Shown here piece after piece: positions 1 to 64,000 of a stretch of 64,000 bases of DNA. The notes beneath the pieces are model-generated. The model did no database searches, had not been told where the DNA came from, and saw only the letters and a program-made list of their open reading frames with translations. The number at the start of each line of letters is the position of its first letter. Positions within the stretch are counted from its first letter, which is position 1. This stretch comes from Pseudomonas nicosulfuronedens (lineage in GTDB: Bacteria; Pseudomonadota; Gammaproteobacteria; Pseudomonadales; Pseudomonadaceae), in contig NZ_SWDV01000043.1 in assembly GCF_005877905.1 (NCBI RefSeq), positions 1 to 64,000 of the forward strand, in the 5' to 3' direction. Position numbers and translations under genes: made by a program.

Positions 1-690
1 GACCTGGTACGTCAGACACAGCAGTTGCTTCTGCGCGGTGAAATCGCTGCTGCAAAAGCGACGTTGCAGCAAGTCGCGAAGAATGATCAAGAGGCACCTT
101 CGGTCATTTTCGAGCAGGCATTGCTCGATGACGCGGAGGGCCGACATGAGCAGGCCCGCAAAAACTATGACCACCTGCAAGCCGGGCCGTTGGCAAATGC
201 TGCCGCAGTGCCTTCCGCAGTAAACCTCGTCGCCGTTGGCCAATTCAAACAAGCCGGCAAAGCCTTCAAGCAACTGAGCGCGAGCCAAGACTCATACGTC
301 GCCGGTTATGCCCAGCTTTGGCAGCTTTGGCTGGCCGCGCGGACACGTGAAGGCAGTTCGGCTGTCCATCGAGCAAAACTCGCCGAAACCGCATCGCGCA
401 TACGTGCCGCGTCGCCTCAGCAGGAGGCCATCGGCCGGCTATACGCCGGCGAGGGCAGCGTCGGCGCGGTCTTCACCGCCATTGACGGGATGAGCTTCAG
501 CGACCCCTTGCAGCGGCGCAATGCGCGCAGCGAGGCAGCGTTCTTCGCCGGTGGCTATCTGCAATACGTCCGTCGGGATTATCCCGCTGCGATGCGCCTG
601 TACCAGCAGGAGCTGTCGCAGCCTGGCGCCTCGATTGAGCGACCTCTGCTTGCTAAGGCGCTGGCCTCGCTGCCCGTCTCAACTCGCTAA
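1..690 (+). CDS. NlpI-like TPR protein (5' end outside window)
   Basis: The reading frame is open from the first base, so the N-terminus lies upstream; about 229 residues are visible. The sequence is helical and repeat-like. The block FxQLSxSQDSYVAGYAQLWQLW near the middle, and SEAAFFAGGYLQYVRRDYPAAMRLY near the end, follow the pattern of the C-terminal half of the periplasmic lipoprotein NlpI: a 'YA..W..L' helix, then a short-lived-intermediate region, then 'NFYLGKYYLSLGD..SA..LF'. That match is from memory, not a search. It ends 63 bp before the adhesin gene and is probably its first operon partner. A role in surface biogenesis or in proteolytic control of the adhesin is inference. The protein may instead be a generic TPR lipoprotein; the missing N-terminus would decide. 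Confidence 0.6.
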   Translation, partial: DLVRQTQQLLLRGEIAAAKATLQQVAKNDQEAPSVIFEQALLDDAEGRHEQARKNYDHLQAGPLANAAAVPSAVNLVAVGQFKQAGKAFKQLSASQDSYVAGYAQLWQLWLAARTREGSSAVHRAKLAETASRIRAASPQQEAIGRLYAGEGSVGAVFTAIDGMSFSDPLQRRNARSEAAFFAGGYLQYVRRDYPAAMRLYQQELSQPGASIERPLLAKALASLPVSTR

Positions 691-720
691 CTCCCCAGAT
701 TCCCTTTTCCCTAATGAAAT

Positions 721-744
721 CCGGCCCTCGTGGGTCGGGCGGAG
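721..744 (+). promoter_or_regulatory. Hairpin abutting the adhesin ribosome-binding site
   Basis: CCGGCCC and GGGTCGG (one G-U pair) can form a 7-bp stem over a TCGT loop at 721-738. GGAG, the likely Shine-Dalgarno of the adhesin, follows at 741-744, nine bases before the ATG at 754, and a T-run comes after it at 745-749. The structure could be a partial terminator between the TPR gene and the adhesin, or a translational control element. Confidence 0.45.
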
Positions 745-753
745 TTTTTCGCC

Positions 754-3700
754 ATGAACAAAGTCTATCGGTTGGTCTGGAACGCCACGCTCAACGCGTG
801 GGTGGCAGCAAGTGAAATCGCCAAGTCGCACCGCAAGGGTGGCGGCCTGGCGGGCCGAGTGGCCGCCGCTGTTACGGCAGTAGTGCTGGGGCTATCGGGA
901 GGAGAGGCCATGGCCTACACCGTGGACCCCAGTTCCGTGGTGAACCTGGGGGCTGTGGCAGACGATGGCGGAAACTCGAAGAATACCGCGTTGGGTAGTG
1001 GTGCCGTAGCGAATGCGGCCGGGGCCGGTGGAAGTACTGCTGTTGGCAGCGCTGCTAGCGCTACCGGACTCAACTCGACGGCAGTTGGTCAGAAGAGCTC
1101 CGCAGTAGGTGCGAGCTCGGTAGCGATCGGCGACTCTGCAGTCGTGAGCAATCAGTTGGGAGTCGCAATTGGCGCCTTGTCCAACGTCAGTGCCGACTAC
1201 GCAATTGCCATTGGCGACGCGGCTTCCGCGAGCTCGGCTTTCTCCATCGCGATGGGTTGGCATGCAATAACCGGCGCGAGTCTGATCTCTGGCAGCAGTG
1301 GCCAGGGTGCAATTGCGATTGGCGATAGCGCGAAGGCTGCAGGCGATGGTGCTGTCACGCTCGGCTACAACGCTTCCAGTGCAGACAGTGGCGCAGCTGC
1401 AGTGGGCTACGGTGCCAACGCTGGCGCAAGTTATTCGAGTGCATTCGGATCAACCGCGCAGGCAACCAATGGCGATGCTACAGCGCTTGGTGCAGGTGCC
1501 AACGCAACAGGGGCCGCTGCAACCGCCGTCGGTCGAATTGCCAAGGCCGGCGGTAACGCTTCGGTGGCAATTGGCTACGGACCGAGTGCTTCGGGGTATA
1601 CATCATTCGCGGGCGGTACGCAGAGCAATGCGTCAGGGGACTACTCCAACGCTTTGGGTTACCTTGCGCAAAGTACCGCTAGCGGCTCGATTGCAGTGGG
1701 TACCAAAGCCAATGCTGCCGGGACCAATTCAGTGGCACTCGGCCGTGTGGCTTCCGCTAGCGTGGATTCTGGCATAGCGCTGGGCGCATCCTCAGTCGCC
1801 AGCACAGCTTCGGGGGTAGCAGGGTACGTGCCCGTCGGTGCGAACGCAGCGCAGTCTGCAGCGATCAATTCGACAAAGAGCACCTATGGCTCTGCGTCGG
1901 TGGGCGACGCTGCCAGCAATGTATACCGCCAGATTAATGGTGTGGCTGCCGGTACGCAGAACAGCGACGCAGTCAACGTGGCCCAGCTGAAAGCTGTGCC
2001 GATAGCGCACTACTACAGCGTCAATGACAGCGGCACTGCGGGTAGCAACTACAACAACGATGGCGCCTCGGGAGTCAACGCGCTCGCGGCTGGCATCGGA
2101 GCGACGGCAACTGGTTCCAGTGGCCTTGCCATGGGCAACTCAGCAAAGTCCACCAACAACGACACCATTGCAATAGGGCACAACGCTGTAGCGTCGAGCG
2201 CGAACCCGGCGCATTCCGACATGGTCGCCATAGGCCTGAGTGCCAATGCCTCCAGCGATCATGCCCTGGCTATCGGTACCTCTGCATCCGCGACGAGCAA
2301 CAACACAACTGCAGTGGGCGTGTCCGCCCTGGCGAGTGGGCCTGCAGCTACGGCATTGGGGCATTCCAGTAGTGCCAGTGGCTCCTACAGCACGGCAATC
2401 GGCTCGGGTGCCAATGCGTCCAAGGGCAGCGCGGTCGCTATCGGCTACGGATCGAAAGGGGCCGGCGACAATTCCGCAGCGATTGGTTATCAGGCTGCAA
2501 CGTCGGCGACCAATGCCCTTGCCATTGGTAACAGCGCTAATGCGCAGACCGGGGCGACCAGTGGCATTGCCATTGGTAATGCGGCGATGGTTTCCGGTGG
2601 AGCCGTCAATGCGGTCGCCCTGGGTAGCGGAGCAACAACTTCCGCTGTTGATGGGGTCGCCCTTGGCGCGGGCTCGGTGGCCAGCACTGCTGCCGGTGTG
2701 TCGGGGTACGACCCGTCAACCAAATTGGCATCCAGCGATACCAGCGCTACCTGGAAAAGTACGCTTGGCGCAGTCAGCGTGGGCGACGCATCTAAAGGCA
2801 AAACTCGCCAGATCACCGGTGTTGCTGCCGGCCTGGTGGGCTCGGACGCTGTCAACGTGGCCCAGTTGATGGGCGCCACAGCCGATGCAGTGATGTACGA
2901 CGACAGCACTCATAACACCATTACCCTCGGCGGCGACACTTACGACAACAGCACCCACTCCGGCGGTACCTCCATCACCAACGTGGCCAACGGTGTGAAG
3001 GACAGCGATGCGGTCAACGTCTCGCAACTTAACGACCTGGCCAATACTCCGATCACCTTCATCGGCAATACCGGCTCAGTGGATAAGAAACTGGGCGAAG
3101 CGTTCGTTATTCAGGGCGCTGCCACTACTGCAGGTTCTTACTCGGGTGCCAACCTGAAGACCGAAGTGGATGCCAACGGCAACCTGCAACTGCAGATAGC
3201 CGACAACGCTGTTTTCGACTCGGTGACCACCGGCAATACCACCATCAGCAACGACGGTCTGACCATCGTCGGTGGCCCGAGCGTGACCACCGTTGGAGTC
3301 GACGCCGGCGGCCTGAAGATCACCAACGTGGCGCCAGGAGATGTCAACGCCGGATCCACTGACGCGATCAATGGCTCTCAGTTGAATGCGACCAACCAAC
3401 AGGTGGATCAGAACACCACCGACATCAGCAACGTCACCACCAACATCAACAACGGCACAATTGGTCCGGTGCAGCGCACGGGCACGGACCAGCTTTCGCT
3501 GATTGCGGCCGGTGGCGATGCCTCGGCACCGGGCGTCGCGCAGGTGTTGAACAACGTGGCGGACGGGGCAATCAACTCGGTCTCCACCGACGCGATCAAT
3601 GGCTCGCAACTGTATGACTTGGCCAGCTCCACGGCCAACGCGTTGGGCGGTGGTTCTGCGGTCAACGCGGATGGTTCGATCTCGGCTCCGACCTACTTCG

Positions 3701-6507
3701 TGGATGGCACGACCATAAATAATGTCGGTGACGCGATCACCAACATTGATGGTCGTGTAACGCAGAACACCATCAACATCACCGCTCTGCAGCAGGATGC
3801 GCTGCAGTGGAACGGCAGCCTGGGAGCCTACGACGCCAGCCATGGCACCGCTGATCCGCAGAAGATCACCAACGTTGCCGCGGGCGAGCTGAGTGACACC
3901 AGTACCGACGCGGTAAATGGCTCGCAGCTGTACGCGACCAACCAGCAGGTGAACCAGAACACCACGGATATAAGCAACGTCACCAACAGCATCAACAACA
4001 TCAACAATGGGGTGGCCGGCCCGGTGCAGCGCACGGGTACGGACCAGCTTTCGCTGATTGCGGCCGGTGGCGATGCCTACGCGCCGGGTGCCGCTCAAGT
4101 GCTGACCAACGTGGCGGCGGGTGCGATCACTGACACCTCCACGGATGCGATCAATGGTTCGCAGCTGTTCGCGACCAATCAGCAGGTGGACGCCAATACC
4201 ACGAACATCTCCAACCTCGATGGTCGTGTGACCAACGTGGAAGGTGACGTCACTACGTTGCAAGGCGATGTGACCAACCTGGGTGATCATGTCGAGAACA
4301 TCTACAACACCGGCACCAAGTACTTCCACGCCAACTCCACGGGTACCGATTCGATGGCCTCGGGTGTGGATTCAGTGGCCATTGGCATGGGCGCGATTGC
4401 CAGCCACGACGGCAGCATCGCTCTGGGCGCCGGTTCCATTGCGGACGGCAGCACCCTGGATAGCGAAGCCTACCTGGTGGGAGGCAAGGCGAGCGGCGAG
4501 GTCAACATCGGCGAGCGGCGTATCACCGGCCTCTCGGCGGGGGCGGAAGACGCCGATGCTGTCAACGTGGCCCAGTTGAAAGCCATCACTTCCAGTTCGG
4601 TGGCCGATGCGGTGATGTACGACAACAGCACCCACAACAGCATCACCCTGGGTGGCGACAGCTATGACAACAGCACGCACATCGGTGGCACCACCATCAC
4701 CAACCTGGCCAATGGGATGAACGACAGCGACGCGGTGAATGTGTCTCAGCTCAACGAGACCAATACCCAGGTCGCCAACATCGATAACCGCGTGACCAAT
4801 GTGGAGGGTGATGTCACCACGCTGCAAGGCGATGTGACCAACCTCGGTGACCACGTCGAGAACATCTACAACACCGGCACCAAATACTTCCACGCCAACT
4901 CCACCGGCACCGACTCAGTGGCCTCGGGAGTGGACTCGGTAGCCATCGGAATGGGAGCGGTTGCCAGCCATGACGGCAGCATCGCGCTGGGGGCGGGCTC
5001 CGTTGCCGACGGCAGCACCCTTGGGAACCAGGCCTACCTGGTGGGCGGTACCGCTACTGGCGAAGTCAACGTCGGCGGGCGTCGTGTGACCGGTCTGTCG
5101 GCCGGTGCAGAGGATACCGATGCGGTCAACGTTGCCCAGCTCAAACAGGTCTCCGGGGCGGCCACCGAGGGGGCGGTCAAGTACGACCTGAATGGCGATG
5201 GCACCATCAACTACAACAGCGTGACGATGGGTGGCAGCACCTACAACAGCGTGACCAGAACCGGCGGCACCAAGATCACCAACGTGGCGCGCGGCGTTGA
5301 TGACAGCGACGCGGTGAACATGTCCCAGCTTAACGAGACCAACGCTCAGGTCACCAATATCGACGGTCGCGTCACCACCATCGAGGGCAGCATCACCAAC
5401 ATCAACAATGGCGGCGGCATCAAGTACTTCCACGCCAACTCGGCCAAGGCCGACTCGGTTGCCAGTGGTGCCGATTCCATCGCCATCGGTCCGAATGCCC
5501 AAGCCAGTGGCAAGGGTTCCATCGCCATGGGTGACGGTGCCAGTGCCACGGCGGATGGCAGCGTGGCCATGGGGCAGGGCGCCAGCGACAACGGCCGCGG
5601 TGCGGAAAGCTACACCGGCAAGTACTCCAACGCGGCCAACGCCAGCGTCGGTACCGTCTCCGTGGGCAACGCTGCTACAGGTGAAACCCGCACTATCAGC
5701 AACGTCGCCGATGGCAAGGAGGCCACTGACGCCGTCAATCTGCGTCAGCTCGACGGCGCCGTGGCGGAGTCCAAGCAATACACCGACGACTCCATCCACA
5801 ACGTCAACACCGAGATCGCCAATGTCACCACTAATGTCAGCAACCTCGACAACCGGGTGACCAAGGTCGAAGGCGATGTGACCAACGTGCAGAACGGCAC
5901 CGACGGCATGTTCCAGGTGAACAACACCAGCCGGCTGCCCAAGCCGAAGGCAACCGGCAGCGATTCGGTCGCCGGGGGCGCAGGCGCCGAAGCGGTGGCT
6001 GACAACAGTACCGCCATTGGCTCCAACGCCAAGGCCAAGGGACGCAACTCGGTTGCCATCGGCGCCAATTCGGTGGCCCAGCGCGACAACAGCGTTTCGG
6101 TGGGCAGCGTCGGTGCGGAACGGCAGATCACCAACGTGGCTGCCGGCAGCGCCGATACCGATGCGGTGAACGTTGCCCAGTTGAACAAAAGTGTCGGTGA
6201 CATCACCAGCAACACCAACGCTTACACCGACTCGGTGGCACGGGGCCTGCGCAAGGATATCGACGAGCTGGACAACGACCTCAGCGCCGGCATCGCCGGA
6301 GCCATGGCCATGGCCAGCCTGCCGCAACCCTACAGCCCGGGGGCCAGCATGGCGGCGGCCGGCGCAGGTACCTATCGGGGCCAAGGTGCGGTGGCGGTGG
6401 GTGTCTCGCGCATTTCCGACAATGGCAAGTGGGTGACCAAGCTGCAAGGCAGCACCACCACCCAGGGCGATGTCGGGGTATCGGTCGGCGTCGGTTACCA
6501 ATGGTGA
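754..6507 (+). CDS. Trimeric autotransporter adhesin (YadA/Hia type)
   Basis: This is a giant surface adhesin of 1,917 residues (type Vc secretion). I start it at ATG 754, because translation from there opens with the extended signal peptide MNKVYRLVWNATLNAWVAASE; a GTG at 730 would only add residues ahead of it. Cleavage is likely after the GGEAMA region. Two head regions (about residues 60-370 and 430-680) are built of YadA-like repeats of the form 'xAxAIGxxAxA'. They are followed by many neck motifs (DAVNVAQL, DAINGSQL) and coiled-coil stalk segments (TNVEGDVTTLQGDV). The last 90 residues form the YadA anchor and end in the typical aromatic residue (VGVGYQW). Large in-frame internal duplications are annotated separately. 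The gene likely works with the TPR and BamE-like genes on either side. The substrate bound is unknown. Confidence 0.96.
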   Translation: MNKVYRLVWNATLNAWVAASEIAKSHRKGGGLAGRVAAAVTAVVLGLSGGEAMAYTVDPSSVVNLGAVADDGGNSKNTALGSGAVANAAGAGGSTAVGSAASATGLNSTAVGQKSSAVGASSVAIGDSAVVSNQLGVAIGALSNVSADYAIAIGDAASASSAFSIAMGWHAITGASLISGSSGQGAIAIGDSAKAAGDGAVTLGYNASSADSGAAAVGYGANAGASYSSAFGSTAQATNGDATALGAGANATGAAATAVGRIAKAGGNASVAIGYGPSASGYTSFAGGTQSNASGDYSNALGYLAQSTASGSIAVGTKANAAGTNSVALGRVASASVDSGIALGASSVASTASGVAGYVPVGANAAQSAAINSTKSTYGSASVGDAASNVYRQINGVAAGTQNSDAVNVAQLKAVPIAHYYSVNDSGTAGSNYNNDGASGVNALAAGIGATATGSSGLAMGNSAKSTNNDTIAIGHNAVASSANPAHSDMVAIGLSANASSDHALAIGTSASATSNNTTAVGVSALASGPAATALGHSSSASGSYSTAIGSGANASKGSAVAIGYGSKGAGDNSAAIGYQAATSATNALAIGNSANAQTGATSGIAIGNAAMVSGGAVNAVALGSGATTSAVDGVALGAGSVASTAAGVSGYDPSTKLASSDTSATWKSTLGAVSVGDASKGKTRQITGVAAGLVGSDAVNVAQLMGATADAVMYDDSTHNTITLGGDTYDNSTHSGGTSITNVANGVKDSDAVNVSQLNDLANTPITFIGNTGSVDKKLGEAFVIQGAATTAGSYSGANLKTEVDANGNLQLQIADNAVFDSVTTGNTTISNDGLTIVGGPSVTTVGVDAGGLKITNVAPGDVNAGSTDAINGSQLNATNQQVDQNTTDISNVTTNINNGTIGPVQRTGTDQLSLIAAGGDASAPGVAQVLNNVADGAINSVSTDAINGSQLYDLASSTANALGGGSAVNADGSISAPTYFVDGTTINNVGDAITNIDGRVTQNTINITALQQDALQWNGSLGAYDASHGTADPQKITNVAAGELSDTSTDAVNGSQLYATNQQVNQNTTDISNVTNSINNINNGVAGPVQRTGTDQLSLIAAGGDAYAPGAAQVLTNVAAGAITDTSTDAINGSQLFATNQQVDANTTNISNLDGRVTNVEGDVTTLQGDVTNLGDHVENIYNTGTKYFHANSTGTDSMASGVDSVAIGMGAIASHDGSIALGAGSIADGSTLDSEAYLVGGKASGEVNIGERRITGLSAGAEDADAVNVAQLKAITSSSVADAVMYDNSTHNSITLGGDSYDNSTHIGGTTITNLANGMNDSDAVNVSQLNETNTQVANIDNRVTNVEGDVTTLQGDVTNLGDHVENIYNTGTKYFHANSTGTDSVASGVDSVAIGMGAVASHDGSIALGAGSVADGSTLGNQAYLVGGTATGEVNVGGRRVTGLSAGAEDTDAVNVAQLKQVSGAATEGAVKYDLNGDGTINYNSVTMGGSTYNSVTRTGGTKITNVARGVDDSDAVNMSQLNETNAQVTNIDGRVTTIEGSITNINNGGGIKYFHANSAKADSVASGADSIAIGPNAQASGKGSIAMGDGASATADGSVAMGQGASDNGRGAESYTGKYSNAANASVGTVSVGNAATGETRTISNVADGKEATDAVNLRQLDGAVAESKQYTDDSIHNVNTEIANVTTNVSNLDNRVTKVEGDVTNVQNGTDGMFQVNNTSRLPKPKATGSDSVAGGAGAEAVADNSTAIGSNAKAKGRNSVAIGANSVAQRDNSVSVGSVGAERQITNVAAGSADTDAVNVAQLNKSVGDITSNTNAYTDSVARGLRKDIDELDNDLSAGIAGAMAMASLPQPYSPGASMAAAGAGTYRGQGAVAVGVSRISDNGKWVTKLQGSTTTQGDVGVSVGVGYQW
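4225..4581 (+). repeat. Adhesin internal direct repeat, copy 1
   Basis: This 357-bp in-frame unit runs from the stalk (VTNVEGDVTTLQGD) through a short head (KYFHANSTGTDS) to a neck (DAVNVAQLK). It recurs 564 bp downstream at 4789-5145 with only scattered, mostly third-position, differences. A third, shorter relative of the KYFHANS head begins near 5425. Another repeated block, GPVQRTGTDQLSLIAAGGDA, occurs near 3463 and again near 4018. Confidence 0.85.
4789..5145 (+). repeat. Adhesin internal direct repeat, copy 2
   Basis: This is the second copy of the 357-bp stalk-head-neck unit. It stays in register with copy 1 at a constant offset of 564 bp from first to last base. Such repeats allow the adhesin to lengthen or shorten by recombination without a frameshift. 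Confidence 0.85.
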
Positions 6508-6521
6508 GTTTTCACTTCCAA

Positions 6522-6539
6522 GCCCGGCTTCGGCCGGGC
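6522..6539 (+). terminator. Hairpin between adhesin and lipoprotein genes
   Basis: GCCCGGC-TTCG-GCCGGGC is a perfect 7-bp stem with a stable UUCG tetraloop. It starts 15 bases after the adhesin stop. No T-run follows, so it more likely adjusts mRNA stability or partially attenuates the next gene than terminates fully. Confidence 0.55.
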
Positions 6540-6557
6540 CTGCCTCAGGAAATCAAC

Positions 6558-6998
6558 ATGAATACTTTCAATGCCACCGCCGTACGCACCCTGGTCATGA
6601 CTTGCGCCGGCCTGCTAATCGGCGCCTGCGGCTCCTTCAGTCAGGTAGACGATCAGGGCCACAGCGCCGCGCCCAGGTTCCCATCTGTCAGCGAGTCCTA
6701 CCGCCCACAAGGCAGCTACGCGGATCTTGAAAATCTGTCGAAGATCCAGCCGGGCATGAGCAAGGGGCAACTTTACGAGTTGCTCGGTGCGCCGCATTTC
6801 AGAGAAGGACTGCTCGGTGTTCGCGAGTGGGACTACATCTTCCGCTTCCGACGTTCCGGCCTGGCTGACCAGGTATGCCAATACAAGGTGCTGTTCGACA
6901 AGGAGATGCAGGCGCAGAGCTTCCTGTTCTCGCCGGCCGATTGTCTTGATCAGCTGAAACCGGTCGTCGGGTCTGTGGCGCCACACTCAGATCGATAG
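6558..6998 (+). CDS. SmpA/OmlA (BamE-like) lipoprotein, adhesin partner
   Basis: The protein has 146 residues. The start at ATG 6558 is preceded by AGGA and begins a lipoprotein signal (TCAGLLIGAC, lipobox ending at the Cys). A BamE/SmpA-type segment follows, with the hallmark 'IQPGMSKGQLYELLGAPHFREG' and a WDYIFRFR strand. BamE helps assemble outer-membrane barrels. In other bacteria SmpA-domain proteins sit next to trimeric autotransporters: TpgA in Acinetobacter carries this domain plus an OmpA domain. Here the OmpA part is absent. The gene lies 50 bp downstream of the adhesin and is probably co-transcribed. It likely aids folding or anchoring of that one adhesin (inference). It is much less likely to be the housekeeping BamE, because of its location and sequence. 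Confidence 0.82.
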   Translation: MNTFNATAVRTLVMTCAGLLIGACGSFSQVDDQGHSAAPRFPSVSESYRPQGSYADLENLSKIQPGMSKGQLYELLGAPHFREGLLGVREWDYIFRFRRSGLADQVCQYKVLFDKEMQAQSFLFSPADCLDQLKPVVGSVAPHSDR

Positions 6999-7313
6999 CG
7001 CGAAGACTTCAGCCGTGCTTCTCAAGGCGTGCTCTATCCAGAGTACCGATGGCCGTACACCGACAACGAGTACGGCCAATGGTCCCGTAAGCCTCTCAGG
7101 TGTCTATCGGCAGTATTAATCGTCATTCAGAGTCCAGTTGCTGGGTACCACTCAATATCTGCTTCTGACTGATGGCTGCCGCTGAACGGCGACAGCCATC
7201 ACACCAAACCTGTGAGAGGTAGCGGAAGGCCGCCGTGGCTTGGGTATTTTTGAGAGCCTGGCTCCCACTAGCATTGGCGGTGTATCGCTGCTGGAGTGGC
7301 TTCCTATGTCGAT
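6999..7313. other. Intergenic region with two hairpins, no gene seen
   Basis: This 315-bp gap lies between convergent genes (lipoprotein + and sulfatase -). It contains a perfect 9-bp inverted repeat, TGGCCGTAC/GTACGGCCA, at 7050-7078 (11-base loop). A second stem is GATGGCTG/CAGCCATC with an inner GCCG/CGGC at 7171-7200. Neither has a clear T-run. They may end transcription from either side. No open frame here looks coding. Confidence 0.6.
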
Positions 7314-8912
7314 TCATGGGGCCTTCTTCTGTGCCTGCAACGTCTCCTGAACCAGATTAGAGCGATCGAACGATCGGGGAGATTGCACGGGTGGATAGTC
7401 AATCAGCGTCTTCAGGTGCGCGCTGACCAGTTCGCCCATCGGGCCAGCGATCCAGGAGGACTTCTGGATCAGGTGGCCATAGGAGTCCTTGCTGTCGTAG
7501 CTCTCGAAGGGGTCGCTGCGCAGGTTGAACATCAGCGGAGCGAAACGCGGCAACACCGGGGCGTAGTAATCCTCCTTGGTGGAGAAGTGCAGCTTCCACG
7601 GCCCCATCCTCACCGCGGTCAGCTTGCCTTCGATGTAGTAGAGGATGCTGGTGCGCTTGCTGTCCGGCGACTTGCCGGTCCAGTAGTCGAGGTTGTCGAT
7701 GCCATCGATGTACTGTTTTTTCTCGGTCTTCATTCGTTCAACCACATCGGGCACGCCGGCGATACTGGCAAAGGTGGTGAACATGTCCTGGTGTGCCTGG
7801 ATGCCATGGAGGATCTGCCCTGGCTTCACCACACCTGGCCAGCGCAGCATGGAAGGCACACGGACGCCGCCCTCGTAGGTGGTCATCTTCTCGCCGCGGA
7901 ACGGTGTGGTCGCGCCATCCGGCCAGGACGAGTGCTCGGGGCCATTGTCGGTGGAATACCAGACAACAGTGCTGTCCTCCAGGCCGTTTGCCTTGAGGAA
8001 GTCGAGTACCTGGCCGATGTCGTGATCATGCTGAAGCATGCCGCTGCCCTGGGCATCCTCTTCGTGAGTGTACTTGGCCGCAGCGTGGCGCCATTGCTCG
8101 TTGAGATGCGTATAGAGGTGCATACGGCTGGTGTTGAGCCAGACGAAGAATGGCTTGTCGTCCTTCTGCGCCTTGCGCATGAACTCGATTGCCCGAGGAA
8201 TCACCTCGCCGCCGTCGAAATCTTCCATGCGTGCCATGGTCAGCGGTCCAGTGTCCTCGATGGTCTGTTTGCCAACACGACCGAATCGCGGGTCTACCGT
8301 CGGATCGTCCTTGTCGCTGGCAAAGGTGTGGAGAACGCCACGGGTCTGGAACTTCTTCGCGAAGGCTTCCGGTCCGCCGGGATAAGTGCTGGCGAAGTTC
8401 TGGTAGTCGACATACTCGCGCTGCTCCTCGGTATTGAGGTGGTACAGGTTGCCGTAGAACTCGTCGAAGCCATGCACCGTGGGTAGGTTGGGGTTGTTGT
8501 CGCCCAGGTGGTTCTTGCCGAACTGGCCAGTGCGATAGCCGACCTGTTTCAGGACTTCCGCAAGGCTCGGCGAGGCCGCCTGCAGGCCGAGCTTGTCGCC
8601 CGGTTGCCCCACGGTGGTCATGCCGGAGCGGATGGGGTACTGCCCGGTAATGAAGGCCGCGCGGCCGGCAGTACAGGAAGGCTGCCCGTAATGGTCGGTG
8701 AAACGGATGCCGGCCATGCCGATGCTGTCGATGTTCGGCGTGGTATAGCCCATGGTGCCCATGCCGTAGGCGCTCACGTTCTGCCAGCCGATGTCGTCGC
8801 CCCAGATCACCAGGATGTTGGGCTTGGCCGGCCCGGCCTGGGCCAGGGAACTCGCCAGTAGAGTTGCGCAGACGCTCAGTAGGGTAATCAGCCACTTGAT
8901 GGGATGAATCAT
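7314..8912 (-). CDS. Secreted arylsulfatase with CxAxR formylglycine motif
   Basis: This is a 532-residue sulfatase that hydrolyses sulfate esters, probably in the periplasm. A signal peptide (residues 1-26, ending SLAQA) is followed by the metal-binding start of the alkaline-phosphatase fold ([12 protein letters not shown]). The modification motif is C80-T-A-G-R84 in [16 protein letters not shown]. The Cys should be converted to formylglycine; the usual Pro of CxPxR is Ala here, a variant also known in active sulfatases. [11 protein letters not shown] supplies further metal ligands. It is the last gene of a co-directional operon (LacI, MFS, HisD-like, thioesterase, SDR) and starts 42 bp after the SDR. 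Its substrate probably becomes an alcohol that the operon's dehydrogenases use (inference). No formylglycine-generating enzyme is visible in the window. Confidence 0.93.
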
Positions 8913-8954
8913 GATCAGCCTCGTTATTGTTCTGGAGTTGAATGGAACGATGTT

Positions 8955-9857
8955 TCAGCTGCGCAGGGACTCGACCAACTGGCGGCGTAGCTCCGGGTGC
9001 TCGGCGAAGGGGTCGGGCGGGTTACGCTGCTCGACGATGGCTTCAAGGCGGGCGCGCACCGCCCCCATGGCATGTGGGTGCGAGTAGATGTAGAAATCGC
9101 GACGGCCGATGGCCTCGAAGGTCAGCCTGGCAATCTGCTCGGCACTTACCCGCCCGGCGCCGGTGGCCTTGCGGTTCCGCTCCATGGCGGCCAGCTGGGA
9201 ACGGGTGGGTGCCGTGGCATCGCTGAGCTCGTTGGGTCGGTTGCGGGCGGACTGGCTGATACCGGTCGGTACGAAGTAGGGGCACAACACCGAGCAATGA
9301 ACCTGATCGCCGACCAGGGCGAGATCGTGATAAAGCGTCTCGCTGAGCGATACCACCGCATGCTTGCTCAGGTTGTAGACGCCCTGGGCCGGCGCATTGA
9401 GCAAGCCGGCCATCGAGGCACTGTTGACGATATGCGCCTCGTAGGCCGCGTCGGAGGCAGCTGCCGCCAGCATCAAAGGGGTGAAGATGCGTACTGCATG
9501 GATCACGCTGCGGACGTTCACACCCAGCACCCAGTCCCAGTCCTTCTCGCTGTTCTCCCAGACCAGGCCGCCGACCAGCACTCCGGCATTGTTGAACAAC
9601 AAGTGGACCGCGCCGAACTCGGCCAGCGCGCCGTCAGCCAGGGCCTGAACCTGATCGGCACGGGAAACATCCGTGCGCAGGCCGATGACACTGGCTCCGC
9701 GCTCCCGCAGTTCGGTGACCGTTGCATCGAGCGCATCGGCCTGGATGTCGGCCAGTACCAGCTTCATGCCCAGCTCGAAGCCTCTCTCGGCAAAAGCCTT
9801 GCCCAGCCCTGATGCTGCTCCGGTGATCACCGCCACGCGCCCCTCGAAGTCGATCAT
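8955..9857 (-). CDS. Short-chain dehydrogenase/reductase
   Basis: This 300-residue classical SDR is an NAD(P)-dependent oxidoreductase. The nucleotide-binding motif TGAASGLG is near residue 12 and NNAG is mid-protein. The catalytic Ser is in the NSASM stretch and the catalytic Tyr-Lys in YNLSK. Its start ATG overlaps the thioesterase stop by 4 bp (ATGA), which indicates translational coupling. The longer C-terminal region (LTFEAIGRRDFYIYSHPHAMGAV...) is typical of SDRs acting on larger hydrophobic substrates. In this operon it most likely oxidises a secondary alcohol freed by the sulfatase, or a 3-hydroxyacyl intermediate. The exact substrate cannot be told from sequence. Confidence 0.88.
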   Translation of the reverse strand: MIDFEGRVAVITGAASGLGKAFAERGFELGMKLVLADIQADALDATVTELRERGASVIGLRTDVSRADQVQALADGALAEFGAVHLLFNNAGVLVGGLVWENSEKDWDWVLGVNVRSVIHAVRIFTPLMLAAAASDAAYEAHIVNSASMAGLLNAPAQGVYNLSKHAVVSLSETLYHDLALVGDQVHCSVLCPYFVPTGISQSARNRPNELSDATAPTRSQLAAMERNRKATGAGRVSAEQIARLTFEAIGRRDFYIYSHPHAMGAVRARLEAIVEQRNPPDPFAEHPELRRQLVESLRS

Positions 9858-10294
9858 GGCGCCACCTGGATGCTTTCCAGGGCCTGGCGCAGCGCCACCG
9901 GCAGCGCTACCGGACGCCGCGTCACACGGTCGACGTAGACGTGCACGAAATGCCCCTGTGCCGACGCGTCGCTATTGTCATTGGCGAACAGGCCAACCTC
10001 GTAGCGCACGCTCGAGGTGCCCAGGTGCGTGACCCGCAGGCCGGCCCGCACCAGATCGGGGAAGGCGATGGAGGAGAAGTAGCTGCAGGTGGTTTCGACC
10101 ACTAGACCAACCGTTGGGCTCTCGACGAAGTCCAGCAGGTCGCGCTCCAGCAGCCAGCCATTCACCACGGTGTCGAACCAGCTGTAGTAGACGACGTTGT
10201 TGACGTGGGCATAGACGTCGTTGTCCATCCAGCGCGTGGTGATGTCGCGGAAATAGCGGTAGTCAGTGCGCTCATTCGGTGTGGGTTTGCCCAT
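9854..10294 (-). CDS. Hot-dog acyl-CoA thioesterase (4HBT family)
   Basis: This 146-residue single hot-dog domain has the 4HBT active-site pattern TTRWMDNDVYAHVNNVVYY (Asp and His-x-x-Asn). Such enzymes release free acids from acyl-CoA or aryl-CoA esters. It starts 4 bp after the HisD-like gene's stop and overlaps the SDR start, so these three genes are tightly coupled. A clear paralogue at 37620-38054 shares VNNVVYYS/VHNVVYYS, 'SPTVGL' versus 'SPVIGL', and 'LGTSSVRYEVG' versus 'LGHSSARYELG'. The two catabolic operons therefore probably process related acyl-CoAs. Confidence 0.88.
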   Translation of the reverse strand: MGKPTPNERTDYRYFRDITTRWMDNDVYAHVNNVVYYSWFDTVVNGWLLERDLLDFVESPTVGLVVETTCSYFSSIAFPDLVRAGLRVTHLGTSSVRYEVGLFANDNSDASAQGHFVHVYVDRVTRRPVALPVALRQALESIQVAP

Positions 10295-10298
10295 GGCA

Positions 10299-11582
10299 TC
10301 AGGCCTCCTGCTTCAGGCGGCGCACGCGGATGTCCGCCTGCTCCTTGTGCCCGGACATGTGCTCGTAGCCGCAAAGGCGCGAGCAGTATTCGCCGACCAT
10401 CACGCTTGCTGCGTCGGTGAGCACCCGCTGGTAGGTATGGGTCTTGATGAACTTGCCGACCCACAGCCCGCCGGTGTAGCGCCCGGCCCCCATGGTCGGC
10501 AGTGTATGGTTGGTGCCGATCACCTTGTCGCCGTAGCTGACATTGGTGCGGTGGCCGAGGAACAGCGCGCCGTAGCGGGTCATGCGGGCGTGATACCAGT
10601 CCGGGTCGCGGGTCATCACCTGTACATGTTCCGAGCACAGGCGCTCGGCGACCTCCAGGGCTTCCTCGTCGCTGTCGCACAGATGGATCTCGCCGAAATC
10701 GCGCCAGGCCACGCTGGCGATCGGCGCGGTGTCCAAGCGCGACAGTACCTTCTCAATGGCGGCCGGCAGTTCCTCGGCGATCTGCCGGCTGGTCGTGATG
10801 CAGTAGGCCGGTGAGGTTGGGCCGTGCTCGGCCTGGCCCAGCAGGTCAACGGCGACCAGTTCGGCGTCGACACTGTCGTCGCAGATCACCAGGGTCTCGG
10901 TCGGGCCGGCGAACAGGTCGATGCCGACGCGCCCGAACAATTGGCGCTTGGCTTCGGCGACATAGGCGTTGCCGGGGCCGACCAGCATGTCCACCGGCTC
11001 GATGCTTTCAGTGCCGATGGCCATCGTCGCTACAGCCTGTACGCCACCCAGGCAGTAGATCTCGTCCGCGCCCGCGAGGTGCATGGCTGCGACGATCTCG
11101 GGGCAGGGCTGGCCTTCGAACGGCGGCGCACAGGCGATCACGCGCTTCACCCCGGCCACCTTGGCCGTCAGCACGCTCATGTGCGCGCTGGCGATCAGCG
11201 GGTACTTGCCGCCGGGGATGTAGCAGCCCACCGAGTTGACCGGGATGTTGCGATGGCCGAGCACCACGCCCGGCAGAGTTTCCACCTCGACATCGTGCAG
11301 AGAGTCCTTCTGCACCTGGGCGAAACGGCGGATCTGCGCCTGGGCGAAGCGGATGTCCTCGAGCGTCTGCTGCGGCAGGCCGGCGATGCAGGCGGCGATC
11401 TGCTCCGGCGTCAGGCGGAAGCTGCTCGGCGTCCAGCGGTCGAACTTGCCGGAATAGTCGCGCACCGCTGCGTCGCCGCGCGCCTCGATGTCGGCGAGGA
11501 TGGCTTCGACGGTGCTGCGCACCTGTGCCTGGTCGGAGGCCTTGGCCTGGGCCGACTGGCCTTTCTTGAGTTGTTGGATCAT
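10299..11582 (-). CDS. Degradative HisD-family dehydrogenase (HpsN-like)
   Basis: This 427-residue protein belongs to the histidinol dehydrogenase family. These are zinc- and NAD-dependent enzymes that oxidise a primary alcohol to the carboxylate in two steps. Metal and catalytic positions are kept: Q-A-E-H (GQAEHGPT), the S-E-H pair (CSEHVQV), Asp in [15 protein letters not shown], and a late His in [11 protein letters not shown]. It sits in a catabolic operon with no histidine-biosynthesis genes nearby, so it is not the biosynthetic HisD. The best-known degradative relative is HpsN, which oxidises sulfopropanediol to sulfolactate. Because a sulfatase is in the same operon, the substrate here may be a desulfated diol or alcohol rather than a sulfonate (inference). 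RBS and start at 11582 are unremarkable. Confidence 0.88.
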
Positions 11583-11612
11583 TTAGGGCTCCTATGGGCA
11601 GTGGTCGCCGCC

Positions 11613-12917
11613 TCAGGCGGCGCGAAGAGGGATGGCGGCCGGTCGCACAACCGTCAGGACGATGCAGGTGGCCAGCAGGTAGAGCCCCATCACGAACAGC
11701 AGGCTGTAGCTGGTGCCGCCGCTGGCGGTATTCAGGGCGGTAGTGATCGGCGGGCTAATGGCGCCGCCCAGGTTGCCGATGCTGCTGATCAGGGCGATGC
11801 CGGCAGCTACCGAGGCGCGCGGCAGGTACTCGGATGCGAGGGCGAAGAACACCGGCGTGACCGCGGCGATCCCCAGGATCGCCAGGCACAGGCCGGCCAG
11901 GGAGATGCCCAGCTGACCCTGGCCAAGGGTGATGACGAGCAGGCCGGTCATGGCCGTCAGCGCCCCGAAGCCGAAGTGCCAGCGCCGTTCGCGGTGGCGA
12001 TCCGAGCTGCGGCCGAGCAGCAGCACCCCAGCGATGGCGAAGAGTTGTGGAACGGTGGCGTACACGCCGATCTGCAAGACGTCGGAGACGCCCCAACTGC
12101 GAATCAGGGTCGGGGTCCAGAACACCATGCTGTAGGTACCGGCGACCATCAGCAGATAGACCAGCGACAACGCCCAGACCTTGAAATCGCCTAGAAGGCC
12201 AAGCAACGAGCCATGGCGAGCGCTGCCTGGTGCCTCGGCCTGCTCGTCGAACTGCTGGCGCAGCCGGGCCTTTTCATCAGCGCTCAGCCAGTTGGCCTGT
12301 TCGGGGCGGTCGACCAGCACGTACCAGGCCAGCAGGCCGAGCAGCGGGGCAGGCAGACCCTGCAGGAGGAACAGCCACTGCCAGCCATGCCAATCGTTGG
12401 TGCCGTGCAGGTACTTCATGATGGCGCCCGACAACGGGCCGGCAACCAGCGCGGCGATGATGGCGCCAAGCAGGAACACGGCGATCATCCGCGCACGCCG
12501 TGCCGGCGGGTACCAGTAGGTCAGATAGAGAAGGGCGCCCGGGGTAAAGCCGGCTTCGAACGCGCCCAGGAGGAAGCGCAGGACGTAGAACTGCAAGGGT
12601 GTGCGCACGAACATCATCGCCATCGCCACCAAACCCCAGCAGACCATGATGCGCAGGAGCGTGCGGCGCACGCCGACCCGTTCCAGCATCAGGTTGCTCG
12701 GTACCTCGAACAGCAGGTAGCCGATGAAGAACACCCCGGCGCCCATGGCATAGACGGTATCGCTGAATGCCAGCGTTTCCTTCATCTGCAACTGCGCGTA
12801 GCCGACGTTGATCCGGTCTAGGAAGGCCACCACGTAAGCCACCAGCAGCAGCGGCATAATCCGCCAGCTGATCTTCAGGTACATCGCGTTGTCGTCCTGG
12901 GACACTTGTGTGTTCAT
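11613..12917 (-). CDS. MFS transporter (anion:cation symporter type)
   Basis: This 434-residue, 12-helix major-facilitator protein resembles the phthalate/hydroxyphenylacetate/tartrate (ACS) transporters. Hallmarks are AFLDRINVGYAQLQMKE after helix 1 and the 'LMLERVGVRRTL' loop. The start at ATG 12917 follows AAGGAGACAGGC; an upstream frame extension to 13022 lacks these signals and would overlap the regulator's end. It lies 55 bp after the LacI regulator and 30 bp before the HisD-like gene. It probably imports an organic acid or a sulfated small molecule for this operon. The substrate class is inferred from family and context only. Confidence 0.9.
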   Translation of the reverse strand: MNTQVSQDDNAMYLKISWRIMPLLLVAYVVAFLDRINVGYAQLQMKETLAFSDTVYAMGAGVFFIGYLLFEVPSNLMLERVGVRRTLLRIMVCWGLVAMAMMFVRTPLQFYVLRFLLGAFEAGFTPGALLYLTYWYPPARRARMIAVFLLGAIIAALVAGPLSGAIMKYLHGTNDWHGWQWLFLLQGLPAPLLGLLAWYVLVDRPEQANWLSADEKARLRQQFDEQAEAPGSARHGSLLGLLGDFKVWALSLVYLLMVAGTYSMVFWTPTLIRSWGVSDVLQIGVYATVPQLFAIAGVLLLGRSSDRHRERRWHFGFGALTAMTGLLVITLGQGQLGISLAGLCLAILGIAAVTPVFFALASEYLPRASVAAGIALISSIGNLGGAISPPITTALNTASGGTSYSLLFVMGLYLLATCIVLTVVRPAAIPLRAA

Positions 12918-12972
12918 GCCTGTCTCCTTGTTGTCGTTGTTGGGTAGGCGTGACGGGAAATGCGATGAAGCT

Positions 12973-13995
12973 TCAGGCGCTGGAGCGCAGTACCAGGCGC
13001 CCTGGCACCTCGCGCAGCGCATCGGTGAGGCTGCCGTTGGGGCGCCCTGTGCCGAGCAGCTCGATGGCGCAATCGATCATCCTGTCCAGCGGCTGGTGCA
13101 CCGTGGTCAGTGAGTGCTCCGGATAGGCCGCGTCGCGGATGTCATCGAAACCGACCAGCGCCACGTCCTCCGGGACCCGCAGGGATGTGTTCTGGCGAAC
13201 GTGGGCGAGTACGCCGAGGGCCATCACGTCGTTGGCGCAGAACACCGCGTCGATGGCGGGCGCGGTTTTGCTGAAAAGCTGGCCGGCGGCTTGTCGTGCG
13301 CCGTCGTACGTGTAGCCACCCGCAATGCAGGCAACGAGCTGTTGGCCGTGCTCCGCGAGGCCCTGCTTGAACCCGTACAGGCGGTCGGTGGTGGTGGAAA
13401 TTCCAGGGTCACCGGAGACGAATGCGCAGGCTCGGCGACCGCTGCCGGCCAGGTAAACGGCGACTTCGCGGCCCATGCGCTGGTTGTCACAGCAGACCGA
13501 CCAGACGCTCGGGTCTTCCACACGCCGGTTGAGGAACACCACCGCGATGCCTTGTTGCGCGCAGAGTTCGGACATGCGCGAGGAGAGCTTCGCGGCGGTC
13601 ACCACGATGGCGTCGACCTGGTACTGCAGGAGTTGCGGCATCGACTGGTCGGCATCGCCGCCCGGCGGCACGACGAACATCAGCAACTGCCGGCCTTCCT
13701 GGCGCAGGCGCAGGGCAAAGGTTTCAAGTAGTGCCGGGTAGAAAGGATTGCCCAGACTGCCGATCACCAGCGCGACGATGCCAGTCTTGCGCCGGTTCAA
13801 GGAGCGAGCGATGGCGTTAGGTCGATAGCCCAGCTCATCGGCGATGGCGAGGATTCGCCCGCGTAGTTCAGGCGATATCCGCGAGTGTTCGTCGAATGCG
13901 CGCGTGATGGTGGAGGTCGCCACGCCCAGGCGCACGGCGAGGTCTTTGGCGGTGGTCCGCGTGGTCGCGGAAGGGGGCGGGGTGACGCGCGACAT
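12973..13995 (-). CDS. LacI-family transcriptional regulator
   Basis: This regulator has 340 residues from ATG 13995; a GTG at 14028 could add 11. An N-terminal LacI helix-turn-helix (TAKDLAVRLGVATSTITRAF) and hinge (YRPNAIARSLNRRKTGIVALV) precede a periplasmic-binding-like effector domain ending in the dimer region FDDIRDAAYPEHSLTTV. It is the first gene of the operon running to the sulfatase and is presumably its repressor. The palindrome GTGTGCACAC at 14021-14030, just upstream, could be the operator for autoregulation. The effector is unknown but probably a sugar-like or small polyol compound, given the family. Confidence 0.93.
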   Translation of the reverse strand: MSRVTPPPSATTRTTAKDLAVRLGVATSTITRAFDEHSRISPELRGRILAIADELGYRPNAIARSLNRRKTGIVALVIGSLGNPFYPALLETFALRLRQEGRQLLMFVVPPGGDADQSMPQLLQYQVDAIVVTAAKLSSRMSELCAQQGIAVVFLNRRVEDPSVWSVCCDNQRMGREVAVYLAGSGRRACAFVSGDPGISTTTDRLYGFKQGLAEHGQQLVACIAGGYTYDGARQAAGQLFSKTAPAIDAVFCANDVMALGVLAHVRQNTSLRVPEDVALVGFDDIRDAAYPEHSLTTVHQPLDRMIDCAIELLGTGRPNGSLTDALREVPGRLVLRSSA

Positions 13996-14020
13996 GAGCG
14001 ATTCCAGTGGCCGTGCAACC

Positions 14021-14030
14021 GTGTGCACAC
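14021..14030. promoter_or_regulatory. Candidate LacI-type operator (GTGTGCACAC)
   Basis: This perfect 10-bp palindrome lies 26 bases upstream of the LacI-family start. Position and symmetry fit an autoregulatory operator; the flanks are not symmetric. A second, weaker palindrome (TGAAGCTTCA, 12966-12975) covers the regulator's stop codon upstream of the MFS gene. Confidence 0.35.
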
Positions 14031-14070
14031 ATGGCCTGGATGCTACCCGCGCCCTTCGGGGGGCGAGACC

Positions 14071-14089
14071 TCCCCCCTATGAGGGGGGA
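14071..14089. repeat. C-tract/G-tract hairpin 1
   Basis: TCCCCCCT-ATG-AGGGGGGA lies between the acyl-CoA dehydrogenase stop and the LacI-family gene. A second GC stem (GCCC TTCG GGGGGC-type) lies beside it at 14051-14064. It is one of a family of similar elements at operon borders in this window. Confidence 0.6.
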
Positions 14090-14128
14090 AGCCATGCAGC
14101 GACCGCAAGGCGGGTTTCAGGTAGCGGA

Positions 14129-15922
14129 TCAGAAGCTCTCGTCGTCCATCTCCAGTGCCGACTCGCCGCCGTCGGTGAGCACCCGCGCCAGACCGTCCGC
14201 CGTGGGTAGCAGGTGGCAGGCATAGAACTGCGCCGTGTGCAGCTTGGCGCGATAGAACGCGGGATCGCCCGTGCCGTCCTGCAGGCGCTGCCAGGCCACA
14301 AGGGCTGAACTGGCCAGTTGCCAACCACCAGCTACCAGACCGAACAGTTGCAGGAAAGGCACTGCGCCGAGGGCAATCTCGCGTGGTTGCTGGTCGTGGC
14401 GCTGGACGATGCAGGACACGCCACGCTCCAGGGCGTCCAGCGCCAGGTCGAGCGCATGGCCGATCGGCTCCAGGGCGTCCTCGCTGCGCGGCAGGCGACG
14501 GGCGCAATCGCGCATCCGAGCAATCAGCGCCAGTGCCGCGACACCGCGATCCCGTGCGATCTTGCGGCCGACCAGGTCATTGGCCTGGATGCCGGTGGTG
14601 CCTTCGTAGATCGTTGTGATGCGGGCATCGCGTAGGTGCTGGGCTGCGCCGGTTTCCTCGATGAAGCCCATGCCACCATGGATCTGCACGCCCAGCGAGG
14701 CGATGTCGATGGCGTTCTCCGTGCTCCAGGCTTTGACCACCGGGATCAGCAAGTCGACGAAGGCCTGCTGTTCCCGGCGCACCTCCGGATCCGGGTGGCC
14801 GCTGGCGACGTCCATCGCCAGAGCGACCTCGTAGCCCAGTGCACGCATCGCTTCGACGCGGGATTTCATCGACAGCAGCATGCGGCGCACATCCGGATGG
14901 CGGAGGATTGCGACCTTCTCGCGGCTCGCACTGCCCAGTTCGCCACCCTGGCGGCGCTCGCGGGCATAGGCCAGGGCGCGCTGATAGGCCCGCTCCGAGA
15001 GACCAATGCCCTCGATGCCGACCGAGAACCGCGCAGCGTTCATCATGCTGAACATGTATTCCAGGCCGCGGTTTTCCTCGCCTACCAGCCAGCCGACGGC
15101 ACCGTCGCGGTCGCCGAAGGCGAGGACTGCGGTGGGGCTGCCATGGATGCCGAGCTTGTGCTCGATGGACACGCAGCGCACATCGTTGCGCGCATCCGGC
15201 TTGCCCGAGGCGTCGAGCAGCACCTTCGGTACTAGGAATAGCGAAATGCCCTTGACCCCCTCGGGCGCACCAGGAACCCGTGCCAGGACCAGGTGCACGA
15301 TGTTCTCGGTGAGATCGTGCTCGCCGTAGGTAATGAAGATCTTCTGGCCGAAGACCCGATAGGTGCCGTCGCCGTTGCGTTCGGCACGACTGCGCACGGC
15401 GGCGAGGTCGGAACCGGCCTGCGGCTCGGTCAGGTTCATGGTGCCGGTCCACTCGCCGCTGATCAGCTTCGGCAGCCAGGTTTCCTTGAGTGCAGCGCTG
15501 CCGTGCAGTTCGACGGCCTCGATGGCGCCGCGGGTGAGCATCGGGCAGAGGCCGAAAGCGACGTTGGCGGCGTTCCACATTTCCTCCACCGCTGCCGACA
15601 GCAGCCGGGCGATACCCTGGCCACCGAACTCCGGCGAGCAGGAGAGGGCATTCCAACCGCCTTCGACAAATTGCTTGTAGGCATGCTTCCAGCCATCGGC
15701 GGTGCGCACGGCCCCGTCATTCCAGCGCGCACCCTGGCGGTCACCGACACTGTTGAGCGGCGCCAGAACACCACTGGCGAAGCGCCCGGCCTCGGCCAGA
15801 ATGGCCTGGGCTAGGTCGCTGCCGATCTCTTCCTGGCCAGGCAGCGCCTGGAGGCGTGCGAGCAGGCCGAGATCGTCGAGGATGAATTGCATGTCGCGCA
15901 GGGGGGCTGAGTACTCGCTCAT
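14129..15922 (-). CDS. Large acyl-CoA dehydrogenase (DmdC/FadE5-like, ~600 aa)
   Basis: This FAD enzyme has 597 residues and introduces a 2,3-double bond into acyl-CoA. The start ATG 15922 has GGAG eight bases upstream and gives the family-typical opening MSEYSAPLRDMQFILDDL; the open frame upstream to 16180 is not coding-like. Substrate and flavin segments include 'GTMNLTEPQAGSDLAAVRS' and 'FITYGEHDLTENIVHLVLAR'. The catalytic base is Glu in TTIYEGTTGIQANDLVGRK. The extra C-terminal helical domain is that of the ~600-residue group with 3-methylmercaptopropionyl-CoA dehydrogenase and long-chain enzymes. It is transcribed divergently from the LuxR regulator and is a likely target of it. The paralogue at 60894-62696 has the same architecture. 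Confidence 0.93.
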   Translation of the reverse strand: MSEYSAPLRDMQFILDDLGLLARLQALPGQEEIGSDLAQAILAEAGRFASGVLAPLNSVGDRQGARWNDGAVRTADGWKHAYKQFVEGGWNALSCSPEFGGQGIARLLSAAVEEMWNAANVAFGLCPMLTRGAIEAVELHGSAALKETWLPKLISGEWTGTMNLTEPQAGSDLAAVRSRAERNGDGTYRVFGQKIFITYGEHDLTENIVHLVLARVPGAPEGVKGISLFLVPKVLLDASGKPDARNDVRCVSIEHKLGIHGSPTAVLAFGDRDGAVGWLVGEENRGLEYMFSMMNAARFSVGIEGIGLSERAYQRALAYARERRQGGELGSASREKVAILRHPDVRRMLLSMKSRVEAMRALGYEVALAMDVASGHPDPEVRREQQAFVDLLIPVVKAWSTENAIDIASLGVQIHGGMGFIEETGAAQHLRDARITTIYEGTTGIQANDLVGRKIARDRGVAALALIARMRDCARRLPRSEDALEPIGHALDLALDALERGVSCIVQRHDQQPREIALGAVPFLQLFGLVAGGWQLASSALVAWQRLQDGTGDPAFYRAKLHTAQFYACHLLPTADGLARVLTDGGESALEMDDESF

Positions 15923-15981
15923 GGTGGGACTCCGGGGGATAAGGTGGCCGGAATTGAATCCCAATCCATCGCCCGACGGCC

Positions 15982-16000
15982 CCCACCCCGCTGGGGTGGG
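15982..16000. repeat. CCCACCCC/GGGGTGGG hairpin
   Basis: This perfect 8-bp stem over a GCT loop lies in the 257-bp divergent region between the acyl-CoA dehydrogenase and the LuxR gene. It is related in composition to the C-tract/G-tract elements. Confidence 0.5.
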
Positions 16001-16050
16001 CTCATTGGTCGGATCGCCTATCGCCTGGTGTGGCGCAGCGGGTAATGTCT

Positions 16051-16069
16051 CTCCCCGTAGCGAGGGGGG
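16051..16069. repeat. C-tract/G-tract hairpin 2
   Basis: CTCCCC-GTAGCGA-GGGGGG gives a 6-bp stem with one G-T pair, about 110 bases upstream of the LuxR-family start. It is a member of the dispersed hairpin family. Confidence 0.5.
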
Positions 16070-16179
16070 TGTGCTTTGCGCGGAGGGGGGGCAATATCGA
16101 TCCCGGTACACCCGAGGCTCCTCGCGTCCATGATGCCGGGCAACGGCGCGCCAGTTATGCAGAAAGGCCAAGAATAACA

Positions 16180-18837
16180 ATGCATCCAGACAAACTGCTC
16201 GTGACCACCAAGCTGGCGCCGCCGCGCGTCAGTCCTAACGCCATCACCCGCCAACGCCTGCTGGAACAACTGCAGCGCATGGAGCATTGCACCGTCGGTG
16301 TGGTCATCGGCGGTCCCGGCTTCGGCAAGACCACCCTGCTGGTGCAGTGGCGGCAGACCATGCTCAAGGCGCGCGCCGAGGTGGCCTGGTTGACGCTCAG
16401 CACCGAAGACCGCCACCTGGCTTCCTTTTTCGTCTACCTGCGTGCGGCGCTGAACCACCTCGGTATTGCCCTGGAAAACGACATTCCGCTGGAAGGTGCC
16501 AGTGGCGAGTCCCTCGATGGCCTGGTTGCAAGCATCGTCGAAGGCGCCGCAGCAGTCAGCAAGCAGCTTTACCTGGTGCTGGACGACTACCACCTGGTGA
16601 GCGACTCGCGTGCCCATCGCCTCGTCCAGCGCCTGCTGGACCATTGCCCGCAGAACCTGCATTTCATCATTGCCTCGCGCGCCGACCCGCCCTTGAGCCT
16701 GAGCCGCCTGCGCCTGCAGGACCAGGTGCTGGAGCTGGATTGCGCGGGCCTGCCGTTCGACCTCGCGGAAACCCGCAGCTTCCTCGAAACCAACCTGCCG
16801 TCGCTCAAGTTGAGCAGCGAAGAGTCCCACCTGATCCAGGACCTCACCAGTGGCTGGCCCGCCAGCCTGCAACTGATAGTGCTCCTGCTGCGCGCCCGCC
16901 CGGAGGCACGCAACAGCCTGCGCGACCTGGGCTGGATGTCCGATGACCTGCAGACCTACCTGGCCGAAGACGTGATGGTGCATTTGCCTCCCGAGCTGGC
17001 CGGCTTCATGGAACGGGTCAGCTTGTGCCGGCGTTTCAATGCATCGCTGGCAGCGCACCTGACCGGCCACGACAATGCAGGCGAACTGCTGGCGCGAATG
17101 GAGGAAGAGAACCTGCTGGTGTTCCGCATCGTCGGTGACGACCGCCAGCCGTGGTACCGCTTCCACCCCCTGTTCGGTGAATTCCTCGCCGCGCGCCTGG
17201 AGCGCCGCGATCCCACCCTGGTCAATGACCTGCATCGTCGCGCTGCACGCTGGTTCGCTGAGCGCAAGCTGCTGGCCGAGGGACTGCGACATGCGACCGA
17301 GAGCGGTGATCTGGAGTTCGCAGCCGAAGTGGTGGAGCGCTCGGCGCCCACCAGTTGGGGCCTGGACCAGGTCGGGCCGTTGCTGCGCCTGCTCGACCGA
17401 TTGCCCCAGGAAACCCTGTTCAGCCACCCGCGGCTGTTCTTCCGTGGCTGCCTGGCCTATGCGTTGACCGCCCGCCCGGCCAAGGCCGAGTCCTGGCTCG
17501 AGGAGTACAAGCGCAGCGGGGCCAGCCAGGAAGGAGACTTGCTCCAGCACTTGCGCCTGGTCCAGGCGTCCATCGCCATTCAACGTGATCGCACGGATCA
17601 GATCGTCTCGGTTCTGGAGGGGGCTGAGCGCTTCGACGACGATTACTCGGTGGTCCGCTATGGCCCTTCGGCGTTGCTGGCCATCGCCTACGCGGCGGAG
17701 GGCCGGCACATCGACGCCTTGCGCTACCTGGACGAACACCCCATCGCCGAGGCCGACCGAAACGATGAGATGGCCCTGGTGGTCGAGGGTGCCCGTACGC
17801 TCTGCCACCTGCTGGAAGGGCGCATGGCGGATGCCCTGCGCGTCGGCCAGGACCTGTTCTCCCGATCGGTGTCCGCCCATGGCCACCGGTCCGCCAGCGC
17901 TTACCTGTGTGCGGCCTCGCTGGCCGTGGTGTACTGCGAACTCGACCGCATCGACGAAGCGCGCGAAGTACTCGCCAACCGCGTTGGCCTTCTGCAGTGG
18001 GCAATGCCCGACACCATGATCCGCGGCACTATTTGCCGCGCCCGTCTGGACCTCCTGCAGGAATCCGCGGTGGCTGCCCTGGCGTTCCTGGAGCGCCAGG
18101 AACGGCATTTCCGCAGCATCGGCCTGGAGCGCGGAATTGCCCACAGCCTGGCCGAGCAGCTGCGTATCCGTCTGCTGGAGGGTGACGGCGATGGTGCACA
18201 AGCCTGCTTCTCCCGCCTGGAACCGCTGGAAATCACGCATCAGGGCGAGAGGGGCTTCCTCAGCGAAATCCCCATGCTGGTGCAACTGTCGCGCGGGCGC
18301 CTGGCACTGGCCGCTGGCGAGCACGAACTGGCGCAGACGGCACTGGAGGCGGTGCGCGAGTACGCCCAGGCCCTGGGGCGTGGTCAGCTGGAAGTCACTG
18401 CATTGTTGCTGATGGCATTGGGGCGCAGCGCACAACGCCAGCAAGTGGCAGCCGAGTCCCTGCTGGTCGAGGCGCTGCAACTGGGGCGGCGTGGCGGGCT
18501 AGTGAGGACCTTCGTCGATGAAGGGGCCGGGGTGGTCAAGCTGCTCTCCACCCAGCGTGCCCGGCAGTCCTCCCAGGGCGATGTAACTGCATACCTGGAC
18601 GACCTGCTGGCGCGTTTCCGCCGTGAGGAGGTGACCGATCGCGCCTCGCTGTCGCCCCGGGAGCTGGCGATCATCCAGCTGGTGGCTCAGGCGATGTCGA
18701 ACAAGCGTATCGCCCTGACCTTGAACATTTCCCAGGAAACGGTGAAGTGGAACCTGAAGAACGTCTACGCCAAGCTTGGGGTTTCCAGCCGTTATGACGC
18801 CATGTCCTGGGCGCGCAAGCATGGCCTGATCCGCTGA
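16180..18837 (+). CDS. MalT/AlkS-type LuxR transcriptional activator
   Basis: This 885-residue ATP-dependent LuxR-family (LAL/STAND) regulator is close in length to AlkS, the alkane-operon activator. Walker A is GGPGFGKTT at residues 44-52 and Walker B is LYLVLDDYH near 130. A winged-helix and TPR-like middle region follows, then a C-terminal LuxR helix-turn-helix (LSPRELAIIQLVAQAMSNKRIA...TVKWNLKNVYAKLGV). I start it at ATG 16180 (MHPDKLLVTTKLAPPR, a typical MalT-family opening); longer frame extensions are unlikely. It lies between a divergent acyl-CoA dehydrogenase and the large rightward beta-oxidation operon, and is the best candidate activator for both. The inducer is probably a lipid-derived compound (inference from AlkS and context). 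Confidence 0.93.
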   Translation: MHPDKLLVTTKLAPPRVSPNAITRQRLLEQLQRMEHCTVGVVIGGPGFGKTTLLVQWRQTMLKARAEVAWLTLSTEDRHLASFFVYLRAALNHLGIALENDIPLEGASGESLDGLVASIVEGAAAVSKQLYLVLDDYHLVSDSRAHRLVQRLLDHCPQNLHFIIASRADPPLSLSRLRLQDQVLELDCAGLPFDLAETRSFLETNLPSLKLSSEESHLIQDLTSGWPASLQLIVLLLRARPEARNSLRDLGWMSDDLQTYLAEDVMVHLPPELAGFMERVSLCRRFNASLAAHLTGHDNAGELLARMEEENLLVFRIVGDDRQPWYRFHPLFGEFLAARLERRDPTLVNDLHRRAARWFAERKLLAEGLRHATESGDLEFAAEVVERSAPTSWGLDQVGPLLRLLDRLPQETLFSHPRLFFRGCLAYALTARPAKAESWLEEYKRSGASQEGDLLQHLRLVQASIAIQRDRTDQIVSVLEGAERFDDDYSVVRYGPSALLAIAYAAEGRHIDALRYLDEHPIAEADRNDEMALVVEGARTLCHLLEGRMADALRVGQDLFSRSVSAHGHRSASAYLCAASLAVVYCELDRIDEAREVLANRVGLLQWAMPDTMIRGTICRARLDLLQESAVAALAFLERQERHFRSIGLERGIAHSLAEQLRIRLLEGDGDGAQACFSRLEPLEITHQGERGFLSEIPMLVQLSRGRLALAAGEHELAQTALEAVREYAQALGRGQLEVTALLLMALGRSAQRQQVAAESLLVEALQLGRRGGLVRTFVDEGAGVVKLLSTQRARQSSQGDVTAYLDDLLARFRREEVTDRASLSPRELAIIQLVAQAMSNKRIALTLNISQETVKWNLKNVYAKLGVSSRYDAMSWARKHGLIR

Positions 18838-18848
18838 GATCAATGGCC

Positions 18849-18892
18849 CCACCGGGTATGCGAGCGGTGCGTGGCCGCTTGATACCCGGTGG
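18849..18892. terminator. Long hairpin after LuxR gene
   Basis: CCACCGGGTAT (18849-18859) and ATACCCGGTGG (18882-18892) form a perfect 11-bp stem, with AGCGG/CCGCT pairing inside the loop. It begins 12 bases after the stop codon. It lacks a T-run but is the obvious end-of-transcript structure. Confidence 0.6.
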
Positions 18893-18933
18893 TCCATCGT
18901 AGCCGCAGCATAAAGCCTTCTTGTCCACCGTTC

Positions 18934-18997
18934 GCCCCTTGTATCGAGGGGGCTCGCCCGAGTCTTCGTCACCCCCCCTCGAAGTGAGGGTGGGGGA
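18934..18997. repeat. C-tract/G-tract hairpins 3a and 3b
   Basis: Two elements lie upstream of the acyl-CoA dehydrogenase operon. One is GCCCCT-TGTATCG-AGGGGGC (18934-18953). The other is CCCTC-GAAGT-GAGGG inside longer C and G runs (18971-18997). Both match the dispersed family. Confidence 0.6.
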
Positions 18998-19088
18998 GGG
19001 GGTACAACCCCTCCGGCCCCGCACCTATCGTCACCTCAAGCCAGCCGCGCCCAGCGCAGCCCCATATCGGCACCGAGGAGACGCCCGC

Positions 19089-20231
19089 ATGATCCCCCGC
19101 ACGTTGTTCGAGCACGAGCACGAAGAGTTCCGCAACACCGTCCGCCGCTTCCTGGCCGACGAGTGCGTGCCGCACCATGAATACTGGGAGGAGCAGCACC
19201 GTGTTCCCCGTGAGATCTGGTCGCGCGCTGGCGAGCTGGGCATGCTCAACGCCACCACGCCGGAGGCCTACGGTGGGCTGGGTCTGGACCGGCGCTTCTC
19301 GATGATCGCGGTCGAAGAGGTGGCCCGCGCTGGCACGTCGGGGCTGAACGGCTTCAACGTGCACGATATCGTCGCCGGCTACTTCATCAACTTCGGCACC
19401 GAAGAGCAGAAGCATCGGTGGTTGCCGTCCATGGCCACCGGCGAAGTGATCTCCGCCGTAGCGATGACCGAGCCGAATACCGGCTCTGACCTGCAGGCGG
19501 TGAAGACCCGCGCGGTGCTGGACGGTGACGAATACGTCATCAACGGCGCCAAGACTTTCATCTCCAACGGTACCAACTGCGATGTGATCGTGGTCGTCGC
19601 CCGCACCGGCGACAGCGGCAAGGGCTCCCGCGACCTGTCGCTGATCCTGGTCGAGGCTGAGCGCGCTGGCGTGGTCAAGTCCAAGCCGCTGCGCAAGGTC
19701 GGCCTGCACGCCCAGGACACCACCATGGTGTTCTTCGAGGACGTCCGGGTGCCCAAGGACGCGATCCTCGGCGGCGTGCCGGGCCAGGGTTTCATCCAGC
19801 TCATGAAGGAACTGGCCTGGGAGCGCCTGAGCATCGGCATCCTCGGTATCGCCGCGAGCCAGGCCGTGCTGGAGCAGACCGTCGATTACACCCGCGGTCG
19901 CTCGGTATTCGGCAAGCCGATCATTGACTTCCAGAATTCGCGCTTCCGCCTCGCCGACCTGAAGACCGAGATCGCCATTGGCCAGGCTTACGTCGACCGC
20001 TGCATGGAGCTGTGCCTGCGGCACGAGCTCAGCAGCGAGGCGGCAGCCGCCGCCAAGCTCTGGGGCACCGAACTGTATTCGAAGGTGGTCGACCAGTGCC
20101 TGCAACTGCATGGCGGCAATGGCTACATGCTCGAGTACCCGGTGGCACGCCACTACCTCGACAGCCGCGTCAACCGCATCTACGGCGGCGCCAACGACAT
20201 CATGCGCGAACTCGTCGCGCGAACCCTTTAA
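19089..20231 (+). CDS. LCAD-like acyl-CoA dehydrogenase, tandem copy A
   Basis: This acyl-CoA dehydrogenase has 380 residues, the normal length. The start at ATG 19089 follows GAGGAGACGCCCGC; the frame extends upstream but without coding character. The FAD/substrate motif is AVAMTEPNTGSDLQAVKT. The likely catalytic Glu is E245 in KELAWERLSIG, the position used by long-chain and isovaleryl-CoA dehydrogenases. The usual C-terminal Glu motif is YGGANDIMRELVART, as in LCAD. It begins the LuxR-proximal operon and is followed after 22 bp by a close duplicate. The two differ mainly around the region after 'MIA.EE', which lines the acyl pocket, so chain-length or branch preference may differ (inference). 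Confidence 0.94.
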   Translation: MIPRTLFEHEHEEFRNTVRRFLADECVPHHEYWEEQHRVPREIWSRAGELGMLNATTPEAYGGLGLDRRFSMIAVEEVARAGTSGLNGFNVHDIVAGYFINFGTEEQKHRWLPSMATGEVISAVAMTEPNTGSDLQAVKTRAVLDGDEYVINGAKTFISNGTNCDVIVVVARTGDSGKGSRDLSLILVEAERAGVVKSKPLRKVGLHAQDTTMVFFEDVRVPKDAILGGVPGQGFIQLMKELAWERLSIGILGIAASQAVLEQTVDYTRGRSVFGKPIIDFQNSRFRLADLKTEIAIGQAYVDRCMELCLRHELSSEAAAAAKLWGTELYSKVVDQCLQLHGGNGYMLEYPVARHYLDSRVNRIYGGANDIMRELVARTL

Positions 20232-20253
20232 GCCTGCCGTTAGGAGTCCACCG

Positions 20254-21408
<1,155 letters not shown>

Positions 21409-21464
21409 TCCCCTGGCCCGGCCGGGAATAAACGACAAGAAAGAGCTATCCAAGGAGAACGAAC

Positions 21465-23285
21465 GTGTCACAAGAACTGCGTTTCGACGGCAAAGTCGCC
21501 ATCGTCACCGGCGCCGGCAATGGCCTCGGTCGTGCCCATGCGCTGCTGCTGGGCTCCCGCGGCGCCAAGGTCGTGGTCAACGATCTGGGCGTCACCACCG
21601 AAGGCGTGGGCAGCTCTTCCGCCGCAGCTGACGCGGTAGTGGAGGAAATCCGCGCCCTGGGCGGCGAGGCCGTGGCCGACTATCACTCGGTGACCGAGGG
21701 CGACAAGATCGTCGCCACCGCTCTGAAGGCGTTCGGCACCGTCGATATCCTGATCAATAACGCCGGCGTGCTGCGCGACACCTCGTTCCACAAGATGACC
21801 GAGGAGCAGTGGGACCTGATCCAGGCCGTGCACGTCAAGGGCGCCTTCCTACTGACCCACGCTGTGTGGCCGATCATGCGCGAGAAAGGCTACGGCCGTA
21901 TCGTCATGACCTCCTCGGGCGCAGGGATCTTCGGCAACTTCGGCCAGTGCAACTACTCCACCGCCAAGGCGGGGCTGATCGGCTTCGCCAACTCTCTGGC
22001 CATCGAAGGCGCGAGCAAGAACATCCGCGTCAACACCATCGCCCCGATCGCCGCATCGCGCATGGTCATCGCCAGTGGCATCTTCACCGAGGAGATGCAG
22101 GCCAAGCTGCGCGTGGAGGACGTTGCGCCGCTGGTGGGTTGGCTGTGCCACGAGGATTGCCAGGACAGTGGCGAACTGATCGAAGTGGGTGGCGGCTTCC
22201 ACGCCAAGTACCGCTGGGAACGTTCGCAAGGCCGCTTCCTGCACACCGACGGTCTCAGCCCGGAGCTGGTACGTGACAACTGGGAGCGCATCGGTCGCTT
22301 CGACGAGCACGCTGTGCACCCGGCGAACGGCGCGGAAAGCTTCAAGGAACTCTTCGAGCGCATGGACACGGCGGCCACCAAGGGCGGCAACCAATTCATC
22401 GACATGGAAGTGGCCGGCAAGGCCGTTTCCTACTTGGAAACCGAGTACGACCAGAACGACGCCGCGCTCTACGCGCTGGCCGTGGGCGCCGCCAAGGACC
22501 CGCTGGATCGCGCTGAACTGCGCTACGTCAACGAATTCGTCGGCGACGAGTTCCGCGTCCTGCCGACCATGGCCGTGCTGCCGGCCACTGAGGTGTTCCT
22601 GCGCGCCGCCAAGTCCGGCGAGCCGCAACTGGAGGGTCTCAACGTGCCGTTCGGCAAGGGGCTGCACGGCGAGCAGTACACCGTCATGTACCGCCCGCTG
22701 CCGCCGGCCGCCAAGCTCAAGCACACCATGCGCCTGAAGACCGCGATCGATAAAGGCAAGAGCACCGTCACCGTTCTGGCCATCGAGACCACCGACGAGC
22801 ACGGCACGCCGCTGTTCTACAACGAGGTCACTGGTTTCTATCCGGGCGTACCGGGCGCCGGGTTGGCGAAGGTCGCCAGCGAAGAGGTCAACGTACCGCC
22901 GGCCCGTGAGCCCGACATCGTGCTGTCCGACAAGACCGAGGTGAACCAGGCGCTGCTGTACCGCCTGTGTGGTGACTGGAACCCGATGCACGTCGATCCG
23001 GATTACGCCGCCAAGGCGGGCTACGAGAAGCCGTTCCTGCACGGCCTGTGCACCTTCGGCTATCTCGGCCGCCACGTGATCAAGGCGTTCTGCGACAACG
23101 ACTCGCGCCTGTTCAAGAGCGTGCGTGCGCGCTTCGCGGCCATCGTCATGCCTGGCGACACCCTGGAAACCCGCATGTGGCGCGAGTCGCCGACGCGGAT
23201 CATTGTCGAGATGCGCGCCGTGGAACGTGACGTGGTGGTGCTGAAGAACGCCGCTGTCGAACTGTTCGAGCAGGTGCCGGCGTAA
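21465..23285 (+). CDS. MFE-2-like fusion: SDR dehydrogenase + MaoC hydratase 2
   Basis: This 606-residue protein has the domain order of peroxisomal multifunctional enzyme 2 (HSD17B4) without its SCP2 tail. Residues 1-300 are a 3-hydroxyacyl-CoA dehydrogenase of the SDR type, with TGAGNGLG at 15-22, NNAG near 98, Ser about 151, Tyr164 and Lys168 (YSTAK). Residues about 320-606 are a double hot-dog 2-enoyl-CoA hydratase 2, with the motif CGDWNPMHVDPDYAAKAGY near 500. MFE-2 enzymes hydrate 2-enoyl-CoA to the (R)-3-hydroxyacyl-CoA and oxidise it. The start is GTG 21465, supported by AAGGAG seven bases upstream. The gene lies between the tandem dehydrogenases and a thiolase-like gene, forming a beta-oxidation cycle. 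Branched or bulky acyl-CoA is the likely substrate class (family knowledge). Confidence 0.94.
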   Translation: MSQELRFDGKVAIVTGAGNGLGRAHALLLGSRGAKVVVNDLGVTTEGVGSSSAAADAVVEEIRALGGEAVADYHSVTEGDKIVATALKAFGTVDILINNAGVLRDTSFHKMTEEQWDLIQAVHVKGAFLLTHAVWPIMREKGYGRIVMTSSGAGIFGNFGQCNYSTAKAGLIGFANSLAIEGASKNIRVNTIAPIAASRMVIASGIFTEEMQAKLRVEDVAPLVGWLCHEDCQDSGELIEVGGGFHAKYRWERSQGRFLHTDGLSPELVRDNWERIGRFDEHAVHPANGAESFKELFERMDTAATKGGNQFIDMEVAGKAVSYLETEYDQNDAALYALAVGAAKDPLDRAELRYVNEFVGDEFRVLPTMAVLPATEVFLRAAKSGEPQLEGLNVPFGKGLHGEQYTVMYRPLPPAAKLKHTMRLKTAIDKGKSTVTVLAIETTDEHGTPLFYNEVTGFYPGVPGAGLAKVASEEVNVPPAREPDIVLSDKTEVNQALLYRLCGDWNPMHVDPDYAAKAGYEKPFLHGLCTFGYLGRHVIKAFCDNDSRLFKSVRARFAAIVMPGDTLETRMWRESPTRIIVEMRAVERDVVVLKNAAVELFEQVPA

Positions 23286-23370
23286 CCGGCGATGGGGGGC
23301 ACTGCGGTGCCCTCCATCGGCTTCGGACCGCCGCTCTGGCGGCGGTTCCCGTCTCAGGAGAGACCAACAG

Positions 23371-24483
23371 ATGAATCGTCGCGTCAATGTGATTGGCGTT
23401 GGCTTGACCCCGTTCCGCCTGGCGGGCGCCAGTGGGGCCGGCGCGGACTCGGCCGTTGCGGTCGTGCGCCTGGCCCTGGCGGACGCGGGGATCGATTTCG
23501 CCCTGGTCGGCGCGCTTTACTGCGCTGCCGCCGGCGCGGCGCCCCATGCCGGGCAGGAAGCCTGGCGATCGCTGGGGCTGACCGGCATCCCCGTGTTCAA
23601 CCTGCAAAGCGACGGCGCCGGGGGGGCCAGCGCATTGTTGCTGGCGCGCCAGGCGGTGGAGACAGGTGCGGCCGAATGCGTGCTGGTACTCGGCGTGGAG
23701 CCGGCCATGGCCCATGCCGCCAGCGCTGAAGTCGCCCTGGGCAATGCGCTGCATGGCGCTGCTGCCGAAGAGTACCTGGCGCGCTACGCTGCGCGCCGCG
23801 AAAGTCTGGCGATGCTGGCGGTGAAGGCCCGTGAGCACGCCGCTCGCAATCCCGACGCGCTGCTGCGCGCCCCCCTCAGCCTGGAGCAAGTCCTGCTCGA
23901 ACCGCAGACTTTCGGCCCGCTCAGCGCCTCGCAGTGCTGCACTCCCGCCGAGGGCGCCGCCGCGGTGGTGCTGTGCTCCGACGCATTCGTCCGCAAGCGC
24001 GGCAACAAGCGCGCGGTGCGGATTATCGCCCAGGCGCAGTGCGGCGAACTGACGGCAGGGGCCTGTGGGGAGACGGCAATCCGTGCGGCAGGCTATGACA
24101 TCGCCGCGACCGCCGCCCGCCTGGTCTATGAGCGCGCCGGCCTGGGGCCGGAGGAAATCGACCTGTGTGAACTTCAGGACGCCACCGGCAGCGCCGAGCT
24201 TCTGCTGTATGAGGCCCTGGGTTTCTGCCGCGAAGGTGACGCGGAGAAGCTCATCGAGGATGGCGACAACACCTATGGCGGCAATCTCGTGGTGAATCCG
24301 TCCGGCGGCTTGCTGGGCCGGGGGCATGCTCTGGGCGCCAGCGGGCTGGCACAATGCGTCGAGCTGGTCCGCCAACTGCGCGGTGCCGCCGATACCCGCC
24401 AGGTGCCGGGCGCGCGCTACGCGCTGCAGCACAGCCAGGGCGTGCAGGGCGACGCTGTGGTGACCCTCTATGCTCGCGACTGA
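23371..24483 (+). CDS. SCP-x-type thiolase homologue lacking the nucleophilic Cys
   Basis: This 370-residue thiolase-fold protein is clearly related to the two SCP-x-type thiolases at 26408 and 42458, and aligns with them without gaps through residue 90. Those proteins have Cys82 in NVNNNC(S/G)SGS; here the segment reads NLQSDGAGGA, so position 82 is Gly. Their HDCF motif is QDAT here. The later His is kept (GRGHALGASG), as is DGDNTYGGNLVVNPSGGLL. The protein is about 22 residues shorter, in the loop domain. It is in an intact operon between the MFE-2-like gene and an acyl-CoA ligase, with a good frame and no stops, so it is not an obvious pseudogene. It could be a thiolase-fold retro-aldolase of the Ltp2 kind, or a non-catalytic partner subunit; ordinary thiolysis is unlikely. 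Confidence 0.88.
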   Translation: MNRRVNVIGVGLTPFRLAGASGAGADSAVAVVRLALADAGIDFALVGALYCAAAGAAPHAGQEAWRSLGLTGIPVFNLQSDGAGGASALLLARQAVETGAAECVLVLGVEPAMAHAASAEVALGNALHGAAAEEYLARYAARRESLAMLAVKAREHAARNPDALLRAPLSLEQVLLEPQTFGPLSASQCCTPAEGAAAVVLCSDAFVRKRGNKRAVRIIAQAQCGELTAGACGETAIRAAGYDIAATAARLVYERAGLGPEEIDLCELQDATGSAELLLYEALGFCREGDAEKLIEDGDNTYGGNLVVNPSGGLLGRGHALGASGLAQCVELVRQLRGAADTRQVPGARYALQHSQGVQGDAVVTLYARD

Positions 24484-24560
24484 GCGCGCTATCGGGAAGG
24501 ACCGTCAAGAACAATAATCCGAAGGGCGCGCCTGCGCCCTCAAGTCCGTAGGACCCCGCA

Positions 24561-26258
24561 ATGAACGATCAACAAGAAAAACCGACATTGCTACAGCGCT
24601 TCCTGCACTGGGAACGCCTTATGCCTGACGCCCCCTACCTGCACCAACCGCAAGGCCAGGGACACAATGAAAGCTACAGTTGGCACGCGGTAGGCGAACA
24701 GGCCCGGCGCATGGCCGCGTACCTGCAATCGCTGGATCTGCCCGCGCGCTCCAGCATCGCTATCCTCGGCAAGAACAGCGCGCACTGGATCATCGCCGAC
24801 CTGGCGATCTGGATGGCCGGGCACGTCAGCGTTCCGCTGTACCCCTCAGCCAACCGCGATACCGTGGCATATGTACTGGAGCACGCCGAAGTGCGCCTGT
24901 TGTTCCTCGGCCACCTGGACGGCGGCGCCGCGGGCTGGGATAAACTGCGCGACAGCGTGCCGGCGAGCCTGCCGGTGATCGAATTGCCATTGCTGGCAAT
25001 TGGCGAAGGGCAATCCTGGCAGTCCCTGATGGATACCTGGGAGCCGTTGCAGACGGTGGCGCAAACCCGGCGTGCTGACCTGGCCACCATCATCTACACC
25101 TCTGGCAGCACCGGTCGACCCAAGGGGGTGATGCACACCTTCGACAGCATGTGTTCCAGCTGCGAATCGACTGTTGGCATGTATGCAGGCGGAGCTGGCG
25201 TGGCGCCGACCGACCGGCTGCTGTCCTACCTGCCTCTGGCGCACACCGCCGAGCGCGCGGTGGTCGAAGCGCTGTCGTTGCTCAATGGCTGCCAAGTGTT
25301 CTTCAACGAAGGACTGGAGACCTTCGCCGACGACCTGCGCCGGGCGCGGCCGACCATCTTCATGTCGGTGCCGCGGCTGTGGGGCAAGTTCTACCACGGT
25401 ATCAGCGAGCGCATTCCACAGTCAGTGCAGCAGGCTGCCTTCGCCGATCCGCAACGCAGCGAGGCGATGCGTCAGCAGATCCTCGGCGCGCTCGGACTGG
25501 ACCAGGTGCATACCGCGCTGTCCGGCTCGGCGCCGCTGCCAGTCGCAGTGCTGGAGTGGTATCGCCAGCTCGGCCTGGAGCTGCTGGAGGGCTACGGCAT
25601 GTCGGAGAACTTCGGTTGCTCCCACTTCAACCAGCCTGGCGAGGTACGTGTCGGCTACGTTGGTTCGAGTGTGCGCGACGTGCAGTGCAGGATCGCCGAG
25701 AACAACGAGATCCTGGTGAAGAGTCCAGGACAGATGCTCGGCTACTACAAGGAGCCGGAGCTGACCCGCGACAGCTACACCGAGGACGGTTTCTTCCGCA
25801 CCGGTGACCGTGGCGAACTGGACGAAGCGGGACGCCTGCGCATCACCGGGCGGGTGAAGGAACTGTTCAAGACCACCAAGGGTAAGTACGTGGCGCCTGT
25901 TCCGATCGAGGCACGCCTGGGCAACAACGAGCATGTGGAGGGTGCCTGTGTTACCGGCGTTGGTCTGGCGCAACCGGTGGCGCTGATCAATGTCTCGCCG
26001 GACACGCGTAACGCGCTGGCTGCCCCGGAACGGCGGGCGACTCTGGAAGCCGAGCTGGAAGCCTTCCTGGAATCGACCAACCAGCAGCTGGAAGCGCATG
26101 AGCGGCTGGCCTGCCTGGTTCTGGTAAGCGAACCCTGGAACGTCGACAACGGCCTGCTGACGCCGACCCTCAAGATCCGCCGCAACCTCATCGAAGAGCA
26201 TTACCAGGCGCGCCTGGACGCCTGGTGTGCGAGCCGTCGCGCGGTAATCGTCGAGTAA
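24561..26258 (+). CDS. AMP-forming fatty acyl-CoA synthetase (FadD-like)
   Basis: This 565-residue member of the AMP-binding superfamily activates a carboxylic acid to acyl-CoA. The P-loop YTSGSTGRPKGVMH is near residue 180, the A5-type motif is EGYGMSENFG, and TGDRGEL...GRVKELFKTTKGKYVAP forms the hinge and C-terminal lysine region. It is shorter than long FadD proteins such as mammalian ACSL but in the range of bacterial long-chain ligases. It starts 77 bp after the thiolase-like gene and ends the first rightward operon, followed by a stem-loop at 26274-26294. It supplies CoA esters for the surrounding dehydrogenases. Exact chain length is unknown. Confidence 0.92.
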   Translation: MNDQQEKPTLLQRFLHWERLMPDAPYLHQPQGQGHNESYSWHAVGEQARRMAAYLQSLDLPARSSIAILGKNSAHWIIADLAIWMAGHVSVPLYPSANRDTVAYVLEHAEVRLLFLGHLDGGAAGWDKLRDSVPASLPVIELPLLAIGEGQSWQSLMDTWEPLQTVAQTRRADLATIIYTSGSTGRPKGVMHTFDSMCSSCESTVGMYAGGAGVAPTDRLLSYLPLAHTAERAVVEALSLLNGCQVFFNEGLETFADDLRRARPTIFMSVPRLWGKFYHGISERIPQSVQQAAFADPQRSEAMRQQILGALGLDQVHTALSGSAPLPVAVLEWYRQLGLELLEGYGMSENFGCSHFNQPGEVRVGYVGSSVRDVQCRIAENNEILVKSPGQMLGYYKEPELTRDSYTEDGFFRTGDRGELDEAGRLRITGRVKELFKTTKGKYVAPVPIEARLGNNEHVEGACVTGVGLAQPVALINVSPDTRNALAAPERRATLEAELEAFLESTNQQLEAHERLACLVLVSEPWNVDNGLLTPTLKIRRNLIEEHYQARLDAWCASRRAVIVE

Positions 26259-26273
26259 CTCCAGCCCCCTCTT

Positions 26274-26294
26274 GCCGGCCCTTGCGGGGCCGGC
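26274..26294 (+). terminator. GC-rich hairpin after acyl-CoA ligase
   Basis: GCCGGCCC-TTGCG-GGGCCGGC forms an 8-bp stem 15 bases after the ligase stop. No T-run follows. It probably marks the end of the first operon. Confidence 0.55.
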
Positions 26295-26329
26295 GAGCCC
26301 CTCGCCACTCCCCCTGACACGGGGGGCTC
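26295..26329. repeat. C-tract/G-tract hairpin 4
   Basis: GAGCCCC...GGGGCTC forms the outer arms, and CCCCC-TGACAC-GGGGG (26310-26325) is an alternative inner stem. It sits about 80 bases upstream of the second thiolase operon and is a member of the dispersed family. Confidence 0.55.
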
Positions 26330-26407
26330 AGCGCCTTCCGTGATCCTCCCTACCATGCCGGTACAAGCAAGGCACGGTGAAACCGGGCCACCATGGGAGG
26401 AATGGAA

Positions 26408-27586
26408 ATGACGAACAAAGTCGTGGTCGCCGGAGTCGGCATGATCCCCTTCACCAAGCCGGGGGCGAGCCTGAGCTACGACCTGATGGGCGCCCAGGCC
26501 GCGCGCCTGGCGCTGGAAGACGCGGGGGTGAAGTACAGTGCCATCCAGCAGGCCTATGCCGGCTACATCTACGGCGACTCCTGCTGCGGTCAGCGCGCGC
26601 TGTACCACGTCGGCCTGAGTGGCATCGCACTGTTCAACGTCAACAACAACTGCTCCAGTGGCTCGACCGCATTGTTCCTGGCTCGCCAGGCGATTCAGAG
26701 CGGCGCCATCGACGTGGCCCTGGTGCTGGGCTTCGAACAGATGAATCCAGGCGCGCTGAGCAGCCACTACAGCGACCGGCCGAACGCCGCCGACCCCTTC
26801 ATCGAACGCTGCGACGCGCTTCTGGACGTCGCCGAGTTGCCCACCGCGTTGCGCATCTTCGGCGGTGCGGGGCTGGCTCACATGCAGCGCTTCGGCACGC
26901 CGCTGCAAAGTTTCGCGAAGATTCGCGCCAAGGCCAGCCGGCATGCCACGCGCAACCCGCTGGCGGTGTTCCGCAAGGAAGTCAGCCCCGAGGACGTGCT
27001 CAACGACCAACTGCTCTGGCCGGGCGTGATGACCCGCCTGATGGCCTGCCCGCCGACTTGCGGGGCCGCCGCCGCGGTGCTCTGCAGCGAGGACTACGCG
27101 CGCCGCCATGGTCTGGATGCGCGGGTCTGGATCGCCGCCCAGGCGATGACTACCGACGACGGCCGCAGTTTCGAGGAAGACCTGCGCTATGCCGCCGGCT
27201 ACGGCATGGCTCTGAGCGCCTCGAAGCAGGTCTACGAGGCGGCCGGCATCGGCGCGGAAGACATCGACGTGGTCGAGTTGCACGACTGCTTCGCGCACAA
27301 CGAACTGGTCACCTATGAAGGCCTCGGCCTGTGCCCCGAAGGTGGCGCAGCGAAGTTCATCGACGACGGCGACAACACCTACGGCGGCCGCTACGTGGTC
27401 AATCCGTCCGGTGGCCTGCTGTCGAAGGGTCATCCGATCGGCGCTACCGGCCTTGCCCAGTGCTACGAGCTGACCCAGCAACTGCGTGGCAATGCCGAGC
27501 AGCGCCAGGTCGAGGGCGCCCGCGTGGCACTCCAGCATAACGTCGGGATCGGCGGCGCCTGTGTCGTCACCCTGTACCGCAACTGA
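26408..27586 (+). CDS. SCP-x/lipid-transfer-type thiolase
   Basis: This 392-residue 3-ketoacyl-CoA thiolase belongs to the group related to the thiolase domain of SCP-x. The start is set at ATG 26408, seven bases after GGGAGG; ATGs at 26393 and 26402 precede or overlap that ribosome site. Catalytic residues are nucleophile Cys82 (NVNNNCSSGS), HDCF near 292 and the GHPIGATG His near 342. It opens the second rightward operon (thiolase, two acyl-CoA dehydrogenases, alkylsulfatase). Thiolases of this group often act on branched or sterol-derived acyl chains. It is closest to the thiolase at 42458 among the window's proteins. Confidence 0.93.
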   Translation: MTNKVVVAGVGMIPFTKPGASLSYDLMGAQAARLALEDAGVKYSAIQQAYAGYIYGDSCCGQRALYHVGLSGIALFNVNNNCSSGSTALFLARQAIQSGAIDVALVLGFEQMNPGALSSHYSDRPNAADPFIERCDALLDVAELPTALRIFGGAGLAHMQRFGTPLQSFAKIRAKASRHATRNPLAVFRKEVSPEDVLNDQLLWPGVMTRLMACPPTCGAAAAVLCSEDYARRHGLDARVWIAAQAMTTDDGRSFEEDLRYAAGYGMALSASKQVYEAAGIGAEDIDVVELHDCFAHNELVTYEGLGLCPEGGAAKFIDDGDNTYGGRYVVNPSGGLLSKGHPIGATGLAQCYELTQQLRGNAEQRQVEGARVALQHNVGIGGACVVTLYRN

Positions 27587-27596
27587 GGAGGCCGCC

Positions 27597-28811
27597 ATGG
27601 ATTTTCTTCCCGACGCCGGCCTTGACCAGTTCCGCCAGGAGATCCGCGAGTTCCTGCGCCTGCACCTGCCGGCTGAACTGGCGGGCAAACCGAGCTCCAG
27701 CATCCGTTCCGCGCTGCCCGACCTGGTGCGCTGGCAACGCATCCTCGATGAGCGCGGCTGGGGCGCGCCGTACTGGCCGAAAGAGCATGGCGGCACCGGT
27801 TGGAGTGTGCTGCAACGCCTGGTTTTCGACGAGGAATGCGTTGCTGCCGGTGCACCAACCCTCGACGGCTTCGCGCACAAGTTGCTCGGGCCGGTGATCA
27901 ATCACTTCGCCAGCGCCGAACAAAAGGCCGCGCAGATTCCACTGATCCTCAAGGCCGAGCGCCTGTGGTGCCAGGGCTTCTCCGAGCCGGGCTCGGGCTC
28001 GGACCTGGCATCGCTGCGTACCCGCGCCGATCTGGATGGCGATCACTACGTGATCAATGGTCAGAAGATCTGGACCAGCTATGCCCACCAGGCCGACTGG
28101 ATCTTCCTGCTGGTGCGCACTGACTCCAGCGCCCGCAAGCAGGCCGGCATCAGCTTCCTGCTGGTGGACATGAAGACCGCGGGCATCACCGTACGACCGA
28201 TCCACAGCATCGACGGCTGCCATCACCTCAACGAGACCTTCTTCGACAACGTCCGTGTGCCGGTGACTAACTGCATCGGCAACGAAGGCGATGGCTGGAA
28301 GATCACCAAGTTCCTGCTCAACAACGAACACGCCACCGCCGCCGACCTGCCGATCCTGCGCCGCTACCTGATGCAACTGCGCCAGTTGGCGCGCAGCCTG
28401 CCGGCAGGTGACGGGTGGCTCGGCGAACAGACAGGGTTCGCCCGGCAACTCGCAGGTTTTGAGGCCGAGGTCGATGCGGTCGCCATGCTGGTCAAGCGCG
28501 TGGCGGCGATGGAGCAAGCCGGCGACCACAGCCCGGCGGCCCACGCCCTGGGGTCGATCCTGAAGGTGCGCGGTACCGAACTGCAGCAGCGCATCACCGA
28601 GTTCATGGTGCAAGCGCTGGGTGACTTCGGCGCCATCGCCTATCCGACTCCTGAGGATCAGCCCGAGGACCCGCCCGGCGCGGAACTGCCGCAGGAAGCG
28701 CTGGCCCGTGGCATCGCCATGGAAATGTTCTTCCGCCGCGCCTCGACCATCTACGGCGGCACCAGCGAGGTCCAGCGCGGGATCATCGCCAAGATGCTGT
28801 TTCAACTCTGA
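27597..28811 (+). CDS. Acyl-CoA dehydrogenase, probable alpha subunit of a pair
   Basis: This protein has 404 residues, starting at ATG 27597; the ribosome site GAGGAG overlaps the stop of the thiolase gene. Motifs are CQGFSEPGSGSDLASLRT (substrate/FAD), INGQKIWTSYAHQADW, and RRASTIYGGTSEVQRGIIAK near the C-terminus. The late Glu of MCAD-type enzymes is Gly here; the base is more likely the Glu of KFLLNNEHATA. Fifteen bases downstream lies a second, shorter acyl-CoA dehydrogenase. Such adjacent unequal pairs are known as heterotetramers in steroid side-chain degradation (ChsE1/ChsE2 type), and that is my best reading here. It is not proven by sequence. Confidence 0.92.
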   Translation: MDFLPDAGLDQFRQEIREFLRLHLPAELAGKPSSSIRSALPDLVRWQRILDERGWGAPYWPKEHGGTGWSVLQRLVFDEECVAAGAPTLDGFAHKLLGPVINHFASAEQKAAQIPLILKAERLWCQGFSEPGSGSDLASLRTRADLDGDHYVINGQKIWTSYAHQADWIFLLVRTDSSARKQAGISFLLVDMKTAGITVRPIHSIDGCHHLNETFFDNVRVPVTNCIGNEGDGWKITKFLLNNEHATAADLPILRRYLMQLRQLARSLPAGDGWLGEQTGFARQLAGFEAEVDAVAMLVKRVAAMEQAGDHSPAAHALGSILKVRGTELQQRITEFMVQALGDFGAIAYPTPEDQPEDPPGAELPQEALARGIAMEMFFRRASTIYGGTSEVQRGIIAKMLFQL

Positions 28812-28826
28812 ACGGGCCCAGCAACC

Positions 28827-30002
28827 ATGAATTTCGAACTTTCTTCCGAGCAGCAGATGCTGCAGGACAGCGTGCGCCGCTTCATCGACAAGGAGTACAG
28901 CTTCGAGGCTCGCGTCGCCCGCCTGCAGGCGGGTGAAGGCAGCGATTCCAGCTGGACTACCTTTGCCGAACAGGGCTGGCTCTGTGCCGCACTTCCGGAG
29001 GTCCATGGCGGCCTTGGCGGCAACATTGTCGACAGTGTGGTGATCGCCCAGGAACTGGGTCGCGGACTGGTCCTCGCGCCTTATGCCGGCTGCGCCGTGC
29101 TGGCCGCGCAGACCCTGGTCGCCGCGGCAGCACCTGAACATCAGAAGCGCTGGTTGCCGGCCCTGGCCGATGGCTCCGCACGGCTGGCCCTGGCTTATGC
29201 CGAGGTGCAGACCCGTGGGCTAGTTGAGGGGCAACGCGCTAGCGCGAAACGCCATCCTGGCGGCTATCGGCTGAACGGCCGCAAGACGCTGGTAATGGGC
29301 GGCACGCAGGCCAATGCGTTCATCATTTCCGCGCAGGCGGAGGAGGGCTGCACGCTGTTCCTGGTGGAGGCTGACCTCCCAGGTCTGGGCCTGATCCCGG
29401 TACCGCTGCACGACGGCAGCTGGGTGGTGGAGTTGCAACTGTCGCAGGTCGACGTCAGCGAAGCCGCCGTACTGGGACGACCGGGCGAGGGCCTGGCTGC
29501 GCTGCGCCAGGGCATGGCCCAGGCCACTGCCTGCCTCTGCGCCGAGCTGGTGGGCGGCATGGAGCGGGTCATCGAGATCAGCGCTGACTATCTCAAGGTG
29601 CGCCAGCAGTTCGGAGTACCCATCGGCAGCTTCCAATCCCTGCAGCATCGCATGGCCGACATGGCAGCTCAGCTTGAGCTGGCACGATCGGCCTTGTTCG
29701 TCCTGCTCGATGCCATCGACAACCCGCAGATCCACGACCTGCAGCTGCGCACCTCGCAGATCAAGGCGCAGGTCGGCCGCGCGGCTAAGTTCGTCTGCGG
29801 GCAGGCCATCCAGTTGCATGGCGGGATCGGTACTACCGAGGAGTGCAGCGTCGGCCACTACTTCAAGCGCGCGGTAGTCGCAGACCTGCTCCTGGGCAGC
29901 GCTGACAGCCATGAAGCTTACTGCACCCAGCGGCAGCAGGCGGCCCTCGCGGACGCTGCCATGTCGGCGACGATGAATTCAATGACTTACGGAGAACAAT
30001 AA
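28827..30002 (+). CDS. Acyl-CoA dehydrogenase-like protein, probable beta subunit
   Basis: This 391-residue member of the acyl-CoA dehydrogenase family is more diverged than its neighbour. The N-terminal helices (ELSSEQQMLQDSVRRFIDKE) and C-terminal QLHGGIGTTEECSVGHYFKRA are typical. The middle lacks the usual 'TEP..GSD' substrate motif (ALAYAEVQTRGLVEG instead), and there is no Glu at the LCAD-type base position (TACLCAELVGGMERV). It may therefore be a structural or FAD-sharing subunit for the preceding gene. Its TAA stop overlaps the ATG of the alkylsulfatase gene, which indicates coupling. Confidence 0.9.
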   Translation: MNFELSSEQQMLQDSVRRFIDKEYSFEARVARLQAGEGSDSSWTTFAEQGWLCAALPEVHGGLGGNIVDSVVIAQELGRGLVLAPYAGCAVLAAQTLVAAAAPEHQKRWLPALADGSARLALAYAEVQTRGLVEGQRASAKRHPGGYRLNGRKTLVMGGTQANAFIISAQAEEGCTLFLVEADLPGLGLIPVPLHDGSWVVELQLSQVDVSEAAVLGRPGEGLAALRQGMAQATACLCAELVGGMERVIEISADYLKVRQQFGVPIGSFQSLQHRMADMAAQLELARSALFVLLDAIDNPQIHDLQLRTSQIKAQVGRAAKFVCGQAIQLHGGIGTTEECSVGHYFKRAVVADLLLGSADSHEAYCTQRQQAALADAAMSATMNSMTYGEQ

Positions 30003-32005
30003 TGATTTCCCTCACTACCTCGGGCATGTGCCGCCGAAATGCCCTGGCGCTCGCCGTCCTGTTGGCATGCACGGGTATGGCCAGCGCAGCGGAGGCGGAC
30101 AACGGCCCGGCCCTGGCAAAACCGGCCAGCGCGGCGACCCGTGCCAGCAACGCAGCAGTGCTGCAGGCACTACCGTTCACCGACCGGCAGGACTACGAAG
30201 ACGCCAGCCGCGGCTTGGTCGCTGCATTCTCCGGTCAGATCAGGGACGCCAACGGCAAGGTGGTCTGGGATACCCACCAGTACGACTTCCTCAACGCCGA
30301 GCAGGCCCCGGATTCGGTGAACCCGAGTCTCTGGCGGATGGCCCAGCTCAACAGCAACGCCGGGCTGTTCCAGGTTGCCGAGCGCCTCTACCAGGTGCGC
30401 GGGATGGACCTGGCGAACATGACGATTATCGAGGGCGACAAGGGCCTGGTGATCATCGATCCGCTGATGACCAGCGAAACGGCGCGCGCCGCCCTCGACC
30501 TGTACTACCGTAATCGCCCGCAGCGTCCGGTGACGGCGGTGATCTATACGCACAGCCATATCGATCACTTCGGTGGCGTTCGCGGAGTCATCGACGAGGC
30601 CGATGTGGTCGCCGGCAAGGTGCAGGTGTACGCGCCAAGCGGCTTCATGGAAGAGGCGGCGAGCGAGAACGTCTTCGCCGGCACCGCGATGTTCCGCCGT
30701 GCCCAATATCAGTCAGGCGGCCTAGTGCCGCGAGGGGACAAAGGGCAGGTGGATACGGGTATCGGCAAGGGCGGCCCAACCGGCGGCAGCATTGGCCTGA
30801 TCGCCCCGACCGTGCTGATCGACAAGTCCAATCAGCAGGTGCGCGTCGATGGCATCGACATCGAGTTCCAGCTGACCCCCGGCAGCGAAGCGCCGGCGGA
30901 GATGAACCTGTACCTGCCGCAGATGCGCGCGCTGTGCATGGCCGAGAACGCCACCCACACCCAGCACAACATCCTCACCCCACGGGGTGCGCTGGTACGT
31001 GACGCCAAGGCCTGGGGCCGCTACCTCGACGACAGCCTGGTGCGCTATGGCGACCGTGCCGACGTGATGTTCGCCCAGCACAACTGGCCGACCTGGGGCG
31101 GCGAGCGGATCCGCACGCTGCTGGCCGACCAGCGCGACATGTATACCTACATCAACGACCACACCCTGCACCTGCTCAACCAGGGCCTGACCCCGACCGA
31201 GATTGCAGCAGCGATGCAGAAGCTGCCGGGCGACCTGGAACGCAAATGGTATAACCGAGGCTACTACGGCTCGCTCAGCTTCAATTCGCGTGCGGTGTAC
31301 CAGCGCTACATGGGTTTCTATGACGGCAACCCGGCCAACCTAGACCCCTTGCCGCCGCAGGACGCCGGTACTCGCTATGTCGAGGCGCTGGGTGGCGCGG
31401 AGCACGTGCTGGAGCTGATGCGCGCCGCGATGGACAAGGGCGATTACCGCTGGGCGGTAGAGCTGGGCAACCACCTGGTTTTCGCCCAACCGGACAATCG
31501 TGCGGCCCGTGACGCACAGGCCGACGCGCTGGAACAGCTGGGCTACCAGGCCGAGAGTTCGTTATGGCGCAACATGTACCTGTCGGCAGCCGTCGAGCTG
31601 CGCAATGGAGTGCGCCAGGCGAGCCTTCGCAAGCCTTCGGCAGATTTGGTCAAGGCGCTGGAGCCGTCGATGTTCTTCGACTACATGGCGGTGCGCCTGA
31701 ATGCCGAACGGGCGCAAGGCCACGACATGCAATTGAACTGGACCTTCACCGATCGCAAGCAGAGCTTTGCCCTGACCCTGCGCAACGGCGTGCTGACTTA
31801 TCGCGAGCACAGTAGCCACGTGCACCCCGATGCAGCGCTGAGCATCGACAAGGCCACGCTGGACCGCATCAGCCTCAAGGAGCTGGATTTCCCCTCCGCA
31901 CTCAAGCAGGGCTTGGCCAAGGTAGAGGGAGACCCGCGCAAGCTGGGCGAGCTGATGAGCCTGCTGGATGCCTTCACGCCGGACTTCAATATCGCCACGC
32001 CCTGA
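30002..32005 (+). CDS. SdsA1-type alkylsulfatase (metallo-beta-lactamase fold)
   Basis: This 667-residue exported enzyme has the length of the SDS hydrolase SdsA1. A signal peptide ends near residue 30 (GMASAAEA). The metallo-beta-lactamase domain carries the zinc site H184-S-H186-I-D188-H189 (THSHIDHFGG) and the later AENATHTQHN ligand segment. A helical dimerisation domain follows (YGSLSFNSRAVYQRYMGFYDG), then a C-terminal sterol-carrier-like domain (MFFDYMAVRLNAERA...LDRISLKELDF). The family cleaves primary or secondary alkyl sulfates to an alcohol and sulfate. It is the last gene of the thiolase/acyl-CoA dehydrogenase operon and its start overlaps the upstream stop, which links sulfate-ester cleavage to beta-oxidation. 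A strong terminator follows. Confidence 0.94.
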   Translation: MISLTTSGMCRRNALALAVLLACTGMASAAEADNGPALAKPASAATRASNAAVLQALPFTDRQDYEDASRGLVAAFSGQIRDANGKVVWDTHQYDFLNAEQAPDSVNPSLWRMAQLNSNAGLFQVAERLYQVRGMDLANMTIIEGDKGLVIIDPLMTSETARAALDLYYRNRPQRPVTAVIYTHSHIDHFGGVRGVIDEADVVAGKVQVYAPSGFMEEAASENVFAGTAMFRRAQYQSGGLVPRGDKGQVDTGIGKGGPTGGSIGLIAPTVLIDKSNQQVRVDGIDIEFQLTPGSEAPAEMNLYLPQMRALCMAENATHTQHNILTPRGALVRDAKAWGRYLDDSLVRYGDRADVMFAQHNWPTWGGERIRTLLADQRDMYTYINDHTLHLLNQGLTPTEIAAAMQKLPGDLERKWYNRGYYGSLSFNSRAVYQRYMGFYDGNPANLDPLPPQDAGTRYVEALGGAEHVLELMRAAMDKGDYRWAVELGNHLVFAQPDNRAARDAQADALEQLGYQAESSLWRNMYLSAAVELRNGVRQASLRKPSADLVKALEPSMFFDYMAVRLNAERAQGHDMQLNWTFTDRKQSFALTLRNGVLTYREHSSHVHPDAALSIDKATLDRISLKELDFPSALKQGLAKVEGDPRKLGELMSLLDAFTPDFNIATP

Positions 32006-32021
32006 TCGTTGCAGGCAAAAC

Positions 32022-32047
32022 AAAGGCCACCCCACGGTGGCCTTTTT
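32022..32047. terminator. Rho-independent terminator after alkylsulfatase
   Basis: AAAGGCCACC-CCAC-GGTGGCCTTTTT is a perfect stem followed by a T-run. The complementary A-run on the left makes it usable from both directions, between this operon and the convergent alcohol dehydrogenase gene. Confidence 0.92.
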
Positions 32048-32059
32048 CATTTCTGCCAA

Positions 32060-33121
32060 TCAGCGCTGCGCGTCACCTTGCAGGCTGCCCATGTCGATCA
32101 CGAAGCGGTATTTCACGTCGTTCTTCTGCAGGCGCTCCAGAGCCGTGTTGATATCCTGTATGGCGATGGTCTCGCACTCCGGCAGGACCTGGTGCTCGGC
32201 GCAGAAGTCCAGCAGCTCCTGAGTGGCCGGCAGGCCGCCCATCAGCGAGCCGGCGATGGACCGGTCATTGATCATCAGCAGCGCACCGTGGATCGGCTCC
32301 AGCGGCTCCAGCGCGCCGATCAGCACCAGCTTACCGCCACGGGCCAGCAGCATCAGGTAGGGATTGACGTCGTGCCGGCTGGGAATGGTGTCGAGGATGA
32401 TGTCGAAGCTGGCGTAGGCAGCCTTCATTGCGGCCGCGTCCTTCGACAGCAGCACGTGCTGGGCACCCAGCGCGCGGGCGTCGTCGGCCTTGTGCGGGGA
32501 TGTTGTGAGCACCGTCACCTCGGCGCCCATCGCCCGCGCCAGCTTGACCGCCAGATGACCGAGCCCGCCCAGGCCGACCACCGCGAGGCGGGTGCCAGCT
32601 TGCACGGCATATTTGCGCAGTGGCTGCCAGACGGTGATGCCGGCGCATAGCAGCGGCGCGGCCCTGGCGGGGTCGAGCGACTCCGGCAGGCGCAGGACGA
32701 ACTTCTCGCGCACCACGATGGATTGCGAGTAGCCGCCGTAGGTCAGGTCGCCGCTGATTCGATCCTTGCCGTTGTAAGTCGGGGTGAACATCGTCGCGCA
32801 GAGCTGCTCCTGGCCTTCCTCGCAGGCCGCGCAGTGCTGGCAGCTGTCGACCATACAGCCGACCGCCACGCTGTCGCCTACCTGGTAGCGGCTGACCGTC
32901 GGGCCCACGGCGGTGACCCGGCCGATGATCTCGTGGCCCGGAACACAGGGAAACACGCTGCTGTTCCAGTCGTTGTGCAGGTAGTGGAGATCCGAGTGGC
33001 AGACCCCGCAATGGCTGATGGCAATCTGCACGTCATCGTCGCGCAGGTCACGGCGTTGCAGGCGCGTTGGTGCAAGTGGAGCGTGGGCCGCGTGGGCGGC
33101 GTAGGCGAGGCAATGGCTCAT
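32060..33121 (-). CDS. Zinc-dependent alcohol dehydrogenase (YahK/CAD-like)
   Basis: This 353-residue medium-chain alcohol/aldehyde dehydrogenase is probably NADP(H)-dependent. The start is ATG 33121, with GGAG upstream. Catalytic zinc site: CGVCHSDLHYLHNDW and the GHEIIGRV His-Glu. The structural zinc Cys cluster is CQHCAACEEGQEQLC. The nucleotide fold is VVGLGGLGHLAVKLAR. It follows the LuxC-like gene with an 80-bp gap that contains a stem-loop. It may interconvert fatty or branched alcohols and aldehydes made by the alkylsulfatase or by LuxC. The substrate is not determinable from sequence. Confidence 0.93.
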   Translation of the reverse strand: MSHCLAYAAHAAHAPLAPTRLQRRDLRDDDVQIAISHCGVCHSDLHYLHNDWNSSVFPCVPGHEIIGRVTAVGPTVSRYQVGDSVAVGCMVDSCQHCAACEEGQEQLCATMFTPTYNGKDRISGDLTYGGYSQSIVVREKFVLRLPESLDPARAAPLLCAGITVWQPLRKYAVQAGTRLAVVGLGGLGHLAVKLARAMGAEVTVLTTSPHKADDARALGAQHVLLSKDAAAMKAAYASFDIILDTIPSRHDVNPYLMLLARGGKLVLIGALEPLEPIHGALLMINDRSIAGSLMGGLPATQELLDFCAEHQVLPECETIAIQDINTALERLQKNDVKYRFVIDMGSLQGDAQR

Positions 33122-33146
33122 GGATTTCTCCGGGCAGGGGATGCGT

Positions 33147-33166
33147 GTGCCCGGCTTGCCGGGCAC
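33147..33166 (-). terminator. Hairpin between LuxC-like and ADH genes
   Basis: GTGCCCGGC-TT-GCCGGGCAC is a near-perfect inverted repeat in the 80-bp gap. It may attenuate read-through into the alcohol dehydrogenase gene. Next to it a short direct repeat (GAGAGTCAAGGG, 33183-33194, and GAGAGTCAAAGGG, 33198-33210) covers the LuxC-like stop codon. Confidence 0.45.
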
Positions 33167-33201
33167 GCTGGATTCAAAGGGTGAGAGTCAAGGGGGGAGA
33201 G

Positions 33202-34659
33202 TCAAAGGGAAGGGCGCAGCCAGGGCGCAGCGGTAGTTTCCGGCGAGGCGATCTGGTTGGAGATCCACTTGCCCATGCGTCGCATCGGCTCAATGGCATC
33301 CTGCGGCGCCTGCCATTTCATCGCCGCCGCATAACCCAGCGAGACGATGCGCTGGGCGCCATACAGCGGCAGGATGTTCTTCAGCTCGTCCTTGACCGCT
33401 TCGGGATAGACGCCGACGGTCTGGGTGTAGGCATCCACTGCATCCAGCACCTCGTTCAGCTCGTCGACGGGGACCAGGTTGGCGGTGCGGTCATCGAGCA
33501 GGGTGGCAAAGGATACGGGCTCGGGCAGCTGCGAGCAGATGATCGCGCCTTCGCCGTCCTGGCCGCCGATCACTCGGTACCATTCGTCATCTAGACGCAG
33601 CGCGTCGACGTGTGCCTTCAGCCCCTGGTCGTAGCGCTTGGGCGCAGTGCTCAGGGTATTGGGTAGCGTCTGCAGCGCATCGTAGACATAGCGGCCGAAG
33701 GTGTTGAGCCGCTCCAGACCTGATTCGTCGGTGCCGCTCTGCACGTAGATGACCCGCGCGCAGACACAGCCTTTCTGGTTCAGCGCGCCGATATCGGTGG
33801 CCAGGCGCAGAGCCGCTTCGCGCATGCACACTTCGCTGGCGAAGGTGTCCTCGCCGATTACACTCGCGCTGCGCTTCGGATCGAGGGAGATCAGCTCCAG
33901 ACCCGGCTGGATGTAACGGGTTACATGCTTGAGTGAGGCGAAGCCACCCCAGGCGACGATCTTCTCGATGTTCTGCGGCTGGTAAAGGCGTTGTTCCAGG
34001 GACTGGTCGCCACCTTTCCAGTAGGCGACCGACAGGTGTTTGGTGAGCGGGTGCTCCGGCGCCATCTCGACCATGGTGCGGGCGATGGCCAGCGCGGTGA
34101 ACGGGTCGTTGGACGGTGCCTTGATGATGGCGTCGCTGCGCAGCACCATGTTGCGCAGGATGGTCACCAGCGACAGTGGGGCGGCATTGCCGGCGACGAT
34201 GTGCAGGGTGCGGGAGCCGAAGCAACGGGTCTCGAGTTCGGTGCCATCGAGCAGGCGCTGGTGGACCCAGCCTTCGAGGTACTTGATGCCGACGGTGCTT
34301 TCGACCATTTCCACGATGAAGTTGCGGTCCAGGTACTGACGCAGGCTCATGTAGGCTGCCTTGACCATGGTCGGGGTCACCGGCGCGGTCTGGTAGGAAA
34401 GTTCGCAGGCTTCCTGGAGAAAGGGGTTGGTCGACAGGTCAAGTCGCTCGGCCAGGGCGCCGGCGTAGTCGAGGATGTCCTCGAAGCTGAGCTGGTACAG
34501 ATCGGCCAGCTTGGCTGGATTGCCCAGTGGCAGCCTGTCGATGTACTGGTGTGCATCCGGGGTCAGGAAGCTCAGGTCGCCGCCACGGCCACCGACTTCG
34601 ATCAGGTTGTCGGTAATGACTTCGCCGCGAATGATCATCGGCGCAATGGGTTTGCTCAT
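33202..34659 (-). CDS. LuxC-like acyl-CoA/acyl reductase
   Basis: This protein has 485 residues from ATG 34659. The aldehyde-dehydrogenase-like LuxC fold is shown by VAGNAAPLSLVTILRNMVLRSD, IKAPSNDPF and the active-site segment NQKGCVCARVIYV, with the catalytic Cys near 298. LuxC reduces an activated fatty acyl group to the aldehyde with NADPH; relatives also run in reverse as acylating dehydrogenases. It starts 4 bases after the stop of the LuxE-like gene, as in lux operons, but there are no luciferase genes (luxAB) here. With two alcohol dehydrogenases and an alkylsulfatase nearby it more likely links aldehydes and acyl-CoA in catabolism or wax-type metabolism than light emission (inference). 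Confidence 0.9.
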   Translation of the reverse strand: MSKPIAPMIIRGEVITDNLIEVGGRGGDLSFLTPDAHQYIDRLPLGNPAKLADLYQLSFEDILDYAGALAERLDLSTNPFLQEACELSYQTAPVTPTMVKAAYMSLRQYLDRNFIVEMVESTVGIKYLEGWVHQRLLDGTELETRCFGSRTLHIVAGNAAPLSLVTILRNMVLRSDAIIKAPSNDPFTALAIARTMVEMAPEHPLTKHLSVAYWKGGDQSLEQRLYQPQNIEKIVAWGGFASLKHVTRYIQPGLELISLDPKRSASVIGEDTFASEVCMREAALRLATDIGALNQKGCVCARVIYVQSGTDESGLERLNTFGRYVYDALQTLPNTLSTAPKRYDQGLKAHVDALRLDDEWYRVIGGQDGEGAIICSQLPEPVSFATLLDDRTANLVPVDELNEVLDAVDAYTQTVGVYPEAVKDELKNILPLYGAQRIVSLGYAAAMKWQAPQDAIEPMRRMGKWISNQIASPETTAAPWLRPSL

Positions 34660-34663
34660 CGGC

Positions 34664-36094
34664 TTAGCCCTCAAAGGAATTCAGGAAGTCCATGGCCTCG
34701 CGGTGCGAGTTGTCCGACGCGGCGCAAGTGATCTTGTCGTCGCCGCCGTTTTTCTCGCTGTAGCGCTGGATCGCGCCGACCACGTAGCGGCTGGGCCGGC
34801 CGCAGGTGCAGGGCTGGTCCCATTCGACGGTGATTTCGTCACCGGTGATGAACCCCCCCCAGTGCACATCGGCGCCCAGGTCATAGAAGGCCGCACGGCC
34901 GGTCTGCTGCCCGCTGCGCGGTAGCGGCTTGCTGGTCTGCGGATCGAGCACGAAGGGGATCACGGTGTGGGCGAAGTGGTAGTTGCCCTGCTCGCAGCGC
35001 AAGTGCGAGCCGCTGACCACTTCGGACATGGCGTAGGACTCGTTGATGCGCCGCGCACCGGTGAACCGCAGCACCTCCTCACGCCAGCCTTCAGGCTGCA
35101 CCACGCCCTTGGCTCCACCGGTGGTGGCGATGTAGGAGTCCGGATGGAATACGCCTTCCAGCCCCCGTTCCAGACCGGCCTTGGCCATGTTGTGCAGCAG
35201 GCTCCAGGTGCCGCCGATATACACCCGCTTGCCTTGCAGCTCGCTGGCCATGCGGTCGAAGAAGGTGGCCAGGTGCTGGGGCATCTGCGCCTGCTGTTCG
35301 TCGAAGGACTTCTTCTTGGCCAGCAGGGCCGGGTTGATCACCAGCCGATCGAGGGTGCCGCGTGCTTGCGCCGCACGAACCTTGGCACCCAGGTGCAGCA
35401 CGTCGCTGGAGAGGGTGTCGGGATAGGCGGCATGGAAGTTCGCCTCGCTCGGTAGCAACTGCTGCATCAGCGCCACGTTGCCGCGCAGGTGACTCAGGTA
35501 GCCATTGCGGTAGTACGGGTAGGCAGTGTGCATCTCGGGGCGCGGTGAATCGGGGCCCTGCAGGCTCCAGGCGAACATGCTGCGCACCGCGCAGGCCTTA
35601 TCGAACTCGCGGGTACTGTTGGGCAGGAAGGAGAGGGTGCCCGAAGTACCTGAGGTATGGCTGATGCACAGCTGCGGCAGTGCCGCATCCATGGTCTCGA
35701 ACCAGTCGTCGAGTCCCTGACAGGCACTGACGTCCACGGCGCAGATCGCCTCGCCGATTTCGGGTGTAACCAGCTTGGCCAGCCATTTGTTGATCGCGGC
35801 GAAGTTGCTCTTCTCCAGCAGCGACGGCGGGTAGGACTTGAACACCGTATGCTCGAAGAGCAACGGCACCACATCTTCAAGCGTATCGATGCGCTCCAGC
35901 CCTTCGCCATCGGCCAGTTTCTTCAGCACCGGAATTCGTCCGCGCAACTGGGCGAAACGCAGCTTCAGTCCTGCGAGTTGCAGGGCATCGACCTCTTCGC
36001 GCGGCAAGTGGCTCCAGGTCTGGCAGGAATGCCCAGCAAGGGCGACGGGATCGTTCAGCAGCAGCTGCGTTCTTTGTTCCAGCGATGCAGTCAT
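34664..36094 (-). CDS. LuxE-like acyl-protein synthetase
   Basis: This 476-residue protein, longer than classical LuxE (about 370), is in the LuxE/AMP-ligase-like family. The adenylate-binding segment is CISHTSGTSGTLSFLP, followed by INESYAMSEVVSGSHLRCEQG. A C-terminal Cys pair lies in WDQPCTCGRPSRY. LuxE activates fatty acid with ATP and passes the acyl group to LuxC. Here it is the first gene of a minus-strand operon with LuxC-like and alcohol dehydrogenase genes. The start at ATG 36094 agrees with the family. The 377-bp region upstream is shared with the divergent Fe-alcohol dehydrogenase. Confidence 0.88.
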   Translation of the reverse strand: MTASLEQRTQLLLNDPVALAGHSCQTWSHLPREEVDALQLAGLKLRFAQLRGRIPVLKKLADGEGLERIDTLEDVVPLLFEHTVFKSYPPSLLEKSNFAAINKWLAKLVTPEIGEAICAVDVSACQGLDDWFETMDAALPQLCISHTSGTSGTLSFLPNSTREFDKACAVRSMFAWSLQGPDSPRPEMHTAYPYYRNGYLSHLRGNVALMQQLLPSEANFHAAYPDTLSSDVLHLGAKVRAAQARGTLDRLVINPALLAKKKSFDEQQAQMPQHLATFFDRMASELQGKRVYIGGTWSLLHNMAKAGLERGLEGVFHPDSYIATTGGAKGVVQPEGWREEVLRFTGARRINESYAMSEVVSGSHLRCEQGNYHFAHTVIPFVLDPQTSKPLPRSGQQTGRAAFYDLGADVHWGGFITGDEITVEWDQPCTCGRPSRYVVGAIQRYSEKNGGDDKITCAASDNSHREAMDFLNSFEG

Positions 36095-36471
36095 CGATTG
36101 ACTCGCTACTCCAATGACAGGGCCGGCGAGGGGCGCCGGAGCGTTTCGACAAGGCGGCCGGGGCCGGCAGGGGCCGAATCGAGGGGCCAGTATAGGGACG
36201 AAAACTGCCCATCACGTTCCGGATTCGGCGTTCCGATGGTGTGGTTAACTTGTTGTTTTAGAAGGAGTTATCAAGAGATTAAAATCGCTGCCAGGAGCAT
36301 TCTGGATTCGCCGATCAAGTGTCCTGTACGCCATGAATGCCCCTCCCGAATGAGGGGGGACCGATGGCGTGTCGAGGTCCCTATGCTGGCTGTGGGAGCG
36401 GGGATCGCCGTCCGGCGCCGACACGCCTCGGCGCCTTCGCAAAGCGACAGACCAGCCGGAACGAAGACACC
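36095..36471. promoter_or_regulatory. Divergent promoter region, LuxE-like / Fe-ADH
   Basis: This 377-bp gap contains no gene. A distinctly AT-rich segment at about 36240-36290 (GTTAACTTGTTG...TTATCAAGAGATTAAAAT) stands out from the GC-rich flanks and is the likely promoter area for both directions; TTGATA on the minus strand is a plausible -35. A C-tract/G-tract hairpin lies at 36340-36357, inside an outer CGCCAT/ATGGCG stem (36329-36369). Confidence 0.55.
36329..36369. repeat. C-tract/G-tract hairpin 5
   Basis: CCCCTC-CCGAAT-GAGGGG (36340-36357) is enclosed by CGCCAT/ATGGCG arms, about 100 bases upstream of the Fe-alcohol dehydrogenase start. It is a member of the dispersed family. Confidence 0.65.
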
Positions 36472-37623
36472 ATGGCGACGCTGACTTTCAATACGACTCC
36501 ATCCATTCACATCGAGCGCGGCGCGTCCGCGCGATTGGCCGAACGTGTGCGCAGCATGGGCTGCCGCTCGGTACTGCTGGTCACTGATCCGGGCGTCCTG
36601 GGCGCCGGACTGCTGCAGCCAGTGATTGACGATTTCGCCCGCAGTCAGCTATCGCTGCGCGTGTTCGCTGAAGTCCAGGCCGACCCGCCGGAGAGCGTGA
36701 TCGAGGCTGCGGTATCCACGGCGCTGGAATGCGAGGCCGATTGCGTGATCGGTCTGGGCGGCGGTAGCTCTCTGGACGCTGCGAAGCTGGCGGCACTGCT
36801 GGCGCGCAGCGGCGAGTCGCTGGCTTGCGTCTACGGCACCGAGGTGGCGCGCGGGCCCCGCCTGCCGCTGATCCTGGTGCCGACCACGGCGGGTACCGGC
36901 TCTGAGGTGACCGCGGTATCCGTGGTCACCAATGGCGACGGGCAGAAGAGCGTGGTTATCTCGCCCTTGTTGCTGCCGGATCTCGCGGTACTTGATGCCG
37001 ACCTGACTATCGGCTTGCCGTCGCATGTCACGGCGGCCACCGGGATCGATGCGATGGTCCATGCCATCGAGGCCTTCACCAGCCGCCACCGCAAGAATCC
37101 GATTTCCGATTGCCTGGCGCGTGAAGCCCTGCGCCTGCTGTCTGGAAGTATCGAGCGCGCGTGCAGCAGCGGTGCAGATATCCAGGCCCGCGAAGACATG
37201 CTCATGGGCGCCTGCCTGGCCGGCATGGCGTTCGCCAATTCGCCGGTGGCGGCGGTGCATGCGCTGGCCTACCCGTTGGGTGCGCGCTTCCATGTGCCTC
37301 ACGGCCTGTCCAATTCGCTGATGCTGCCCGGTGTGCTGCGCTTCAACCAGGACGCTGCGGCGCCTCTCTATGCCGAACTGGCGGATATCGTCCTGCCGGG
37401 GCTGGAGGGTGACGCTCGAAGCAGGACACAGGCGCTGATCGAGTACTTCACCGACCTGCCGCTACGCCTGCGTTTGCCGACCCGCCTGCGTGAAGTCGGG
37501 GTAGCTGAGAATGACCTGGAGGGGTTGGCCGAGGATGCGCTGAAACAGGGTCGCCTGCTCGCCAACAACCCGCGCGAGGTCAACCTGAATGCGGCCCTTG
37601 CACTGTATCAGGCGGTACTGTGA
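36472..37623 (+). CDS. Iron-containing alcohol dehydrogenase
   Basis: This 383-residue group III (Fe-dependent) alcohol dehydrogenase starts at ATG 36472. NAD-binding is shown by GLGGGSSLDAAK and VPTTAGTGSEVT. Metal ligands come from the Asp-His cluster in GIDAMVHAIEAF and the later His residues in AAVHALAYPLGARFHVPHG. Members oxidise primary alcohols or reduce aldehydes; some are 4-hydroxybutyrate or maleylacetate enzymes. The stop codon is overlapped by the GTG of the thioesterase gene. With the divergent LuxE/LuxC/ADH genes it probably works on the same alcohol/aldehyde pool (inference). Confidence 0.93.
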   Translation: MATLTFNTTPSIHIERGASARLAERVRSMGCRSVLLVTDPGVLGAGLLQPVIDDFARSQLSLRVFAEVQADPPESVIEAAVSTALECEADCVIGLGGGSSLDAAKLAALLARSGESLACVYGTEVARGPRLPLILVPTTAGTGSEVTAVSVVTNGDGQKSVVISPLLLPDLAVLDADLTIGLPSHVTAATGIDAMVHAIEAFTSRHRKNPISDCLAREALRLLSGSIERACSSGADIQAREDMLMGACLAGMAFANSPVAAVHALAYPLGARFHVPHGLSNSLMLPGVLRFNQDAAAPLYAELADIVLPGLEGDARSRTQALIEYFTDLPLRLRLPTRLREVGVAENDLEGLAEDALKQGRLLANNPREVNLNAALALYQAVL

Positions 37624-38054
37624 AGCCGGCAGGGCGCCCGCGTCGGGCCGACTATGTGCGTTTCTACCCGGTGACCACGCGCTGGGGCGACCATGACTCC
37701 TATGGCCATGTGCATAACGTGGTCTATTACTCCTTCTATGATTCCGCGATCAGCCAGTTCCTGGTGGAAAGCGGCACGCTGGATATCGGGAACAGCCCGG
37801 TGATCGGGCTGATCGTGGCCTCGAACTGCACGTACTTCGCATCGATCACCTTTCCCGAGCGGGTCAGCATCGGGTTGCGTATCGTCCACCTGGGGCATAG
37901 CAGTGCGCGTTACGAGCTGGGTGTGTTCCGTGAAGACGAAGACGAGGCCTGCGCCTGTGGCGAAGTGGTCTACGTCTATGTCGACCGTGAGAGCCGCAGC
38001 TCGGCGAGCATTCCGGGTGCGGTCCGTCGCGAGTTGTCGACCCTGATCGTCTGA
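37620..38054 (+). CDS. Hot-dog acyl-CoA thioesterase (4HBT family), paralogue
   Basis: This 144-residue protein has a GTG start at 37620 that overlaps the Fe-ADH stop (GTGA), a sign of coupling. The 4HBT motif is TTRWGDHDSYGHVHNVVYY. It is clearly related to the thioesterase at 9854-10294, which is in a HisD-like operon. It would hydrolyse acyl-CoA made by or competing with the neighbouring enzymes. It is followed after 59 bp by a TetR gene in the same direction. Confidence 0.88.
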   Translation: MKPAGRPRRADYVRFYPVTTRWGDHDSYGHVHNVVYYSFYDSAISQFLVESGTLDIGNSPVIGLIVASNCTYFASITFPERVSIGLRIVHLGHSSARYELGVFREDEDEACACGEVVYVYVDRESRSSASIPGAVRRELSTLIV

Positions 38055-38113
38055 AGCGCCTTGGCACCGTGCAGCCTCGGCGCGGTGCCAAGTCAGCCGG
38101 AGGGCTGGAAACC

Positions 38114-38800
38114 ATGGGCAAACCGCCGAAAGACCAGGAACACCACGATGCGGATCCTGCGCTGATACCGCTGGGCATGCCGCCGCAACCGCGCAAGCAA
38201 CCGCGACAGGCGCGCTCCATTGCCCTGGTGGAGGCGCTCAAGCAGGCCGGGCGGCAGATTCTCGAGGAAGAGGGCCGCGAGGCCCTTACGGCTCTGCGGC
38301 TCGCGGATGTATCCGGAGTGGCCATCAGCTCGATCTACGAATACTTTCCGGCGATGGAATCGCTGATTGCCGCGGTGTTCGAAGATTACCGCCGCGAGGC
38401 GGGCGAGCAGTTGCTGGCCGCCATCGATGCCCTGCCCGAAGCGGCGACGTTGCTCGACGGGTTGCTTTTGGTGCTGCGTAGGGGGCTGGCGGTGCATCAC
38501 CGCAAGTCCTGCCTGGACCCGGACTTCAGCGAGCGGGTGACCCGCTACGACGAATTGGTCCGCCTGGACTTGGTGGACTCCCGGCAATGCTGGTCTGCCG
38601 GCGCGACGCCTGCGCTGTTCGAGCGGTTCGCGGCGCAAATCCGCGTGAAGGACCGTGAGAAGGCACGGTTTTTCGTGTACCAGACACTCCTGACCCTGCC
38701 ACGGGCCATGCGCCTGGAGCGCCCGCACTACCTGGTGGAAGACGAGAGCGCCGCGATGATCGCGCGGATGCTCCACGGGCTGCTGACCAGCGAAGCTTAG
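38114..38800 (+). CDS. TetR-family regulator
   Basis: This 228-residue protein starts at ATG 38114; a GTG at 38069 is possible. The N-terminal helix-turn-helix is ALRLADVSGVAISSIYEYFPAMESLI after a basic tail (QPRKQPRQARS). The C-terminal ligand domain is all-helical. It is co-directional with Fe-ADH and thioesterase genes and likely controls them or the divergent LuxE/LuxC operon. The ligand is unknown, though an acyl-CoA or aldehyde would fit the setting. Confidence 0.88.
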   Translation: MGKPPKDQEHHDADPALIPLGMPPQPRKQPRQARSIALVEALKQAGRQILEEEGREALTALRLADVSGVAISSIYEYFPAMESLIAAVFEDYRREAGEQLLAAIDALPEAATLLDGLLLVLRRGLAVHHRKSCLDPDFSERVTRYDELVRLDLVDSRQCWSAGATPALFERFAAQIRVKDREKARFFVYQTLLTLPRAMRLERPHYLVEDESAAMIARMLHGLLTSEA

Positions 38801-38818
38801 CGACCGCAGCAGAAACGA

Positions 38819-38841
38819 CACGCCCCGCAGAGCGGGGCGTG
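38819..38841. terminator. Bidirectional terminator-like hairpin
   Basis: CACGCCCCGC-AGA-GCGGGGCGTG forms a 10-bp stem between the convergent TetR and DUF1329 genes. It has no T-run but is stable and in the expected place. Confidence 0.7.
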
Positions 38842-38861
38842 CGTAGTGCAGCAGATCTGAC

Positions 38862-40226
38862 TCAGCGGATGCCGGCGTTGCGCAAGGCGGCAGGCGTGAA
38901 GTCGTTGGTGGTGAACTTCTGGTCGTACTGCGTACCCTGCTTGGCCTCGTTGATCAGGCCCAGCACCACGTAGCGGCCGGCGATCAGGTCATACAGCGTC
39001 TGCGCGGCATAGCTGGCGATGCCGTGCTGGTAGTCGCTGACCAGATGCCCTTCGGCGACGCGCCAGAGTTGACCACGGCTGTCGTAGTGGTCGACCCCAA
39101 CCAGCGCCCAGCTGTCCTCGTCGAAATACATGTGGCGCTTGGCGTAGATGTGCCGCTCGTTGGGCTTGAGCGTCGCCTCGACCTCCCAGACGCGGTGCAG
39201 TTCGTAGCGGGTCAGGTCCTGGTTGATGTGGCCCGGCTTGATGATGTCGGCGTACTTCACCGACGGTGACCAAAGCCGGTAGTTGTTGTACGGGATGTAC
39301 ATCTCCTTCTTGCCCACCAGTTTCCAGGTGTAGCGATCCGGCGAGCCGTTGTAGAGGTCGGTGTTGTCCGTGGTGCGCATGCCGTCCGCAGCGGTGCCTG
39401 GGCCGTCGTAGGCAATCTCGGGGGCGCGTCGCACACGGCGCTGGCCGGCGTTGTAGGTCCAGGCCTGACGCGGGTCCTTGAGCTGGTCGATGGTCTCGTA
39501 GGCGAGGTTGACCGTGCCGGTCAGGCGCGCCGGGGAAATCACTTCCTGCTTGAAGTAGTACAGCGTATTGGCCGTCTTCGCCGGATCGGCGTCGGGCAGG
39601 TACTGCGGCAGCCCCATGGTTTCGCGGAAGCCGACCAGCATGTAGTCGCCTTTGGCCTGCGGAACGGCCTGGGCGGTGGTGCGCTGGTAGTTGGTGCCGC
39701 GATAGCGCGTCTCGTGGTTCCACACGACCTCGACGCCGCTCTTGGGAATCGGGAATGCGTAGTTGCGTGCGGTGAAGTGCGCCAACCCGTTGCCATCGTT
39801 GACCAGCTCGGTCGAGGTCGCACTGGTCTTCGCCGCGTCATACAGCGCCTGTGGGTTGGAGACGCTCCGGTGGCTGGGGTAGACCGGAATGCGGTAGGTA
39901 TCCGGGTAACGCTTGAACAGCGCGAGTTGCCCTTCGCTCAGCTTGTCCTTGTACTGCGCGGCGGTGGCCGCGGTAATCACGAACAGCGGCTTTTCCTGAG
40001 CGTAGGGATCACCCAGGAAACCATTCTGCACGGGAGCGGCGTCAGGCTTCAGGCCACCGGTCCAGGCAGGGATGCTGCCATCGGCGTTGCCTTCCTTCTG
40101 CGCGCCAAGTGGCGTGAGGGTGTTTCCCAGTTCCGCGGCTTCCTGTGGTGAGACAGCCGCCATGACGCTGGAGGCCAGCAGGGTCAGCGCCAGTGCGCCA
40201 GTGCTCATCAACATCGAGTTTTTCAT
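38862..40226 (-). CDS. DUF1329 exported protein, copy 1
   Basis: This 454-residue protein has an N-terminal signal peptide (cleavage near LASSVMAA). DUF1329 features include NADGSIPAWTGGL, VVWNHETRYRG, RRVRRAPEIAYDGPGTAADG and KLVGKKEMYIPYNNYRL. The family is related in fold to lipoprotein-sorting/outer-membrane lipid-handling proteins and is nearly always next to a DUF1302 gene, as here (15-bp gap). It probably handles a hydrophobic substrate in the periplasm or at the outer membrane. The second copy, at 48616, is similar throughout. Confidence 0.93.
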   Translation of the reverse strand: MKNSMLMSTGALALTLLASSVMAAVSPQEAAELGNTLTPLGAQKEGNADGSIPAWTGGLKPDAAPVQNGFLGDPYAQEKPLFVITAATAAQYKDKLSEGQLALFKRYPDTYRIPVYPSHRSVSNPQALYDAAKTSATSTELVNDGNGLAHFTARNYAFPIPKSGVEVVWNHETRYRGTNYQRTTAQAVPQAKGDYMLVGFRETMGLPQYLPDADPAKTANTLYYFKQEVISPARLTGTVNLAYETIDQLKDPRQAWTYNAGQRRVRRAPEIAYDGPGTAADGMRTTDNTDLYNGSPDRYTWKLVGKKEMYIPYNNYRLWSPSVKYADIIKPGHINQDLTRYELHRVWEVEATLKPNERHIYAKRHMYFDEDSWALVGVDHYDSRGQLWRVAEGHLVSDYQHGIASYAAQTLYDLIAGRYVVLGLINEAKQGTQYDQKFTTNDFTPAALRNAGIR

Positions 40227-40241
40227 GATCGGATACCTGCG

Positions 40242-42056
40242 TCAGAAGTTCACGCCGAAACTCAGGGCGACGAAATCGCGGTCGGTCTGGGTGTTGAAGT
40301 GGCCGCCGAAGTAGTCGGTGTAGGCGAGGCTGGCGGTGTAGGTGTTCAGGTAATCGGCGTTGAGGCCGACACTGATTGCTTTCTGGCCTTCCTCGAAGTT
40401 CGGACCGTAGCCGCTGACGTCCTGCGACCAGGCCAGGTTCGGCGCGAGGTTGATGCCGGCGAACACGTTCGGGTAGTCGAGCTGCGCACGCAGGCGATAG
40501 CCCCAGGAGCTACTGGTGTAGAAGCCGTTGTCGTTGCATTCCTGCTGCGGGTTGCTGGCGTTGGCCGTGCCCACCGCGCTGCCCCGGCAGACGGCCTGGT
40601 TGGACAGCTGGCCGGCGCCGAACACCGGGTTGCGGCCGAAACGGATGTCGCTGCCGTCGGCGTCGCCGACACCGCCGATGTGGTTGTAGCCGACCTCGCC
40701 GACGACGGTCAGGCGTTCGGCAGCCAGGACCTGGTTGAACAGCTTGGTGGCGGTGAGCTGTGCCTGGGTGACCGGCATGCGCTTGTAGCCCGGGATGTCG
40801 GCGCCGGCGCTCAGGCGTTGCTCGCCGCTGACGTAGATCGGCGACGCCGCGCTGCCCAGGGCTGCGAGGTTGAGGTCAGCGGTGTTGATCTGCAGCGGCA
40901 TGTTGGGGCGGAAGCTCAATTCGCCGCCCAGCGACACGCCTTCCAGGTTGGTGGCGAAACTCAGGCCGTAGAGGCGGATGTCCTCGGGGTAGTCGATGTA
41001 GTAGCGCGCGCTGCGGATGGCCGCCAACTGGTTGGACAGGTTGGTGGCGGTGGTCAGGCTGAGCACCGGTGAACGGCTGTGGTAGTTCATCGCGTAGGCG
41101 GCGAACTCGGTGTCGTTGAGCTCCGGCACGAACCAGCGCAAGGCGATACCGTATTGACCGCCGTCGCGGGCGTCGTGGTCCTTGCTGCGCGGAATGTAGG
41201 CATCGTCGGTGCCGCCACGCACCAGCGTGGCTGGGCCGCCGGTGTTGTTCGCCTGGCCAGGGGCGAGGTCGTCGCCGGTCACCACCAGGCGGTCGTAGCA
41301 GCCGGCTGCAATGCCATCCACGCCGAAGAACGTGCCGCAGTTGTCGACGACGGTGTGATCCCACTCGATCTGATAAAAGCCCTCGGCGGTGAGGTTCTCC
41401 GTCAGACCCTGGGACAGGTAGAACATGTTCACCGGTACCAGGGCTTCCTTGACCTCGGAACCGGGCCGGCGCAGAGCGGCCACGTCCACCGGGTTGATCG
41501 AACTGATGCCGTTCTGGATGAAGGTGCTCTCGCCCCAGTTCACCACCTGTTTGCCCAGGCGCACGTTGCCCGGCAGATCGCCCAGGTTGTAGTTGTGGTA
41601 GACGAACGCATCGAGGAACTGTCCACCCTTGGTCCGCGCGGCCTCGTCGCGACCCTTGTCGTCGATGTCGTAGAAATGCTGGTTGCCGTCGGCCTGCTCG
41701 AAGTCGTACCAGTACTTGCCGCGCAGGAAGGCGCCGCTGTCGCCGTACCTGAGCTCCAGGTCATGAATGCCCTTGAAGATGGTCGAGAAGTTTTCCCCGG
41801 AGCGGAAGTTCAGACGGCCATCGTCGGCAGTGCGCGAGGCGGCCTTGCCCTTGGCGCCCTGGGAGTTGAAGTTGGAGATGAAGTTCGGGTTGGCGCCTGT
41901 GGTGGACCAACTGCCACCAATGGACAACGACGAGTCGAACTTGCCCTCGATTTCGCCGATGTTGAAGTCGACGGCGGCAGCCTGCGTGGCCACGCCAAGA
42001 GCGACGGCGGCGGCGAGCAGGTGCGGTTGGAAGACTCCGGTTTTTCTTATTGTCAT
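40242..42056 (-). CDS. DUF1302 outer-membrane beta-barrel, copy 1
   Basis: This 604-residue protein starts at ATG 42056 with GGAG upstream; the upstream frame to 42107 lacks a ribosome site. The signal peptide ends near AVATQAAA. The DUF1302 signature is FDSSLSIGGSWSTTG, the segment FLRGKYWYDFEQ, and NVRLGKQVVNWGEST. The C-terminus ALSFGVNF has alternating hydrophobics and a terminal Phe, the mark of an outer-membrane barrel. It is the first gene of the DUF1302-DUF1329 pair and is divergent from the thiolase operon at 42458. It is probably the outer-membrane channel or receptor for the hydrophobic substrate (inference). Confidence 0.93.
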   Translation of the reverse strand: MTIRKTGVFQPHLLAAAVALGVATQAAAVDFNIGEIEGKFDSSLSIGGSWSTTGANPNFISNFNSQGAKGKAASRTADDGRLNFRSGENFSTIFKGIHDLELRYGDSGAFLRGKYWYDFEQADGNQHFYDIDDKGRDEAARTKGGQFLDAFVYHNYNLGDLPGNVRLGKQVVNWGESTFIQNGISSINPVDVAALRRPGSEVKEALVPVNMFYLSQGLTENLTAEGFYQIEWDHTVVDNCGTFFGVDGIAAGCYDRLVVTGDDLAPGQANNTGGPATLVRGGTDDAYIPRSKDHDARDGGQYGIALRWFVPELNDTEFAAYAMNYHSRSPVLSLTTATNLSNQLAAIRSARYYIDYPEDIRLYGLSFATNLEGVSLGGELSFRPNMPLQINTADLNLAALGSAASPIYVSGEQRLSAGADIPGYKRMPVTQAQLTATKLFNQVLAAERLTVVGEVGYNHIGGVGDADGSDIRFGRNPVFGAGQLSNQAVCRGSAVGTANASNPQQECNDNGFYTSSSWGYRLRAQLDYPNVFAGINLAPNLAWSQDVSGYGPNFEEGQKAISVGLNADYLNTYTASLAYTDYFGGHFNTQTDRDFVALSFGVNF

Positions 42057-42457
42057 GCGGTTCTCCAGTGCGTGTTTCCCCGACATCGGAAGCGGCCAGG
42101 AGCCCATCCGACGCGGGAATTGACAGTGCCGGGGCGGCTGACGGTGAGGTGGTTTGCGCGGCTATTGCGCCCCGGCTGCTGTGGCTTGCGCCGTCCTACG
42201 ACGGCGAGCTCATCCTGTACCTGCCGGGTGGCTACCTCCTCCCCTCGGAGGGGCGCAATCCCCCCTCCCTGATGGGGGGGGGACCAGCGAGAGTGCCTGG
42301 AGCGCGTTCCAACGGTTCCCCCCTCGTCGGGAGGGGGCGCCATCGGCGAGGGGAGGGGATGGCGCCCCGCATGCACTGCGCAACCATCGAATCCAGCCTG
42401 GCCTGTTCGCCGCATGCCGCGGCGGCTGGCCACCGTCCAATGACTCTGGAGAGAGTG
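42057..42457. promoter_or_regulatory. Divergent region with three C/G hairpins, DUF1302 / thiolase
   Basis: No gene is apparent in these 401 bases. Three C-tract/G-tract stems lie in a row: CCCCT-CGG-AGGGG (42241-42253), CCCCCC...GGGGGG (42259-42283) and CCCCCTC-GTCGG-GAGGGGG (42319-42337). A perfect GGCGCCAT/ATGGCGCC inverted repeat follows (42336-42343 and 42359-42366). Confidence 0.6.
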
Positions 42458-43645
42458 ATGTCGCAGAAAACCTACGTCGCCGGTGTCGGCATGATTCAGT
42501 TCGCGAAGCCCGGCGCCAGCGCCAGCTACATCGAGATGGGCGCCCAGGCCGTGCGCCTGGCCCTGCAGGACGCCGGAATCGACTACCGCCTGGTGCAGCA
42601 GGCTTATGCCGGCTACGTCTACGGCGACTCCACCAGTGGCCAGTCGGCCCTCTATGAAGTGGGCCTGACCGGTATCCCGGTGCTCAACGTCAATAACAAC
42701 TGCGGCAGCGGCTCCTCGGCACTGTGGCTGGCGCGCCAGGCGGTGGAAAGCGGCGCGGTGGACTGTGCGCTGGCCTTCGGCTTCGAGCAGATGCAGCCTG
42801 GCGCCCTGAAGGACCATTGGACCGACCGCCCGGCCACGGTTGGCAAAGGGTGCGCGGTGGCCGACATCGTCTTCCCCGAAGGCGCCGGCATGCCCAACGC
42901 ACTGCGCTTCTTCGGTGGCGCGGGCCTGGAGCACATGCAGAAGTACGGCACGAAGATGGAAACCTTCGCGGCGATCCGCGCCAAGGCCAGCCGCCATGCG
43001 GCGAACAACCCGCTCGCGGTGTTCAAGAAGGTGGTCAGCGTCGAGGATGTGATGGCCGACCAGGTCATCTTCCCCGGCGTGATGACGCGCCTGATGGCCT
43101 GCCCGCCGACCTGCGGCGGCGCCGCGGCGATCATCGTCTCCGAGCGCTTCGCGAAAAAGCATGGCCTGCGCACCGACGTCACCATCCTTGCCCAGTCCCT
43201 GGTGACCGACCAGCCCGAGGCCTTCGACCCGCCGTCGATGATCAGCGCGGTAGGTGTCGGCATGACCCGTCAGGCTGCCAACGAGGTATACGAGAAAGCC
43301 GGCGTCGGCCCAGAGGATATCCGTGTCTGCGAACTGCATGACTGCTTCGCCCAGAACGAGCTGCTGACCTACGAAGGTCTGGGCTTCTGTGCCGAAGGCG
43401 AGGGCGAGAAGTTCGTTCTCGACGGCGACAACACCTACGGTGGCCGCGTGGTCACCAACCCCTCCGGCGGCCTGCTCTCCAAAGGCCATCCGCTGGGTGC
43501 CACGGGCCTTGCGCAGTGCTACGAGCTGACCAACCAGCTGCGCGGCACCGCCGGCGCACGCCAGGTAGAAGGCCTGCAGCACGCCTTGCAGCACAACCTG
43601 GGCCTCGGCGGTGCGGGCATCGTCACCCTGTTCGGTCGCGGCTGA
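42458..43645 (+). CDS. SCP-x/lipid-transfer-type thiolase, second copy
   Basis: This 395-residue thiolase starts at ATG 42458, six bases after GGAG. Nucleophile Cys82 (NVNNNCGSGS), HDCF and GHPLGATG are intact. It is very similar to the thiolase at 26408 and more distant from the Cys-less one at 23371. It opens an operon with two MaoC proteins, an SDR, a DUF2889 protein and two DUF1254 proteins. That set can perform hydration, oxidation and thiolysis. The duplicated copies probably serve different rounds or chain types. Confidence 0.93.
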   Translation: MSQKTYVAGVGMIQFAKPGASASYIEMGAQAVRLALQDAGIDYRLVQQAYAGYVYGDSTSGQSALYEVGLTGIPVLNVNNNCGSGSSALWLARQAVESGAVDCALAFGFEQMQPGALKDHWTDRPATVGKGCAVADIVFPEGAGMPNALRFFGGAGLEHMQKYGTKMETFAAIRAKASRHAANNPLAVFKKVVSVEDVMADQVIFPGVMTRLMACPPTCGGAAAIIVSERFAKKHGLRTDVTILAQSLVTDQPEAFDPPSMISAVGVGMTRQAANEVYEKAGVGPEDIRVCELHDCFAQNELLTYEGLGFCAEGEGEKFVLDGDNTYGGRVVTNPSGGLLSKGHPLGATGLAQCYELTNQLRGTAGARQVEGLQHALQHNLGLGGAGIVTLFGRG

Positions 43646-43703
43646 CGGCTCGGACGCCCCCGCCGCACAGGCGCGGGGCGTCTCCTTGCGGAGGAAATAG
43701 CAG

Positions 43704-44144
43704 ATGCCAGACAAGAGCCTGATCGGCCGGTCACTGGGCGTCACCCAGGCCGAAGTGGAGAAGGGGCGCCTGCGCTTCTTCGCCAAGGCCATCGGAGAAA
43801 CCGACCCGGTCTACACCGACGAAACCGCTGCACGCGCGGCCGGCCATCCCTCGTTGCCGGTGCCGCCCAGCTTTCTCATGTGCCTGGAGTGCGAAGGACG
43901 CGATAGCGATCATATCGTCGAGGACATCTTCGGCTTCGACCTCGGCCGCATCCTGCATGCCGAGCAGGGATTCGTGTACCACCGCCTGGCGTTCGCCGGC
44001 GACCTGCTGACTTTCGACACGCGGGTGGTCGACGTGTACGAGAAGAAGGGAGGAGCGCTGACTTTCGTGGTCCAGGAAACCCGCGTCACCAACCAGCGCG
44101 GCGAGCATGTTGCGGACATCCGTTCGTCCCTGGTGCAACGCTGA
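43704..44144 (+). CDS. MaoC N-terminal-type dehydratase subunit
   Basis: This 146-residue single hot-dog of the FAS1-dehydratase/MaoC_N family starts at ATG 43704 after GAGG. The pattern GRSLGVTQAEVEKGRLRFFAKAIGETDPVYTDE is the family start. It lacks the catalytic Asp/His motif of its neighbour, so it is probably the non-catalytic half of a heterodimeric (R)-type enoyl-CoA hydratase with the next gene, 10 bases downstream. Such split pairs mirror the double hot-dog of the MFE-2-like protein at 21465. Confidence 0.88.
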   Translation: MPDKSLIGRSLGVTQAEVEKGRLRFFAKAIGETDPVYTDETAARAAGHPSLPVPPSFLMCLECEGRDSDHIVEDIFGFDLGRILHAEQGFVYHRLAFAGDLLTFDTRVVDVYEKKGGALTFVVQETRVTNQRGEHVADIRSSLVQR

Positions 44145-44154
44145 GGAGAGAGCC

Positions 44155-44574
44155 ATGCAGCAACCCTGTTACAGCGACCTGCAGGTCGGCGACGAAATTC
44201 CGCCGCTGTCACTTCCAGCCGTTGATCGCACCACGCTGGCCCTGTACGCCGGTGCCTCCGGCGACCACAACCAGGTGCACATCGACCTCGATTTCGCCCG
44301 TCGCGCGCGTCAGCCCGACGTTTTTGCCCACGGCATGCTCTCGGTCGCCTACCTGGGCCGAATGCTCACCCGCTGGGTCCCACAGGCGCAGATCCGCGCG
44401 CTGTCAGTGCGCTTCACCGGCATTACCCAACTGGGCCATGTCCCCTCCTGCCGGGGACGGGTCATCGACAAGTACGAGGCCGGCGGTGAATGCCTCGTGC
44501 GCCTGGCGCTGCGCTGCAGCAACCAGTACGGCGAAGACAAGCTGATCGGCGAGGCCGTCGTCGCGCTGGCCTGA
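44155..44574 (+). CDS. MaoC-like (R)-enoyl-CoA hydratase, catalytic subunit
   Basis: This 139-residue protein starts at ATG 44155; GAGGAG overlaps the upstream stop. The hydratase-2 motif is ASGDHNQVHIDLDFAR (Asp and His), followed by FAHGMLSVAYLGRML. It should hydrate 2-enoyl-CoA to (R)-3-hydroxyacyl-CoA, most likely paired with the preceding MaoC_N protein. The SDR gene 29 bp downstream is the likely next enzyme. Confidence 0.92.
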   Translation: MQQPCYSDLQVGDEIPPLSLPAVDRTTLALYAGASGDHNQVHIDLDFARRARQPDVFAHGMLSVAYLGRMLTRWVPQAQIRALSVRFTGITQLGHVPSCRGRVIDKYEAGGECLVRLALRCSNQYGEDKLIGEAVVALA

Positions 44575-44603
44575 CTCCAATGACAAGAAACAAGGAAACC
44601 CCG

Positions 44604-45431
44604 ATGAAGAAACTCGAAGGCAAGGTGGCGCTGGTCACCGGCTCCGGCCGTGGCATTGGCCGCAGCGTCGCGCTGAAACTGGCCCGCGAGGGCGCCCGCG
44701 TGGTCGTCAACGATCTCGATGCGGCCCCGGCCGAGGAGGTCGTCGCACAGATTCGTAGCGAGGGTGGCGACGCCGTTGCCTGTATCGGCAGCGTCACCGC
44801 CGTGGACTTCGCCGATCGTTTCGTGAAGACCGCCATGGATGCCTACGGCACGCTGGATATCATCGTCAATAATGCCGGCTACACCTGGGACAGCGTGATC
44901 CAGAAGATGAGCGACGAGCAGTGGTACGCCATCATCGACTGCCACATCACCGCGCCATTCCGCATCTTGCGTGCCGCCCAGCCGATCATCAGCGCCCTGG
45001 CCAAGCAGGAGGCAGCGGAGGGCAGGGTGGTCAACCGCAAGGTGGTGAACATCTCCTCGGTATCGGCCGCCGGCAACCCGGGCCAGATGAACTATTCCAC
45101 CGCCAAGGCCGGCGTGCTGGGCATGACCAAGGCCCTGTCCAAGGAGTGGGGGCGCTACAAGGTCAACGTCAACGCCGTGGCTTTCGGCCACATCGAGACC
45201 CGCCAGACCCAGCCGGTGGAAGGCGATCCGACCTTCATCGACATCGAAGGCCGGCAGATCAAGGTGGGTATCAGCCCAGCGACCGTCGAGGCCTCGAAGA
45301 CGCTGATCCCACTGGGTCGTCCGGGTACCCCGGACGAAGCGGCCGATGCGGTGTACCTGTTCTGCATTCCGGAGTCCGACTATGTCTCCGGGCAGGTCCT
45401 GGTCTGCGGTGGCGGCCTGGGCACCGTGTAA
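44604..45431 (+). CDS. SDR, probable (R)-3-hydroxyacyl-CoA dehydrogenase
   Basis: This 275-residue classical SDR starts at ATG 44604; an upstream frame from 44490 overlaps the MaoC gene and is not coding. TGSGRGIG (13-20), NNAG, SSVSAAGN and Y-STAK are in place. An insertion after the catalytic region (EGDPTFIDIEGRQIKVGIS) is atypical for FabG and occurs in CoA-ester SDRs. Position behind two MaoC proteins and a thiolase suggests it oxidises the (R)-hydroxyacyl-CoA they make. A terminator-like hairpin follows directly. Confidence 0.9.
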   Translation: MKKLEGKVALVTGSGRGIGRSVALKLAREGARVVVNDLDAAPAEEVVAQIRSEGGDAVACIGSVTAVDFADRFVKTAMDAYGTLDIIVNNAGYTWDSVIQKMSDEQWYAIIDCHITAPFRILRAAQPIISALAKQEAAEGRVVNRKVVNISSVSAAGNPGQMNYSTAKAGVLGMTKALSKEWGRYKVNVNAVAFGHIETRQTQPVEGDPTFIDIEGRQIKVGISPATVEASKTLIPLGRPGTPDEAADAVYLFCIPESDYVSGQVLVCGGGLGTV

Positions 45432-45435
45432 ATGA

Positions 45436-45464
45436 CAGGGGCGCCACGGCGCCCCTGGTCTTTT
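45436..45464 (+). terminator. Internal terminator after SDR gene
   Basis: CAGGGGCGCC-AC-GGCGCCCCTG is a perfect 10-bp repeat with a TTTT run three bases later (45461-45464), lying between the SDR and DUF2889 genes. It may reduce expression of the three downstream genes or separate them. Confidence 0.8.
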
Positions 45465-45484
45465 GCTCAAGCGGAGAAATTTCC

Positions 45485-46063
45485 ATGCAAGACTCACGAC
45501 CGCCACGTCGCCTGCTGCATGACCGCCAGGTGCAGTGCCGTGGCTACCAGCGCGAGGACGGGCTGTTCGAAATCGAAGGCTGCCTGATCGACACCAAGGG
45601 CGAAGAGACACAATTCATCTACGGCAAGGTGGCTGCCAGCGGCGTGCTGCACCAGATGCGTCTGGTGATGGTGCTGGACTGGGACCTGGTGATTCACAGC
45701 GTCGAGGCCTTCAGCGAGCAGGCTCCGACCCCCGAATGCGGCCAGGTGACCGAGGCTTACCGCGCACTGGCAGGGGTGCGCATCGGCGCTGGTTTCAAAC
45801 GACGAGTCGCCGAACGGGTTGGCGGAACCGTCGGTTGCACGCACCTGACCGAACTGCTCGGCCCCATGGCCACCACTGCCATTCAGACGCTCGCACCCCT
45901 GCAACAGAAACGCCTGCGTGAACGTGCAGCCGCCGATCCGTCGTTCCAGATGCCAACCCATTGGGTCCTCAATACCTGCCATGCCTACCGCGAGGAGGGC
46001 GAGGCTGCCCGGCGGATTCGTACCTGGAAACCGAACGGTCCGGCTATCGATCCCGTGAAATAG
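45485..46063 (+). CDS. DUF2889 protein
   Basis: This 192-residue protein starts at ATG 45485, eight bases after GGAG. The opening (RRLLHDRQVQCRGYQREDGLFEIEGCLIDTK) and the segment RVGGTVGCTHLTELLGPMATTAIQTL match the DUF2889 pattern as I know it. The function is unknown; no signal peptide or membrane segment is seen. In this window it sits in a lipid-degradation operon, so a role in handling a CoA intermediate or an accessory step is possible. I would not assign a reaction. Confidence 0.82.
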   Translation: MQDSRPPRRLLHDRQVQCRGYQREDGLFEIEGCLIDTKGEETQFIYGKVAASGVLHQMRLVMVLDWDLVIHSVEAFSEQAPTPECGQVTEAYRALAGVRIGAGFKRRVAERVGGTVGCTHLTELLGPMATTAIQTLAPLQQKRLRERAAADPSFQMPTHWVLNTCHAYREEGEAARRIRTWKPNGPAIDPVK

Positions 46064-46120
46064 AAAGATTCAAGCCTTCCCACCATGCCGGTCGTCGCTG
46101 GCCGGCTCCAGGAGACGAAC

Positions 46121-47518
46121 GTGAACAACAAGAAACGTCCCTTTTTCCTCATTGCCTTGCTGCTGACGGCGTTCTCGGGCGCCCACGCAGCAGCACCATC
46201 GCCGCAGGAGGCCCGGGCCATCGCCAGGGATGCCTATATCTACGGCTTCCCATTGGTGGACAACTACCGGGTGCAGTACACCTATTTCCAGGACCGCCAG
46301 CATCCGGAATTCAAGGCACCCTGGAACACTCTGCACAACACCGCGCGCATCTACACCCCGGAAGACAAGGCATACCCGACGCCCAATGCCGATACTCCGT
46401 ACTCCCAGCTCGGCGCCGACCTGCGCCGCGAGCCGCTGGTACTGACCCTGCCGGCAATCGAGGACGGGCGCTACTACTCGGCGCAGTTCGTCGATGCCTA
46501 CACCTACAACTTCGGCTACGTCGGCAGCCGCACCACTGGCAATGGTGGTGGGCGCTTCCTGCTCGCCGGGCCGGACTGGGACGGCGCTGTACCGCCGGGC
46601 ATCGATCGCGTATTCCGCTCGGAAACTGAGTTCGCTTTCGTCTTCTATCGCACTCAGCTCAAGGGGACTGACGACCTGGAGAATGTCAAGCAGGTCCAGG
46701 CGGGTTACAAGGTGCAGACGCTCTCGGCGTTCCTTGGTCAGCCTGCGCCGCCTGCCGTACCGCCGGTGGACTTCCGTGTGCCGCTCAGCGCCGAGGCGGA
46801 GCGCAGCAGTCTCGAGTTCTTCGAGCAGCTCAACTTCGTGCTCGGGTACTGCCCGACTCATCCATCCGAGAAGGCTCTGATGGCCCGCTTCGCCAGGCTG
46901 GGGATAGGTTCGGGCCAGCATTTCGATGCGGACAACCTGCCGGCGGACTTGCGGGAAGCGATCAAGGCAGGCATTGCCGACGCCTGGCGCGATTTCGACG
47001 CCCTGGGCCAGCGCGTGGCACGCGGCGAGGTCGCCACCAGCAATTTCCTCGGCAGTCGCGCCTTCCTGGGCGACAACTACCTATATCGGATGCGGGCGAC
47101 GGTCACCGGGCTGTACGGCAATGACAAGGAGGAAACCCTCTATCCGCCGTTCTACCTAGACAGCAGCGGCGAAAAACTGGATGCCTCGCGGCATCGCTAC
47201 ACCTTGCGCTTCGCTCCCGGCCAACTGCCGCCAGTCAACGCCTTCTGGTCGCTGACGATGTACGACTCGGCTCGATTGCTGGTGGCCAACCCGCTGAATC
47301 GCTATCTGATCAACTCGGCGATGCTGCCAACGCTGCAGCACGATGCCGATGGCGGCCTGACCCTTTACATCCAGCACCAGCCGCCGGCTGGCGCGCTGCA
47401 GGCGAACTGGCTACCCGCTCCCGACGGGCCGTTCTACATCGCCGGTCGGCTCTACTGGCCCAGGCCTGCAGCGCTCGACGGCCACTGGCAGGCTCCCCGC
47501 GTGCAACGCATTGACTGA
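46121..47518 (+). CDS. DUF1254/DUF1214 exported protein, long form
   Basis: This protein has 465 residues. GTG 46121 is preferred over ATG 46085 because GGAG lies seven bases upstream and the product then begins with a signal peptide (NNKKRPFFLIALLLTAFSG). The DUF1254 part has AYIYGFPLVDNYRVQY and PNADTPYSQLGADLR; the DUF1214 part has YTLRFAPGQLPPVNAFWSLTMYD and the terminal FYIAGRLYWP. The family is exported, of uncertain function, often near lipid-related genes. A second family member follows after 22 bp. Confidence 0.9.
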   Translation: MNNKKRPFFLIALLLTAFSGAHAAAPSPQEARAIARDAYIYGFPLVDNYRVQYTYFQDRQHPEFKAPWNTLHNTARIYTPEDKAYPTPNADTPYSQLGADLRREPLVLTLPAIEDGRYYSAQFVDAYTYNFGYVGSRTTGNGGGRFLLAGPDWDGAVPPGIDRVFRSETEFAFVFYRTQLKGTDDLENVKQVQAGYKVQTLSAFLGQPAPPAVPPVDFRVPLSAEAERSSLEFFEQLNFVLGYCPTHPSEKALMARFARLGIGSGQHFDADNLPADLREAIKAGIADAWRDFDALGQRVARGEVATSNFLGSRAFLGDNYLYRMRATVTGLYGNDKEETLYPPFYLDSSGEKLDASRHRYTLRFAPGQLPPVNAFWSLTMYDSARLLVANPLNRYLINSAMLPTLQHDADGGLTLYIQHQPPAGALQANWLPAPDGPFYIAGRLYWPRPAALDGHWQAPRVQRID

Positions 47519-47540
47519 ATACAACAACAAGGAAACCGCA

Positions 47541-48560
47541 ATGTCCGCATTCAAGGCCACTTTCCTGGCCCTGGCGGTCGCCACTGCCCAGGCGCCCGCG
47601 CTGGCCGCCGAAACGACGGTGACCATCGACAACTTCACCCGTGCCGAGTCGGCGCGCTTCTTCGATCTGACCGTCAAGCGCGGCGGTTTCGGCCAGTTCG
47701 TGCACAACGCCGCACTGGTGCCGATCGACAGCCAGGTGATTGTCCGCCCTAACCGCGACACGCTGTATTCCTCGGCGGTGTTCGACCTCGACGCCGGCCC
47801 GGTGAGCATCACGCTACCCGATGCCGGCAAGCGCTACTTCTCGCTGGTCGCCTATAGCCAGGACCAGTACACCTCACCGATGGGCTACGGCGCTGGCACC
47901 TATCGCTTCGATCGCCAGCAGATCGGCACGCGCTATGTGCTCGTCGGTATCCGTACTCTGGTCGACCCCACCGATGCCAGTGACCTGCAGGCTGCCCATG
48001 CGCTGCAGCAGCAGGTACGGGTGAGCCAACCGGCAGGGCCCGGACGCTATGAGGAGACCTCGTGGGATGCAGCCAGTCAGCAACGTGTTCGCACTGCGTT
48101 GCTAGGCCTGGCGGCGACCCTGCCGGACTCGCGCGGCATGTTCGGCGCGCGCGGCCAGGTCGATCCGCTGCGGCACCTGATCGGCAGTGCCTCGGCCTGG
48201 GGCGGTAACCCGGAGCGCGATGCGCTGTACCTGAATGTCACGCCGGAGCGAAATGACGGCACCACGCGCTACGGGCTGACGGTCGGACGGGTACCGGTGG
48301 ATGCCTTCTGGTCGATCAGTGTGTACAACGCCGCAGGCTACTTCCAGGCCAACCCGCAGAACGCCTACACCCTGAACAACCTCACGGCCAAGCGCGCCGC
48401 CGATGGTTCGGTGCAGGTGCTGTTTGGCGGTTGCGATGGCAAGCAGGCGAACTGCCTGCCGATCACTCCGGGCTGGAACTACATGGTGCGTCTGTATCGT
48501 CCCCAGGCCGAGTTGCTGGACGGCAGCTGGAAGTTCCCCGAGGCGAAGCCGTTGCCTTGA
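47541..48560 (+). CDS. DUF1254/DUF1214 exported protein, short form
   Basis: This 339-residue protein starts at ATG 47541 after AAGGAAAC. The signal peptide ends near APALAAE. DUF1254 is represented by FVHNAALVPIDSQVIVRPNRDTLYSS, and DUF1214 by TVGRVPVDAFWSISVYNAAGYF and WNYMVRLYRPQAELLDGSW. It is about 125 residues shorter than its neighbour, mainly in the DUF1254 half and the linker. The pair may form a periplasmic complex (inference). It ends the operon; a strong hairpin follows. Confidence 0.9.
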   Translation: MSAFKATFLALAVATAQAPALAAETTVTIDNFTRAESARFFDLTVKRGGFGQFVHNAALVPIDSQVIVRPNRDTLYSSAVFDLDAGPVSITLPDAGKRYFSLVAYSQDQYTSPMGYGAGTYRFDRQQIGTRYVLVGIRTLVDPTDASDLQAAHALQQQVRVSQPAGPGRYEETSWDAASQQRVRTALLGLAATLPDSRGMFGARGQVDPLRHLIGSASAWGGNPERDALYLNVTPERNDGTTRYGLTVGRVPVDAFWSISVYNAAGYFQANPQNAYTLNNLTAKRAADGSVQVLFGGCDGKQANCLPITPGWNYMVRLYRPQAELLDGSWKFPEAKPLP

Positions 48561-48573
48561 TCTGCAAACCTGA

Positions 48574-48596
48574 AGCGGGGCCCGCCGGGCCCCGCT
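48574..48596. terminator. Bidirectional hairpin at convergent operon ends
   Basis: AGCGGGGCCC-GCC-GGGCCCCGCT forms a 10-bp stem between the DUF1254 gene (+) and the second DUF1329 gene (-). Confidence 0.8.
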
Positions 48597-48615
48597 CTCC
48601 AGGTGCGGCGCTGAC

Positions 48616-49992
48616 TCAGCGCAGACCATCGTTGCGCAAGGCAGCGGGGGTGTAGTCGAACGCCTTGGCGGTGAACCCGTACTGGGTATTGCGCGGTTCC
48701 TCGTTGCGCAAGCCCACCACCATGTAGCGTCCCGACTGCAAGTCATACAGCGTTTCCGCCGCCGCGTAGGAGGCCTGTTGGTCGTAGCGATAGAGGATAT
48801 GCCCTTCGCCGACGCGCCAGAGCTGGCCGCGGCCGTCGTAGCGATCTTCCTCGACGATCTGCCAGGTGTCTTCGTCGAGGTAGAAGTGCCGCTGTGAGTA
48901 GAGATGCCGGGCGCCGGGCTTGAGCGTGGCGACTACCTCCCAGACCCGGTGCAGCTCATAGCGCGTATGGTCCTGGTTGATGTGTCCGGCCTTGACGATG
49001 TCGTCGTATTTCAGCTGCGGCGACTCCAGGCGGTAGCTGTTGTAGGGAATGTACATCTCCTTCTTGCCAACGAGTTTCCAGTCGTAGCGGTCCGGCGCGC
49101 CGTTGAACATATCCAGGTCATCGGAAGTGCGCAGGCCGTCCGAGGCCGTGCCCGGGCCGTCATACGCCAGCTGTGGCGCGCGTCTTACTCGGCGCTGGCC
49201 AGCGTTATAGACCCAGGCCAGGCGCGGCTCCTTCACCTGGTCGATGGTTTCATGCACCACTGCCACGGTGCCGGCCAGGCGTGCCGGCGCGGTGACCCAC
49301 TGCTTGTAGTAGTAGAGAAGGTTGTCCGTTTCGTCCTTGGGCAGGCCGGAAATCTGTGGCGGGAAGACCTGCTCCTCCTCGAAACGCACCGGGGTGAAAC
49401 CGCCGTTTTCCTGGGGAGTTGCCTGGATGTAGCTGCGCTTGAAGCTGCCGCCCAGGTAGCGGGTGACGTGGTTCCACACCACCTCGACGCCGTTCTTCGG
49501 GATAGGGAAGGCGTAGTAGCCCGTGCTGGAGAATTCGGCCAGACCGTTGCCATCATTGATCGACTGGGTCTTGAGCGCGCTCTGCTTGGCCAGGGCTGCG
49601 ATCTGCTGTGGAACCGCGGCACTGCGGTGGGTCGGATACACAGGGATCCGGTAGCTGTCCGGGTAGCGCTTGAGCATCGCCAGCTGGCCGACGCTGAGCT
49701 TGTCCTTGTACTGCTCGGCGTTCGCAGCGGTGATGACGAAAAGCGGCTTTTCAGCGGCGAAAGGATCACTGAGGAAGCCGCCGGCATCCACTTGCCCCGC
49801 GCTCTTCGGCAGGCCGCCGGTCCAGGCGGGAATGCTGCCGTCGGCATTGCCTTCCTTTTGCGCGCCAATCGGCGTCAGCTTGGTGCCCAATAGTTCGGCT
49901 TCCTGAGGGCTGACGGCCGCCATCACGCTACTGGCCAACAGTGAGAGTGCGACTGCAAGGGTACCGGTTTGCATCAGTTTGCGGTTTTTCAT
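48616..49992 (-). CDS. DUF1329 exported protein, copy 2
   Basis: This protein has 458 residues from ATG 49992; the frame stays open to 51105 but the extension is antisense-type shadow of the DUF1302 gene. The signal peptide is LAVALSLLASSVMAA. Features match copy 1: GNADGSIPAWTGGL, NGVEVVWNHVTRYLGG, RRVRRAPQLAYDGPGTASDG and KLVGKKEMYIPYNSYRL. It lies 17 bp behind the second DUF1302 gene. Strong resemblance to copy 1 shows the two-gene unit was duplicated as a block. Confidence 0.93.
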   Translation of the reverse strand: MKNRKLMQTGTLAVALSLLASSVMAAVSPQEAELLGTKLTPIGAQKEGNADGSIPAWTGGLPKSAGQVDAGGFLSDPFAAEKPLFVITAANAEQYKDKLSVGQLAMLKRYPDSYRIPVYPTHRSAAVPQQIAALAKQSALKTQSINDGNGLAEFSSTGYYAFPIPKNGVEVVWNHVTRYLGGSFKRSYIQATPQENGGFTPVRFEEEQVFPPQISGLPKDETDNLLYYYKQWVTAPARLAGTVAVVHETIDQVKEPRLAWVYNAGQRRVRRAPQLAYDGPGTASDGLRTSDDLDMFNGAPDRYDWKLVGKKEMYIPYNSYRLESPQLKYDDIVKAGHINQDHTRYELHRVWEVVATLKPGARHLYSQRHFYLDEDTWQIVEEDRYDGRGQLWRVGEGHILYRYDQQASYAAAETLYDLQSGRYMVVGLRNEEPRNTQYGFTAKAFDYTPAALRNDGLR

Positions 49993-50009
49993 GCTGCTCG
50001 TTTTCCTGT

Positions 50010-51776
50010 TCAGAAGTTCACGCCGAAGCTCAGCGAGACGAAGTCGCGGTCGACGTTGGTGTTGAAGTCGCCGCCGAAGAAATTGGTGTAAGCCAGGCTG
50101 GCGGTGTAGGTGCTGCGGTAGTCCGCGTCGACGCCGACGCTGATGGCTTTCGATCCCTCGTTGAACACCGGGCCGTAGCCATGCACGTCGTGACTCCAGC
50201 CCAGGTTGGGCTTGAGGTTGATGCCAGCGAAGACGTCGCTGTAGTCGAGCTGGGCGCTGACCGTGTAGCCCCAGGAGGTCGCGCTGTAGTAACCGTGGCG
50301 CGAGTTGGTGACATCGCCGTACACCGAGTCCCGGCCGTAGCGCTGGCGGTCCAGGGATTCCAGGCCACCGATATGGGTGATGGCCGCCTCGCCAACCAGC
50401 ACCAGGGACTCCGCGCCAAGCATGGGGTCGAAGATGTGCAGCAGGGTGCTCTGCAGCTGGGTCACTTCCTTGCGCTTGTAGCCTTCGTTGACCTGACCTT
50501 CGACGCTCGGAACGGTGGGCTCCGCGGCGGCGCCGGTCAGTGCGGTGTAGACCGGGTTGAGTACCGCAGCGCCGACGTCGGTGCCGTTGATGTCGACGGG
50601 AGCGTTGGGGCGGTAGCTGATCTCGCCGCTCCAGGCCGTGCCGGTGGGCAGGGTGGTGGCGAAGCTGGCACCGAACAGGTGGATGTCTTCTGGGTAGGTC
50701 AGGTAATAGCTGCTGTTGCCCAGGGTGCTGGCGATGGCCAGCTCGCCGCTGGGATCGGCGGCGAGCAGGGCATCGAGCTGGCCGACCACGCCCTTGGCTG
50801 TGCGGGTGTTGGCGAAGGGAATCCGCGAATGGTAGTTGAGGTAATAGACGCCGTACTCCGCGCCATCGTCGAGCCAGTGCATGGCCAGGCCATACTGGCC
50901 GCTGTCGCCGGGCTCGCGGTTCTTCTCCCGCGGCACGTAGACGCCTTCGCGACCGTTGACGCCGAAGCCCAGGCCAAGGGCGGCCGCCTGGGCTTCGAGC
51001 GCCTCTGCATCGGCGAAGCCCACGGTCATGTTGGTATTGCAGCCCTTGGCGACTACATCGCTGCCGAAGAAGGTGCCGCAGTTGTCGAAGGCGTAGGGCT
51101 TCCACTGCAACTGGTAGAAGCCCTCCACGCTCACCTTTTCGTTCACGCTCTGCGAGACATACAGCGCGTTGACCGGAATCAGCCCTTCCTTGAGTTCCGC
51201 GCCGGGGCGGCGCAAGGCGGCGACATCCAGCGGGTTGATGGCATTGATCGAGTTGCCATAGAAAGTGCTTTCGCCCCAGCTGATGACCTGCTTGCCCAGG
51301 CGCACGTTACCTGGCCGCTCCGCCAGCTCGTATTTCTGCGAAACGTAGGCGTCGAGGAACTCGGCACCGGAGGATCGCGAGGCCATCTCGCGGCCGTGGT
51401 CGCTGATTTCCTTGAAAGGATGGTTCTCATCCTTCAGCTGGAAGTCGTACCAGTACTTGCCGCGCAAGAAGAAGCTGGTGTCGTCGTAGGTGAGCTGCAG
51501 GTCGTGCACGCCCTTGAAGATTTTCGAGAAGGCGTCGCCCTTGCTGAAATTCAGGCGCCCGTCATCACCGGTGGACGAGTGACCGGTTCCGCCGTTGCTC
51601 ACGTCGATCAGTTTCTTGTCGGGGCTGGCCGTCGACCAGCTCTCGCCGATGGACAGACTCGAGTCGAACTGGCCCTTGATCTCGCCCAGCGTGAAGGCGG
51701 CTGCGCCGGCCTGGCCGGCCGCGGCGAGGGAGACCGCGCCGGCCAGCAGGCAACGGGTGAAGGTGTTGGCGTGCAT
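50010..51776 (-). CDS. DUF1302 outer-membrane beta-barrel, copy 2
   Basis: This 588-residue protein has a signal peptide ending about AGQAGAAA. FDSSLSIGESWST, FLRGKYWYDFQL and NVRLGKQVISWGES match copy 1. The C-terminus VSLSFGVNF ends in Phe, as outer-membrane barrels do. AAGGA lies upstream of ATG 51776. It is between a cytochrome c gene and the DUF1329 gene on the same strand. The protein pair probably admits or exports a hydrophobic compound; specificity may differ from copy 1 because the loop regions diverge. Confidence 0.93.
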   Translation of the reverse strand: MHANTFTRCLLAGAVSLAAAGQAGAAAFTLGEIKGQFDSSLSIGESWSTASPDKKLIDVSNGGTGHSSTGDDGRLNFSKGDAFSKIFKGVHDLQLTYDDTSFFLRGKYWYDFQLKDENHPFKEISDHGREMASRSSGAEFLDAYVSQKYELAERPGNVRLGKQVISWGESTFYGNSINAINPLDVAALRRPGAELKEGLIPVNALYVSQSVNEKVSVEGFYQLQWKPYAFDNCGTFFGSDVVAKGCNTNMTVGFADAEALEAQAAALGLGFGVNGREGVYVPREKNREPGDSGQYGLAMHWLDDGAEYGVYYLNYHSRIPFANTRTAKGVVGQLDALLAADPSGELAIASTLGNSSYYLTYPEDIHLFGASFATTLPTGTAWSGEISYRPNAPVDINGTDVGAAVLNPVYTALTGAAAEPTVPSVEGQVNEGYKRKEVTQLQSTLLHIFDPMLGAESLVLVGEAAITHIGGLESLDRQRYGRDSVYGDVTNSRHGYYSATSWGYTVSAQLDYSDVFAGINLKPNLGWSHDVHGYGPVFNEGSKAISVGVDADYRSTYTASLAYTNFFGGDFNTNVDRDFVSLSFGVNF

Positions 51777-51829
51777 TGATTGTTTTCCTTGTTGTCATGC
51801 CATACGGGTGAGGAAGTGCAGGTAAAGGC

Positions 51830-52219
51830 TCAGTGCTGTTGCTGGAGGAAACACAGCAGGGCCTGGCGATCGGCTGGATTACGGATGCCGCCGAAGGCCA
51901 TTGCCGTACCGGGGTAGAGTCGGGCGGGGCTGCTCAGCCACTGGTCGAGGCGTTCCAGCGACCAGTCGGTACCGGCCGAGGCCAGGTCGGCCGAATAGGT
52001 GTAACCGGCAACCGAACCGACTCGCCGGCCGACCACGCCGGAAAGGTGCGGGCCCACGCGGTCCTCGCCGAGGGCATGGCAGGCGCTGCACTTGTTTTCG
52101 AAGACCCGCTGGCCGGGGGTGGCATCGCAGTTGGCGGCCTGCGCAAGGTCAGCCAGGAGCAGTGCTCCCGCGAACAGACTGGTCAGAGCCAGTGGTGAAA
52201 GGTTTCTGGGCATTGTCAT
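51830..52219 (-). CDS. Small periplasmic c-type cytochrome (class I)
   Basis: This 129-residue protein starts at ATG 52219 (ATG 52213 is an alternative). The signal peptide ends about LAQAANC. The heme motif is CSACH (44-48), HALGEDRVGPHLSGVVGR follows, and Met107 in GTAMAF is the likely second axial ligand. It belongs to the cytochrome c-550/c2-like monohaem group. It is the first gene of the DUF1302-2/DUF1329-2 operon, 53 bp before DUF1302. It may accept electrons from a periplasmic oxidoreductase acting on the imported compound. No obvious partner quinoprotein is in the window; the flavin amine oxidase at 55135 is one candidate (inference). Confidence 0.92.
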   Translation of the reverse strand: MTMPRNLSPLALTSLFAGALLLADLAQAANCDATPGQRVFENKCSACHALGEDRVGPHLSGVVGRRVGSVAGYTYSADLASAGTDWSLERLDQWLSSPARLYPGTAMAFGGIRNPADRQALLCFLQQQH

Positions 52220-52378
52220 CAGGGCTCTGCGCGCCTTGGCGCGCGACAGGAGGTTCAGGGGAGTGCGGCGCTGTGAACGCCGTTGCCTGAAAAATCGCAG
52301 TTCCGGTGCCCGGGTGGATCGCTGAAGCACGCCACCGTCTTGTCATTGGGTGCCAATTTGCGGAGGCGACGTGCAGGC

Positions 52379-52402
52379 AAAAAAAGACCGGGCAAAGCCC
52401 GG
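52379..52402 (-). terminator. Rho-independent terminator of arylsulfatase 2
   Basis: On the minus strand CCGGGC-TTT-GCCCGG is followed by a TC and a run of seven T (the A-run at 52379-52385 on the plus strand). It is placed 26 bases after the sulfatase stop and separates it from the cytochrome operon. Confidence 0.9.
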
Positions 52403-52427
52403 CCCAAAGGAGCAGCACCTTCTCGGT

Positions 52428-53876
52428 TCAGCGGGGAGGCTGATAGGGATCAGGACTGCCGGGGGGAATCGGCGGGTACTGCTTGAGGCTGGCATTGAGC
52501 GCGCCGATCATTTTCATTACCGGGTGAGCGACCCAGGAATTGGTGGCGGCGACGTTGTGCTCTTCGCGCAGGTCAGTCAGCAGATTGATGATCTTGGGTA
52601 CTGGCAGCTGCTGAGGCGGGTCGTACATGTTTTCCTGCCAGATGAAATGGACCTTCCAGTTGCGCCACTTCACCGCGTACAAACGCTCGCCCACATAGGC
52701 CGGAACACTGTCACGCGCGGAGTGCGGTTGCTGCCCGGTGAGGAAGGGCAGTTGGTCGACCCCATCGATCGGGCGGTCACTGGGCAGCTCGGCGCCTGCT
52801 GCATGCCCCAGGGTGGTGAACAGGTCGGATATCTGCACTATGTCGTTGCTGACCATGCCAATGGGCGCCTTGCCAGGCCAGCGGAGGATGAAAGGTGCGC
52901 GCAGCGAGGCCTCCATGGCAGTGAAGTAGGTGCCGCGCCAGGGACCGTTGGCGCCTTCCCACGGGCTGGTGGCCTCGCCACCGTTGTCGCTGGTGAAGAT
53001 CACCAGCGTGTTGTCGGCCACACCGGCCTCGCGCAGCGCATCAAGGATGCGTCCGGTGTTGTCGTCCATCTCCGCCAGACCATCGGCCCAGGAGCCATTA
53101 CCGGTGCGCCCTTCGAAAGCCGGATTGGGCATGACCGGCATGTGTACGAGTGAGTAGGGGATGTAAGCGAAGAACGGCTTGCCTACCTTGGCGTTGCGCT
53201 GGATGAAGTCGGTTGCCCGGCGGGTGATCTCGGCATCCAGGGTGCGTCGTGTCTGCAAGGTCAGCTCTGCCACTTTCTTCGCTGGCTCGCCCGCACGCGC
53301 CTCGTAGATGTATTGCGGTGGCACCAGCGACGGGCTCAATCCCTGCTGGCTGCCAATGGCCGGCGTCAGCCCCTCCATGTGATCGGAGCCGGACCACATC
53401 GCTTCATCGTAGGTGCGCGGCACGCCGTACCATTCGTCGAAGCCCTGGTGTGTCGGGAAGCGCGCTTCGCTGCTGCCCAGATGCCATTTTCCCCAGATGC
53501 CGGTGGCGTAGCCACGCCTGGACAGGACTTCGGCGAGGGTTACCTCCCACAGGGTGAGCCCATCCGGCGCTCCGCCCGAGGGGATGCGAGAGGTACCGGA
53601 GCGAATCGGATAGCGGCCGGTCATCAGGGCCGAGCGCGACGGTGTGCACTGCGCCTCGACGTTGAAGTTGGTCAGGCGCACCCCCTCTGCAGCGAGCTGG
53701 TCGATCCGCGGAGTCGCTGCACCGCGCAGGACGCCACCGCCATAAGCGCCGAGCTCGCCATAGCCGAGGTTGTCCATCAGGATCAGCACGATGTTCGGCT
53801 TGTCGGTGGACGAAGCGAGTGCCCAGGGGCAGATCAGCGTGCAGACGAACAGGCACAGCAGCGACTGGCGGGTCAT
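52428..53876 (-). CDS. Secreted arylsulfatase with CxPxR motif
   Basis: This 482-residue sulfatase has a signal peptide (cleavage about ALA-SST). NIVLILMDNLGYGELG begins the fold. The formylglycine motif is C77-T-P-S-R81 in QCTPSRSALMTGRYP, the classic form, unlike the CTAGR enzyme at 7314. FTSDNGGEATSPWEG supplies metal ligands. It starts behind GAGGA and is divergent from an AraC gene, with two AraC-type direct repeats between them. It has its own strong terminator, so it is probably a single-gene unit controlled by that regulator. Confidence 0.94.
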   Translation of the reverse strand: MTRQSLLCLFVCTLICPWALASSTDKPNIVLILMDNLGYGELGAYGGGVLRGAATPRIDQLAAEGVRLTNFNVEAQCTPSRSALMTGRYPIRSGTSRIPSGGAPDGLTLWEVTLAEVLSRRGYATGIWGKWHLGSSEARFPTHQGFDEWYGVPRTYDEAMWSGSDHMEGLTPAIGSQQGLSPSLVPPQYIYEARAGEPAKKVAELTLQTRRTLDAEITRRATDFIQRNAKVGKPFFAYIPYSLVHMPVMPNPAFEGRTGNGSWADGLAEMDDNTGRILDALREAGVADNTLVIFTSDNGGEATSPWEGANGPWRGTYFTAMEASLRAPFILRWPGKAPIGMVSNDIVQISDLFTTLGHAAGAELPSDRPIDGVDQLPFLTGQQPHSARDSVPAYVGERLYAVKWRNWKVHFIWQENMYDPPQQLPVPKIINLLTDLREEHNVAATNSWVAHPVMKMIGALNASLKQYPPIPPGSPDPYQPPR

Positions 53877-53934
53877 GGCGTTCCTCGGGATGGCTTGCCG
53901 GATGAGGCCAAACGATCCCAGAACGGGGGGTATG

Positions 53935-53972
53935 CATATCGTCCTTGCGTGTCAGCATATTGTCCTTGCACG
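53935..53972. promoter_or_regulatory. Two direct repeats, probable AraC-type operator
   Basis: CATATCGTCCTTGCGTG (53935-53951) and CATATTGTCCTTGCACG (53956-53972) are identical at 14 of 17 positions and start exactly 21 bases apart, two helix turns. They lie in the 205-bp divergent gap between the arylsulfatase (-) and the AraC gene (+). That spacing and direct orientation is the typical arrangement for AraC-family dimers. Confidence 0.8.
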
Positions 53973-54081
53973 CCAATCGACGAAGTGCCACTGCTCTTTA
54001 TCCGGGCGTGAGGGACAATGAAATGACAGCGAGGAACTGCCTCGCACTGGCCATGACAAGAACAACAACGAGCGACGCCTC

Positions 54082-55092
54082 ATGTCTCGATTGAAACACA
54101 CCATCTACGCCGAGGCCTTGCTGCAGACCCACGCGGCGATGTTTCGGCCTTTTCTCGCAGCGGCAGGGCTGGGGGAGGGCGTGCTCGACCACCCCGAGCG
54201 GCAGATTCCGCTGAGCAACTACGTGCAGCTGCTGGAAATCGCCGCCAGTGAGCTGGACCCCGCGCTGGGCCTCAAACTCGGTCTGGGCCATTTCAACACC
54301 ACGCCTAACGCGACGTTGTTGGGCGGTTTCGGTCATGCGATCCGCGCGGCCGCCAACGTGCGTGCGATGCTCGACTTCGCGGAGCGCTACCTGGTCGTGC
54401 ATGCGCAGGCCAACGAAGTGAGCTGGTCGACACTCGGCGAGCACCTGGCAATCCGCTACCGGATCAGCGACCCGAGCATCACCCAACGCCGGCAGGACGC
54501 CGAATATGCCTTCGGCGCGCTCTACAACCGGATACGCGAGGTCACGGGCGGCAAGTACGAGGTGTGCCGCGTCGATTTTGCCCACGAGCAACCGGACGAC
54601 ATCAGCGAGCACCTGCGGTCGTTCCCCTGCCAGGTGCGTTTCGGCCAGCCGGATAACCTCATGCTGTGGCCTGCGGCAATGCTCGACGAGCCGCTGCTGA
54701 GCGCCGACCCCCGGCTGTTCCAGGCCTTGCAGCCGGGCCTGGAAGAGGCCCGCCGGCAGCGCCTGGCTGATACTGACCTGACCGCTCGGTTGGGACTGGC
54801 GATAGAGACGTGCCTGGGAAGTGGCATCAACCTGGATGACATCGCCGGCCAGCTGTGCATGAGCAAGCGCACCTTGCAACGTCGCCTGCGCGAGCTTGAT
54901 CTGGAGTTCAACGATCTGGTGGAAGAGATTCGCCAGGCCCTGGCAGTGGACCTGGTGCGTCGCTCCCCGGCCAACCTCACGGAAATTGCCACGCGGCTGG
55001 GTTACAACGAGTCCAGCTCCTTCACCCGCGCATTTCGCCGCTGGACCGGCTTCACGCCGCGGGAATTCCGCCAGCAGGCCGCACGCGGTTGA
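54082..55092 (+). CDS. AraC-family regulator (OruR-like architecture)
   Basis: This 336-residue protein has an N-terminal arabinose-binding-like ligand domain (RQIPLSNYVQLLEIAASELDPALGLKLG). Its C-terminal AraC DNA-binding domain has two helix-turn-helices: LDDIAGQLCMSKRTLQRRLREL and LTEIATRLGYNESSSFTRAFRRWTGFTPREFR. This long-N-domain class regulates catabolic genes. Candidate targets are the divergent sulfatase, through the 21-bp-spaced repeats, and the convergent flavin amine oxidase. The ligand is unknown. Confidence 0.93.
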   Translation: MSRLKHTIYAEALLQTHAAMFRPFLAAAGLGEGVLDHPERQIPLSNYVQLLEIAASELDPALGLKLGLGHFNTTPNATLLGGFGHAIRAAANVRAMLDFAERYLVVHAQANEVSWSTLGEHLAIRYRISDPSITQRRQDAEYAFGALYNRIREVTGGKYEVCRVDFAHEQPDDISEHLRSFPCQVRFGQPDNLMLWPAAMLDEPLLSADPRLFQALQPGLEEARRQRLADTDLTARLGLAIETCLGSGINLDDIAGQLCMSKRTLQRRLRELDLEFNDLVEEIRQALAVDLVRRSPANLTEIATRLGYNESSSFTRAFRRWTGFTPREFRQQAARG

Positions 55093-55099
55093 GTTCCCA

Positions 55100-55124
55100 G
55101 TGATCGCCTTGTACAGGCGATCAC
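55100..55124. terminator. Hairpin between AraC and amine oxidase genes
   Basis: GTGATCGCCT-TGTAC-AGGCGATCAC is a perfect 10-bp stem between convergent genes. It lacks a T-run but is a likely shared terminator. Confidence 0.7.
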
Positions 55125-55134
55125 CGGGCGTGCC

Positions 55135-56607
55135 TCAGCCGAGCAGCTTGTGCGCCCGCAGCGCCGCTTTGCCACCGGCGGCAATGGCGCCATCGATGAA
55201 GCCGCGCCAGCCTTCGCCATGGTCGCCCTGGCCGAACAGCACGCGGCCGCGATCCTGCTGGAAGTGGTCGTAGTACTTGCCGAACCACTTGGGCTTGTAG
55301 CTGCAGTAAGTGCCGAGGGAGTAGGGGTCGAGGGTCCATTCGTAGCCGTAGCACTCTTCAACCTGCATGCCAGGGAAGAAACCATCGACGACTTTCTGCA
55401 CCGCGTCGCGGTCCTGGATATCGAGCTTTTCCGGGTCGCTGCCGAAACCGACGAAAATCGTGTGGTCCTCGGCCTTGGCATAGGTCACCAGCAGGCTCAG
55501 CGGCTGGTGCGAGTCAGCGATGCCGAGCATCTTGCCTTCCACCGGCAGCTTGCCACGGGTCTTGATGAAGACTTTCACACCACTACCGGAGTGACGTTCC
55601 TTGGCGGCCTCCACCAGCGCCGGGTCCAAGGCAGGGGAGAAGCCAATACGCGGCAGAACGTTCATCGGCACGGCCACGATGACCGCACCGGCACTCAGGG
55701 TTTCACCCTGCTGCGTGGTGATCAGCACGCGGTCGCCCTTGTCCTCGACGTGCTTTACCGGGGTGGACAAGCGGACCTCGGGCTTACCTTCCTCGAGCAT
55801 GGCGTTGATCAGGCTGATCGTGCCGTCCTTGAAGCTGTAGTGCCCCAGCGAATCGATGAACAGCGACAGGTCCCAGCCGGGCAGAGACCACCAGCGCAGG
55901 GCATCGACATAGGAGGCCTTGTCGCTGGAGGTATGGGCGGCGCCGCCGACATAGGCATCGACGATGGTGCGCTGCAGCGGGGTGAGCTTGAGCGCGTCGT
56001 AGCGGTCGGCCGCGGTCATGGCATCGGCGGCGCTGATCGCCTCCCAGGTGTGGGCGGCATCGTACGGCCGCTCCCACATGCGCCGGCCTTCGGCAAAGTA
56101 GGCCTGAACCGCCTCGGCGACGGTCACCAGGTCTGCGCCCTTGAGTTCAACGCCCTGGCCTTCGTGCTGGACGTAGATGACCTGTTTGTCTTCAACGAAA
56201 GGCTCAGGCGTTTCCTTGAGCTGCAACCCGTAGCGCTGCACTTCGCTCCAGACGAAAGGCTGCGTCCAGTGGATCCAGGTACCGCCGAGCTCGATGTGGT
56301 GCCCGGCGAACTGGCTGCTGAAGGTTCTTCCGCCGAGACGGTTACGGGCTTCCAGCAGCAGAGTGCGGTAGCCCTGCTTGCGGCTGTCGCGCGCGGCGGT
56401 AACGCCGGCAAAACCGCCACCAATGACGATAACGTCGTAGTCGCAGTCCTTGGCACGCAGCGGGCGCGCAGTGTCCTGCGTCGCTGCTAGCGTGGCGTTC
56501 GCGCCAAGTGCCGCCACTGCTCCGGCAGCGCTGACCACTCCAGCGTTACGGATGAAGGAGCGGCGACTGACGCCAGTGGGTTGCTCGTCTTGCGGAATAT
56601 CGTGCAT
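55135..56607 (-). CDS. Tat-exported flavin monoamine oxidase
   Basis: This 490-residue flavin amine oxidase starts at ATG 56607, six bases after GAGG; an ATG at 56625 lacks a ribosome site. The Tat signal is S-R15-R16-S-F-I-R, followed by a hydrophobic stretch. The FAD motif is VIGGGFAGVTAARDSRK (Gly 63-68), then EARNRLGGR. The C-terminal FAD region is GRVLFGQGDHGEGWRGFIDGAI. This group includes bacterial nicotine and pseudooxynicotine oxidases and other amine oxidases. It probably oxidises an amine in the periplasm after folding with FAD in the cytoplasm. It could feed electrons to the cytochrome c at 51830 rather than to oxygen (inference). The link to lipid catabolism is unclear. Confidence 0.92.
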   Translation of the reverse strand: MHDIPQDEQPTGVSRRSFIRNAGVVSAAGAVAALGANATLAATQDTARPLRAKDCDYDVIVIGGGFAGVTAARDSRKQGYRTLLLEARNRLGGRTFSSQFAGHHIELGGTWIHWTQPFVWSEVQRYGLQLKETPEPFVEDKQVIYVQHEGQGVELKGADLVTVAEAVQAYFAEGRRMWERPYDAAHTWEAISAADAMTAADRYDALKLTPLQRTIVDAYVGGAAHTSSDKASYVDALRWWSLPGWDLSLFIDSLGHYSFKDGTISLINAMLEEGKPEVRLSTPVKHVEDKGDRVLITTQQGETLSAGAVIVAVPMNVLPRIGFSPALDPALVEAAKERHSGSGVKVFIKTRGKLPVEGKMLGIADSHQPLSLLVTYAKAEDHTIFVGFGSDPEKLDIQDRDAVQKVVDGFFPGMQVEECYGYEWTLDPYSLGTYCSYKPKWFGKYYDHFQQDRGRVLFGQGDHGEGWRGFIDGAIAAGGKAALRAHKLLG

Positions 56608-56693
56608 TGCAGGCCTCGTTGTCATATAGGGGGCGCCTTGCAGGCGCCGTGACGAAACGATGGCAGTTGAGGGGCGTGGGCATATCGCTCGAA

Positions 56694-56720
56694 GGCGCCA
56701 GGCTTTTGCCTTCCGGCGCC
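56694..56720 (-). terminator. Hairpin after SDR gene
   Basis: GGCGCC-AGGC-TTTT-GCCT-..-GGCGCC forms a stem with inner AGGC/GCCT pairing, 20 bases after the SDR stop on the minus strand. A further GGCGCC-TTGCA-GGCGCC stem lies at 56632-56648, upstream of the amine oxidase start. Confidence 0.5.
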
Positions 56721-56739
56721 AACCCTGCTTCGAGCCTCG

Positions 56740-57513
56740 TCAGAGCGAACCGACCAGTTGCCCGCCGTCCACGGCAATCACCTCACCGCTCATGTAGGCG
56801 CCGGCCTCGCTGGCCAGCAGAAGGAACGGGCCTTCCAGTTCCGCCAACTGGCCCAGGCGGCGCAGCGGTACGGCGTTGCGGATGTAGGCCTGGCCTTGTT
56901 CGCTGTCGAAGTAGGTATCGTTCATCTCGGTCTTGAAATAGCCCGGTGCGAGAGCGTTGACGCGTATGCCGTGGCGCGCCAATTCCAGTGCCAGAGACTT
57001 CGTCAGTTGCACCACGCCGGCCTTGGCCGCGCAGTAGTGGCTGTAGCCCGTCCCGACACGCAGGCCGAGCATCGAAGCGATGTTGACGATACTGCCCGAT
57101 ACGCCTGCACGCACCATGCGCTGGGCGGCGCACTGTGCCACGCGCCAGACGCCATCGAGGTTGGTGGCGAGCATCGCGCGCCAGTCTTCCTCGCTGATCT
57201 CCAGGGCGCGCTGGCCATTGCCGATACCGGCGTTGTTGAGCACCACGTCGACCACACCGAAAGCCTTCTCGGCAGCGGTGAAGGCTGACTCGACGCTTTC
57301 CCGGCAGGTGACGTCCATGGCGACCGCGATGGCACGCCCTCCCTCCCAGCCCAGGTCGGCAGCCAGATGTTCGAGGCGATCAATGCGCCGCGCCGCGAGT
57401 ACTACACGGGCACCAGCCTGGCTGGCGACTCGCGCCAGGTGCGCGCCGATACCGCTGGAGGCACCGGTGACCAGCACGGTCCTGCCAGCCAGAGAGAACA
57501 GATCATCCCGCAT
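56740..57513 (-). CDS. SDR oxidoreductase in FadAB-like operon
   Basis: This 257-residue classical SDR has TGASSGIG (17-24), NNAG, and NIASM plus Y-CAAK as the catalytic set. It starts at ATG 57513, which overlaps the thiolase stop by one base (TGATG). It is the last gene of an operon with a large acyl-CoA dehydrogenase, a FadB-like fusion and a FadA-like thiolase. A 3-hydroxyacyl-CoA or secondary-alcohol substrate is plausible. The frame open to 57927 upstream is a shadow of the thiolase. Confidence 0.9.
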   Translation of the reverse strand: MRDDLFSLAGRTVLVTGASSGIGAHLARVASQAGARVVLAARRIDRLEHLAADLGWEGGRAIAVAMDVTCRESVESAFTAAEKAFGVVDVVLNNAGIGNGQRALEISEEDWRAMLATNLDGVWRVAQCAAQRMVRAGVSGSIVNIASMLGLRVGTGYSHYCAAKAGVVQLTKSLALELARHGIRVNALAPGYFKTEMNDTYFDSEQGQAYIRNAVPLRRLGQLAELEGPFLLLASEAGAYMSGEVIAVDGGQLVGSL

Positions 57514-58697
57514 CACAGCACCTCGAACAGGCCGGCCGCACCCATGCCGCCACCGACGCACATGGTCACCACTACGTACTTCACCCCACGGCGTTTTCCT
57601 TCGAGCAGGGCGTGCCCAACCATGCGAGCGCCACTCATGCCGTAGGGGTGGCCGATGGCGATGGCGCCGCCATTGACGTTCAGGTTTGCGTTGTCGATGC
57701 CCAGCCTGTCGCGGCAATACAGCACCTGGCAGGCGAAGGCTTCGTTCAGCTCCCACAGGCCGATCTCGTCGACTTTCAGGCCGTGCTGCCTGAGCAGTTT
57801 CGGCACCGCGAGCACGGGGCCGATTCCCATTTCCTCCGGCGCCAGGCCGGCCACCGCGATGCCCCGATAGATGCCCAGCGGCTGCAGGTTGCGTTGCTCG
57901 GCCAGGCGCGCATCCATCAGCACGCACGCACTGGCGCCATCAGACAACTGGCTGGCGTTGCCGGCGGTGATGCTGCCATTCTCGATCACCGGCCTGAGGC
58001 CCTGGAGATCGTCCAGGGTGGTCTGTGGGCGATTGCCTTCGTCACGCCGCAGCTCCATCTGTTCCAGGCTGGTGACGCCGCTGGCCTTGTCAACGACCTG
58101 GCGAGTCACGCTGACCGGGACAATCTCGCCTTCGAACAGGCCGGCCGCCTGGGCGGTGGCCGTGCGCTGCTGGGATTGCAGCGCATACTCGTCCTGCGCC
58201 TCACGGCTGATGTTGTAGCGCAGCGCGACCAGCTCCGCGGTGTTGAGCATCGGCATGTAGGCACATGGCTCATGCTGCAGTACCTGGTTGTCATGGAACT
58301 CGCCGACCCATTGCATGTGGCGGTTCTGCACCAGGGAAATGTGCTCCTGGCCGGCGCCGATGGTGACCTGCATGCCATCCACCATGATCTGCTTGGCAGC
58401 GGTCGCGATGGCCATGAGGCCCGAAGCGCACTGGCGGTCGAGGGTCTGGCCGCTGACCGACAGGGGCAGCCCGGAAGCCAGCGCACTCATGCGCCCCAGG
58501 TTCCAGCCAGCAGTGCCGGCAGGCATGCCCGTCCCCAGCACAAGATCTTCGATTTCGCCGGCATCGATACCGGCACGTTCGACGGCCGCACGGATGGCGA
58601 AGGCGGTCATGGTCGGTGCTGTGGTGGCGTTGAATGCCCCGCGAAATGCCTTGGCGATAGGCGTGCGGGCAGTGGAGAGAATCACGGCTTCTTTCAT
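57513..58697 (-). CDS. FadA-type acetyl-CoA acyltransferase (thiolase)
   Basis: This 394-residue classical 3-ketoacyl-CoA thiolase starts at ATG 58697 with AGGA upstream. The nucleophile Cys is in LDRQCASGL, the second motif is NEAFACQ, the His is in [17 protein letters not shown], and [10 protein letters not shown] is the final acid-base Cys. It differs from the SCP-x-type thiolases of this window in family and forms a set with the FadB-like gene 50 bp upstream. It completes straight-chain-type (S)-beta-oxidation. Confidence 0.95.
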
Positions 58698-58747
58698 GGG
58701 CTGATCCTGAGGCGAAGGGGCGACGGCCGCCCAAGGCGGCCGTGCAG

Positions 58748-60859
58748 TCAGATTTTCTCGATGCGGGTCTTGCCGGCTGCAACCAGGCGCTCCAGCAGCG
58801 GCGCAGGCTGGAACCAGCGCTGGCCATAGGTGCCGAGGCTGTCGCGATAGCGGTGGATGCCGTCCAGCACCTTGTCCAGGCCGAGTTGCTCGGCATAGTG
58901 CAATGGCCCGCCAACCCAGGCGGGGAAACCGTAGCCGTTGGTCCACACCAGATCGATGTCGCCAGCGCGCAGGGCAATGCCTTCGTCGAGCAGCTGAATG
59001 CCCTCGTTGATCAGCATGAACAGGCAACGGTCATGGATTTCCGCATCGCCAATCAGCCTGCGCTCGACTTGCAGTTCACTTGCCAGGCGTTCAGCCAGGG
59101 CTACCACTTCATCATCGTCACGGCGCTGGCGGCCTTCGTAGAGATAAAAACCGCGGCCAGTCTTCTGTCCGTAGCGTCCCAGGGAGTAGAGCGCGTCGCC
59201 GACTCGGTAGTAGCTCGCGTCGTCGGCGAAGGCCGACCGGTTGGAGTCACGCACCAGGAAATTCACGTCGATCCCGGCCAGGTCGGTCATCGTCAGCGCG
59301 CCCATGTTCAGCCCGAGGTCGGTGAGAACACCGTCCACCCGCGCCGGCGTCGCGCCTTCGAGTACCAGCCGGTGTGCCTCGCGGTTGTAAGGTTCGAGCA
59401 TGCGGTTGCCGATGAAGCCGAAGCACACTCCGGAGACTACCGCCACCTTGCCAATGCGCTTGGCCAGCCGGAGTGTGGTCGCCAATACATCGGGCGCGGT
59501 TTCACGGGCGCGCACCACCTCCAGCAGCCGCATCACGTTGGCCGGACTGAAGAAGTGCAGGCCGATCACGTCCTGCGGTCGGCGCGTCACCGCGGCGATG
59601 GCATCGACATCGAGACTGGAGGTATTGCTGGCGAGAATTGCGCCGGGCTTGCATACCTCGTCAAGAGTGCGGAACACCTGCTGCTTGATCTCGAGCTTCT
59701 CGAACACTGCCTCGATCACCAGGTCGGCATCGGCGATATCGGCGTAGTCCAACGTGCCGACGAGCAGTTGCATGCGTTGCTCCAACTGTTCGGCATTCAG
59801 CTTGCCACGCGAGACGCTGCTCTCGTAATTGCGGCGAACGTTGGCCAGGCCGCGCTCGAGAGCTTCAGACTTCTGCTCGAGGACCACGACGGGAATGCCG
59901 GCGTTGGCAAAGTTCATCGCGATGCCGCCACCCATGGTGCCGGCGCCGATCACCGCGACCCTGGCGACTGGCCTCAGGGCGATATCCTCGGCGATACCGG
60001 GAATCCGACCTGCCTCGCGCTCGGCGAAGAACAGGTGCCGCAGAGCTGCCGATTGCGCGGAGTCCTCGGCCTGCTTGAACAGTGCCAGCTCTCGCTCCAG
60101 CCCTGCCTGCAACGGCAGAACGCAAGCGGCTTCCACCGCGGCAAGCACCAGGCGCGGTGCCAGGCGGTTCTTCCAGCGCGGTTCATGGGTTTGCCGGTAC
60201 TGCTGGAAAAAGTCCTCCGCCACGCTCGCGGCAGGCTCGGCGAAGGGTGTCTGCGGGCGGGCCGGGGCCAGGTCGCCCAGCAGATCAAGGGCAAAGGCGC
60301 GAGCGGCTTCGACCAGTGTGTCGGCACTGGCGGCGAGTCGATCCAGCAAGCCCAGTTCCAGAGCCCGGTTGGCGTCGATTGGCAGGCCGGAAATCATCAT
60401 GTCCAATGCTGGCGCGACGCCGATCAGACGCGGTAGACGCTGGGTTCCCCCAGCGCCGGGCAGCAAGCCCAGGCTGATTTCCGGAAGGCCCAGGCGCAGT
60501 GAGGGTTCGCCGATCCGGTAGCCGCAGGCGAGGGCGAGTTCCAGTCCGCCTCCCAGTGCCAGGCCGGACAACGCGGCAATCAGCGGCTTGTCCAACTGGG
60601 TGAGGCGACTCAGCAGATCGGGCAACGAGGGCGCAGCGAACGACGCCGCGCTGCCGAACTCGCTGATGTCTGCGCCCGCGCTGAACAGTTTGCCGTCGCC
60701 ATGCAAAATGATCGCGCGCACGCTCGCATCGCTTGCGGCACGCTGGCAGGCATCGAGGACAGCGGCGCGTAATGTCTGGCCGAGGGCGTTGACTGGCGGG
60801 CGGGCGAGTGTGATGAGGGCCAGGCCGTCCTCGACCTGATAGCGGATCAATGAATTCAT
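58748..60859 (-). CDS. FadB/FadJ-like enoyl-CoA hydratase + (S)-3-hydroxyacyl-CoA DH
   Basis: This 703-residue fusion starts at ATG 60859, six bases after GGAG. The crotonase half retains both catalytic Glu regions ([13 protein letters not shown] and [20 protein letters not shown]). The dehydrogenase half begins with [19 protein letters not shown] near residue 300, and [11 protein letters not shown] carries the catalytic His. Two C-terminal 3HCDH segments end the protein. It makes and oxidises the (S)-hydroxy isomer, in contrast to the (R)-specific MFE-2-like enzyme at 21465. Slightly shorter than E. coli FadB (729). Confidence 0.95.
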
Positions 60860-60893
60860 CGTGGCTCCGGGAAGTGGTGATAGGGAAGGGGAC

Positions 60894-62696
<1,803 letters not shown>

Positions 62697-63125
62697 GGCG
62701 TCCTCATCCAGAGTCGCCCGCAGACTCCGTGATGGAAGAGCGGGCGGTGATGGACGAAGTGAAACGCGAACATGCCGGTCCTCACACCCCCAAGGGTGGC
62801 CTTGCAGCCCCTCCCATTGTGAGGGGAGGGGTGGCGACCTGAGAGACTGTCGCGCTAGTGGTAATTCCAGGACCTTGAGGTGTTTATTGGTGAACCAGTC
62901 TGTGTGCCCGTCAATGCGCGCACCGTCCTGCATTAGCACTCGCTGACTGTTTTTGATACGAGCGTCAGCTATGGGGCAGAAGGTGCCTCGCTCAGAAGTC
63001 AGCTTCCGACCCAATGCGGACGCTCATAAACGCCCGCGCACGGTTACAAAGCAACCCGGCCGAAGCTTGAAGCCAATGTTGCGATCTCGCCGCAACCCGT
63101 TGGGCTACGGCGAGGCTGGAACACC
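62697..63125. promoter_or_regulatory. Upstream region of the FadAB-like operon
   Basis: These 429 bases lie between the operon's start and the end of the siderophore receptor gene, both on the minus strand. A C-tract/G-tract hairpin CCCCTC-CCATTGT-GAGGGG lies at 62808-62826 with a further GGGG run. The operon promoter should be here. I do not see a convincing -35/-10 or any gene. Confidence 0.55.
62808..62826. repeat. C-tract/G-tract hairpin 7
   Basis: CCCCTC-CCATTGT-GAGGGG lies about 110 bases upstream of the minus-strand operon start at 62696. It is nearly the same as element 5 at 36340 (CCCCTC-CCGAAT-GAGGGG). Confidence 0.65.
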
Positions 63126-64000
63126 TCAGTTCTCGTATCGCAGGGTGATGGCGAAGTTGCGCGGCTCGCCGTAGTAATTGCCCAAGTTCGAGTTATAGAT
63201 CGAGGCGTAGTATTTCTTGTCGAACACGTTGTCGAGATTCAGTTGCGCACTCAGGTTGCGGCTGATCTGGTAGTTGGCGTTCAGACCGACTAGGTTGTAA
63301 GCGCCTTGCTCCACGTTGCCCAGGTAGACCTTGCTCTGATGGTAGAGGTCGCCGCCCACGCGCCAGTCGCTCAACTCTCCGGGAAGACGATAGCTGCTCG
63401 CCAGTTTGAACAACCGCTGGGGGGCGGTTTCAGTTGCATAATCAGTGCCCTTGCGGGCACCAGCTACATATTCGGGGTGGCTGTAGGTGTAGCCCACTAC
63501 CGCATTCCAACCCTTGAGAATCTCGCCAGACACCTCAGCCTCGAAACCGCGATTGCGTACCTTGCCGCCTTCCTCATAGCAGGTTGAGGTACGCCCCGGC
63601 CCGCAAATACGTGCTGCGCCAGTAACCGCCTGGGGCATATGGCTTTGGTCGACCTGGAAAACCGCCAGCGAGGTATTGAGCAGCCCGTTGTAGAACTCGT
63701 TCTTAAGGCCTATTTCGTAGTTATTTCCAGTGATCGGGTCGAGCAGCTTGTTGTCAATGTCGTAGTTGTTTTGAACCTGATAGATCTCGGTGTAGCTGGC
63801 ATAAACCGAGGCGCTGTCAGTCAGGTCATAGACCACACCGGCGTAGGGAATGACTTTTCCGTCTTCCTTGAAGCGGTCCTCATAGTCGGCAGAGGCGTAG
63901 TCGACCCAGCTGAAGCGGCTGCCAAGGATCACATGCAGGTCGTCGGTGGGGTTCAACCGGGTGGCGGCATACACTCCCTTGTCCTTGCGCACGTTACGGT
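63126..64000 (-). CDS. TonB-dependent siderophore receptor, C-terminal part
   Basis: The frame runs off the window's end; about 291 residues of the barrel are visible. Typical receptor patterns are present: NPTDDLHVILGSRFSWVDY, YAGVVYDLTDSASVYASYTEIY, NYEIGLKNEFYNGLLNTSLAVFQ and the terminal LDNVFDKKYYASIYNSNLGNYYGEPRNFAITLRYEN. The 'YGEPRNF' ending is the signature of ferric-siderophore receptors of the FhuE/FpvA/FoxA kind. It imports a ferri-siderophore through the outer membrane with TonB energy. It appears unrelated to the lipid region. The N-terminal plug and any signalling domain lie outside. Confidence 0.93.
   Translation of the reverse strand, partial: RNVRKDKGVYAATRLNPTDDLHVILGSRFSWVDYASADYEDRFKEDGKVIPYAGVVYDLTDSASVYASYTEIYQVQNNYDIDNKLLDPITGNNYEIGLKNEFYNGLLNTSLAVFQVDQSHMPQAVTGAARICGPGRTSTCYEEGGKVRNRGFEAEVSGEILKGWNAVVGYTYSHPEYVAGARKGTDYATETAPQRLFKLASSYRLPGELSDWRVGGDLYHQSKVYLGNVEQGAYNLVGLNANYQISRNLSAQLNLDNVFDKKYYASIYNSNLGNYYGEPRNFAITLRYEN

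Follow-up and report, generated by a model that had tools for sequence, protein, structure and literature searches.

P0001, the 370-residue product of a gene in the window (the whole 64,000-nucleotide stretch of Pseudomonas nicosulfuronedens DNA that was analysed), is homologous to SCP-x-type thiolases but has no catalytic cysteine. The loss of the thiolase machinery in its clade is well supported, and P0001 probably acts as a non-catalytic helper and not as the enzyme of an unexpected C–C cut. We give slightly better than even weight to the specific reading that it is a pseudothiolase, which β-oxidation has retained in a non-catalytic capacity after a clade-wide loss of catalytic residues. 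The features discussed are collected in Table 1.

Table 1 Features of the window, with the basis of each assignment.
Feature	Position	Strand	Basis or size
MalT/LuxR-type regulator, head of conserved block, start codon not settled	16180..18837	+	NCBIfam, synteny
Acyl-CoA dehydrogenase 1 of operon	19083..20231	+	NCBIfam, synteny
Acyl-CoA dehydrogenase 2 of operon (ACAD2)	20260..21408	+	NCBIfam, synteny
MFE-2-type protein (SDR + hydratase-2/MaoC), conserved upstream neighbour	21465..23285	+	Pfam, synteny
Pseudothiolase P0001, SCP-x-type thiolase homologue without catalytic Cys	23371..24483	+	370 aa
Codon 82, GGC (Gly) at nucleophilic Cys position	23614..23616	+	Alignment
QDAT replacing HDCF, residues 269–272	24175..24186	+	Alignment
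GHAL replacing GHPL/GHPI, residues 318–321	24322..24333	+	Alignment
HSQGVQGD replacing HNxGxGGA, residues 354–361	24430..24453	+	Alignment
Acyl-CoA ligase, usual downstream neighbour	24561..26258	+	NCBIfam, synteny
Intact SCP-x thiolase A (Cys, HDCF, GHP, HNxG)	26393..27586	+	NCBIfam, alignment
Intact SCP-x thiolase B	42458..43645	+	Alignment

An alignment of P0001 with SCP-x A and SCP-x B, the window's two intact thiolases of this type, confirmed the core of the original prediction: glycine stands at residue 82 in place of cysteine, QDAT stands in place of HDCF, and the late GHxxGxxG histidine (in GHALGASG) and the DGDNTYGG...NPSGGLL core are kept. The gene is also intact, as had been described, with an ATG start and CAGGAG upstream. 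Changes beyond those already noted are the replacement of the GHP proline by alanine, the HSQGVQGD form of the last motif, and the shortening of a loop region by about 24 residues (24 columns against SCP-x A and 25 against SCP-x B). The Pfam domains Thiolase_N, Thiolase_C_1, and Thiolase_C all score above their cut-offs. The best NCBIfam model is NF006102, which scores 381.6 bits against a cut-off of 436; intact SCP-x A scores 653.4. The best PDB match is 6hsj (E 1.1e-81), the zebrafish SCP2-thiolase type 1. Codon 82 is GGC in 3/3 near-identical genomes, that of the window and the single-contig genomes G006 and G020, and a sequencing error is very unlikely because the codon recurs in the latter two. 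A 410-aa open reading frame on the reverse strand overlaps P0001 (23200-24432) and was regarded as the kind of antisense frame that GC-rich DNA ordinarily contains.

Relatives were collected by a genus search (25 genomes), a family search (398 genomes), and a search of genome contigs (54 loci). Near-identical copies within the 25 genus genomes are confined to G006 and G020, and the more distant relatives came from the family and genome-contig searches. Thirteen non-redundant degenerate rows were retained (P0001, L010, L016, L024, L036, L037, L077:814-1917, and L099 to L104), and the others are 45–59% identical to P0001. In a tree of 94 rows, the degenerate rows and the near-copy L009 form one clade of 14 rows with support of 99/95, in a tree with long branches, L077 above all, and a midpoint root. 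Eleven near-identical or fragmentary rows and the loci fetched later were left out of the tree. The clade branches next to the 73 intact SCP-x rows and not from among them (fork 97/83), its exact placement being unsure because of the long branches and midpoint root. A recent duplication of SCP-x A or B is not supported by this topology. Three rows come from Pseudomonas putida 31753, P. putida 31303, and P. insulae and the others from the genus or family of the window, and the clade has so far been seen only in Pseudomonadaceae. None of its members was found outside that family among 369 class-level genomes, with at most five candidates scored per genome.

Homologues outside the clade carry the cysteine. 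The Cys/HDCF/GHP/HN set is carried by 12/12 class-level matches (E<=1e-100, outside the window's own genome). In the genome-contig search, 50 of the 52 readable main matches carry the cysteine, and the two without it are the clade members L036 and L037; the remaining two of the 54 loci are unreadable at the nucleophile column, L083 having no N-terminal part and L088 being a short fragment. A search of plasmids yielded 489 records, none of which reaches 60% identity (15 of the 489 are among the matches listed). The concern that orthologues normally carry cysteine, which the original prediction named as a threat to itself, was not borne out, for the syntenic orthologues lack it and the cysteine belongs to homologues outside the clade.

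Across the 13 clade rows, the residues at the nucleophile position are G, S, A, C, L, Q, A, A, E, E, D, H, and P. Conservation of residue 82 among orthologues had been proposed as a check, and the outcome is divided: cysteine is absent from 12 of the 13 rows, but glycine is not fixed and the column is nearly free. Intact-invariant columns were defined as those with the same residue in at least 26 of 27 intact rows, which gave 125 columns. Within the clade, column 82 varies most among these, showing 10 different residues. The 27 intact rows were selected as intact, which makes their 27/27 cysteines a matter of choice; the unpicked counts are the 50/52 and 12/12 given above. Among the 10 active-site motif columns, a single one is retained by 12 or more of the 13 rows, as against 54 of the remaining 115 intact-invariant columns (Fisher p 0.04, with the 10 columns chosen by the analyst and alignment columns not being independent). 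The one that is kept is the aspartate of HDCF (D270). The GHP histidine, present in P0001, is retained in 3/13 rows.

The rows differ in how much has gone. The only cysteine in the nucleophile column belongs to L016, where the alignment is uncertain owing to an insert, and L016 has lost the histidines of HDCF, GHP, and HNxG. In L036 and L037 the losses among the ten motif columns are limited to the cysteine and phenylalanine, plus a glycine to serine change in the last motif, and L037 has a cysteine one position after the nucleophile column. These two rows look like the earliest stage of loss. A seven-row sister subclade has S272, Q319, Q355, and D359 in 7/7 rows and keeps H269, D270, and H354. 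These fixed pocket residues carry little weight as a sign of a new enzyme, because 79 of the 120 columns between residues 251 and 370 are invariant in this subclade and its C-terminal part is thus conserved generally. P0001 has neither the HDSS/GQA/HQ set of this subclade nor the HDC/GHP/HN set. If confirmed, L036 and L037, followed by P0001 and the seven-row subclade, form a natural series of progressive catalytic-site loss under selection. The segment before residue 82, presumably the thiolase dimer-interface strand, is hypervariable in the clade, which suggests that the usual thiolase dimer may not form.

Purifying selection on the pseudothiolase is real and weaker than on its neighbours. 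No internal stop occurs among the listed clade matches of the genus and family searches; the clade rows were drawn from open reading frames 200 aa or longer, a sampling that broken copies would escape. Pairwise dN/dS was computed by the Nei-Gojobori method for seven genes in seven genomes (21 pairs, which are not independent), and the pseudothiolase has a median of 0.245. The medians for the same 21 pairs are 0.123 for MFE-2, 0.103 for ACAD2, 0.140 for the ligase, 0.111 for the regulator, 0.109 for DUF1329, and 0.059 for SCP-x B. The pseudothiolase value is the highest of the seven in 19/21 pairs. Its mean identity over the 21 pairs is 61.9%, compared to 87.7% for MFE-2, 88.9% for ACAD2, 79.6% for the ligase, 77.4% for the regulator, 81.4% for DUF1329, and 92.3% for SCP-x B. 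Larger, unequal genome sets (11 for the pseudothiolase, 8 for SCP-x B) gave a median of 0.317 for the pseudothiolase versus 0.073–0.206, with 46 of the 55 pseudothiolase pairs in the 11-genome set falling within 0.05<dS<1.5. The protein is also partly conserved, with 55 of the 125 intact-invariant columns holding their residue in 12 or all 13 of the clade rows. Thirty-five of these 55 lie after residue 250, around ELxD, DGDNTYGG, and NPSGG. Catalytic residues lost clade-wide from frames that are intact and under selection are the pattern by which a pseudoenzyme is recognized.

The location of the gene inside a β-oxidation operon, as originally proposed, held up on comparison with other genomes. 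A block of regulator, acyl-CoA dehydrogenases, MFE-2, pseudothiolase, and acyl-CoA ligase recurs. With MFE-2 as the bait, matches at E<=1e-200 were found in 11 of the 398 family genomes, and the pseudothiolase directly follows MFE-2 in 10 of these 11 (three of the ten are near-identical, and G020 was placed by coordinates). It adjoins MFE-2 in 11 of the 13 clade rows, and this shared slot is independent support for the common descent of the clade. The exceptions are L016 and L024. L016 belongs to G004, which has no match to this MFE-2 at E<=1e-200; the gene lies at L091:9229-10401, and a 2721-aa YadA-type adhesin open reading frame starts about 0.7 kb downstream. L024 belongs to G013, where the MFE-2 stop and the ligase start are separated by 140 bases (L122, G013:C9) and the slot is empty, with no P0001 match within the 140-base gap; L024 itself lies about 44 kb away. 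In L037 a DUF1254 gene, not the ligase, lies downstream of the pseudothiolase.

MFE-2 also accompanies intact SCP-x enzymes. In 7 of the 54 genome-contig loci (L038, L039, L040, L043, L047, L054, and L067), mostly on Myxococcota or delta-type contigs, an intact SCP-x begins 0.8–1.3 kb after the end of an MFE-2 homologue. Most other genome-contig loci have no MFE-2 before SCP-x, and several of them are short contigs. In L130, L131, and L133, intact SCP-x adjoins an SDR region resembling that of MFE-2 (a match of about 284 aa). Since intact SCP-x stands beside MFE-2 outside the family, the ancestral SCP-x thiolase likely stood next to MFE-2. A relative of SCP-x B is present in 15/15 genomes examined at 84–100% identity, each with Cys, HDCF, GHP, and HNxG.

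The idea that P0001 is an Ltp2/Sal-type retro-aldolase working with a DUF35 partner, which had been the lyase reading of the original prediction, is very improbable. The thiolase fold and the β-oxidation context are compatible with it, as is the glycine at the nucleophile position, which CtSal shares (PMC12329534). The same paper describes TcLtp2 (6ok1) as using Tyr294 of YDHF and Tyr344, and CtSal (9myr) as using Tyr302 and Cys304 of YDCY; Y302F abolishes CtSal activity, and C304A/S have none detectable. P0001 lacks these residues. The essential tyrosine is Gln269, and the acid Cys304 of Sal is Ala271. CtSal Gln352, which that paper equates with Tyr344 of Ltp2 (PMC12329534), falls on His319 in P0001. 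P0001 is also far closer to SCP-x in the PDB comparison, the scores being 1.1e-81 for 6hsj against 1.6e-21 for TcLtp2 and 2.6e-20 for CtSal. A search of the whole genome found two DUF35 (PF01796) genes, on contigs C41 and C2, and none on the window's contig C43. Each of the two lies about 0.6 kb or less from a different thiolase-like gene whose aligned motif is YDAF. These two thiolase-like genes (L097 and L098; C41 ~64070-65463 and C2 ~116560-117893) are also without the cysteine, and the C41 gene is closest to 4u4e, then to CtSal and TcLtp2. L097 and L098, each paired with DUF35, are by sequence the genome's candidates for Ltp2/Sal-like enzymes, not P0001. Residues and DUF35 placement together argue strongly against an Ltp2/Sal aldolase and leave the proposed C–C cleavage step in this operon unsupported.

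The non-catalytic partner, the other option offered originally, fits better than the lyase, the partner role itself being inferred. On this reading P0001 descends from an SCP-x thiolase that probably adjoined MFE-2; its Pseudomonadaceae clade lost the nucleophile along with most of the other residues of catalysis, and the protein may then have been kept for a non-catalytic part in the β-oxidation system. By known chemistry, a protein without the cysteine cannot carry out thiolysis by the usual route. P0001 would thus perform neither thiolysis nor Ltp2/Sal-type retro-aldol cleavage, and thiolysis would be left to the intact SCP-x enzymes. P0001 may bind a partner, most likely intact SCP-x B (15/15 genomes) or the adjacent MFE-2 (11/13 rows), or may hold acyl-CoA. 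Several findings sit awkwardly with the pseudothiolase partner. The hypervariable strand before residue 82 makes the usual (hetero)dimer doubtful, and the new fixed pocket residues of the seven-row subclade may mean a new ligand or reaction. The empty slot in G013, the position of L016 and L024 away from MFE-2, the DUF1254 gene that takes the place of the ligase in L037, and the cysteine in the nucleophile column of L016 also count against it.

A neofunctionalised enzyme, with a new lineage-specific and Cys-free active site on the thiolase fold (e.g., an acyl-CoA lyase, decarboxylase, or hydrolase), is a possible but less favoured account of the same selection. H269, D270, S272, Q319, H354, Q355, and D359 are fixed in the seven-row subclade while residue 82 varies, the glutamine of that subclade in the GHP-His column falls on CtSal Gln352, and L036 and L037 keep HDC, GHP, and HN though the cysteine and phenylalanine are lost. 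P0001 and CtSal also have the glycine in common (PMC12329534). However, no single alternative catalytic set is conserved across the 13 rows, P0001 has neither of the two sets found in its relatives, and the subclade would show fixed residues in a region with 79/120 invariant columns anyway. A related and rather unlikely scenario is that thiolysis was dropped once and the empty acyl-CoA pocket was rebuilt differently in each lineage, giving a substrate-gating subunit or a new reaction for SCP-x/MFE-2. That the gene is functionless and decaying, carried along in the operon, is improbable. It is the fastest evolving of the seven genes (61.9% mean identity vs 77.4–92.3% in the 21 pairs) and its slot is empty in G013, but the open frames and a dN/dS well below 1 disfavour pure decay. 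The same operon place is also held across lineages whose copies are 45–59% identical to P0001, and 55/125 intact-invariant columns survive. An ordinary thiolase in which Gly82 is a sequencing or annotation error has a negligible chance of being correct and nothing in its favour; the same codon stands in three genomes, and P0001 has several further motif changes. The pseudothiolase reading remains the one we prefer.

Thiolase-fold proteins without the cysteine are already known. It shares with SCP-x/SCP2-thiolase (6hsj; NF006102) the same domains and the DGDNTYGG...NPSGG core, and that type is its best PDB match; it has lost the nucleophilic cysteine, the His, Cys, and Phe of HDCF, the proline of GHP, and the asparagine of HNxG. 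By the marks of SCP-x membership, P0001 has the thiolase domains and the GHP histidine and lacks the cysteine, HDCF, and a score above the NF006102 cut-off. The Ltp2/Sal steroid side-chain aldolases likewise have a thiolase fold without the nucleophilic cysteine, with glycine there in CtSal, whereas P0001 is without the tyrosine base, a Cys304/Tyr344 equivalent, and a DUF35 gene alongside. Mycobacterium smegmatis thiolase-like protein 1 (MsTLP1) has the thiolase fold and is reported to have no catalytic fingerprints and no thiolase activity (PMC3406046). P0001 resembles it in fold and in the loss of fingerprints. MsTLP1 has an extra C-terminal β-barrel domain and no fingerprints at all, whereas the 370 residues of P0001 comprise thiolase domains only and keep the GH and the last-motif histidine. 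The ChsH1-ChsH2 hydratase of β-oxidation has one non-catalytic subunit (PMC11321319) and is a precedent for an inert paralogous partner; its fold is MaoC rather than thiolase, and its complex was demonstrated, whereas that of P0001 is conjectural. BbsCD, another such precedent, reportedly has inactive subunits.

Inert paralogous partners are already known for hydratases and short-chain dehydrogenases of β-oxidation. Among the open-licence papers listed in the literature searches, no title or abstract opening describes an inert partner for a bacterial SCP-x thiolase. If the pseudothiolase is confirmed, thiolases would join the β-oxidation families that have such partners, and there would be a warning against annotating such genes as acetyl-CoA acetyltransferases or lipid-transfer proteins.

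MFE-2 and SCP-x are the animal pair for 2-methyl-branched and sterol-side-chain acyl-CoA. An alkyl sulfatase with a weak SCP2 match at its C terminus (30002-32005, +) and two PF00884 sulfatases (7314-8912 and 52428-53876, both −) share the 64-kb window with many β-oxidation genes. These enzymes make branched or sulfated surfactant-like lipids a plausible substrate and suggest that the window is an island for sulfated lipids or surfactants. The stretch from the ligase to DUF1329 (26258-38862) is about 12.6 kb here, about 1 kb in L090, and about 5 kb in L107, and it may be a later insertion. It holds SCP-x A, two dehydrogenases, the alkyl sulfatase, alcohol dehydrogenases, and a LuxC-type reductase. 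A 476-aa open reading frame adjoining the LuxC-type acyl-CoA reductase (34664-36094, −) has no Pfam match at the limit used. The DUF1329-DUF1302 pair occurs in two copies (38862-42107 and 48616-51776, the latter −). A histidinol-dehydrogenase-like gene adjoins an MFS transporter (10299-13022, −) and is perhaps a catabolic alcohol dehydrogenase.
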